Of a stretch of DNA of 35,537 nt, positions 1 to 35,537 are shown one piece after another (positions within the stretch are counted from its first letter, which is position 1; each line of letters starts with the position of its first letter). Location of the stretch: positions 1 to 35,537 of the IMG/VR virus record IMGVR_UViG_3300031950_000253. One strand, written 5' to 3'. This stretch comes from a virus. The translations under genes were made by a program, and so were the position numbers. Below the pieces are notes generated by a model. The model was given only the letters and a program-made list of their open reading frames with translations. It did no database searches and was not told the origin of the DNA.

Positions 1-28
1 CCTGAAAGAGGCGCTAAAAACCGCATAG
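1..28 (+). CDS. 3' end of the SNF2-type helicase gene (partial)
   Basis: The first 28 bases are the last codons and TAG stop of the helicase whose complete copy lies at 31338-32990. The truncation is made by the window edge and is not biological. Confidence 0.9.
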
Positions 29-103
29 CCATGCGTACTGCCGTGATATGGGTTTTAGGCCTAATCCGTATCACGGCCAAAAGCGAACCTGTGGGGTTAT
101 GTG

Positions 104-111
104 TATCTTTA
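104..111 (+). promoter_or_regulatory. Promoter -7 element of the endolysin gene
   Basis: TATCTTTA matches the Bacteroidota -7 consensus TAnnTTTG at all but the last base and ends 3 nt before the ATG at 115. No clear TTTG is visible at the -33 distance. The short gap predicts a leaderless or nearly leaderless mRNA. The second copy is at 33066-33073. Confidence 0.55.
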
Positions 112-114
112 CGC

Positions 115-654
115 ATGGCCAACGTAAACCGCACCTTCGAGGTAGCGCTGGACTTCGTGCTTGCGCATGAGGGGGAACTTGCAAATCACCCATACGACCG
201 AGGGGGCATGACCTACCGGGGCATTGCCCGGAAAGCGTGGCCTTTATGGGAAGGCTGGAAGTATATAGACGTGGGCGGGACGCCGCCTATGGAACTGGTA
301 CGAAAGTTTTACTACGAAAACTTTTGGGTGCCGCTCCAATGTGATAAGCTTCCCGAACCCATAGCCATTTTCCTGTTTGATAGCGCTGTCGGGAGCGGTC
401 ATGTTTTGCCCACAAGGTGGCTCCAAAGGGCTATCGGCGCCAAAGATGATGGCATTGTGGGTCATGAAACAATCCAAAAAGCCCAGCAGGCCCGTCCTCA
501 GGCCGTAGTGGATAGCATGCTGCGCCGGCGCATCCTGCTTTATGAACACATCGTGCGAAACGATAGCAAGCAGTACGCTTTCTTAGCAGGCTGGCTGCGG
601 CGGACAATGAACCTGACTGCCCTGATTTACCGCCAGTACATCCGGGAGCTTTAG
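115..654 (+). CDS. Endolysin, GH108-type N-acetylmuramidase
   Basis: This 179-residue protein should cleave the peptidoglycan glycan backbone at the end of infection. Residues 8-45 show the glycoside hydrolase 108 pattern: a helix ending in HEG with the likely catalytic Glu19, then GGMTYRGI, which stands where family members have GGxTxxGI. Residues 95-125 (FDSAVGSG, then WLQRAIG and DGIVGHET) match the C-terminal peptidoglycan-binding part of this family, and FLAGWLRR near the end is also typical. I chose the ATG at 115 because the -7 element TATCTTTA sits 3 nt upstream; an upstream ATG at 31 would lie before that promoter. No signal peptide is seen, so export should need a holin. The stop overlaps the converging tail-protein gene by 4 bases. 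Confidence 0.85.
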   Translation: MANVNRTFEVALDFVLAHEGELANHPYDRGGMTYRGIARKAWPLWEGWKYIDVGGTPPMELVRKFYYENFWVPLQCDKLPEPIAIFLFDSAVGSGHVLPTRWLQRAIGAKDDGIVGHETIQKAQQARPQAVVDSMLRRRILLYEHIVRNDSKQYAFLAGWLRRTMNLTALIYRQYIREL

Positions 655-3365
655 ACGTTGCGGCGATATTCATCACGCCACTTGACCCGCCTGAGCGTTA
701 TACGCACTCTCGCATACTTAGGGTCGTTTTCTATATTCACCTCCTCAAACTTCAAGTTTCGTATCTCTGTCGGAAGTAGGCGATTGTTTCTATTCACCAC
801 ATCGCACTTTTCAGCAAACTTCAGCAAATCCACGTGCGAAAGCTGGCATGGGTCAAAGATGAGCAGCTCTATCTCGAACCGCTCGGAGTAAGCCCGCACG
901 ATATCCTCTGAGGCATAGGCGGAGCTGACAAAGCTTTCCGACTCATACTGGTCAGCGATGCGCTTTATTTGGCCTATGAAGCGGGCTTTGTGTTTAGCGT
1001 TCGTAGGCACAGGCATCCCTAAGACTGCCCCCCTGAAATAGCCTATGATGTCTATGTAGGCAGAAGGCACCTCGGAGACCAGTTCAAAGCAGGTGCAATA
1101 GTTGGCCAGATGGCAGGTGGTTAAGGTAGTGGCGAAGGCCTGCCAGTCTCCATTTTCGTCTCGGTAAAGCCCCTCCCAGCTTTCGCCAGCGACGGCGGGG
1201 ATTTTAGGGACACAGAAGTCGGGAGCTAAGGGCGGCCCTGCGGGTGGCTCAGGTGGAGCGGGGATTGAGAAGTCGTAGAAGTAGGACTCGTCTTCTTCAA
1301 GCGACCATACATTAAAGTTTTGTTGCTTGCGCACACTATTCCGAACGTGAAGCGTGTATTGCCCAGGGGGGATGGAGGTCTTATCAAGGATGATAGTGTA
1401 TTTTCTAAAAGCAAACGCTGGGCGGTTTATGACAATGGCGGGGCTCCCCTCGGCGTGAGAATCAAGCACTCTGCCGTCCCTAAAATCCTCTTTGGCGTAA
1501 AGCATACTCTGTATGACGGGCTTATACCCTTCTGGCCGTGTAAAACAGATTGCACGAATATAGGTGTGAAAAATACCAGAGTCAGGCACTGCGGTAAAAA
1601 ACCGCTGCGCCGCTATTTGTGTAGCCGTTTCAGTTATTGTCGCCAGCTGATTATCTGGCGCAAAGCGCATGGTATCGCCCGGATAGGTTGTAGGGAAAGT
1701 CAGCTCATTGCTGTCATACACATCGCCATCTGGTGTGAATAGTCGCCATTTGAGGGTGATCGGCCCGCTTACCCAGTTGTTTAGGTCAAGGCCATAGCCG
1801 CCAGAAGGCTGTGTTAGCGCAGAGGGGATTGCAGGTGGCTGGCGACGGGCGGGGACTGGAACAAAGAAAATACTTTTAAAGCCCGCAACCTGAACAAGTT
1901 GGTCATAGTTTGTAGGCAGCCATTGTCTTATTAATACCGCAGGTGCAGCTTCTAAACAAAGAGAATATATGTTTGTGCGAAAACTAAGAAACGAAGTAAA
2001 GGGATATGGGTTTGTTACGCCGTAAGTCGTATTGTATTCTATTTCGTCTATCGGCACAAACGATCCGGCAATTTTTAGAAGAGTTTGAATGATATAGGTG
2101 CCATATGGCGGATTAGGCTTAGTTAGCTCTGCTTGAAGGCTATCATAGCGATATATTGGCCCTTGATGCGGGAAAACCTGAAAAGGCCCGGATATTGGCG
2201 CCCCCGCTGGTTCCTTATTTGTCATGACCGCTACCCACTCCCCGCCGTCCTGACCTATCATGACCCCTACGAAATCAGCCCCCGGCCTGTTTGCAATCGT
2301 GGGCACGGAACCCGACGCCCCTGTAACTGGGTTGGTCAATGCCAAGCTGTCAGGGATGTCCGGTCTTGGGTGATCGCTATCCCGTCCTGTAACCGCCAAA
2401 ACAGAACGAATAGGCGTGAAGCCCGAAGGCGGCGTGAGGGTGTAGGAGCTGCCGGAGATTGTTAGCGTGCCCGGATTTAGGAAGTTTAGGGTTCTTCCCT
2501 TTCGGTTTGGGTGTAGAAGCAAGCAGGGGAAGGTTAGGTTGGCGTCCCGAACGGGCACCGGCGCCTGCAAAAGCACCTCTACGCGCCCGTCAAGGGAGTA
2601 CAAAGAAGTCGGCGCCTGCGCTAACGAGTCAAGGTTCGTGCGATAGGCGTAAAGTTGCGTGCCTTCTATGATGATGGCACGGCGACGAAAGTCTAAAGGC
2701 GAGTACCCTAAGAGTGAGGTTCCCAGCGAAACAATCGTTGGCTCTAGGTCGGCATACTTTTGCAGGTTGTAGGTGAGAGAAGGGGGCAAGTCTGCGGGGT
2801 CGGTGCTTAGGTAGGCCCTTGTGGCGTCGGCATGCGGGGATGTAAATGGAAGTGCCGATAGCGGGGAGTTCGGGCCGCTATTGTTGCCAAAATGGAAAGA
2901 TGGTTTTATCTCCGAGCGGTCGGAGAGTAGAATGATAACCGCACGGAGGGGGGATTGGATGTTGGGCACTATTCCAAGAGCCAGAACTATTCTAAAAGTA
3001 GCAGAAGCGCCATTGAGGCCTATGACTACGCAACGGCCCCCCCAAATATCAACAGCTCTGGGGAAAGCCACAAACACCTCGTCTCCTACTGCGAAGCCCT
3101 CTTGCTCAAAGTCGTGCCCCAGTAAGTTCAGAGAGAAAGTATCCCCTGTCCCCCACCCCCCGCTGTACGCAGTTACAAAAGCATTTGGGTCAGGATCGTC
3201 AAGGTTTCCCTGCAATGGCTCAATCACCACGAAGTACCTATCCTTGATCCGTATCTTATACCTATCCAGCGGCGCCAGAATAAGCGTATCGGTTCGCGGG
3301 TCGAAGGGCTGGTAAGTGTTTGACGTGGAGTCTATTATGTCAAAGGAAAAGTCCCGAACGATCAT
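651..3365 (-). CDS. Large tail/baseplate protein of unknown fold
   Basis: This 904-residue protein is the last gene of the leftward structural operon. Its ATG overlaps the stop of the upstream hub-like gene (ATGA). No catalytic motif is recognised. The first ~600 residues are rich in beta-prone, Pro/Gly/Thr-rich sequence, as in tail fibre or baseplate proteins. A proline-rich linker near residue 715 (PAPPEPPAGPP) precedes a short cysteine cluster (CHLANYCTC). The last ~90 residues are charged and mixed alpha/beta and may be an attachment domain. By position, after the tape measure and hub proteins, it is a candidate tail-tip or receptor-binding protein; that is inference from gene order. It converges on and overlaps the endolysin gene by 4 bases. 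Confidence 0.6.
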   Translation of the reverse strand: MIVRDFSFDIIDSTSNTYQPFDPRTDTLILAPLDRYKIRIKDRYFVVIEPLQGNLDDPDPNAFVTAYSGGWGTGDTFSLNLLGHDFEQEGFAVGDEVFVAFPRAVDIWGGRCVVIGLNGASATFRIVLALGIVPNIQSPLRAVIILLSDRSEIKPSFHFGNNSGPNSPLSALPFTSPHADATRAYLSTDPADLPPSLTYNLQKYADLEPTIVSLGTSLLGYSPLDFRRRAIIIEGTQLYAYRTNLDSLAQAPTSLYSLDGRVEVLLQAPVPVRDANLTFPCLLLHPNRKGRTLNFLNPGTLTISGSSYTLTPPSGFTPIRSVLAVTGRDSDHPRPDIPDSLALTNPVTGASGSVPTIANRPGADFVGVMIGQDGGEWVAVMTNKEPAGAPISGPFQVFPHQGPIYRYDSLQAELTKPNPPYGTYIIQTLLKIAGSFVPIDEIEYNTTYGVTNPYPFTSFLSFRTNIYSLCLEAAPAVLIRQWLPTNYDQLVQVAGFKSIFFVPVPARRQPPAIPSALTQPSGGYGLDLNNWVSGPITLKWRLFTPDGDVYDSNELTFPTTYPGDTMRFAPDNQLATITETATQIAAQRFFTAVPDSGIFHTYIRAICFTRPEGYKPVIQSMLYAKEDFRDGRVLDSHAEGSPAIVINRPAFAFRKYTIILDKTSIPPGQYTLHVRNSVRKQQNFNVWSLEEDESYFYDFSIPAPPEPPAGPPLAPDFCVPKIPAVAGESWEGLYRDENGDWQAFATTLTTCHLANYCTCFELVSEVPSAYIDIIGYFRGAVLGMPVPTNAKHKARFIGQIKRIADQYESESFVSSAYASEDIVRAYSERFEIELLIFDPCQLSHVDLLKFAEKCDVVNRNNRLLPTEIRNLKFEEVNIENDPKYARVRITLRRVKWRDEYRRNV

Positions 3366-4819
3366 AGTATGAAGGTAGTTTTTTGTGGCTGTAAGGTAGT
3401 GGGGATTTCGTAATCTACTTCGGCGTAATCGCTATTGATAGCCCAGCGAAGTCGGCGCACGCCGGGAAAACCTTGCTGCGCTAAGGCAGCGTAGTCTTGC
3501 TCTGTGAAAGGTATGCGCACGCCCTCATAGACTTGGGCCAGCCGTCGCTGATAGCGGTCGGCGATGAAGCGGTGGAGCGCTGTTTCGGCGTTGGCATCCA
3601 GCCCCGTAACGCCTTCGGCCATGATGATCTTAGTGGCAAAGTAGTCTGAGCCTACGATGATGTTACCGGGAGGCATGGGGTCGGGCACGCGCACGCTTCG
3701 CACAATGCGACGCGCTGCGCCAAGTATGCGGTTTAGAAAGCTGGCTAAGCCGTCCAGTTTAGAGGCCTGCGTCTTCACTTTTGCAGGCGAAAACTCAATT
3801 GCCTGCCGTTCCAGTCCCATAAAACCCGCATAGGCTATTTCTACATTGTGGGGTATCTCGCTGGAAAACCTATCTGTAAAGTCCCTGAGTAACCCGAAGA
3901 TTGTCCGCCCAGGAAAATCGTCGGTGTTTATGCGGTAAAACTCTGTGTAGGCCACATTATGCAGGGGGAAAGGCCGGTACTGATTAGCGAACCGCAGGGT
4001 GCCGTTGGCCACATATATCTGGGCGTTTAGCAGGCGTCTGGCCAAGCTGATTAGCTCGGTCGCCTCCAAGGTATCCACATAATCGCCTATGAGCCATATC
4101 CTTTTTAGCTCCGTCGGAAGCAATGCCGTATAACCCGCTGCCTGAGTTACATCGGTTATCGCATCGTAAAGGTTAATGGCCTTTGTGCGTTTTCGGGTAG
4201 GCAGCAGTGCAATGAGCTGGTCAAAGACCTCAATCAGCGCCGCCGAAAGGGCCACGATAAACGCCGCGCGCACCACTAACATAGTGGCCTGAAATACCGC
4301 TGCGGCTGCCGGGCCGGTAACCCCTCCCGCCGCATGCGCTACCGCATTAGCTATATCCGTCGCCAAGTCTCGTACCTCTTTGATGATGGTGTAAAGCAGC
4401 AGCATGGCTGACACCAAAAGCGCCGCCATAGTCGCCGTGTCGGCCTCCCGTTCCAGCGCCACCTCTACCGACGCTATTGTGGCCGGTCGCCTCCCCATAA
4501 CGGCACGCTCAAATAGGGCTAGTTCGTCAATCGTGATACTGACGACCATCCTATTCTGCCCCCACTTAGCCTTAGAGGCCTCTATCAGTCCTACCCAAGT
4601 GATACCCCCAAGTCGTAGTTGAACCCGAACCGGCTTATACTGATTGTTCCGAAAAGCAGCATCTATCGCTTGGTAGGCTTGATCCAGTAGCGTTACACCT
4701 TCTATGCTGGCCTCTATGGAAAACCGTTCTGCATCGCGGGTAACATTCAGCTCCGCCGTCTCCCATTGGCTCCACTCCGTAACCCGCTGGCCATTCACGT
4801 AAAGCTCAATGTACCTCAT
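3362..4819 (-). CDS. Tail hub/distal-tail-like protein with internal hydrophobic segment
   Basis: This 485-residue protein comes directly after the tape measure protein, where siphoviruses usually encode distal-tail and hub proteins. The N-terminus (IELYVNGQRVTEW, then alternating beta strands) resembles the opening beta domain of such proteins. A long hydrophobic alanine-rich stretch at about residues 130-210 is unusual for a baseplate component and could insert into or cross a membrane. The start is taken at the ATG at 4819, which overlaps the tape measure stop as ATGA. A GTG four codons upstream is possible but less consistent with the other junctions. The function is inferred from position and N-terminal character; no family is firmly recognised. 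Confidence 0.55.
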   Translation of the reverse strand: MRYIELYVNGQRVTEWSQWETAELNVTRDAERFSIEASIEGVTLLDQAYQAIDAAFRNNQYKPVRVQLRLGGITWVGLIEASKAKWGQNRMVVSITIDELALFERAVMGRRPATIASVEVALEREADTATMAALLVSAMLLLYTIIKEVRDLATDIANAVAHAAGGVTGPAAAAVFQATMLVVRAAFIVALSAALIEVFDQLIALLPTRKRTKAINLYDAITDVTQAAGYTALLPTELKRIWLIGDYVDTLEATELISLARRLLNAQIYVANGTLRFANQYRPFPLHNVAYTEFYRINTDDFPGRTIFGLLRDFTDRFSSEIPHNVEIAYAGFMGLERQAIEFSPAKVKTQASKLDGLASFLNRILGAARRIVRSVRVPDPMPPGNIIVGSDYFATKIIMAEGVTGLDANAETALHRFIADRYQRRLAQVYEGVRIPFTEQDYAALAQQGFPGVRRLRWAINSDYAEVDYEIPTTLQPQKTTFIL

Positions 4820-7608
4820 AGGAGCCTCCACACGCGCTTTACGCTGTTGTTCTTTCTAAGTACCACGCCCAGCGTCTCTGAAAAGCGATTATAGTCAAAA
4901 CTTACCTCGCCTCCTGCCGCTAACTTGGGCAAGTCTTCATTCTTGACGCCCCGCAGCTGCCGATTTATGTGCGCAGGCACTATCCGCTCTCCCTCATGCA
5001 CCCGTACGATTAGGGCATCCCGCACGGCGTTAGGTATCCGCACCCCCTCCCGCACGTACTCAGTCCCCTCGTAGAATGTGGGAAGCTTGGAAATAAGCTG
5101 GGTGAGGAGGGTTATATCCCGTATCGTCTGCGCCAAGGCGTTTGGAGCTCCCCGTTCCAAAAGCTGTACATAAGTTTTCACCGCCGCCAGTGCAAACTCC
5201 CGCCGCTGGGCTCGTCTTTTTAGCGCTTCCTGGCGTTGGATTAGCTCGGCTTCCTGTTTTTCCAAAGCTGCTATACTTTCCGATGCCGCCAACGCCCCCT
5301 CCTTCGCCAATCCCTCAAACACCGCAATACGGCGCTGTAAAAAACCTCGCTGTTGCTCTAATCCAGTCAAAGCCCGATCCTCTAACCGCTTCAAATAGCT
5401 GTCAAACGCATCCGCCAAAGCGTCCAGTGCCTGCAAGTATTCTTTGATGATTGCCTTTTGCTGATCCAACGCCGCATCTGCTAGCGCTTTCAACTTCGCA
5501 TTCAATTGCGATATAAGCGCCTCCGTCTGAGCGATTTCCAGCTCCAACTGCTTCTCGCCCGTAACCCGATATAGCTCCCCAAGCACTTTTAGCCGTTCTC
5601 TGGCAGCCTCAATCTGTATCTCCAAAAGCCGCCGCTCACGATATTTGGCGAAATCCTCCTCCGTCGCAAAGTTTGCCCGCTCCGTTTCCAACCTTGCCTT
5701 GGCCAGCTCCTCCCTAAACTTTATATCTGCATCCGCTGCCCTAAGCTGCGCAGCTATGATCGCCCGTGTTTTCGCCTCCTCTAAACGTTGGAGCAGCTCC
5801 GTTTCATCACTTTCCAGCTCCGCTGCGCGCTTTCGTACCTCCTCTATTAGCGCATCATACCGCTCGCGAATAGCCTCTCCCTCGCTAATAAGGGCGTCTT
5901 GCTGCAATTCTGTCCGGATTTTCGCCAGTCTCTGAGCACTTTCGGCCAAAATTTCGCCCTCTTTGCGTGCAAACTCGGCCTCCAACGCCGAAAGGGAGGC
6001 CAGATACCGCTTTTGGGCCTCCAAAAGGGCCGCATCATTGCCCTCCAAAACCTTTTTCGCAGCCTCATAGGCATCCTCTAAGTCGCTTATACGCTTAGCG
6101 TACTCCCTTTTCAGCGCTTCGCGCTGGGTTTGAACCGCTTCGACCTCTACATTTAAGCTGTCTAAGGTGCGCTGAATAAGCTCCTCACGCTGTTTCGCCA
6201 GTTCCTCTTGCTCTTTGCGCAGTTTAGCCGTAACTTCCGCCTCCTTTATACGCAACTCCGATAGCCTGCCTTCCGCATCAGCCAGCTTCTCCATCAGCTC
6301 GGCCGCCTTGTCGGCCTGGATGTTGCTGAAAAAGCGTTCAACCTCGGCAGCTGCCGAACGGATATCCTGTGCAAAACCCCTGATCCGCTCCCCTAGTTTC
6401 GCATCGAATACACCAGCCAGATCCCCTATCGCCCCAACTACTTGCCCGATCCCTCGGACTAAGGCCCCCAGCGCTTTCCCAAGACCACGGAAAAGTTTGA
6501 CCAAAAAGCTATCTTCCGTTTTCTTCAGTTCCTTCTCTATTTTCTCCCTTTCCCGCTCCACCCGCGCCCGCTCCTGCGCAATCAGTTCCAGCTCCAACTG
6601 CGCTTGCCGCTGTAAGAGCCGCTCACGCTCCCGAAGTACCTGCAAAGAAGTGGCATCCTGAGCTTCCAGTCTTAGCTTGATAGCAGCCAATTGTTCATTC
6701 AGCCTTATCTCGTCTCGTAGGCTATCTATCCGCTCCTTCGCCTTTTCCAGCGCCTCCAACCCTTTCCCAAAAGAAGCGATCTTACTGATGGCCTCCAAAA
6801 TAAGCAGCAACCCCACCCCTCTAAGCGCCCGCCCGCCTTCTACAACCGCCCGAACGAACCCCTTCACGCCGCCTCCCGCCGCCCGAAATGCATCCCCCGC
6901 CCGCTGCGCCGCAAAGCCAAGTCCTAAAACAGCCTTCCCTGCATCCCCCGACTTATCTAAAAACTCCGCCAAAGCCTCCTTAAATGACTGGGTATAATTC
7001 CCAACGTTCCGCTGAAACTGACCTACCGAAAAGTCTATTTCCTTCAGCTCCCTATCCAGTTTCACAATAGCATCTCGCAACTTTACCGCCTCATCTTCGG
7101 TTGCCTTCCCCTGCACCACAAGGTCTTTATATCTCTCGCGAAGGTCATTCAGGGCGTTAGACAAATCGGCATAGCTGGCCTTTACCCGATTATTTGCTAG
7201 CTCCATCGCCTTAGCCGCCCGCTCCGCTGCCGTCTCCGCCGCCGCACGCCGCTTGTACTCCGCCGTTACATCCCGTATCTGAAATTTTAGCTTCTCTGTT
7301 TCCTTCCCCACATCACTTTGCAACGCTTTCAGTTTCTCCTCTAACTTGACTCGCTGCTGCTGTATTCTGGTAAGCGCATCAGCGTTTGCCTTAACTCCCT
7401 GAATAGCCTTTATGACTTCACGCAGCCCGTTCGCATTCTGCTCAGCCGCACGAGCCGCCTCTATTATCTGCTTTTGTAACTCTTTTAGGCGCTTCTCTAG
7501 CTCGTCCAGTATCTTCGCCAACGCCTCCCCAGCCTGCCTTACAGGCGTGAAGAGGTCGTCTTTAAAAATATCCTCAAAGCCTATCCTATTCTCAGCGCTC
7601 TCAGCCAT
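4816..7608 (-). CDS. Tail tape measure protein
   Basis: This 930-residue protein is dominated by long charged coiled-coil stretches (repeated Glu/Lys/Arg/Ala/Leu heptads) interrupted by hydrophobic glycine/alanine-rich segments near residues 225-285 and 370-400, the usual make-up of tape measure proteins. The C-terminus has the common closing motif, with EGTEYV followed by DALIVRVHEGERIVPAHIN. It should fill the tail tube and set its length. At roughly 1.5 Å per residue it would suggest a tail of about 140 nm. Its first 28 bases overlap the end of the upstream gene and its stop overlaps the hub-like gene. No sheath gene is evident, so a siphovirus-like tail is likely. Confidence 0.85.
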   Translation of the reverse strand: MAESAENRIGFEDIFKDDLFTPVRQAGEALAKILDELEKRLKELQKQIIEAARAAEQNANGLREVIKAIQGVKANADALTRIQQQRVKLEEKLKALQSDVGKETEKLKFQIRDVTAEYKRRAAAETAAERAAKAMELANNRVKASYADLSNALNDLRERYKDLVVQGKATEDEAVKLRDAIVKLDRELKEIDFSVGQFQRNVGNYTQSFKEALAEFLDKSGDAGKAVLGLGFAAQRAGDAFRAAGGGVKGFVRAVVEGGRALRGVGLLLILEAISKIASFGKGLEALEKAKERIDSLRDEIRLNEQLAAIKLRLEAQDATSLQVLRERERLLQRQAQLELELIAQERARVEREREKIEKELKKTEDSFLVKLFRGLGKALGALVRGIGQVVGAIGDLAGVFDAKLGERIRGFAQDIRSAAAEVERFFSNIQADKAAELMEKLADAEGRLSELRIKEAEVTAKLRKEQEELAKQREELIQRTLDSLNVEVEAVQTQREALKREYAKRISDLEDAYEAAKKVLEGNDAALLEAQKRYLASLSALEAEFARKEGEILAESAQRLAKIRTELQQDALISEGEAIRERYDALIEEVRKRAAELESDETELLQRLEEAKTRAIIAAQLRAADADIKFREELAKARLETERANFATEEDFAKYRERRLLEIQIEAARERLKVLGELYRVTGEKQLELEIAQTEALISQLNAKLKALADAALDQQKAIIKEYLQALDALADAFDSYLKRLEDRALTGLEQQRGFLQRRIAVFEGLAKEGALAASESIAALEKQEAELIQRQEALKRRAQRREFALAAVKTYVQLLERGAPNALAQTIRDITLLTQLISKLPTFYEGTEYVREGVRIPNAVRDALIVRVHEGERIVPAHINRQLRGVKNEDLPKLAAGGEVSFDYNRFSETLGVVLRKNNSVKRVWRLL

Positions 7609-8387
7609 AGGTATCCAATAAAGCCTAACAAGCTAAGTCCCAACATCAAAGCAAATACCCCCTGCCCCCACCTTTTCCACCAGCTCAAGCGCTTCTCTGC
7701 ACGCTCCTCTGCCACCCCAGTCAGGGCTTGCATCACTACATTTTGTCTGATCACACTATCCCGCACCACCACTACCGGCCGGACTTGCTCTATCCGCAGC
7801 ATTTGCCGTATCGTGTCGTACTGGATGACCAACCGCTCATTGCGTAAGTGTATCGTGTCATTCAGCAAAGTAGTCAGTCTCAGCGTCTCCTGCGCCACCA
7901 CCTCCTCACGCCTCACAGCCACCTCCACACTTTGCACTGATTTAGCCTTTTTCAGTGGCGCGCACCCCAAAAGCGCCGCTAAAAGCGCCTTGCGCAGCCC
8001 AGCCCGAACCGCCGACGCATCCACCCGAAGCCACCGCTCCACCGGAAAGCGGCGGATGATGTAAAAAAGCTTGTCCCGCTGCACCCGGACAAGATAGTAC
8101 TTTTTCATATTCAGCACCTGAATGCTGGCATACAACTGGCCAGTCTGGAAAAGCACGATTTCCCTATCGGGAAGCCCCAGCTTCCGCTTCATCTTAGCCG
8201 TAGATGGTGCATAAATACCAAGCCCCCGCCGGCCGAGCCATAGCGGCTCTCGCACTGCCCACGCCGGCGAGGGCGGATAGCTGACTATCGTTCTACCTCC
8301 ATGAGACAACGCCTGCGCCTGCGCCGGCACATCGGGAAGCTCTACCCGCTCGTAAAAACGCAAAACCCGACGCAGCCGGCCAAACAC
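7581..8387 (-). CDS. Neck (gp10-like) domain fused to a lipoprotein/spanin-like domain
   Basis: This 268-residue protein looks like two proteins joined in frame. Residues 1 to about 135 contain LFQTGQLYASI, resembling the TGxLxxSI motif of HK97 gp10-like neck/tail-completion proteins, and end in a basic helix. That helix, RAGLRKALLAALLGC, is also a textbook lipoprotein signal with lipobox LLG-C near Cys142. The rest has VVVRDSV-type strands and ends with WWKRW plus a single ~18-residue membrane segment and a basic tail. This layout is common in spanin-like small proteins of Bacteroidetes phages. The start is a GTG at 8387, 3 nt after the previous stop. An internal GTG start (VDASAVRAGLRK) could yield the lipoprotein part alone. 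The fusion itself is seen; the functions are inferred. Confidence 0.5.
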   Translation of the reverse strand: MFGRLRRVLRFYERVELPDVPAQAQALSHGGRTIVSYPPSPAWAVREPLWLGRRGLGIYAPSTAKMKRKLGLPDREIVLFQTGQLYASIQVLNMKKYYLVRVQRDKLFYIIRRFPVERWLRVDASAVRAGLRKALLAALLGCAPLKKAKSVQSVEVAVRREEVVAQETLRLTTLLNDTIHLRNERLVIQYDTIRQMLRIEQVRPVVVVRDSVIRQNVVMQALTGVAEERAEKRLSWWKRWGQGVFALMLGLSLLGFIGYLWLRALRIG

Positions 8388-8390
8388 ACA

Positions 8391-9272
8391 TTACACTCTG
8401 AATTGCGCGACAGCCGTAGTATAATCAAACGCACCACTAGGCGCACTCGTCCCTACTCTGAGTGTATAGGGATTGCCGGATGGGGGGAGAGAAAGCGAAC
8501 TAGCTTGATAAGCACCAGGTGCCACCTCCGTGAAATTCGTTGTTATCAGTGTGTTTGCGTTATCTCTAAGTTCCAAGTATGCTGCCAGTCCAGTAATAGG
8601 GATATACAAATCGCCCGCACCACGCGAGTAAAGCGCATAAATAAGAGCTTGTAGGGTAGTGGCATTTCCTGAAAGCAAAATGCGCGCCGCAATTCCCGGC
8701 ACATAATTAAGCAACCCTGCGTCTGCAAACACTGGCACAAGCTCAAAGTCCATCAGGCTCTGGGCAAAGTCAAAAGAAAACTCGTATTTTGTAATAGTCG
8801 CATCGGAGGGGAAAAGTAGCCGTACCTGTACTGTGCCTGGCTCTATCGGGATAGGAGCGGCTTCATTGACGCTAACACGTCGCCCCCAAACCACCCCGGC
8901 GTCATCAATCAAAAACACCCCCAGTCGCGACACACACCGAAGCTGCTCTATGTTTATCCCCCACTCAGCCGGAGGCTTGGCCACAAGTGCTTTGAAAGTG
9001 CGCGGCTGGTGCCGAACAAAAAACTTCGTCCCAGACAGCTCCTCAAAAACCGCCTCCGGCCGCTCACTCTCTACATTGTAGAGAATAGGCGTCATGAGCC
9101 GACGGGCATTTGGGTAAAGCGCGCTTGTCAAAAGATTAAAATCCTCCGGAGTAGAAGAATTTTCAAGCACCCTCTCAAACGCTATCCTTCGGATAGGCCG
9201 CAGTACCGGATGGCAGTCCGGTATCCCAAGCGCCCATAAGGGCTGGCTGCACCTACACTGCATTAAGCTCAT
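8391..9272 (-). CDS. Probable major tail (tube) protein
   Basis: This 293-residue protein lies between the neck genes and the tape measure gene, the usual place of the tail tube protein. It is beta-rich with few charged helices. The C-terminal ~90 residues (ITGLAAYLELRD, then NFTEVAPGAY and YTLRVG) look like an added Ig-like beta-sandwich domain, as seen on some tube subunits. The N-terminus has CRCSQP. The start at 9272 overlaps the upstream gene by 20 bases; a second ATG three codons on is possible. No sequence motif proves the assignment, and it could instead be another virion beta protein. Confidence 0.45.
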   Translation of the reverse strand: MSLMQCRCSQPLWALGIPDCHPVLRPIRRIAFERVLENSSTPEDFNLLTSALYPNARRLMTPILYNVESERPEAVFEELSGTKFFVRHQPRTFKALVAKPPAEWGINIEQLRCVSRLGVFLIDDAGVVWGRRVSVNEAAPIPIEPGTVQVRLLFPSDATITKYEFSFDFAQSLMDFELVPVFADAGLLNYVPGIAARILLSGNATTLQALIYALYSRGAGDLYIPITGLAAYLELRDNANTLITTNFTEVAPGAYQASSLSLPPSGNPYTLRVGTSAPSGAFDYTTAVAQFRV

Positions 9273-9867
9273 AGTCTTTCAGGTTTATGGTTAGTCTGAT
9301 TGCAATCCACTCGCCTTTTACCAGCTTCTCGCCCGTACCCCACTCCGCTCGCCGGGAAAACTTCGGGACAATCTCCGTGATGGAGACCATTTTCGGCCAT
9401 AGCTCCATCAGGCTTTCACGCACCCCAGCAATCCGATCCAGCTGCACCTCAAACTCCTCCGTGTCTACCGCCGGTGCAAAAAAGAAGGCCTCGTGTTCCA
9501 CCTCCCCCCACTCACTTTTGCCCATGCGCGCGTCGGGGATCACCGCCAGAAAAGCGTCCTTCTGGCGCGCCGCTATCTGGGAAAACTCATTGTAATGCGC
9601 CACAAAGATAGGCGGCGGGTGAAAGGCCACCCGCTCCTCCGCCGAAAACGGAAATGCGTACGTGCTTACATCATACTCTCGCACAAAGGACCGAACTAAA
9701 CCGGTTTGGATAGTCAGCGTCCCCACACTCGTATCTACTTGCACCGGGGAGGGGGGCGTTAGATAGTTCGCCCACACAGGGCAAAACTCAAATTGCTGCA
9801 AGACGGGATCAACAAGCCGCAGGATGCGCCGCTGGCGGGCGTTATGAAGCTTTCTCAGGAGGCTCAT
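9253..9867 (-). CDS. Unknown structural-operon protein (neck/tail completion candidate)
   Basis: This 204-residue protein is not recognised. It opens with a basic helix (LLRKLHNARQRRILRLV). The middle and C-terminus alternate short beta strands and helices, with FAPAVDTEEFEVQLDRIAG and EWIAIRLTINLKDYEL near the end. It overlaps the holin-like gene upstream by 26 bases and the next gene by 20 bases, so it is translated with them. Its place between the capsid and tail tube genes suggests a head-tail joining or tail-terminator role, but this is inference only. Confidence 0.55.
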   Translation of the reverse strand: MSLLRKLHNARQRRILRLVDPVLQQFEFCPVWANYLTPPSPVQVDTSVGTLTIQTGLVRSFVREYDVSTYAFPFSAEERVAFHPPPIFVAHYNEFSQIAARQKDAFLAVIPDARMGKSEWGEVEHEAFFFAPAVDTEEFEVQLDRIAGVRESLMELWPKMVSITEIVPKFSRRAEWGTGEKLVKGEWIAIRLTINLKDYELNAV

Positions 9868-10237
9868 GGCGAAAAACTTTTGTCAGTTGTCGAACCAGCC
9901 CCGCAGGTATAATATTCAGCTGCACCGCTTTTTTGAGGGCTAAACTGGCCTCATAGAGGATGGCCACACTTAGCAGCGGAGGGATAAGGTAAGAGGCCAC
10001 TTGCTCCAAGGCCACTAAGAGCGCCACGTAAAAGATCATGTAAAACACAAGTCTAGCCGTTCCCTGCAAAACCTTCACTGCTTTGATCCCCTCTCCGCTT
10101 ATGATGGCGTGCACCCATCCCAGAAAGTTCGCCAAAGACCCCAAAACTATCAGGGCTGCTAAGACCGGGACATATTTCTTGGCCACAATCGTCAATGCGC
10201 CTCCCAAGAGCGCTAAAATAGCATCCCGCTTCGTCAT
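9842..10237 (-). CDS. Holin-like membrane protein
   Basis: This 131-residue protein has two to three hydrophobic segments, at about residues 5-20, 23-47 and 62-95, and a short charged C-terminus (KVFRHEPPEKAS). The pattern of a first membrane span, a small polar loop with GEGIKAVK, a second hydrophobic region and a basic tail resembles the toxin-secretion/phage-lysis holin family (PF05105-like). It would permeabilise the inner membrane so that the leaderless endolysin can reach the wall. It lies between the capsid and tail genes, about 9 kb from the endolysin, overlapping its neighbours on both sides. A different membrane role cannot be excluded. Confidence 0.5.
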   Translation of the reverse strand: MTKRDAILALLGGALTIVAKKYVPVLAALIVLGSLANFLGWVHAIISGEGIKAVKVLQGTARLVFYMIFYVALLVALEQVASYLIPPLLSVAILYEASLALKKAVQLNIIPAGLVRQLTKVFRHEPPEKAS

Positions 10238-10419
10238 GACGACCGCCGGCGCCTTTGAGTCTCACTTTCCCCCGCTGGCTCCGGAGGAGCATCCAGTACC
10301 TCATAAGGAAGCCCGGCTCGCTCTAAGTGCTGCCGGACAATCTCCAGTAGGGACGGCTCAAGTTCTATAACCAATCCCTCTATATCAGGCCGCTTAAGGT
10401 ATTTCTTTCCCCCGTTCAT
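10234..10419 (-). CDS. Small unknown protein after the capsid gene
   Basis: This 61-residue charged protein starts 2 nt after the capsid stop and overlaps the holin-like gene by an ATGA. It has a predicted helix (LLEIVRQHLERAG), a proline-rich stretch and a basic tail with four consecutive arginines. The tight packing supports it as a real gene. It may be a capsid decoration or head-completion protein, but nothing in the sequence identifies it. Confidence 0.5.
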   Translation of the reverse strand: MNGGKKYLKRPDIEGLVIELEPSLLEIVRQHLERAGLPYEVLDAPPEPAGESETQRRRRSS

Positions 10420-10421
10420 AG

Positions 10422-11477
10422 CTATGCCATTGAATTTATTGCGTTCTGCGTATCTGCAACGATCACCGGGCGGCCTGCGTGGGACAAGGGTGCATAATAC
10501 AGGTCCATCGCAAGCCGTCGCACGTTTGTTTCCGAGCCGCCATCAAACACTCTGCCAAAATTCACAGAAATATCACCAAAAAAGAACACCTCCAGTTCAT
10601 TTTCATTGAATACAATGGTGGGGTTTGTTTGCGCTGTGCCTGCTGGAATGAGGGCAAGCCCCTCAAGCTGCCGATCCAACTGCAAGTATTGCCCTATCGT
10701 GTCTTTGAGCGCACCAAAACGCAAGCGCCAATAATATGGGAAGGGCAAAATAGCTGCTTGGGCCGGCCAATCCCCTCGGGGCCCTATCGCTGCTTGAAGG
10801 TCATGAAATGCCCGCATGTAAATCAACAAGTCAATCATTTGCGGGCTTATGATGCCAGTAGGCAAACTGGCAGCAGTCGCGACAGCTGCCATTGCAGCTA
10901 TGAGATTGTTATGCAAAAGCACCTCTAAGCGGTAAGCCCCGTGCCAAATCAAAAAATCCACGATATTAGGGTAGGAAAAAATCGCCTCATCTGTAATGAG
11001 GTCGGTAAAAGCAAGTTTATTATGTGTAGTAGAAAGTCTCTGCGGCGTTGTGGCCATGGAGGGCTTTGCGGCACCTTCCCCAACTGTGGCCGGCGCACCC
11101 GTAAAAGGGTTTAGACGATTTTGCGTTATCTCGGCAAGAACATCCAGCGTCTCCGTTCGCAAATAATCCTGTATAAAATCTATTACCGGCTGACGAGTAA
11201 CATAAAATGACTCGCCGACATATTCTCTGGGGGTATTGGCGCCGACTGTGGTCTTTTGCACATACCGCTGCATCAGCTTACGGGCCGAACGAAGCTCGCT
11301 TACCTTTATACGTGTGCCCGCGCTGGGCATCTGCTCTCGCAGTTGCTGACGTATATGCGCGGCCGCCTTGCTGATGGCGTCCAGCGTTCTAGTCTCTTCC
11401 TCCGTCGCAGCCGTCGCATGCAGCGTCGCAAGTAGCTCTTCACCCGCCTTCTGGATTTGCTTAATTTCCTCGGTCAT
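10422..11477 (-). CDS. Major capsid protein, HK97 fold
   Basis: This 351-residue protein has the features of HK97-type capsid proteins. The first ~75 residues are helical and charged. The E-loop region is followed by VGEGAAKP at residues 132-139, the typical 'EG-KP' motif, and by the long spine-helix region after DLITDEAIFSYPNIVDFL. It forms the icosahedral head. Its ATG overlaps the stop of the protease/scaffold gene, as expected for a coupled head-assembly cassette. Whether the N-terminal helical part is removed by the protease cannot be read from the sequence. Confidence 0.8.
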   Translation of the reverse strand: MTEEIKQIQKAGEELLATLHATAATEEETRTLDAISKAAAHIRQQLREQMPSAGTRIKVSELRSARKLMQRYVQKTTVGANTPREYVGESFYVTRQPVIDFIQDYLRTETLDVLAEITQNRLNPFTGAPATVGEGAAKPSMATTPQRLSTTHNKLAFTDLITDEAIFSYPNIVDFLIWHGAYRLEVLLHNNLIAAMAAVATAASLPTGIISPQMIDLLIYMRAFHDLQAAIGPRGDWPAQAAILPFPYYWRLRFGALKDTIGQYLQLDRQLEGLALIPAGTAQTNPTIVFNENELEVFFFGDISVNFGRVFDGGSETNVRRLAMDLYYAPLSHAGRPVIVADTQNAINSMA

Positions 11478-12481
11478 ATCCTTTGCGTGTTTGTCTTTTT
11501 CAGTGCCTCAGATACTAAAAGCATGGTTTTCGCCAGCTCCTTAGCTAGGGGCTGGACTTTCTCCTCTACGACTTTGAGGGCCTTTTCTACCGATTGAGTC
11601 AGCGCCTCCTGCGTCATGCCTTGCATTTGGCTTACTGTCGCCTCAAGGTCTGCCAGCCGGCGCTGAATGTCCGTCACCTGTGCTTGCAGCCCTTCTAAGA
11701 CCTCCATCCGAGCCATTAGCTCAGTAACGATGGCCTCCAGCTGCGCCAAATCCTGCTTCTTCAAATAGCCAGACGCGCTGGGGGAGGCTATCGCTTTTTG
11801 CTGTGTGGCTTGCTCACCGGCACCGCTTTGTGCATTTTTCCAGTCTTCAAGCGCTTTCACGCGAAGCACAAGCTCTTTAACTACGGTTTCCAACTGTGCC
11901 AAATCTTGCTTCCTCACATAGCCCACTGCTTCGAACACAGCTGCCCCGTTTGGGGCGGGCAGGCCGCTGGCTGGTTCCTGCGGCGCTTTTTCGTTTTCGG
12001 TCGCCATATCGGTTAGTGTTTTCATTAACAATACAAGCTCAGAGTTCGGTTGCGCCGGTCTAGGTGTCAAAGATGCTTCTAAAACCGCAAGCTCTTCTAT
12101 CACGTAAACGCCGTCCTCCCGTGTCGATCCTATAGCAAAACCTCCTACAGAAAGATAAACCCCGCTCACATCCTCAAGTGGACGCTCCAGCTTTAAAGCC
12201 ACGTAAAGCCCGTCGTCGCGTTCAGAAAAATGCACTATCTTGCCGACCGGAGGTCGAAAGTAGTCATGATCCAGATAAACGGGGGGTTCGCCGTAAATAT
12301 GAAACTTCGTTTGGCGGGTAAAAACCGAATTGTGGGCATCAATGGTGTCCCACACCACCAACTGCCCCTCATATAGACCACCAGCAACTGGGGATAGCGC
12401 CTGAGCGCTTACCAAGTGCTTGACCACCCACTCCACATTGCAAATATACGCGTCTTTTGACAAATGCAAGTCCACCGTCAA
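11474..12481 (-). CDS. Prohead protease fused to a scaffold domain
   Basis: This is a 335-residue protein. Residues ~35-150 fit the HK97-type prohead protease: LDHDYFRPPVGKI with likely catalytic His72, YLSVGGF with likely Ser111, and EELAVLEASLTPRPAQP with an acidic residue that could complete the triad. After residue ~165 the sequence is helical and charged, with two related copies of a Y-x-x-KQDLAQLE-type unit and further coiled coil, as expected for an internal scaffold. A protease-scaffold fusion is known in other phages, where the scaffold directs capsid assembly and the protease then removes it. The apparent start is a TTG overlapping the upstream stop (TTGA); a GTG two codons later is an alternative. 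The capsid gene follows with an ATGA overlap. Confidence 0.75.
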   Translation of the reverse strand: MTVDLHLSKDAYICNVEWVVKHLVSAQALSPVAGGLYEGQLVVWDTIDAHNSVFTRQTKFHIYGEPPVYLDHDYFRPPVGKIVHFSERDDGLYVALKLERPLEDVSGVYLSVGGFAIGSTREDGVYVIEELAVLEASLTPRPAQPNSELVLLMKTLTDMATENEKAPQEPASGLPAPNGAAVFEAVGYVRKQDLAQLETVVKELVLRVKALEDWKNAQSGAGEQATQQKAIASPSASGYLKKQDLAQLEAIVTELMARMEVLEGLQAQVTDIQRRLADLEATVSQMQGMTQEALTQSVEKALKVVEEKVQPLAKELAKTMLLVSEALKKTNTQRI

Positions 12482-13086
12482 AAGGTCAAATACGCCCGCC
12501 TTATCCGTATCCGCAAGTTTTCCACAATCACTCTAACCGGCCCGGTCGGTAGCGGGGAGGCCAGTGTTATGTCCGTCGCCGTTACACTGACTACTGCCGT
12601 CTGCACCTCCCCCGTGGCCGTATAAGCCCTAACTGGAGCGCCTATCGCCACAAAATCGGGTGCTTGGGGGTTCGGGCTATGGTAAGGGATCGTGGCTGTC
12701 GGTGCCGCAAGCTCCGCTTGCACTACAAATGGCGCAAAGCGCATGAGTCGCCGTAGCGTCTCGCTGCCTCGGTAGGCTAGGTACGGCGTGTTGCCTATGC
12801 GTGTATAGCCTTGCGTGTTTGGTTCCCCAGCCACTGAGCTACCTACGCCCATCTTTATCCGCCCAAAGATGAACGGCAAAGCCAAGTCTCGCAGTACATT
12901 GCGCACCCCTACCGCTGGGGCGGCGGCAGGAAGCGCCGCATATATCTTCTCTACACTATCCAGCTCAAAAAAGTACTCCAACAGCACTCGCTCATGCTCA
13001 TCTATCGCACGCTGATAGTCCGCCTGCGTTATGGCGTTGCTATCCAGTCGGTACTGCCCCGTAAAATCCGCCGTAGTGTATAGCAT
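12478..13086 (-). CDS. First gene of the structural operon, head-associated unknown
   Basis: This 202-residue protein is encoded just behind the leftward promoter and immediately before the protease/capsid cassette. The N-terminal third is helical (DYQRAIDEHERVLLEYFF). The middle is neutral (VGVRNVLRDLALPFIFGRIKMG). The last ~60 residues are beta-rich with VTATDITLASPLPTGPVRVIV. This resembles the build of some head-tail adaptor proteins of Bacteroidota phages, but I do not recognise a family. The ATG at 13086 is chosen because the TATCTTTG promoter element ends 3 nt upstream. Confidence 0.6.
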   Translation of the reverse strand: MLYTTADFTGQYRLDSNAITQADYQRAIDEHERVLLEYFFELDSVEKIYAALPAAAPAVGVRNVLRDLALPFIFGRIKMGVGSSVAGEPNTQGYTRIGNTPYLAYRGSETLRRLMRFAPFVVQAELAAPTATIPYHSPNPQAPDFVAIGAPVRAYTATGEVQTAVVSVTATDITLASPLPTGPVRVIVENLRIRIRRAYLTF

Positions 13087-13089
13087 GCC

Positions 13090-13097
13090 CAAAGATA
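13090..13097 (-). promoter_or_regulatory. Promoter -7 element of the leftward structural operon
   Basis: On the minus strand this reads TATCTTTG, an exact match to TAnnTTTG, ending 3 nt before the ATG at 13086. No good -33 TTTG is visible. It is back to back with the rightward element at 13101-13108, only 3 bp away, so the two polymerases cannot bind both at once. This gives a natural mutual-exclusion switch between the structural operon and the portal unit. Confidence 0.65.
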
Positions 13098-13100
13098 TGG

Positions 13101-13108
13101 TATATTTG
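13101..13108 (+). promoter_or_regulatory. Promoter -7 element of the portal unit
   Basis: TATATTTG is an exact match to TAnnTTTG and ends 5 nt before the ATG at 13114. It diverges from the TATCTTTG element at 13090-13097. A -33 TTTG is not apparent. Confidence 0.6.
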
Positions 13109-13112
13109 CCTG

Positions 13113-13225
13113 AATGGGTAAGCTACTTAGTAAGCTGCACAAGCTTCTTGGTAGGCTACGCAATCTACTTAGCAAGCTGCTTAGCAAGCTGCTTAGCAAA
13201 CTACTTAGGCGACGCAATCTACGCG
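13113..13225 (+). repeat. Degenerate 12-bp tandem repeat in the 5' end of a gene
   Basis: Twelve-base units of the type TGCTTAGCAAGC or TACTTAGCAAGC run in tandem, the clearest at 13166-13177, 13178-13189 and 13190-13201, with decayed units on both sides. They encode repeated L-L-S-K in the gene starting at 13114. The repeat starts right at the divergent promoters. Confidence 0.75.
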
Positions 13226-13557
13226 AACTGAGCTGGAGGGATTTCTGCGACGGCCTTGACAAAGACCCTCCTGACGACGTCCAAAAGGAGGCCGAGCACG
13301 TCTTCTTTGACCACGTTTTCCCGGAAGCCCTGCTTACTTTTTTCCAGAATGCCAGTGAGCTGCTTCTCCTTTATGAAGCAGCCCTATCCGCACCCGCTAT
13401 GAAGCCTATCGCCGACGCCAAGTTCAATGAGCTATTCAAACAGAACCCCATCCCATTTTACGAGTCGCTCATACCTGCGCTCAAAAGCTTAGGCGCCGAA
13501 CCTGAAAAAGCTACCTTCTTAGAGATATGCGCTTTCTTGACTACCTACAAGTCGTAA
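13114..13557 (+). CDS. Unknown protein with cationic amphipathic N-terminus, co-transcribed with portal
   Basis: This is a 147-residue protein. The first ~40 residues consist of leucine/lysine/arginine repeats (LLSKLLSKLLSKLLRRR), predicted to form a strongly basic amphipathic helix that could bind membrane or nucleic acid. The remaining ~105 residues are mostly acidic helices with aromatic residues (HVFFDHVFPEALLTFF) and resemble nothing I recognise. The start is fixed by the TATATTTG element 5 nt upstream. The end overlaps the portal gene by 31 bases. As the partner of the portal gene it may be a small virion or head-assembly protein. Confidence 0.6.
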   Translation: MGKLLSKLHKLLGRLRNLLSKLLSKLLSKLLRRRNLRELSWRDFCDGLDKDPPDDVQKEAEHVFFDHVFPEALLTFFQNASELLLLYEAALSAPAMKPIADAKFNELFKQNPIPFYESLIPALKSLGAEPEKATFLEICAFLTTYKS

Positions 13558-14528
13558 TCCGCCTGATTAGGCCAGAGCGCAATCGCAAAGGGCAACGCGT
13601 ACTTCAGGATTTCTACGAGTATGGGCTCGCACTTACCACTGATATAACCGAAGCGCATCCCCCCCAGACCCCTTTGGAGTGCCTCCAACGTATTGCCGAC
13701 GTCCGAGCTATCCATACTTTGATTGCCGGCGCCACCGCACGCCTCACCTGGAAAGTCGCCAAACGTTACAATGGCACTGAAATCCCTGACGAGTTTCGCT
13801 CCCGAAACCTCGACCGCTACGCTGGCCACATCGTGGCCGACTACCTTGTGCTGGGGCAGGCCTTCTTCTCTGAAAACTTCACCTATATCAGCCCCTTAGA
13901 GGCCTTCCCAGATACCACCCTTAGCATCCAGCGTCCCAATGGAACGCCGCTACAATCCGCATTTTGGCTCATGCGCCAGTTTTGGGAACTCAATCGCGCC
14001 GAAACGCAAATCCTCTCCCTCATGGGCGCCGCCGCATTCCTCTACCCCAAAGACTCAAACATGCCCCTAACTGGCGACGAACTAGACCAGCTCCGCAAAA
14101 ACCTCCAAGACAAAGTTCGCAAAGGTGGCGTTGGGGGGATAGAACCCGTCTCCGTGCCCATCGAACTCATACCCATCCCCATAGACAATCAAAAATACCG
14201 CCTCATAGAAATCCGCACCCAGCTCATACGCGAACTTTGCAACCTCTTCCAGATAGACAGCTCCCTCCTAAATGACCCGGAAAACAAAACCTACAGCAAC
14301 AAGACCCTCGCCCTCAAAGCCCTTTACACCAACGTCATCATACCCATCGCCTACGAAGTGGCCTATGCCCTCCAAACCCGTACCCTCGACTACGTCATCA
14401 CCATAGAAACCTCCAACATAGAGCTACTGCATGAAGACCGGGTCGCTCAGGCCGATTATGTGATCAGGCTCCTACAAGCAGGCCTCATAACACCAGATAA
14501 GGCCAAGAGCCTCTTAGAGCTGGACTAA
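13527..14528 (+). CDS. Portal protein
   Basis: This 333-residue protein fits the HK97/SPP1-type portal group. It has a helical/beta wing region (YAGHIVADYLVLGQAFF), a central region, then a helical segment (IRELCNLFQIDSSLLNDPE), followed by TYSNKTLALKALYTNVIIP. That last pattern is the helix-rich stem/crown region where portals carry 'hLGxp...tysN...a..aly..vi.p'. It forms the dodecameric channel for DNA packaging. It is on the opposite strand from the capsid genes and 6.5 kb from terL, an uncommon arrangement. The stop overlaps the converging nuclease gene by 15 bases. Confidence 0.75.
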   Translation: MRFLDYLQVVIRLIRPERNRKGQRVLQDFYEYGLALTTDITEAHPPQTPLECLQRIADVRAIHTLIAGATARLTWKVAKRYNGTEIPDEFRSRNLDRYAGHIVADYLVLGQAFFSENFTYISPLEAFPDTTLSIQRPNGTPLQSAFWLMRQFWELNRAETQILSLMGAAAFLYPKDSNMPLTGDELDQLRKNLQDKVRKGGVGGIEPVSVPIELIPIPIDNQKYRLIEIRTQLIRELCNLFQIDSSLLNDPENKTYSNKTLALKALYTNVIIPIAYEVAYALQTRTLDYVITIETSNIELLHEDRVAQADYVIRLLQAGLITPDKAKSLLELD

Positions 14529-14849
14529 GTCCATAATATCGTCGGCACCCCTAACGACTCTTACTTCCATCCCATGCAGACGCAGGAGGTCATGCACCTC
14601 CGACTGTTTTTCGGAAACCCTGCCCCTCACTGTTTTCACTTCCAAAAACACCACCCGCCCGTGCTTTACAGCCACTAAGTCCGGCGCTCCGGGCATCAGC
14701 CCAGACCAGCGCTGCCGGCCTCGCGTGGACTGGTTTGGGATGTGCATCACTATCCAGCCCGCATACGATAAGGCCTGCACAATACCACGCTGGACGTCGC
14801 TTTCCTTTCGCTGAAAATACGGCCTCTTAGGCCTATGGCGAAAACGCAT
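14514..14849 (-). CDS. VRR-NUC domain nuclease
   Basis: This 111-residue single-domain protein belongs to the VRR-NUC branch of PD-(D/E)xK nucleases. Residues 16-30 carry the leading ESDVQ helix. PGAPDLVAV provides Asp57, and FLEVKT provides Glu70 and Lys72 of the metal-binding active site. The terminal VRVVRGADDIMDL strand/helix matches the family. Such solo domains in phages are thought to act as structure-specific nucleases in replication or recombination. The ATG at 14849 is supported by TAACTTTG ending 3 nt upstream. It is a single-gene unit pointing away from the origin-like region. Confidence 0.85.
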   Translation of the reverse strand: MRFRHRPKRPYFQRKESDVQRGIVQALSYAGWIVMHIPNQSTRGRQRWSGLMPGAPDLVAVKHGRVVFLEVKTVRGRVSEKQSEVHDLLRLHGMEVRVVRGADDIMDLVQL

Positions 14850-14852
14850 GGC

Positions 14853-14860
14853 CAAAGTTA
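14853..14860 (-). promoter_or_regulatory. Promoter -7 element of the VRR-NUC gene
   Basis: On the minus strand this reads TAACTTTG, an exact TAnnTTTG match, 3 nt before the ATG at 14849. A CTTG lies about 21 bp further upstream and could serve as an imperfect -33 element. Confidence 0.65.
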
Positions 14861-15399
14861 GCTACTTAGCGCTCGAGCTATCAAGCGTACTGGAAAGTAG
14901 CTGCCGTCCCCGCTTCGCCCTCCGTTTTTTTTGCCGTACACCAGTCCACACCTTACCCACACCACCCAAAACTTACCCACAGCCACCCAAAGCGCATTTT
15001 TGTGGGTAAGACGCAAACCCATTGATTACCAGCGACTTACGAAGCGATTTACCCACATATCCCACACCTTCCCTTTTCTAGAGAGATAGAAAAAAAAAAG
15101 AAGAAGAGAGGGGGGGTAGGGGAGGTGTGGGCAAGAGGTGGAGAAAAAAATAGGCAAATGTAAAATAGCCATGTGTGGGATATGTGGGTAAGACGCTTCA
15201 TAACTTACTGGGAGAGAGTGGCTTATATGCTTACCCACACAAAAGGGGTGTGGGTATGGTGTGGGTAAGATTTTGCGGGTGTGGGTAAGAGTGGGTAAGC
15301 GGGTTACCACTGGCGCAAGTTTTCCACCGACTTTCCACAGGGCAAAAAAAAGCCCCCCTGTTTTTCGGGGGGGTGAGGGCTTCGGTTTTGGAGGTTTTC
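14861..15399. other. Non-coding, iteron-rich region: putative replication origin
   Basis: This is the only long gene-free stretch in the genome. TTACCCACA occurs exactly four times on the plus strand (14953, 14973, 15049, 15231) and four times inverted as TGTGGGTAA (15001, 15183, 15260, 15280). Near copies lie at 15126, 15249 and 15290. The unit is one base from the DnaA box TTATCCACA. A purine tract with a run of A then G lies at 15081-15120 and could serve as an unwinding or strand-asymmetry element. The region abuts the Prim-Pol/helicase gene. Together these fit an iteron-type origin. A protein-binding control region for the primase operon is an alternative. Confidence 0.7.
15344..15373 (-). 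terminator. Minus-strand intrinsic terminator upstream of the primase gene
   Basis: A six-pair C/G stem (15353-15358 with 15367-15372) is followed, on the minus strand, by a run of eight T (15344-15351 complement). This is a good intrinsic terminator for leftward transcripts. No leftward gene ends here, so it may keep antisense transcription out of the origin-like region, or form a cruciform there. Confidence 0.6.
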
Positions 15400-15407
15400 T
15401 ACCTTTG
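15400..15407 (+). promoter_or_regulatory. Promoter -7 element of the replication operon
   Basis: TACCTTTG, an exact TAnnTTTG match, ends 4 nt before the ATG at 15412. No TTTG is found at the usual -33 distance; the neighbouring TTTTG at 15386 is too close. Confidence 0.6.
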
Positions 15408-15411
15408 CCCT

Positions 15412-18400
15412 ATGCGGAAGGAACACCACAAAGATAGGGATTTTTTGACATACGCGCTGGGGTACGGCCCGAAGTTAGGTTTTCGGGTGATCCCACTTAG
15501 GCCAGGCAAAAAAACGCCGCTGATTGACGACTGGCCAAATAAAGCGACTTGGGACGAGGCTCAAATACGGGAATGGTGGCGGAAGTGGCCAGACGCTAAC
15601 ATCGGCGTCCTCACGGGGCGGTATAGGGACGGGTACTTTATTGTCTTAGACTTTGACCCGCGCAATGGGGGTAGCTGGTGGGATGAGTTGGAGGCGGATA
15701 TTTTGCCCGATACTTGGGTAGTGGATACGCCAAGCAGGGGGCGGCATTTTTATTACAGAACGACCGAGCTTTATCGGTGCGAAAAGTTTCCGCACGGGCT
15801 GGACTTGCGGGGGGAAGGTGGGTATGTAGTTACGCCGCCGTCCCTTTTGATTGACGACGAGAAGGGTTATGTAGGGGACTGGGATTTTCAGGTCGGCAAT
15901 ATGCCCAAGGATATGCCCATGCCCGTTCGCACGCAGGCGGATATAGTCAAACTACGAAGGCGGGCAAGCGGGTTATGGGTTGTGAATGGAGCGGATGTAG
16001 GCGATGCGGGGGAAAAGGGGAACGAAAGGGCGAACGGCGGCGGGCCGCCGTTGTGGCTCATGCCGCCACCCATCCCTAAGGGCATGCGCCATGACTACCT
16101 TGTTTCTTTGGCGGGTGCATTTTGGTCGGCGGGGCTGACCGAAAAGGAGGTAGAGGCGATGCTTTGGGCGGGGCTGGAGCTTTTAGAGACGCGTGAGGAT
16201 TTTGACCCAGTGCGGGAAATAGGGGGGATACTGAAAGGCCTGCAAAAGTGGGAAGGGGCGAACTATACCATCGGTTCGCTTTTGCAGATGCTACCAGAGC
16301 CAACGGCGCGGGTGGTACGGCGGGTGCTGACGGCGGGTATGGCGTCGGGTGTGTCTGTGATTGACCCAGTGCGCTCACCTGAAAGCGCACCCACGAGCGC
16401 ACCCGTGAGCGCACCCGTGAGCGCACCCGTGAGCGCACCCGTGAGCGCACCCGTGAGTGAGCCAGTTAGTGAGCTATCGGGTGCGGATAGCGGGGCGGAT
16501 AGTGGCCAAGTGGCCAGTGGGGCGGCTGGCCAAGTAAGCGATGCCAAGGGGGAAAGCACGGGGGACGGGCGGAAAGCGGATAGGCTGGCTTTGGCGGCGG
16601 AGCTTGTGAAGAAGTTAGAGACGCGACAAAAGGAGGGGGGCGGTATTTGCTTTGTCTATCGGAAAGCAGACGGGACTGAGTTAGAGGCGGCATGTACGCC
16701 AAGGGCGGTGAAGGCGCTTTTAGGCCAGTTAGGGCTGAAGGTAACGCTGGCGGAAGCAGAGCAAGTTTTAGGTGTAACAAAGGGAACGGGTGAAGGAGAG
16801 GCAAAGGAAAAGAAGGGGCGGAAGTCTAAGACGGCGGACAAAGAGGATATAAAGGCCGTTCTGTGTCGGTATAAGTGGGTGCTGTGGCAGGGGGAGCTTT
16901 GGCAAGTGGCCAAGCCCAAGATACTCAGAGCGGATTTAGACAGGATACACGGCATACTGAAAGATAATGGGCTGGATGTAGGCAAGGATACCCTAAAAAG
17001 CCACTATGCCGATATAATGACCGACATCCCCAAAGACCCGTTGGAGGGGATAGTGGTAACGCCAGAGCCTACCTACGGCAGGGTGGGGAAATTGCGGGGG
17101 CTTTGGTTTAGCCATAGAGGGGACTTATACCTTGTAACGCCTCGCGAGGTGCGGCGGTTTTCAGCGGGGCAATGGCCAGAGGGGGTATATGCGCTGGACG
17201 TGGGGATGCGGGGCGTACTTCCCGACTGGGATGGAACGATTGAGCAACTGCTTATATACTGGAAAGGGGTTACGCCGCGCCTGAAATGCAACCCTAAGGT
17301 GGCGTTAGCGATGTTTTTGCCCATGCTATTTGGGCAAGGGCATATAGGGCTGATTTTGCGGGGTGCGGCAAGGAGCGGGAAAACCACGCTAAGCAGAGCA
17401 ATGGCCTACCTTCGCTTAGGGCGGGAAACAGGGACGCCTAACAGCGGCGCTAACATGCGCGACCTGATTGCCGTACTGCAAAGAGAGCAAATCGTCTTCT
17501 TTGACGAGGTCAACACCTTCACCCCAGAGTTACAGGAAACACTCAAACGAATGATCACCCATGACAAGTCGCTCGTGCGTGCGCTATATACGGATAGAAC
17601 GAAGCTGGAAAGCGACCTAAGGGGCTCAGTGGTGTTTTGTACCACGAGCTTAGAGAAGATAGCTTCTGACCTCCGCACGCGGTGCTTTGTGTGGGACTTA
17701 GAGGAAAAGGGCGGTAGCCAGTACGAGGTGGAAATCCAGATATTTTGTGAGCGGCTATGGCGGAAGGCCTTAGGGGGGGCGATAAAGCTATACCAGCAAG
17801 CGGCGCGCCTGAAAAAGCCCCCCGCCGACCTTTTGCCTGCAATCCGTTTTAGGGACTGGCTGGGCTGGGCATACCGATATGCGGTATTGTTAGAGGTGGA
17901 AAAGGAATTTTTGGAGTTTGTGGGGAAGGCCAAAAGTGCGGCGCATAGTGGAACTAAATACGACTTCCTGATTGGCCTGCTTGCCCAGCCCGACTTTGAT
18001 ACAAGCAGGGATTACACCCTTTCGGAACTACTTGATATGGCCGCGCCTGTTTCACAGGAGGCGCGAGGCCTGCTTCGCTCCATCGGCAAGGAGAGCGTGC
18101 GCGCTGACCTGATTGCTTTGGCGCGAGATATGGGGTATGATCTCACAATAGAAAAGCGGCGGCAAAAGGGGGATACGAAAGGCCTAAACCGACTTACTTT
18201 CACGCGCTTACAGACTTCTGGGGTGAGCGGCCTGCTTCGGGAGCTACTTATACAGGCGGGGGTAAGCCCAGACTTTGACGAAGACGACGAAGATGACGAT
18301 GCACCGCCACCGCCAGACAATACTGGGCATGGAGCGGGGGTAGTGGGGGCGGCGGAACTGGTACAAGCGGATGGCGCTACACCACCCAGTACAAGCGCCG

Positions 18401-18855
18401 CACCGCCTAAGACCGACCCAAAGAAAGCACCGCCACCCAGTGAGTGGGTGTATCGGGCTGGAACTACACCCCAAGATGGTAACGGCGCGGTAACCGACGG
18501 GCTTTTCGCCCCCCCACAAAATGCCCAACCCACGCCTACACCCACACCGCCCACTGACGGCAACACCAAAAACACCGGTCAAGATGATGAATACCCTACC
18601 GACGACGAGCTGATTGCGCACATAAACGAAAGGCTACGGGAGCAAGCGGAAGGGGGGGTTACCTTGGAGGGCAGTCTGGACTTCCTGAACCGCTTCCTTT
18701 TGCGGTTTGAAGAAGAAATGTGGCAACTGAAACGGGTAAAATCCCTTAGGTACATCCAAAACTGGGAGATTGTACTGCAAAACGCCATAAAAGACTTGGG
18801 ATATGACGAACTCACACCCGAAAAAGACCCCAGACTTCGCACACCCGCAAGGTAA
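15412..18855 (+). CDS. Prim-Pol primase/polymerase fused to a helicase
   Basis: This 1,147-residue protein probably primes and unwinds DNA at the phage origin. Residues ~10-150 form a bifunctional primase-polymerase domain: VLDFDP gives the metal-binding Asp80 and Asp82, and GRHFYY gives His112. A helical region follows, then a linker at 325-350 made of six SAPV/T-type units. Residues ~620-800 form a P-loop ATPase with Walker A GAARSGKT (651-658) and Walker B IVFFDEVN (694-701), like phage D5/VirE-type helicases. After ~945 comes an acidic, proline-rich disordered stretch and a small helical end domain. The ATG at 15412 lies 4 nt after TACCTTTG; an earlier in-frame start would precede the promoter. 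The long disordered linkers are unusual for the family. Confidence 0.85.
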   Translation: MRKEHHKDRDFLTYALGYGPKLGFRVIPLRPGKKTPLIDDWPNKATWDEAQIREWWRKWPDANIGVLTGRYRDGYFIVLDFDPRNGGSWWDELEADILPDTWVVDTPSRGRHFYYRTTELYRCEKFPHGLDLRGEGGYVVTPPSLLIDDEKGYVGDWDFQVGNMPKDMPMPVRTQADIVKLRRRASGLWVVNGADVGDAGEKGNERANGGGPPLWLMPPPIPKGMRHDYLVSLAGAFWSAGLTEKEVEAMLWAGLELLETREDFDPVREIGGILKGLQKWEGANYTIGSLLQMLPEPTARVVRRVLTAGMASGVSVIDPVRSPESAPTSAPVSAPVSAPVSAPVSAPVSEPVSELSGADSGADSGQVASGAAGQVSDAKGESTGDGRKADRLALAAELVKKLETRQKEGGGICFVYRKADGTELEAACTPRAVKALLGQLGLKVTLAEAEQVLGVTKGTGEGEAKEKKGRKSKTADKEDIKAVLCRYKWVLWQGELWQVAKPKILRADLDRIHGILKDNGLDVGKDTLKSHYADIMTDIPKDPLEGIVVTPEPTYGRVGKLRGLWFSHRGDLYLVTPREVRRFSAGQWPEGVYALDVGMRGVLPDWDGTIEQLLIYWKGVTPRLKCNPKVALAMFLPMLFGQGHIGLILRGAARSGKTTLSRAMAYLRLGRETGTPNSGANMRDLIAVLQREQIVFFDEVNTFTPELQETLKRMITHDKSLVRALYTDRTKLESDLRGSVVFCTTSLEKIASDLRTRCFVWDLEEKGGSQYEVEIQIFCERLWRKALGGAIKLYQQAARLKKPPADLLPAIRFRDWLGWAYRYAVLLEVEKEFLEFVGKAKSAAHSGTKYDFLIGLLAQPDFDTSRDYTLSELLDMAAPVSQEARGLLRSIGKESVRADLIALARDMGYDLTIEKRRQKGDTKGLNRLTFTRLQTSGVSGLLRELLIQAGVSPDFDEDDEDDDAPPPPDNTGHGAGVVGAAELVQADGATPPSTSAAPPKTDPKKAPPPSEWVYRAGTTPQDGNGAVTDGLFAPPQNAQPTPTPTPPTDGNTKNTGQDDEYPTDDELIAHINERLREQAEGGVTLEGSLDFLNRFLLRFEEEMWQLKRVKSLRYIQNWEIVLQNAIKDLGYDELTPEKDPRLRTPAR
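16384..16455 (+). repeat. Six 12-bp tandem repeats encoding an SAPV linker
   Basis: Six units of AGCGCACCCGTG lie head to tail; the first is variant (AGCGCACCCACG). They code for SAPT then five SAPV in the primase/helicase linker at residues 325-348. Near-identity of the units suggests recent slippage expansion. Confidence 0.9.
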
Positions 18856-19513
18856 CGGGGTGGCTGGGGAAGTCGCAAAGGAAAACCGCCGCACAAAGGA
18901 GTACAAGGCCAGAGTGGCGGCTGAAAGGCATGTATTGCGCACGGGGGATACCAAAACGATATGGGGGAAGTACCTTCGTTACCTCTATGCCGAACTGCTA
19001 AAAACCTATTTCGGCCACAAGTACGACCCAGATGTACGCGAGCGGTTTGCCGACCTGTTTCTGAGTACGATGGAGGCCTACTTCGCCAAAGAAAAGCGCC
19101 CCCTCCGCTGCTATTTGCCCGCGCTCACCTACCTACTTTGGCAATCTCATGGCATGCCGTCCGAGGCGGCACGCTTAGAGTGGGCATTTGAGCGGATAGA
19201 CTGGCGACTTGACGCCGTCTTTGCCGAAAGTGAGTTAGTGCGGCGCATTTTGCGACTGGCGGCCGTAGTGGAAACGAACGGCGCCCCCCCGACTTGGGTA
19301 AGCGACTGGAACTTTCACGCTTACGCCCTGAAAGGGGGATTGCCAAGGAAAAAGCCGCCCGTTACGCTCACGCTAAGCCACCTCCTCACGGCAAACTACC
19401 CGCCGCTGGACTGGCTGAAGTTTTTCGCCGTAGAAGCGGGACGCCCCGACCTGCTTTTTGGGCTGGACGGCCTGACGCCCGTGCTGAAAAAACCAAACTC
19501 GCCGATACTATGA
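18803..19513 (+). CDS. Unknown protein of the replication operon (236 aa)
   Basis: This protein is not recognised. It starts 53 bases inside the primase gene and ends with an ATGA overlap to the next gene. The first ~45 residues are basic and polar. The rest is helical with many aromatic residues (YLRYLYAELLKTYFG, YLPALTYLLWQSHG) and no cysteine clusters or nucleotide-binding motif. It may be a replication accessory or helicase-loading protein, judged only from its place in the operon. Confidence 0.65.
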   Translation: MTNSHPKKTPDFAHPQGNGVAGEVAKENRRTKEYKARVAAERHVLRTGDTKTIWGKYLRYLYAELLKTYFGHKYDPDVRERFADLFLSTMEAYFAKEKRPLRCYLPALTYLLWQSHGMPSEAARLEWAFERIDWRLDAVFAESELVRRILRLAAVVETNGAPPTWVSDWNFHAYALKGGLPRKKPPVTLTLSHLLTANYPPLDWLKFFAVEAGRPDLLFGLDGLTPVLKKPNSPIL

Positions 19514-19908
19514 CTAAGAGTAAGACCTTGGAGAAAAAACTGACCGCCCTCTTACGGGAGGCTGAGAGAACACGCGAGCAAACCTTGGGAGCGATAAGGG
19601 TTTTGCGCCGTATAATAGAAACGACCGAAAACAAGGATGAGGCCTACCAAAAGAGACTTCGCCAAACGCTTCACGAGTGGCAAAGTGTGGTGAGGGCAAG
19701 CGAAAGCGAGGCAGCGGCGCTAAGGCAACTCCTTCACCTACTGCGGCAATCCGCGCGGGAGGCGGCAAACGGAAACGCACCGCCGCCCATGCCCACAACG
19801 ATACGGGTTATTGTCCCCAAAGGCGTCCAAATATCCGATGAGGAAATCGTAAAACTGATACTCCAAAAACTAAACCTAAACGGATATGCCAAAGAGACCC
19901 AAGCCTGA
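19510..19908 (+). CDS. Unknown coiled-coil protein (132 aa)
   Basis: The ATG at 19510 overlaps the previous stop (ATGA), which is why it is preferred over an in-frame start about 200 bases upstream. Residues 1-85 are strongly helical and charged, probably coiled coil. Residues ~93-125 form a small IRVIVPKGVQISDEEIVKLI strand-helix motif. It could be a DNA-packaging or replication adaptor, but I cannot assign it. Confidence 0.6.
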   Translation: MTKSKTLEKKLTALLREAERTREQTLGAIRVLRRIIETTENKDEAYQKRLRQTLHEWQSVVRASESEAAALRQLLHLLRQSAREAANGNAPPPMPTTIRVIVPKGVQISDEEIVKLILQKLNLNGYAKETQA

Positions 19909-20287
19909 AAAGGTGATCCAGACGCTAATCGGCAAAAACTTGCAGAGCTACATAACAGCGGCGGAAAACAGGGCAAAAGCCTTAGAGTATTGTCGTACCT
20001 CATTCACAGTGAATACTTGGGAAGAAAAAGCGCCGCGCCTAAGCGCCCTTGCCGCGACCTTTTCCCGTGTGTGCGATATCATGAGCCACGAACTGCAAAA
20101 CCTCTACGCCTTAGAGGAACGCCTACGCAACGCCACCGACAAAGGCCTGCATATTGTGATTGAGCATGTGGAGAGTCCGTGGAGGCCTGAATATGGGCAA
20201 AGCGCGGATAGAACCCCCACAGACCACTTGCAGGCCGATGTGCCGCCACAGCCCCAGCCATCAGATACTAGGACAAAAGATGTCTGA
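19886..20287 (+). CDS. Unknown helical protein (133 aa)
   Basis: It overlaps the previous gene by 23 bases. It has a basic N-terminus (PKRPKPEKVI), two long helices, a strand (LHIVIEHVE) near residue 90 and a polar proline-rich tail. The strand HIVIEHVE echoes RVIVPKG in the preceding gene, suggesting the two proteins might share a fold or interact. A small-terminase role is conceivable from its size and position ahead of terL, but no DNA-binding motif is visible. Confidence 0.55.
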   Translation: MPKRPKPEKVIQTLIGKNLQSYITAAENRAKALEYCRTSFTVNTWEEKAPRLSALAATFSRVCDIMSHELQNLYALEERLRNATDKGLHIVIEHVESPWRPEYGQSADRTPTDHLQADVPPQPQPSDTRTKDV

Positions 20288-20325
20288 CCACAACTGGGGC
20301 GGCGAATTGCTCGCCCCCCCGATTG

Positions 20326-20356
20326 GTTGTAAGTTCGCCTCAAAGTCGTAACTTTG
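20326..20356 (+). promoter_or_regulatory. Near-consensus Bacteroidota promoter
   Basis: GTTG at 20326-20329, a 19-bp spacer and TAACTTTG at 20349-20356 match the TTTG-N19-TAnnTTTG promoter closely. It is the best -33/-7 pair in the window. The ATG at 20366 follows after 9 nt. A GC-rich inverted repeat (GGGGCG/CGCCCC, 20296-20317) lies just upstream and may end the preceding transcript. Confidence 0.75.
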
Positions 20357-20365
20357 TGCCTAAGT

Positions 20366-21070
20366 ATGAGCAGCAATTTCCTGTACCGTATGGAACAAAA
20401 AGAGCTTTATGAAGAATACCAAGCCAAGGAACGCGCGAATGAGATTGCGAGATGCTTAGTATATGAGTCGTTCCAGATAATAGAGCGCGCTCCGAAGCAG
20501 GATTGGCGCAAAAGTGTTGTTTTAGCTTTTGCCAATCTAATCCGGACAAAAGACATTTTGGCCGATTCGTTTGAGAAGATCCGGCAAGAGCTATACGATC
20601 AAACAAAGAAAAGGTTTTCAGCATTTGGTTGTTCTGATGAAGCAATTGAAGCTGCTGCTTATGAGGGCGAGTATAATGCAGAAACTTTTGTGCTTCCTAT
20701 AGAAATGGGAGAAGACTCTATCCACTACGGGTTTGTAGCGGAGATGTTTTTTATTTCCAATGTTTGGTTTGCCACGTTATATTACAGACGCGGGGTTGGT
20801 TGGCATATAGAGGGTATACAAGATGAGGAGTTTTTTCAGGATTATCCACGAGAAAGAGGGATAAAAGGTCTTATTTATGGCGTAATGCGACAGAAAATAG
20901 ATGTTTGGCGCGAAGCCCTGGAAAGGCGTGGGGTAAGTGTACGGGGCGTAGGGAGCTGGCTGGAAAAGTTGGAAAAGAATATAAATGATCCAGAGTGGCT
21001 TGACAAGGTAGAAAAGCTGATTCTGCAGGTAGATCATTTTGGGGTGCAGATAATTTCAGATGAAGCCTGA
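20366..21070 (+). CDS. Unknown protein preceding terL (234 aa)
   Basis: This protein is not recognised. It is acidic and helix-rich, with YEEYQAKERANEIARCLVYESF near the start, an aromatic central beta region (VWFATLYYRRGVGWHIEG) and charged helices at the end. The gene looks AT-richer than its neighbours by eye, which may mean separate acquisition. It has its own strong host-type promoter and is followed after 12 nt by terL, so it may be co-expressed with packaging. A small-terminase role is possible but unsupported by a motif. The ATG at 20366 fits the promoter; the alternative start 12 bases upstream would fall in the -7 box. Confidence 0.6.
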   Translation: MSSNFLYRMEQKELYEEYQAKERANEIARCLVYESFQIIERAPKQDWRKSVVLAFANLIRTKDILADSFEKIRQELYDQTKKRFSAFGCSDEAIEAAAYEGEYNAETFVLPIEMGEDSIHYGFVAEMFFISNVWFATLYYRRGVGWHIEGIQDEEFFQDYPRERGIKGLIYGVMRQKIDVWREALERRGVSVRGVGSWLEKLEKNINDPEWLDKVEKLILQVDHFGVQIISDEA

Positions 21071-21082
21071 GCGCCAAAGCTA

Positions 21083-22189
21083 ATGCAGATAACCCTCCGG
21101 ACGGCGAAGCGGGTGGCGGATTTTTTAGAGGCGAACCGCCATAAGCGCTATGTGATTTTGCGGGGCGGCACACGGGCGGGGAAAACCTATAACACCCTGA
21201 TCTACCTGCTGAAGCTTGCGCTGCAAGAGGGTAAGGACGTTGGTATTGTGGGTGCGCATTTGGTGCGTTTGAGGGAGACAGCGCTGCGGGACTTTGAGGA
21301 GATCGTCAAAGACCTGCCCCTCATAGACTACAATCGCAGCCTTTTGGTATTCACTTTCCCCAGCGGGGGGCGGATAAAGTTTTTCGGGGCAGACAAAGGC
21401 ATAAAGCTGCGTGGGGCGAAGCGGGATATTCTATTCATCAATGAGGCCAACGCGATAGACTTTGAGGTCTTTTCGGAGCTGGACGTACGGACTACGACGC
21501 AGGTGATTTTGGACTTCAATCCGACGGGCCGGTTTTGGATCACTGAGTTCATGGAGTCCCATCCGCACCCAGAATGGTTTGCGGAGGGTGTTTTCACCTA
21601 TCGGGACAATCCTTTTCTTTCGCCAGAGCATGTGCGGGCGATAGAGGCGAGGCAGGGGGATGTGCGTTGGTGGCGGGTTTTTGGAGAGGGTGAATGGGGC
21701 GAGGCCAGTGGTTTGGCGTGGTATAACTACGAAGTGGTGGATGCGCTGCCTGAGGGAGTCAAGCTGCTGGCGGTTGGTGTGGATTTTGGTTTTACGCGCT
21801 CCCCGACGGCGGTGGTGGGCGTGTGGAAACTGGGGCAAGATTTTTATGTGCGGGAGTTATTGTATCGGCATAATCTGCGGTTAGAGGAGCTGGGGGTGTT
21901 TTTGCGGCAGTACCGGGAGGCGTTGTATATAGTGGCGGACTCAGCCGAGCCAGACTTGATAGCAGCATTGCGTAGGCAGTATAATGTGCCGGTGGTGCCG
22001 AGTCGGAAGCTGGAGCTGAAAGCCAGCTTTGCGATGATAAACGCTGTTCGGGTTCGGGTAGTGGCTGGCTCAAATAACTTGCTGAATGAGGCGTATAAGC
22101 TGTGTTGGGACGGGGATCGGCTGCTTGGGGTAGATGATCATGCGATTGATGCGATGCGGTATGCGCTGCATGCGGTGATGGCAAAGTAA
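21083..22189 (+). CDS. terL: Terminase large subunit
   Basis: This 368-residue packaging motor has both expected domains. The ATPase domain carries Walker A GGTRAGKT (residues 28-35) and Walker B ILFINE (116-121), followed by a coupling region with DFNPTG. The RNase H-like nuclease domain starts with VGVDFGF (Asp234), continues with VADSAEPD and ends with DDHAIDAMRYAL, the usual acidic set. It is of the PBSX/Terminase_3 type and short for the family. Its last ~400 bases are overlapped on the other strand by the sigma-like reading frame. No separate small subunit could be identified with confidence. Confidence 0.9.
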   Translation: MQITLRTAKRVADFLEANRHKRYVILRGGTRAGKTYNTLIYLLKLALQEGKDVGIVGAHLVRLRETALRDFEEIVKDLPLIDYNRSLLVFTFPSGGRIKFFGADKGIKLRGAKRDILFINEANAIDFEVFSELDVRTTTQVILDFNPTGRFWITEFMESHPHPEWFAEGVFTYRDNPFLSPEHVRAIEARQGDVRWWRVFGEGEWGEASGLAWYNYEVVDALPEGVKLLAVGVDFGFTRSPTAVVGVWKLGQDFYVRELLYRHNLRLEELGVFLRQYREALYIVADSAEPDLIAALRRQYNVPVVPSRKLELKASFAMINAVRVRVVAGSNNLLNEAYKLCWDGDRLLGVDDHAIDAMRYALHAVMAK

Positions 22190-22928
22190 TGGCTTCGGTC
22201 GAGGTGTTTTCGGCGGGCTGGTCTGTACCTTGTTGCCCCCAAGGGACCAGTATGCGAGCTAGAGTCTTTTCTCGCATGCCGCAAGCAACGGCCGCGTGCT
22301 TTTGGCCTAGCTGTTTAGCGAGTTCGGTGGCGACACGGACAAAGGATTCGGCGATATCGGAGGTTAGGGTTACAGGAGCTGTATCGGGTTCCTCTTCTTC
22401 TTTCTCTTCCTCACTAATGCCATACACATCTTCCATGATGTAGAAATCTTCATGGGGTGTAACCGTGGCTGGGGAGTTGTATTGTTTTCGCCAATAGGCG
22501 GTAATTACTCGGCGCAGGACTTGCTGGGCGACCCGAAAAAGGTGTTCTTCATCTTGGACTTCGTAGGTGCACACTGCCAAAATCGCTTCCTGAGCGAGGT
22601 CTTCGGCCGTCATGCGATCCTTAGTTTTGGCGTAGGCGGCTTTTATGAGCAAGCTGCGGAGCTTTTGGAAGGTTTTGGGGTTGTCAATCATTTGAGCGGT
22701 GGTAGCTACGATGGGAGCTAACGCCCGACTGGCAGAAGGCAGTTGCTTAGTGGTGTACTTGGTGTTTTCATGCTGGAGAGCGCGACGGGCTCTTTCCCCG
22801 AGTGGCTTAGGTTCAACGTGGCTGAAATCTAAATTGATAGCGAGCCGGCAAGCCACATCGTTGGGTTGGAGGCCCCAGAGGGTGGCCAGAGTGGCCACGC
22901 CGTTGTCGAGGTGTGCGCGCGATACCAT
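21792..22928 (-). CDS. Sigma-factor-like transcription protein with antisense C-terminal extension
   Basis: This is a 378-residue reading frame. Residues ~88-150 resemble sigma-70 region 2: a helix, DRMTAEDLAQEAILAV, then EEHLFRVAQQVLRRVITAYWRKQY. An acidic linker follows, and residues ~195-228 (ELAKQLGQKHAAVACGMREKTLARI) could be a region-4-like helix-turn-helix, though weakly. From about residue 247 the frame lies antisense to terL and is low-complexity (Pro, Ser, Ala, His), so the functional protein may effectively end before it. The ATG at 22928 is chosen because TACCTTTG lies 7 nt upstream with a TTG 18 bp further. It could direct host RNA polymerase to the repeated elements of the rightward accessory region. 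Other DNA-binding proteins could share the helix pattern. Confidence 0.5.
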   Translation of the reverse strand: MVSRAHLDNGVATLATLWGLQPNDVACRLAINLDFSHVEPKPLGERARRALQHENTKYTTKQLPSASRALAPIVATTAQMIDNPKTFQKLRSLLIKAAYAKTKDRMTAEDLAQEAILAVCTYEVQDEEHLFRVAQQVLRRVITAYWRKQYNSPATVTPHEDFYIMEDVYGISEEEKEEEEPDTAPVTLTSDIAESFVRVATELAKQLGQKHAAVACGMREKTLARILVPWGQQGTDQPAENTSTEAITLPSPHAAHTASHQSHDHLPQAADPRPNTAYTPHSASYLSQPLPEPEQRLSSQSWLSAPASDSAPPAHYTAYAMLLSSLARLSPPLYTTPPGTAAKTPPAPLTADYADTITPAHKNLAPVSTRPPPPSGSA

Positions 22929-22935
22929 ATCGGGA

Positions 22936-22964
22936 CAAAGGTACGAAGTTTTTGACAATTGCAA
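22936..22964 (-). promoter_or_regulatory. Promoter of the sigma-like gene
   Basis: On the minus strand, TTG (22964-22962), an 18-bp spacer and TACCTTTG (22943-22936) give a good Bacteroidota-type promoter. The ATG starts 7 nt after it, so host polymerase should make this regulator. Confidence 0.7.
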
Positions 22965-23020
22965 GGGGTGGGCTCGCGCTCGTGGTTATATGAAATAAGC
23001 TATTCTTCCAAGTCGGGGTC

Positions 23021-23278
23021 CTATAGTACGGTCCCAGCCCGGATTGTGCCTTTATTTGTTCTGTAAAAATCTATTGGATTTATTTCCTTCGGCGGCTTTT
23101 CCCAGAAGAAATATCTCAAGGGGATATATGCTTTTTTGGCCAGTTTTTCTATTTGTTTTAGAGTGGGCTGCTTTTCACCTTTTAGCCAACTCTCAAACTG
23201 GGGAAATTGAGCCACAACATGAGGCGCCCGCCAACGCACCCATTTGAGTATGGCTGGGCTGACTTTTATGCGCACCAT
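23021..23278 (-). CDS. Solo XRE-type repressor-like domain
   Basis: This 85-residue protein matches the N-terminal helix-turn-helix half of ImmA/IrrE-associated XRE proteins: VSPAILKWVRWRA, then FESWLKGEKQPTLKQIEKLAKKA, then IPLRYFFWEKPPKE and FYRT. In that family a metallopeptidase domain follows; here the protein stops after the linker, and the helix region is 2-3 residues shorter than usual. It is probably a DNA-binding regulator. The ATG at 23278 lies 4 nt from a TACCTTTA element. It lies upstream of the sigma-like gene on the same strand and faces the accessory region, a typical place for a phage switch repressor. Confidence 0.65.
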   Translation of the reverse strand: MVRIKVSPAILKWVRWRAPHVVAQFPQFESWLKGEKQPTLKQIEKLAKKAYIPLRYFFWEKPPKEINPIDFYRTNKGTIRAGTVL

Positions 23279-23282
23279 GGTA

Positions 23283-23311
23283 TAAAGGTATGGCATTTTT
23301 TCGTACCTTTG
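23283..23311. promoter_or_regulatory. Divergent promoter elements/possible operator at the XRE gene
   Basis: The minus-strand TACCTTTA (23290-23283) serves the XRE gene. A plus-strand TACCTTTG lies at 23304-23311. Together they form an inverted repeat AAAGGTA-N13-TACCTTT, which could also be the binding site of the XRE protein. No -33 TTTG is obvious on either side. Confidence 0.5.
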
Positions 23312-23351
23312 TCTTGGCAGGCCGGAGGTTCTGCCGCGCATACCAAATCCG

Positions 23352-23372
23352 CCCCCGCAAGGGGGTGTTTCT
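23352..23372 (+). terminator. Hairpin ahead of repeat element 1
   Basis: CCCCC-GCAA-GGGGG followed by TGTTTCTT is a short intrinsic-terminator-like hairpin. It separates the plus-strand TACCTTTG promoter from repeat element R1. The T tail is imperfect, so termination may be partial. Confidence 0.5.
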
Positions 23373-23382
23373 TATTTGGGCG

Positions 23383-23414
23383 AAAAGTGTGCGCGTCCAG
23401 ACATTAATAAGGGC
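23383..23414 (+). promoter_or_regulatory. Repeated promoter-like element R1
   Basis: This is the first of eight copies of an element with AAAAGTGTGCGCG, then ACATTAATA, ending directly at a start codon. Here the ATG (23415) follows 28 nt after the G of GTGTGCG, three less than in six other copies. It drives a family A gene. Confidence 0.7.
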
Positions 23415-24029
23415 ATGACTGGGGTGCAAAAGACACGAGAGGAAAAGCGGAAAGAGTTTTTACAAGAGGTTAGGGGTGAGCTTGATCGCTTAATACATTC
23501 TCACAGTTTTGGTGTCAGAGTAGTACGGGCTTGTGTTGCGGCTGAGATTGAGTTACTAATCGAGGATCGGTTTATAGGGGCGGTGGAAGTGCACCGGTTC
23601 GCGTACAGGGCGCTTTGTCAGACGAAAACCCAAGTTGATCCAGAAGTCTTTCATGAGGCTTTGTGCGTATTTGACCTTGGGGCTTTTGCTAATAGTCTAT
23701 GGGTACATTTCACTTATTTCAGGGAAGATGAGCAAGATATAATCTATCAGATTTGGCATGAGCGAAAAGATTTTTTACCCAACCTTGACGATGTTTTTCT
23801 TGTGATCTTTGATTTGGTTCTGCGCGTGAGGGGAGAAAGAAATCTTGGCTTGGGGTTTTATTACGCCCTAAAAAGACCTAACGGCATGTATGCAACTTTT
23901 GGGGAATCCTTTTTGTACCATGACAAGTGTATTGGTCATGTTTTGAGTGAAAAGGCAATGAAAAGGCTAAAAGATATATTCCGTGCGTATGTACGGGAGC
24001 GAAAAGGGGGCGCTGGGCGAAGGCCATAG
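23415..24029 (+). CDS. Family A paralog 1, unknown function
   Basis: This 204-residue helical protein of unknown function is one of three family A members here (with 24076-24687 and 26791-27429). Shared landmarks are an N-terminal helix (KEFLQEVRGELDRL), DLGAFANSL near residue 95, IWHERKDFLPNL near residue 115, and a C-terminal KRLKDIFRAYVRER helix. No catalytic pattern, signal peptide or membrane segment is seen. The start at R1 is preferred over an earlier in-frame start, which would place the repeat inside the gene. It reads AT-richer than the structural genes. The C-terminal end overlaps no neighbour, but R2 follows within 15 bases. Confidence 0.65.
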   Translation: MTGVQKTREEKRKEFLQEVRGELDRLIHSHSFGVRVVRACVAAEIELLIEDRFIGAVEVHRFAYRALCQTKTQVDPEVFHEALCVFDLGAFANSLWVHFTYFREDEQDIIYQIWHERKDFLPNLDDVFLVIFDLVLRVRGERNLGLGFYYALKRPNGMYATFGESFLYHDKCIGHVLSEKAMKRLKDIFRAYVRERKGGAGRRP

Positions 24030-24043
24030 TCGTCAGTTGTCTA

Positions 24044-24075
24044 AAAAGTGTGCGGGGGCAGACATTAATAAGGGC
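24044..24075 (+). promoter_or_regulatory. Repeated promoter-like element R2
   Basis: This copy carries GTGTGCG at 24048 and ACATTAATA, and its spacing to the ATG (24076) is 28 nt, as in R1. The GGGGGCA in the middle shows that the bases between the two conserved blocks can vary. Confidence 0.7.
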
Positions 24076-24687
24076 ATGACTGATGTGCAAAAGCCAAAAG
24101 AAGACCGACTAAAAGAGTTTCTACAAGAGATTAGGCAAGAGCTTGATTGCGTGGTGCGGCCGCGCGAGCTTTTTGGCGCAATAGTCTGTATGCATGTTGA
24201 AAAGGTAATTGAGCTACTGGTGCAGGGGAAATGGTCGGATGCACGGGAAAAGCTAGGATTGGCCTGTAAAACCCTTGCTCAGGCGAAAGCACACGCTATC
24301 CCAGAGGACTTTAACCAAGCGCTATATGCCTTTGATCTCGGTTTTTTTGCATATAGTTTAGAATCATATCTTTATGAGTTTGAGTTTATAGTCAGGCAAA
24401 TCTGGCATGAGCGAAAAGTTTTTTTGCCTCATCTTGCCGAAGCGCTCAGGGGTGCATATCTATTTGCAGCCTATTTGCGCAATGGCTGCTCTCCGAGATG
24501 GTCTTTTTATCATGCCCTAAAAAGCCTTAACTATATGCGATTGATTTTGGGGCATTATGCCGTGAATGGAACCTGTCCCATAGTTCATTTTTTGGCAGGA
24601 GCGGCGATGACTAAACTGAAAGATATACTACGAGCTTATGAGCGAGCACGTAGCAGCAGTCAGGACGCCGTGAGTAACCGGCAGTAG
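24076..24687 (+). CDS. Family A paralog 2, unknown function
   Basis: This 203-residue paralog is the nearest relative of the preceding gene. It has the same opening MTxVQK and KEFLQEIRQELD helix, DLGFFAYSLESYL, IWHERKVFLPHL, and a C-terminal MTKLKDILRAYERAR helix. The similarity continues at DNA level into the R elements, so the pair arose by tandem duplication of promoter plus gene. The function is unknown; it appears soluble and all-helical. A longer frame begins 93 bases upstream, but the R2-linked ATG is preferred. Confidence 0.65.
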   Translation: MTDVQKPKEDRLKEFLQEIRQELDCVVRPRELFGAIVCMHVEKVIELLVQGKWSDAREKLGLACKTLAQAKAHAIPEDFNQALYAFDLGFFAYSLESYLYEFEFIVRQIWHERKVFLPHLAEALRGAYLFAAYLRNGCSPRWSFYHALKSLNYMRLILGHYAVNGTCPIVHFLAGAAMTKLKDILRAYERARSSSQDAVSNRQ

Positions 24688-24690
24688 CCC

Positions 24691-24725
24691 AAAAGTGTGC
24701 ACATACAGACATTAATAGGCTTGAT
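24691..24725 (+). promoter_or_regulatory. Repeated promoter-like element R3
   Basis: The most divergent copy: AAAAGTGTGCACATACAG, then ACATTAATA, with the standard 31-nt distance from GTGTGC to the ATG at 24726. It leads a three-gene unit (family B, then two family C genes). Confidence 0.65.
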
Positions 24726-25277
24726 ATGACTGCGAGTAAGAATGTGGGCCAAAGCCCTAAGAGAAGCGAGACGCCTTTATGGCGTCGGAAGACGAACTAC
24801 GTGCTTAGAGAGCTGGTACGGATGTGGCATGGCCGGCCGTATGACTCGGCGGTGAGTTGGGGTTTTCGGTATGCACTGGACGACATCCTGCACACGTTCG
24901 CCAAGGAGAACGACTTGCCTATCCCCAAGCTGTTTTTCTGGTTTGAGCGCTTTTGGGAAAAATATTCTGGGTACTTGGGCGAACGGGTTTTTACGGCTCT
25001 TGATAGGAGCAAACTTATGGATATTCTGCTTCGTGGCTTCCCCCCATCCCGAGCTGAGCTATGTAAAAGATTTCTCTATGACCAAAGCGTGTACGGCATA
25101 ATGCATTTGTATAGTGTGCTTTTTCTCTGGGAGGTTGGCAGAGGCAATCGTGTTTTGTGTTACAAGCGAGAGAAATGGCCGTTGGGGTATTATGAGTCGT
25201 TAGAAGTGGCGCCGCTGGACTCTTTCGTCATTTGGCAGGTGAAGCGCATGTTGAACGAACAAAGCGACCCCCAATAA
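24726..25277 (+). CDS. Family B paralog 1, unknown function
   Basis: This 183-residue protein of family B shares the N-terminal signature W-R-x-K-x-N-Y-x-x-RELxRxWxG (here LWRRKTNYVLRELVRMWHG at about residue 18) and a C-terminal P-x-x-YYE-x-L motif (WPLGYYESLEV) with 27464-28030 and 28152-29102. The middle is helical and aromatic with no visible active site. It starts directly behind R3 and is followed after 3 nt by a family C gene, so the two are made together. The function is unknown. Confidence 0.6.
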   Translation: MTASKNVGQSPKRSETPLWRRKTNYVLRELVRMWHGRPYDSAVSWGFRYALDDILHTFAKENDLPIPKLFFWFERFWEKYSGYLGERVFTALDRSKLMDILLRGFPPSRAELCKRFLYDQSVYGIMHLYSVLFLWEVGRGNRVLCYKREKWPLGYYESLEVAPLDSFVIWQVKRMLNEQSDPQ

Positions 25278-25280
25278 CGT

Positions 25281-25547
25281 ATGTACTACATAGTAGAAAG
25301 CGAAGGCCTAAGGGAGCGCTGGCTGTTTAGGCTGTATCAGAACGCCTGCATGGCTGCCTTGGAGCTGGCGCAACGAACGCCTCACGAGGTCAGGGTCGTC
25401 CGGCTGGCGACGTCGGCCGGTTTGGGTAGGCAGATTATGTGCGTGTATAACTGCAAATACGAGGTTAGCGCCTCCCCGCCGCCCATTCAGGTAGAAGAAG
25501 AAGAGGAGGCGGGTAAAAGAAGGTATAGGCGGAAGCGAAATAAGTAA
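25281..25547 (+). CDS. Family C paralog 1, small unknown protein
   Basis: This 88-residue protein begins MYYIVES, continues with a helix (NACMAALELAQR) and the strand HEVRVVRL, and ends in an acidic run followed by a very basic tail (KRRYRRKRNK). It is related to the next gene, which shares MxYxVES, the A-x-ELA-x-x-T helix and HEVRV. The small alpha/beta core plus basic tail might bind nucleic acid, but this is a guess. It starts 3 nt after the family B gene ends. Confidence 0.6.
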   Translation: MYYIVESEGLRERWLFRLYQNACMAALELAQRTPHEVRVVRLATSAGLGRQIMCVYNCKYEVSASPPPIQVEEEEEAGKRRYRRKRNK

Positions 25548-25559
25548 CTTAGCGAAGGT

Positions 25560-25760
25560 ATGCATTACAGGGTGGAAAGTGGGGCGCTGCCACGAGCTCG
25601 GACGTTTAGGAACTTCGAAAAAGCTACCTCCTTTGCCAGAGAACTCGCTAAAAAGACTACCCATGAGGTACGGGTCATAAGTGTAGGCGCAAGTTACACA
25701 TTTGACAATCGGACGCTGTACATCTTCAACAAAGGCGGCAGCTTACCCAGTCCTAAATAG
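25560..25760 (+). CDS. Family C paralog 2, small unknown protein
   Basis: This 66-residue protein is a clear relative of 25281-25547, with MHYRVESGAL, ATSFARELAKKTTHEVRVIS and a final strand ending NKGG. It lacks the acidic/basic tail of its neighbour. It starts 12 nt after that gene and runs 18 bases into the converging methylase gene. The function is unknown. The shared core (about 60 residues) marks the minimum conserved domain of the family. Confidence 0.6.
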   Translation: MHYRVESGALPRARTFRNFEKATSFARELAKKTTHEVRVISVGASYTFDNRTLYIFNKGGSLPSPK

Positions 25761-26714
25761 GCCGGCACAAAGGTTTTGCGGGGGAAAGTTTAGATACAGT
25801 GTCTCCGTCCGGGGTACATGAGCTTTTGCAGCTCCAGCACCTTGTAGCCTGCTTCCTCGTATTTTGCCCGCTATGTGGCAGGCGGTTTCCCTTGTCAGCT
25901 TGCGCCATCCAGCCTTGGCGAGAGGGCTATAAACGGGATGGTCATAACAGGAAAGCAAAACCTTTCCCTTTGCCGCTAAGATAGTCTCTACAAGGCGCTC
26001 ATGGTAGGCTACGTCGGGTTCGTTCTTGTAGAGACGGCGGTCTTTTCGGGTGTCTGGCACATAAGGCGGATCAATGTAGAACACAGTCTCTGGCGTGTCC
26101 CAGTACTTGATGCACTCAATGCCATCGATGCAGTCTATTTGCACCCTGCTGAGGCGCCCATGCCAAAAGCTAAGGAGCTTTAGGCGACTGCGCCACCTGC
26201 TGGTGTTTCCAGCCCTGCCATTGGTTATGGTGTATATTTCTCGTCCCCAATCACCTGAAACTTTCGCCTTACCGCCAAACCCCTGATTTTGCTTGACGAA
26301 GAAGCCCCATGCCCTATCTATATCGGTAGCGTTAGGGTCTTTGACTATTTGGAGGGCACGGGCAAACTCTGCACGGGCGTAGGGCGTAAATATCAGCCTG
26401 TGCGCCAGTTCCTCAAACTTGCCCTTGTCCTGCAATACCCGATACAAATTGACAATATCGCCGTCCAAGTCATTCAGCACTTCTACGGGAAAGGGACTTG
26501 GCAAATGCCAAAGGACGGAGGCGGCTCCTGCGAACGGCTCCACATAAATCTGTCCAGCGGGGACGTACTGGACAACCCACGTTGCAAGCTTTCCTTTCCC
26601 GCCAGCCCACCGGAAGGGCGCCATAGGGCGGGGTGGTATGGGGATGCCGTCCAGAAATTCCTTTTTCAGCCCCGCAATGGCTTCGTATAGCCCATTCTGA
26701 GTGGTGGTACCCAT
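25743..26714 (-). CDS. DNA adenine N6-methyltransferase, Dam/D12 class
   Basis: This 323-residue enzyme should methylate adenine in DNA using S-adenosylmethionine. The D12-class motifs are visible in order: FRWAGGKGKL (residues 34-43), the SAM-binding EPFAGAAS (59-66), and the catalytic DPPY (215-218), with the usual NQGFGGK between them. It could protect phage DNA from host restriction or tune gene expression. No partner endonuclease is seen, so it is an orphan. The ATG at 26714 is chosen because TATCTTTG lies 6 nt upstream; an earlier in-frame start would run through element R4. It is the only leftward gene in the accessory region. Confidence 0.85.
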   Translation of the reverse strand: MGTTTQNGLYEAIAGLKKEFLDGIPIPPRPMAPFRWAGGKGKLATWVVQYVPAGQIYVEPFAGAASVLWHLPSPFPVEVLNDLDGDIVNLYRVLQDKGKFEELAHRLIFTPYARAEFARALQIVKDPNATDIDRAWGFFVKQNQGFGGKAKVSGDWGREIYTITNGRAGNTSRWRSRLKLLSFWHGRLSRVQIDCIDGIECIKYWDTPETVFYIDPPYVPDTRKDRRLYKNEPDVAYHERLVETILAAKGKVLLSCYDHPVYSPLAKAGWRKLTRETACHIAGKIRGSRLQGAGAAKAHVPRTETLYLNFPPQNLCAGLFRTG

Positions 26715-26720
26715 ACCACA

Positions 26721-26744
26721 CAAAGATAAGCCCCTTGCAGGGGC
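26721..26744 (-). promoter_or_regulatory. Promoter and inverted repeat at the methylase gene
   Basis: The minus-strand TATCTTTG (26728-26721) is an exact -7 element, 6 nt before the ATG. Directly upstream lies the inverted repeat GCCCC-N5-GGGGC (26730-26744). It falls between the -7 and the expected -33 positions, so a protein bound there would block the promoter. As RNA it could also be a hairpin ending rightward transcripts. Confidence 0.55.
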
Positions 26745-26755
26745 CGGCGAAGGCA

Positions 26756-26790
26756 AAAAGTGCGCGCCCTCAGACATTAATAGTACCGAT
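26756..26790 (+). promoter_or_regulatory. Repeated promoter-like element R4
   Basis: AAAAGTGCGCGCCCTCAG, then ACATTAATA, with GTGCGCG 31 nt before the ATG at 26791. It is divergent from the methylase promoter, and an inverted repeat separates the two. Confidence 0.7.
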
Positions 26791-27429
26791 ATGCTAACCG
26801 AAGAGCTCAAAGAAAAGAAGCAAAAGCTGCTGCGTTTGATTCAGGACGAGGTGGAGCATATCATCAAAAACTATCCCGTGTTTTTGCCTGATGTGGGAAA
26901 ATTTGTGGCAGAAACCCTCGTATTGTTGCAAAGTGAGGAACACCAAAAAGCTTGGTTTGCCCTTTGGCAAAAAGCTTGGTCTCTCCTTTGGGATGCTTAT
27001 CAATGTCTACTCCCAGCCATTAAGGTCAATTATTTATATCGGTTCGCTTCTGAGTCGTTACTCGAAAAAGTTAAGAATGAACTTATCATACTAGACCTTG
27101 GCATTTTTGCTTACCGATTAGAAGGTTCGTTTTTACAGCTCCACGCGGCGGTGCCGTACCTTTGGGATAAGCGAAAAAACTTTTATCCACATCTGTCGAG
27201 CGCATTGCGCGCTACATACTGGTTTCTTTGCTTGATAGAAGCGGGTTGGGAATTAGAGGAGGCGATTGCTGATGCTCTGAGTATTTGTAATGAACTACAT
27301 GATGCCTTTGGGGATGTGTTTTACTACCGCCAAAAAAACATAAGCGAGCTTCTACCCCCCGACGCGTTAGCGACGTTGAGACAAATACTGCTGGATATAT
27401 ACAGCAAACGCCAAGGATGCAAAAGGTGA
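26791..27429 (+). CDS. Family A paralog 3, unknown function
   Basis: This 212-residue protein is the most divergent family A member. It keeps an N-terminal helix (KLLRLIQDEVEHII), DLGIFAYRLEGSF, LWDKRKNFYPHLSSAL and a C-terminal LATLRQILLDIYSKR helix. The middle has a duplicated local DNA motif (AAAAAGCTTGG twice near 26950-26980), probably a slippage event. The function is unknown. It lies between R4 and R5, which overlaps its stop codon. Confidence 0.65.
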   Translation: MLTEELKEKKQKLLRLIQDEVEHIIKNYPVFLPDVGKFVAETLVLLQSEEHQKAWFALWQKAWSLLWDAYQCLLPAIKVNYLYRFASESLLEKVKNELIILDLGIFAYRLEGSFLQLHAAVPYLWDKRKNFYPHLSSALRATYWFLCLIEAGWELEEAIADALSICNELHDAFGDVFYYRQKNISELLPPDALATLRQILLDIYSKRQGCKR

Positions 27430-27463
27430 AAAGTGCGCGCCCTCAGACATTAATAGTACTGAT
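27429..27463 (+). promoter_or_regulatory. Repeated promoter-like element R5
   Basis: This copy is almost identical to R4 (AAAAGTGCGCGCCCTCAG, then ACATTAATA), again 31 nt from GTGCGCG to the ATG at 27464. It overlaps the last base of the previous stop codon. Confidence 0.7.
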
Positions 27464-28030
27464 ATGAAAACGCATGGAGAAAACCTCGGCTCCCGGAAGG
27501 TTGAGCCAGAGATGCAAAACCTGCCCCAGTGGCGGTTGTACGCAAACTTCCTGCTTCGTGAGTTGGCCCGCCTATGGTATGGCCAAAAAAGCATTTTTGA
27601 CCTCCAGCATGGCTATGGCCCGGACTCCCCATTTTGGCGGGACTTCGTTTTTCTTTTTGACCAAATGGTCGTGCTTTTCGGAGAGAAAAATTATCTTGTG
27701 GCTTGGGGTATGGATGATCGCCTTCATGAGGCTATTAGGGGATGGCGGATGTGGCACGGCATGGACCCAGTTTTTAGTCAGCCCTATTTTGAGGCCAAGT
27801 GGCGAGCGATTCAAAGGTTGGGGAGTGAGATAGCGCAAAAGCTGTTTGACGACTTTGATGTTGATGTAATCCTAAGCTTTGCTGGGTATGCCTATGGTCT
27901 TGCCCGCAGAGGCCAAAAGCCGCCATTCGACTTTCCCGTAAGGTTCAATCCCCTTGAGTATTTTGAGGCCTTGCCGGTCGATCCGGAGTTAGAGGATCGG
28001 TACTATAATGATAAGCCGTTGCCTTTTTAG
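27464..28030 (+). CDS. Family B paralog 2, unknown function
   Basis: This 188-residue family B protein opens MKTHGENLGSRKVEPE, nearly the same as the next gene, and carries QWRLYANFLLRELARLWYG at about residues 22-40. It ends with a P-x-EYFE-x-LPV motif (NPLEYFEALPV). The near-identical first ~25 codons of this gene and 28152-29102, plus R5/R6, show recent duplication or gene conversion. The central ~120 residues differ, so only the flanks are under shared constraint. The function is unknown. Confidence 0.65.
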   Translation: MKTHGENLGSRKVEPEMQNLPQWRLYANFLLRELARLWYGQKSIFDLQHGYGPDSPFWRDFVFLFDQMVVLFGEKNYLVAWGMDDRLHEAIRGWRMWHGMDPVFSQPYFEAKWRAIQRLGSEIAQKLFDDFDVDVILSFAGYAYGLARRGQKPPFDFPVRFNPLEYFEALPVDPELEDRYYNDKPLPF

Positions 28031-28066
28031 CTCTTTTGATATTGTTGGGCTATGCGAGGCATATCC

Positions 28067-28092
28067 CCCCCACCTTCGGGTGGGGGTTTTCG
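28067..28092 (+). terminator. Strong intrinsic terminator
   Basis: An eight-pair stem (CCCCCACC with GGTGGGGG) closed by the stable tetraloop TTCG, followed by TTTT, at 28067-28090. It ends the family B unit starting at R5, and R6 begins 25 bases later. Confidence 0.85.
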
Positions 28093-28116
28093 TTTCCATC
28101 CATCCCGTCCTCTAAG

Positions 28117-28151
28117 AAAAGTGTGCGCGGTCAAACATTAATAGGAGTGAT
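28117..28151 (+). promoter_or_regulatory. Repeated promoter-like element R6
   Basis: AAAAGTGTGCGCGGTCAA, then ACATTAATA, with GTGTGCG 31 nt before the ATG at 28152. It comes directly after a strong terminator, as expected for a promoter starting a new transcript. An in-frame TAA just upstream shows that this element is not translated. Confidence 0.75.
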
Positions 28152-29102
28152 ATGACGACGCATGGAGAAAACCTTGGCTCCCGAAAGGTTGAGCCGAAAA
28201 CGCAGAACCAGCCTTTGTGGCGATTGAAGGCGAACTATCTGATGCGGCAATTGGCGCGTATTTGGTATGGCAAGCTCCTCGGTCGCGGCTACGCCAAAAG
28301 CTCAGAGTTTGAACGCCTCTTCATCGAGATTATGTGCCAGTTTGTGGAAGACCACGGTGGCAATGGCAAAGATGTGTTGCATTGGATTGAATTTGGCAAG
28401 CAGGCATTTGAGGTTGTACATGGAAAGGAGATCACATTTAAGAATCGGATTAGCGAGTTGGATTGGATGATTAGGAATGGTGTCCCGAAGGAACTGCGTG
28501 AGGAGTTTGCAAAGGATGCGCTGATCCAAGACATAATCAGAACAGCTGAATGGATATTGAATTATGAGGAGGAGGGAGAAGAACCGCCGTATGAGCCTAC
28601 TATTTGGCTGAGGCCGCTGGATTATTATGAGCAACTTCCGGTAGAGGAGCCGCCGCCCCAGTGGAAGTTAGTGGCGAACCACGTTCAACGTGAGCTGGCA
28701 CGTGTGTGGTATGGGAAAACCCGTATAGCGCCGTGGCACCTGCATGATTATTTGACCGGACTTTTTTATTCCTTTGTTTTTGGTAGCGGTATAAAACCGA
28801 AAGATTTTGACATAACACTGACTGGTACCCAAGCCGAGTTTGAAGAACAGCATGGTTGCGAACTTTCTTTCAACACGCCCGTACAGGAAATAATTTGGCT
28901 GGCCGATAAGTGCCTTCCGGAAGATTTGGCGGCAAAATTTTTGTCTGACCCACAGGTTAAGTTTATTTTGACAGCGGGCGAGCTTATTTGGGCACTCATT
29001 AGAGCGGACGTCAACCCGCCGTACGAAAAATATAGCATCAGCTTCAGGCCGATTGAGGAGTACGAAAACCTGCCGGTTTCCAACGATGAGCAGACCCTCT
29101 AA
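28152..29102 (+). CDS. Family B paralog 3, two-domain tandem duplication
   Basis: This 316-residue protein contains two family B units in one chain. Unit 1 has PLWRLKANYLMRQLARIWYG near residue 21 and ends IWLRPLDYYEQLPV. Unit 2 starts PQWKLVANHVQRELARVWYG near residue 172 and ends ISFRPIEEYENLPV. Each unit is about 150 residues, the size of the other family B proteins without their leaders. Both units end with an acidic or polar linker. The double form suggests that family B proteins act as dimers or bind a repeated target. The function is unknown. R7 begins at its stop codon. Confidence 0.7.
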   Translation: MTTHGENLGSRKVEPKTQNQPLWRLKANYLMRQLARIWYGKLLGRGYAKSSEFERLFIEIMCQFVEDHGGNGKDVLHWIEFGKQAFEVVHGKEITFKNRISELDWMIRNGVPKELREEFAKDALIQDIIRTAEWILNYEEEGEEPPYEPTIWLRPLDYYEQLPVEEPPPQWKLVANHVQRELARVWYGKTRIAPWHLHDYLTGLFYSFVFGSGIKPKDFDITLTGTQAEFEEQHGCELSFNTPVQEIIWLADKCLPEDLAAKFLSDPQVKFILTAGELIWALIRADVNPPYEKYSISFRPIEEYENLPVSNDEQTL

Positions 29103-29136
29103 AAAGTGTGCGCGCTCAGACATTAATAGTAGCGAT
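29102..29136 (+). promoter_or_regulatory. Repeated promoter-like element R7
   Basis: AAAAGTGTGCGCGCTCAG, then ACATTAATA, is the best match to the consensus. The distance from GTGTGCG to the ATG at 29137 is 31 nt. It leads the unit that contains the annealing-protein and exonuclease genes. Confidence 0.75.
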
Positions 29137-29445
29137 ATGAGACGGATAGTTTTCCTGAATGCGTACGACCTTCTGACGCTGGTTTCGCAGTGTCCGAAGT
29201 GGCGGCTGATGACGGCCTACCGGGATTTCGTGGATCGGGAGCCGGTAGCTTACATTGCGGCACGGCCGCAGGAACGTGAGGCCGCTGAAGATGTGCGTCA
29301 GATTTTTAGGGGCGCGGTGATAGAAGACCCGCGCACATTGCAGGCGCGTGGGCGTATAAATGACGCCGAGGAGCTGGCGCTTTTGACCACAGACCTTGAT
29401 TTGGGGCTAAAGCTGATAGTGCTGAAAAAAATCAAAAATGCATAG
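29137..29445 (+). CDS. Small unknown protein, first gene of the recombination unit
   Basis: This 102-residue alpha/beta protein (MRRIVFLNAYDLL, then ARPQEREAAEDVRQIF, ending LDLGLKLIVLKKIKNA) has no recognised family. The start is fixed by R7. It overlaps the next gene by 8 bases, so it is co-translated with the putative annealing protein and may be its partner; this is inference from position. Confidence 0.6.
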   Translation: MRRIVFLNAYDLLTLVSQCPKWRLMTAYRDFVDREPVAYIAARPQEREAAEDVRQIFRGAVIEDPRTLQARGRINDAEELALLTTDLDLGLKLIVLKKIKNA

Positions 29446-30109
29446 GCGTATGACGAAGCGAGAACTGGCCAAGAAGAAGGCCGAAGCGGTAATCCTGGCG
29501 AATGCGCACAGGTTGTATTTTGTCCCTCAGCGGGCTGGGGGCTACGTAGCCGAGCTGACCCGTGAAGTCGCAGCCGAACTATGGGCGGCGTTGTCAGACA
29601 TAGCCCACATGCGGCAGAATGTTTCGGTTATTAGCGGGGATGCGGATTATGTGGTGGTCAGCTGCCGCATAGAGGTTATGGCGGATGATTGGCGAGTGGA
29701 GGTAGAGGATATCGGCGAGGCTTGGGCAAAAGAGTTCGCAGAGAAACAGCGCGGGAAGGAAAAGCAGGCTGATAACAAGCCTGCCCAAGCATCAGCGACG
29801 GAGGACGGGGAAAGTAAAAATGATGGGGCCATGCGGCACCGGATGTATCGGACGGCGTCGACGCGAGCGATAAAGCGGGCGATAGAGTTGCTTGTGGGCG
29901 ACCTAAATAGCTTGCTGAAAGGTTTGGCGGTGCTTTATGGGTACAAGCAGGCGAATAACAAAGGCGCACTGAAGGCGTTCCCCCCAGCAGCCGCACCCGT
30001 AATTCGTGCGCTTGGAGCCGGCGAGATAGGGGTGAATGAAGCTATCAAAGGACTTGCCGCAGTTGTAAGCAATGGACAAACCGAAAAGAGCCATGCGGGT
30101 GAAGCTTAG
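29438..30109 (+). CDS. Putative single-strand annealing (ERF/Rad52-like) protein
   Basis: This is a 223-residue protein. Residues ~60-100 have strands with DADYVVVSCRIEV, followed by a conserved-looking DIGEAW, then after a variable linker RTASTRAIKRAIELLVG (138-154). Strand pairs followed by a TRAxxRA-type helix resemble the core of ERF/Rad52-type annealing proteins. The next gene is a RecB/Cas4-like exonuclease, and such annealing protein-exonuclease pairs are common phage recombination modules. A second ATG four codons in is also possible. The similarity is weak and could mislead; a general single-stranded DNA-binding role is the main alternative. Confidence 0.4.
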   Translation: MHRRMTKRELAKKKAEAVILANAHRLYFVPQRAGGYVAELTREVAAELWAALSDIAHMRQNVSVISGDADYVVVSCRIEVMADDWRVEVEDIGEAWAKEFAEKQRGKEKQADNKPAQASATEDGESKNDGAMRHRMYRTASTRAIKRAIELLVGDLNSLLKGLAVLYGYKQANNKGALKAFPPAAAPVIRALGAGEIGVNEAIKGLAAVVSNGQTEKSHAGEA

Positions 30110-30968
30110 TATAGAGGCCCCTGGGGTGCGGGGCGCATTGATTTTTAAGGGTGAAACGTCGGATGTGGGCAAGCAGCTGCGGCAGTTTGTCGAGCTTTTC
30201 CTTCCGGTGGAAGCTGTAACAGCCCAGCCCCCTACCCCGGTGCTGGCGGGGTCTGACGTCAAAAAGGTAGAGGAGGCGGTAGCGGCGGAGGTTAAAGAAG
30301 CGTCTCTTGCCGCCAAGTCAGAGCTTGCGTACCTTTCATTCAGCACCTTGGCATTGCTTTTCCGGTGTGCGCATGCTTTCCATCTGAAGCTGGCAGGTAT
30401 CAAACCGCCGCCGTCGGAAGACCAGAAGATCGGCACGGATTTTCATGCAGGCATAGCCGCGTTTTTGCGAGGGGGAGAGTATGCATTTGAGTACCCGCAA
30501 AATGAGGTGCGGTTTGGGCACATAAAGGAGCTTCTTTCTACGCTTAGGCAGGCACCGGACTTAGCTTTAGAGCCTCGTGAGATGCTGGAAGCTGGCGGGG
30601 TAGAGTGGGTTGGCTATGCTGACGCTATCGCGAACGGAACCATATATGAGTTCAAGGCCACGAAGCGGTTGCCTACGGCGCCAACAGATGCACATGCCTT
30701 GCAGGCGTCGGTATATGCGGCGATGTTTGGGGCGGATAAGGCTAAGATAGTCTATGTTACCGAAAAGGAGGAGCGAGAGTTTGACGTAGCGCCTTTTGCT
30801 GGGGTGCGGGAGTTTCTGGCGGATATGGCAAGCCAGATAAAGGCTGGTGTGCCTAACATCCCGACGGGGCTAACGCATCCTTGGGGTTGCGACCGATGCG
30901 AATACCGGCCGCATTGCAGGTTTTATGACTTTGTGCGGGGCAATGGGATTGCAGAGATACCATTCTGA
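30072..30968 (+). CDS. Cas4/RecB-like PD-(D/E)xK exonuclease
   Basis: This 298-residue nuclease should resect DNA ends for phage recombination. Visible motifs, in order, are Cys99 in SFSTLALLFRC, GTDFHAG with His125, Asp184 in VGYADAI, Glu193 and Lys195 in YEFKATK, Gln211 in the QASVYA helix, and CDRCEYRPHC giving Cys273, Cys276 and Cys282. One N-terminal and three C-terminal cysteines are the iron-sulfur cluster set of Cas4-like nucleases. The first ~80 residues are a separate, partly beta domain. It overlaps the putative annealing gene by 38 bases. There is no CRISPR array, so a Cas4 role in adaptation is unlikely. Confidence 0.85.
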   Translation: MDKPKRAMRVKLSIEAPGVRGALIFKGETSDVGKQLRQFVELFLPVEAVTAQPPTPVLAGSDVKKVEEAVAAEVKEASLAAKSELAYLSFSTLALLFRCAHAFHLKLAGIKPPPSEDQKIGTDFHAGIAAFLRGGEYAFEYPQNEVRFGHIKELLSTLRQAPDLALEPREMLEAGGVEWVGYADAIANGTIYEFKATKRLPTAPTDAHALQASVYAAMFGADKAKIVYVTEKEEREFDVAPFAGVREFLADMASQIKAGVPNIPTGLTHPWGCDRCEYRPHCRFYDFVRGNGIAEIPF

Positions 30969-30993
30969 AAGCCGTTGTATATCGCCGAAGTTT

Positions 30994-31019
30994 GGGGCGG
31001 CCTTGGGCCGCCCCGCTTT
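30994..31019 (+). terminator. Hairpin terminator after the exonuclease gene
   Basis: A nine-pair GC-rich stem (30994-31002 with 31006-31014, loop TTG) is followed by GCTTTGG. The T tail is short. It separates the recombination unit from R8, which starts only 6 bases later. Confidence 0.65.
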
Positions 31020-31024
31020 GGTAA

Positions 31025-31059
31025 TTAAGTGTGCGCGCTCAAACATTAATAAGGGTGAT
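31025..31059 (+). promoter_or_regulatory. Repeated promoter-like element R8
   Basis: TTAAGTGTGCGCGCTCAA, then ACATTAATA, with GTGTGCG 31 nt before the ATG at 31060. The leading A-run differs from the other copies, but both core blocks are intact. It drives the small gene and the helicase. Confidence 0.7.
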
Positions 31060-31341
31060 ATGGAACGGGTACAAGTTTGGCTGACAAACGAAGAAAGCAG
31101 CCGCTCGGTGCATGAGCACTTTGGTCAGATTGTAGAAGCGTACATCCCGGCGCGAACGGAGTTTTTGGGCGAATGTGAGGCAACGCCGGAGGCGGTGGCG
31201 GAGCTGGCAGATGTGGATGCAGATGAAGCAGCCGAAGCGTTGGCCAGCCCCGGAGAGCCGTTACTTGTAGGTGAGTTGTATCAGGGGGATGTTTCGGCGG
31301 CGCTTTACCTTGTGGTCTATCCATCGCCGGACAGTAAATGA
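31060..31341 (+). CDS. Small unknown acidic protein before the helicase
   Basis: This 93-residue acidic protein has an N-terminal strand (MERVQVWLTNEES), a helical middle rich in Ala/Glu/Asp and a C-terminal beta pair (LLVGELYQGDVSAALYLVVY). No family is recognised. The start is set by R8. It overlaps the helicase by an ATGA, suggesting a stoichiometric partner of that enzyme. Confidence 0.6.
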   Translation: MERVQVWLTNEESSRSVHEHFGQIVEAYIPARTEFLGECEATPEAVAELADVDADEAAEALASPGEPLLVGELYQGDVSAALYLVVYPSPDSK

Positions 31342-32990
31342 GCGAGCTTGATTTTGGGAAGCTCTCTCTGGCTGATTATGCCCAGCTTTTTCGGTTAGGG
31401 GCTGTGGCGGCGCGCCGGGGAGAGCTTCTCATTTCGCTCAGCGCAGAGCTGGACGTGCTGGTTTCCGGCCGCACCTATGAGTACCGGGATAGAATAAAGG
31501 GGATAGCGCGTGAAGCAGGGGCGTCTGCTTTCTGGGATGGCCATAAGTGGGTTATCCGCACGCTACGGCACCCAAACGTGTTGGGTAAAGTGCTTAGTGG
31601 CCTGACAAAGCTACCGGAAGCCAAGCTGGCACTAAATCCAGACTTTGGAAAACGGCACCTGCCTAAGTTGGAAATCCCCCCACTGGGTGGATATACTCTG
31701 TTTCCGTTTCAGATAGAAGGCATCAGCGTTATTGTGGAAACCTTTCGGCGGGGCGTGAAGAGTTTTTTGCTGGCTGACGAAATGGGGCTGGGGAAGACCA
31801 TACAGGCCTTGGGGGTTGCTAAGGTGCTAGGGCTGGAAGCGGTGGTGATAGCTCCGGCCTCTGTGGTGCCAAGCTGGCAAGAAAAAGCGCAGGAGTGCGG
31901 GATAGTGGCGGAGGTTTTTAGCTACGCCAAAGCTGATAGGGCAAAAGCGGCTGGCAAAATGCTGATCATTGACGAAGCGCATTACATAAAGAATAAAAGC
32001 GCTCAGCGAACGAAAGCGGTTCGGCGCTTAGTAAATGAAGCGGAGAAGGTTTTAGCACTTACAGGCACGCCGCTCCTGAACCGCATAGATGAGTTGGCCA
32101 ACCTTCTACATAACATTGGCATAATCAAAAGTGCCTCGCAGTTTTTGAGCCAGTACGCCAGTTGTAATTTGCGAAGCATCCGCACGAAGTATCGCACCAT
32201 CCAAAAACGGGTGTACTATTTGACGGGGGCGCAAGCTCGTATGGTGCATAAGCTTTTGACTACCGAGCTGCCTTACCTCCGTAGGCTCAAAAAAGATGTA
32301 ACGCTCCAGTTGCCTCGAAAAATCCGCACGCGGCTAACGCTGGAGGTGGATGCGCCCCAAGCCTCGGCGACCTTGCGGCTGGTGGCGGCGGAGTTCGCTC
32401 GAAAGCGCGGCATTGACCCGAAGCAGTTCGATACCCCAGCGGCGCTCGTGGAGTTTGTTTTTGACAGCATACCGCAGGCGGCGATAGCGACGGCTCGACG
32501 GCTATACGCGATAGCTAAGGCAACAGCCGCTGCCCAGTACATAGAAGACCTTTTGGGTAGTACGGATACCCCTATTGTGGTATTTTACCATCATGAGCAA
32601 GTACTAAGTGCCTTGCAGGAGTGCGTGCCCGGCCCCTACATAGACGGCTCAGTGCCGCAGGAGCGCCGCGCGGAGTTGGTTCGAGATTTCCAAGCGGGCA
32701 AGTATTGGGTGCTGTACCTTTCCATCACGGCGGCGGGACTGGGGATTACCCTTACGGCAGCGGATACGGCGGTTTTCGTGGAGTACGACTGGGTTCCGGC
32801 GAATCTATTACAGGCCGAAGACCGCATAAACCGCATCGGGCAAAAGAGCGAGGTTACTTACTATCACTATCTGACCACTAAAGACCCCGTGGAGCGGCTC
32901 ATTCTGGACAAGATTTTTGAGAAGGTATCCTTAGCCGAGGCCGTTTTGGGTGGGCAAAGCGGCCTGAAAGAGGCGCTAAAAACCGCATAG
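31338..32990 (+). CDS. SNF2-family helicase (SMARCAL1-like layout)
   Basis: This is a 550-residue superfamily 2 DNA-dependent ATPase. After an N-terminal ~115-residue region come the helicase motifs: the Q-like FPFQIEG, motif I ADEMGLGKT (146-154), motif II DEAH (212-215), motif III ALTGTP, and in the second lobe motif V AAGLGITL and motif VI RINRIGQ (496-502). The N-terminus (SGRTYEYRDRIKGIAREAGASAFWDGHKWVI) resembles the HARP-like region of annealing helicases. Such enzymes remodel replication forks or drive reannealing. It belongs with the exonuclease and putative annealing protein in a replication/recombination set. Its 3' end is also the first 28 bases of the window. Confidence 0.9.
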   Translation: MSELDFGKLSLADYAQLFRLGAVAARRGELLISLSAELDVLVSGRTYEYRDRIKGIAREAGASAFWDGHKWVIRTLRHPNVLGKVLSGLTKLPEAKLALNPDFGKRHLPKLEIPPLGGYTLFPFQIEGISVIVETFRRGVKSFLLADEMGLGKTIQALGVAKVLGLEAVVIAPASVVPSWQEKAQECGIVAEVFSYAKADRAKAAGKMLIIDEAHYIKNKSAQRTKAVRRLVNEAEKVLALTGTPLLNRIDELANLLHNIGIIKSASQFLSQYASCNLRSIRTKYRTIQKRVYYLTGAQARMVHKLLTTELPYLRRLKKDVTLQLPRKIRTRLTLEVDAPQASATLRLVAAEFARKRGIDPKQFDTPAALVEFVFDSIPQAAIATARRLYAIAKATAAAQYIEDLLGSTDTPIVVFYHHEQVLSALQECVPGPYIDGSVPQERRAELVRDFQAGKYWVLYLSITAAGLGITLTAADTAVFVEYDWVPANLLQAEDRINRIGQKSEVTYYHYLTTKDPVERLILDKIFEKVSLAEAVLGGQSGLKEALKTA

Positions 32991-33065
32991 CCATGCGTAC
33001 TGCCGTGATATGGGTTTTAGGCCTAATCCGTATCACGGCCAAAAGCGAACCTGTGGGGTTATGTG

Positions 33066-33073
33066 TATCTTTA
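33066..33073 (+). promoter_or_regulatory. Endolysin promoter -7 element (second copy)
   Basis: Repeat of the TATCTTTA element at 104-111, 3 nt before the ATG at 33077. In the circular molecule this is the same site. Confidence 0.55.
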
Positions 33074-33076
33074 CGC

Positions 33077-33616
33077 ATGGCCAACGTAAACCGCACCTTC
33101 GAGGTAGCGCTGGACTTCGTGCTTGCGCATGAGGGGGAACTTGCAAATCACCCATACGACCGAGGGGGCATGACCTACCGGGGCATTGCCCGGAAAGCGT
33201 GGCCTTTATGGGAAGGCTGGAAGTATATAGACGTGGGCGGGACGCCGCCTATGGAACTGGTACGAAAGTTTTACTACGAAAACTTTTGGGTGCCGCTCCA
33301 ATGTGATAAGCTTCCCGAACCCATAGCCATTTTCCTGTTTGATAGCGCTGTCGGGAGCGGTCATGTTTTGCCCACAAGGTGGCTCCAAAGGGCTATCGGC
33401 GCCAAAGATGATGGCATTGTGGGTCATGAAACAATCCAAAAAGCCCAGCAGGCCCGTCCTCAGGCCGTAGTGGATAGCATGCTGCGCCGGCGCATCCTGC
33501 TTTATGAACACATCGTGCGAAACGATAGCAAGCAGTACGCTTTCTTAGCAGGCTGGCTGCGGCGGACAATGAACCTGACTGCCCTGATTTACCGCCAGTA
33601 CATCCGGGAGCTTTAG
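33077..33616 (+). CDS. Endolysin, GH108-type (second copy in the overlap)
   Basis: Same gene as 115-654, shown again because the window wraps past the circle junction. Here its true left neighbour is visible: the helicase stop is 86 bases upstream, with the TATCTTTA promoter in between. Confidence 0.85.
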   Translation: MANVNRTFEVALDFVLAHEGELANHPYDRGGMTYRGIARKAWPLWEGWKYIDVGGTPPMELVRKFYYENFWVPLQCDKLPEPIAIFLFDSAVGSGHVLPTRWLQRAIGAKDDGIVGHETIQKAQQARPQAVVDSMLRRRILLYEHIVRNDSKQYAFLAGWLRRTMNLTALIYRQYIREL

Positions 33617-35537
33617 ACGTTGCGGCGATATTCATCACGCCACTTGACCCGCCTGAGCGTTATACGCACTCTCGCATACTTAGGGTCGTTTTCTATATTC
33701 ACCTCCTCAAACTTCAAGTTTCGTATCTCTGTCGGAAGTAGGCGATTGTTTCTATTCACCACATCGCACTTTTCAGCAAACTTCAGCAAATCCACGTGCG
33801 AAAGCTGGCATGGGTCAAAGATGAGCAGCTCTATCTCGAACCGCTCGGAGTAAGCCCGCACGATATCCTCTGAGGCATAGGCGGAGCTGACAAAGCTTTC
33901 CGACTCATACTGGTCAGCGATGCGCTTTATTTGGCCTATGAAGCGGGCTTTGTGTTTAGCGTTCGTAGGCACAGGCATCCCTAAGACTGCCCCCCTGAAA
34001 TAGCCTATGATGTCTATGTAGGCAGAAGGCACCTCGGAGACCAGTTCAAAGCAGGTGCAATAGTTGGCCAGATGGCAGGTGGTTAAGGTAGTGGCGAAGG
34101 CCTGCCAGTCTCCATTTTCGTCTCGGTAAAGCCCCTCCCAGCTTTCGCCAGCGACGGCGGGGATTTTAGGGACACAGAAGTCGGGAGCTAAGGGCGGCCC
34201 TGCGGGTGGCTCAGGTGGAGCGGGGATTGAGAAGTCGTAGAAGTAGGACTCGTCTTCTTCAAGCGACCATACATTAAAGTTTTGTTGCTTGCGCACACTA
34301 TTCCGAACGTGAAGCGTGTATTGCCCAGGGGGGATGGAGGTCTTATCAAGGATGATAGTGTATTTTCTAAAAGCAAACGCTGGGCGGTTTATGACAATGG
34401 CGGGGCTCCCCTCGGCGTGAGAATCAAGCACTCTGCCGTCCCTAAAATCCTCTTTGGCGTAAAGCATACTCTGTATGACGGGCTTATACCCTTCTGGCCG
34501 TGTAAAACAGATTGCACGAATATAGGTGTGAAAAATACCAGAGTCAGGCACTGCGGTAAAAAACCGCTGCGCCGCTATTTGTGTAGCCGTTTCAGTTATT
34601 GTCGCCAGCTGATTATCTGGCGCAAAGCGCATGGTATCGCCCGGATAGGTTGTAGGGAAAGTCAGCTCATTGCTGTCATACACATCGCCATCTGGTGTGA
34701 ATAGTCGCCATTTGAGGGTGATCGGCCCGCTTACCCAGTTGTTTAGGTCAAGGCCATAGCCGCCAGAAGGCTGTGTTAGCGCAGAGGGGATTGCAGGTGG
34801 CTGGCGACGGGCGGGGACTGGAACAAAGAAAATACTTTTAAAGCCCGCAACCTGAACAAGTTGGTCATAGTTTGTAGGCAGCCATTGTCTTATTAATACC
34901 GCAGGTGCAGCTTCTAAACAAAGAGAATATATGTTTGTGCGAAAACTAAGAAACGAAGTAAAGGGATATGGGTTTGTTACGCCGTAAGTCGTATTGTATT
35001 CTATTTCGTCTATCGGCACAAACGATCCGGCAATTTTTAGAAGAGTTTGAATGATATAGGTGCCATATGGCGGATTAGGCTTAGTTAGCTCTGCTTGAAG
35101 GCTATCATAGCGATATATTGGCCCTTGATGCGGGAAAACCTGAAAAGGCCCGGATATTGGCGCCCCCGCTGGTTCCTTATTTGTCATGACCGCTACCCAC
35201 TCCCCGCCGTCCTGACCTATCATGACCCCTACGAAATCAGCCCCCGGCCTGTTTGCAATCGTGGGCACGGAACCCGACGCCCCTGTAACTGGGTTGGTCA
35301 ATGCCAAGCTGTCAGGGATGTCCGGTCTTGGGTGATCGCTATCCCGTCCTGTAACCGCCAAAACAGAACGAATAGGCGTGAAGCCCGAAGGCGGCGTGAG
35401 GGTGTAGGAGCTGCCGGAGATTGTTAGCGTGCCCGGATTTAGGAAGTTTAGGGTTCTTCCCTTTCGGTTTGGGTGTAGAAGCAAGCAGGGGAAGGTTAGG
35501 TTGGCGTCCCGAACGGGCACCGGCGCCTGCAAAAGCA
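33613..35537 (-). CDS. Large tail/baseplate protein (second copy, cut by window edge)
   Basis: Repeat of the C-terminal ~640 codons of 651-3365. The 5' part is missing because the window ends here. It should not be counted as a second gene. Confidence 0.85.
   Translation of the reverse strand, partial: LLQAPVPVRDANLTFPCLLLHPNRKGRTLNFLNPGTLTISGSSYTLTPPSGFTPIRSVLAVTGRDSDHPRPDIPDSLALTNPVTGASGSVPTIANRPGADFVGVMIGQDGGEWVAVMTNKEPAGAPISGPFQVFPHQGPIYRYDSLQAELTKPNPPYGTYIIQTLLKIAGSFVPIDEIEYNTTYGVTNPYPFTSFLSFRTNIYSLCLEAAPAVLIRQWLPTNYDQLVQVAGFKSIFFVPVPARRQPPAIPSALTQPSGGYGLDLNNWVSGPITLKWRLFTPDGDVYDSNELTFPTTYPGDTMRFAPDNQLATITETATQIAAQRFFTAVPDSGIFHTYIRAICFTRPEGYKPVIQSMLYAKEDFRDGRVLDSHAEGSPAIVINRPAFAFRKYTIILDKTSIPPGQYTLHVRNSVRKQQNFNVWSLEEDESYFYDFSIPAPPEPPAGPPLAPDFCVPKIPAVAGESWEGLYRDENGDWQAFATTLTTCHLANYCTCFELVSEVPSAYIDIIGYFRGAVLGMPVPTNAKHKARFIGQIKRIADQYESESFVSSAYASEDIVRAYSERFEIELLIFDPCQLSHVDLLKFAEKCDVVNRNNRLLPTEIRNLKFEEVNIENDPKYARVRITLRRVKWRDEYRRNV

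Follow-up and report, generated by a model that had tools for sequence, protein, structure and literature searches.

Repeated Start-Codon Elements and an ECF-Like Sigma Factor Gene Suggest a Dedicated Promoter Class in a Small Bacteroidota-Type Phage

A set of eight near-identical, two-block elements lies directly upstream of start codons in the phage genome analyzed here, next to a previously overlooked gene for an ECF-like sigma factor. We consider it probable that the elements are promoters read by host RNA polymerase carrying this phage sigma factor, and that they define a regulon of near-leaderless transcripts.

Results

The Phage Genome and Its Relative

The window (the whole stretch of 35,537 nt under analysis) represents one complete circular phage genome read past its end, its first 2,575 bases being the same as its last 2,575; removing this terminal repeat gives a genome size of 32,962 bp. 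The gene content includes a terminase, a primase-polymerase, an SNF2 helicase, a PDDEXK nuclease, a GH108 lysin, and a D12-class methylase. The host is probably a Bacteroidota bacterium, and the top matches of the terminase are to phages of Bacteroides and Phocaeicola. Searches of the viral contig collection with the terminase, the R6 protein, the sigma-like protein, the protein encoded at 29438, and the R5 family returned either nothing or just the related contig IMGVR_UViG_3300036768_001575 (26,423 bp; loci L010 and L012), which is probably a fragment. Identity between the two phages is 90% for the terminase and 62% for the sigma-like protein. An Rfam scan of the window gave no match.

Eight Two-Block Elements

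The original prediction described eight near-identical elements with two conserved blocks, and all eight were recovered exactly: the consensus AAGTGYGCRNNNNCARACATTAATA has eight plus-strand matches without any mismatch, and still eight when up to three mismatches are allowed, with 0 matches in 100 dinucleotide shuffles (expectation 0.00). The 25-nt cores start at 23385, 24046, 24693, 26758, 27431, 28119, 29104, and 31027. Two spacings are seen, as had also been predicted. In R1 (23382..23414, ATG at 23415) and R2 (24043..24075, ATG at 24076), the first G of GTGYGCG lies 28 nt before the start codon and the last conserved A is followed by a 5-nt gap; the respective distances are 31 and 8 nt in R3 (24690..24725, ATG at 24726), R4 (26755..26790, ATG at 26791), R5 (27428..27463, ATG at 27464), R6 (28116..28151, ATG at 28152), R7 (29101..29136, ATG at 29137), and R8 (31024..31059, ATG at 31060). 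Conservation reaches slightly farther than first described, with AA preceding the invariant AAGTG in 11 of the 12 copies of both phages. Block 2 alone (ACATTAATA, one mismatch allowed) is unremarkable, with nine matches versus 5.3 expected; the distinguishing feature is the combination of both blocks, not block 2 by itself.

The exact element was not found in the viral contig collection, where relaxed forms match one relative alone. A scan of 84,980 prokaryote species, represented by one genome each, gave a single match; this lies inside a coding frame of a Lachnospiraceae contig, lacks a suitably placed ATG, and was rejected as chance.

Location Relative to Gene Clusters

Between 23.4 and 33.6 kb on the plus strand, an element precedes all genes that have at least 34 nt of free sequence upstream (8/8) and none of the genes that overlap the preceding gene or follow it with a gap of at most 12 nt (0/6), the distribution expected of promoters, which mark the heads of transcription units and not the interior of operons. 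The relative has a long operon of R5-family genes with a single element, located at the operon head only. The hairpin terminators predicted upstream of R1, R6, and R8 are present on the plus strand, as is the inverted repeat before R4: directly before R1 at 23350..23372 (CGCCCCCGCAAGGGGGTG followed by TTTCTT), before R6 at 28067..28096 (CCCCCACCTTCGGGTGGGGG TTTTCGTTT), and before R8 at approximately 30994..31019 (GGGGCGGCCTTGGGCCGCCCCGCTTT), the last being a strong G+C hairpin (stem of -20 kcal/mol) with a weak T tract. Hairpins with T tracts stand before R1 and R6 as well as L1 and L3 of the relative, with weaker tails before R8 and L4.

The genes downstream of the elements include two families of accessory proteins, with the paralogs R1/R2/R4 and R3/R5/R6. 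R7 heads an operon (R7-29438-PDDEXK) that includes a Cas4-like PDDEXK nuclease, and R8 heads an operon (R8-SNF2-lysin) that ends in the lysin; the R7 and R8 genes are unrelated to the other genes that directly follow an element. It had been proposed that the elements are absent from structural and replication genes, which instead have TAnnTTTG just before the ATG. This was confirmed, with one correction: the operon headed by R8 contains both the GH108 lysin and the SNF2 helicase.

The paralogs, together with the observation that some elements begin right after a stop codon, could also indicate recombination or duplication borders that spread gene cassettes and play no role in expression. We regard this as very improbable, considering that R7 and R8 show no relationship to the rest, that orthologous elements stay put in two diverged phages, and that the distance to the ATG is fixed.

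The strict position before the ATG would also suit signals for translation start, of the kind that cluster K mycobacteriophages have as start-associated sequences (SAS), or a short leader peptide (GTG TGC GCG xxC AGA CAT TAA TAR): each copy forms a six-codon frame with two stops, and AGGG or GGAG is present in some of the gaps between element and ATG. Such a role is improbable, if less so than that of cassette borders. Genes inside operons have no element, R3, R4, R5, and R7 have no Shine-Dalgarno-like stretch, and conservation extends to 33 nt before the ATG, starting just past the terminators in several copies. Block 2 is unchanged between the two phages, and its CAT and TAA are constant in all 12 copies with no synonymous variation, whereas changes outside it alter residues, which leaves no conserved peptide. 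The leader peptide was therefore rejected, although its frame is open in all copies, given the true start for L2. An N-terminal extension of the downstream proteins was likewise rejected: the frame is open in all copies, but no plausible start codon exists just upstream in the frame of the ATG.

Host-Type Promoters and Leader Length

TAnnTTTG boxes are found 2–9 nt before an ATG at nine sites; 200 shuffles gave 2.0 such sites on average and at most 7. The boxes stand just before the starts of the sigma, methylase, and primase genes, the portal and terminase operons, and the first structural genes. Their distance from the ATG indicates that ultra-short leaders are a general style of this genome. 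In Flavobacterium johnsoniae, transcription starts 4–5 nt after the -7 box (PMC6847099), and host-type mRNAs of the phage should therefore be leaderless or nearly so. The gap of 5 or 8 nt between element and ATG falls within the 2–9 nt range of the host-type boxes; block 2, at a similar distance from the ATG, would thus be the natural equivalent of a -7/-10 box. None of the eight elements contains the TAnnTTTG box of Bacteroidota primary sigma promoters, and none coincides with any of the seven E. coli-type sites (TTGACA-16/18-TATAAT) found. The suggestion of a phage-specific promoter class leaving almost no leader is supported by the position at cluster heads, the terminators, the conservation described below, and the host-type distance to the ATG.

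Conservation in the Related Phage

In the relative, the element occurs four times, at contig positions 8702, 10922, 16087, and 18149. Three copies precede orthologs of the genes of R3 (L010 8702), R7 (L010 16087), and R8 (L012 11704), and the fourth precedes a homolog of the R5/R6 genes (L010 10922, the counterpart of R6). Across these four pairs, 95 of 112 element positions are identical (85%), compared with 75 of 224 (33%) in the 56 nt upstream; in the first 60 nt of the genes the count is 188 of 240. The element thus forms an island of conservation, flanked by spacer and coding sequence that have both diverged. Block 1 reads GTGYGCR in 8/8 copies of the window and GTGTACG in 4/4 copies of the relative, so that one base has changed in concert. 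This would be expected if a single trans-acting reader sets the sequence; gene conversion could also cause a concerted change of the copies.

A regulator is encoded close by, as R1 is divergent from an XRE-like regulator gene (23341-23021), for which the elements could serve as operators, that is, as repressor sites across the genome. This is most unlikely: the relative keeps four elements with no match to the regulator, and the elements are one-directional and not palindromic, whereas operators need no fixed distance to the ATG.

An ECF-Like Sigma Factor Gene beside the Regulon

The original prediction missed a sigma-like gene just upstream of R1 on the opposite strand, reading away from it (21792..22928, minus strand, ATG at 22928), with Sigma-70 region 2 at about 22670-22485. 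Scanned alone, this domain scores 24.4 bits against Pfam Sigma70_r2 (PF04542) in this genome and 27.5 bits in the related phage, above the cut-off of 24; with the whole protein the scores are 20.2 and 23.1 bits, below this cut-off. The NCBIfam ECF superfamily model TIGR02937 matches at 26.8 bits (E 7e-8), below its curated cut-off of 42.9, at one site only in the genome. The NCBIfam matches of the sigma-like proteins comprise nine and 11 models, every one a sigma factor, and the sole match to a solved structure is an RpoE chain (E 0.003). The profile evidence covers region 2, which in the sigma-70 family binds core polymerase and recognizes the -10 box; no profile match to region 4, the helix-turn-helix recognizing the -35 box, was found in the C-terminal piece. 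The predicted structure, a low-confidence model (pLDDT 50), has three helices at 191-232; it gave no fold match, its PDB matches being unrelated helical proteins, and searches with the protein in phage and plasmid collections returned no match.

In both phages the sigma reading frame extends, with its last part, into the antisense strand of the terminase gene. Despite the overlapping plus-strand reading frames, the sigma frame is a coding frame, because 112 of the 214 substitutions between the phages fall at its third codon positions. The gene has a host-type -7 box at 22936..22943 on the minus strand (TACCTTTG), 7 nt before its ATG, and this promoter (TTG...TACCTTTG) lies within a run of ~35 nt with almost no differences between the two phages. 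A helix that may be the DNA-reading end of the C-terminal part differs between the phages (MREKTLARIL vs MREKTFSRYL), whereas block 2 stays the same; coming from two genomes, this observation is no more than suggestive.

Which Factor Reads the Elements

The sigma-like gene adjoins the regulon in both phages, and its product is the sole recognizable transcription initiation factor common to them. Two genes of the window have a recognizable transcription-regulator domain. The relative, which is probably a fragment, has a match to the sigma-like gene but none to the XRE-like regulator. Given the linkage in both phages, the concerted base change, and the unmatched regulator, we infer that the sigma factor is the probable reader of the elements.

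The arguments for promoters would hold whatever factor reads the elements, and a host alternative sigma factor, or host polymerase together with a phage activator bound to block 1, would account for them if the sigma-like protein had another role. The undetected region 4 agrees with this, as does the placement of block 1, partly in the would-be spacer DNA and near the position used by T4 MotA-type activators. We nevertheless consider a host sigma factor or an activator unlikely, as the sigma-like gene is kept beside the regulon in both phages and as, the chance match aside, no element was found in the prokaryote scan. The concerted base change, too, is more readily explained by a reader that the phage encodes, although a difference in hosts could account for it.

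Discussion

With the phage sigma factor as reader, expression would proceed in two steps. Host polymerase with host sigma would transcribe the phage sigma gene early, from its TAnnTTTG promoter, and the phage sigma would then direct polymerase to the eight elements, where block 1 (AAAAGTGYRCG) may provide the upstream contact, with block 2 (CARACATTAATA) serving as a -10-like melting region. Transcripts would begin at the ATG or a few nucleotides from it, giving leaderless mRNAs or leaders of 0–3 nt, and the regulon would comprise the accessory genes together with two operons, that of the R7 nuclease and the R8 helicase-lysin operon. That the latter ends in a lysin suggests middle-to-late timing.

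A bolder interpretation, which we put forward tentatively as possible but short of probable, is that the protein represents an undescribed, reduced kind of ECF-class sigma factor, consisting of region 2 and a short, nonstandard DNA-binding part, which with its own two-block promoter and leaderless mRNAs would form an orthogonal transcription-translation program in Bacteroidota. A point against the phage sigma factor as reader is the spacing of the blocks, somewhat shorter than the typical -35/-10 layout of ECF promoters. If the phage sigma factor does read the elements, Bacteroidota, a phylum short of orthogonal expression tools, would gain a sigma factor together with its matching promoters, and nature would supply a test case of leaderless translation in a setting that makes little use of Shine-Dalgarno sequences. 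The concerted one-base change in all copies offers a way to watch sigma factor and promoters change together.

Phage sigma factors with their own middle or late promoters are a classic theme, known from SPO1-type phages and T4 (gp55/gp33), for T4 also from PMC11598898. These phages are large and virulent, infect Bacillota or enterobacteria, and have sigma factors of other groups. The likeness lies in a phage sigma factor combined with several nearly identical promoters that the host sigma does not use. The new combination here is a sigma-like gene and repeated start-codon elements in a small (33-kb) phage with Bacteroidota-type terminase and promoters, in which the sigma factor has an ECF-like region 2 and the elements stand at the ATG. 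Searches of open-access papers yielded no phage ECF regulon of this kind, in which an ECF-like factor of a small Bacteroidota phage is paired with promoters abutting the start codon; one may exist elsewhere.

Cluster K mycobacteriophages carry repeated SAS, the consensus of which shifts in concert between subclusters (PMC3203893), and seven extended SAS (ESAS) of Adephagia hold putative promoters (PMC11373665). In the portions of these two reports considered here, the SAS resemble our elements in preceding a subset of genes, being kept by orthologous genes, and shifting in concert. They are described there as 13-bp repeats with a Shine-Dalgarno core (AGGAG), and the ESAS as having a 17-bp inverted repeat and SigA-like boxes, with no sigma gene linked to either; in the phage studied here the conserved part has neither a Shine-Dalgarno core nor those ESAS features and stops 5–8 nt before the ATG, and the gaps of R3, R4, R5, and R7 contain no such core. 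Compared with the primary Bacteroidota promoter (TTTG/TAnnTTTG; PMC6847099), which other genes of this phage use, the elements keep the same distance to the ATG but lack the box. Leaderless genes with a TA-like box about 12 bp before the ATG have been described (PMC3160421), and block 2 lies similarly, 5–20 nt before it; in contrast to these boxes, the elements have a second, strictly conserved block farther upstream and are restricted to one gene set.

Genome Form

The first 2,575 bases of the window recur unchanged at its end as a direct terminal repeat (1-2575 = 32963-35537), and the record is therefore a circular 32,962-bp genome, read beyond its end.

Protein Families of the Proposed Regulon

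Two protein families are encoded behind six of the eight promoter-like elements R1-R8, from which the genes take their names. The R3/R5/R6-type family (window 27464-29102 and 24726-25277) comprises all-helical proteins of unknown function; it is represented by three genes in the window versus approximately eight in a related viral contig, IMGVR_UViG_3300036768_001575, where they lie at 8735-15206 of locus L010. The predicted structure of an R3/R5/R6-type protein is confident (pLDDT 88); Foldseek returned no significant match among PDB and viral structures. The second family, R1/R2/R4 (window 23415-24687 and 26791-27429; mutual identity 23-39%), gave nothing above the cut-off in Pfam, and no counterpart was matched in the relative. 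Between R3 and R4 lies a reversed gene for a D12-class adenine methylase (25743-26714, minus strand), which has its own TATCTTTG box and is kept in the relative (78%).

Genes Flanking the Proposed Regulon

The ECF-like sigma factor ORF, the proposed reader of these elements, extends for approximately 400 nt antisense to the terminase gene (window 21792-22189), a stretch that is open in both phages. The gene preceding the terminase (20366-21070) has two homologs in the relative (L010 15324-15950 and 5752-5156), which are in opposite orientations and far apart, one of them within the regulon region. Adjoining the XRE-like regulator gene, the plus strand at 23304-23372 holds a TACCTTTG box and, approximately 40 nt downstream of it, a terminator hairpin, with no intervening ATG; this interval could possibly specify a short non-coding transcript.

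Host-Type Promoters and Leaders

The host-type (Bacteroidota) promoter box TAnnTTTG occurs 2-9 nt before an ATG more commonly than expected in both phages (nine in each, vs. 2.0 and 1.3 expected), with examples at window positions 13101, 15400, 20349, 14860, and 13097. This excess suggests that mRNAs with no leader, or almost none, are probably the rule in both phages.
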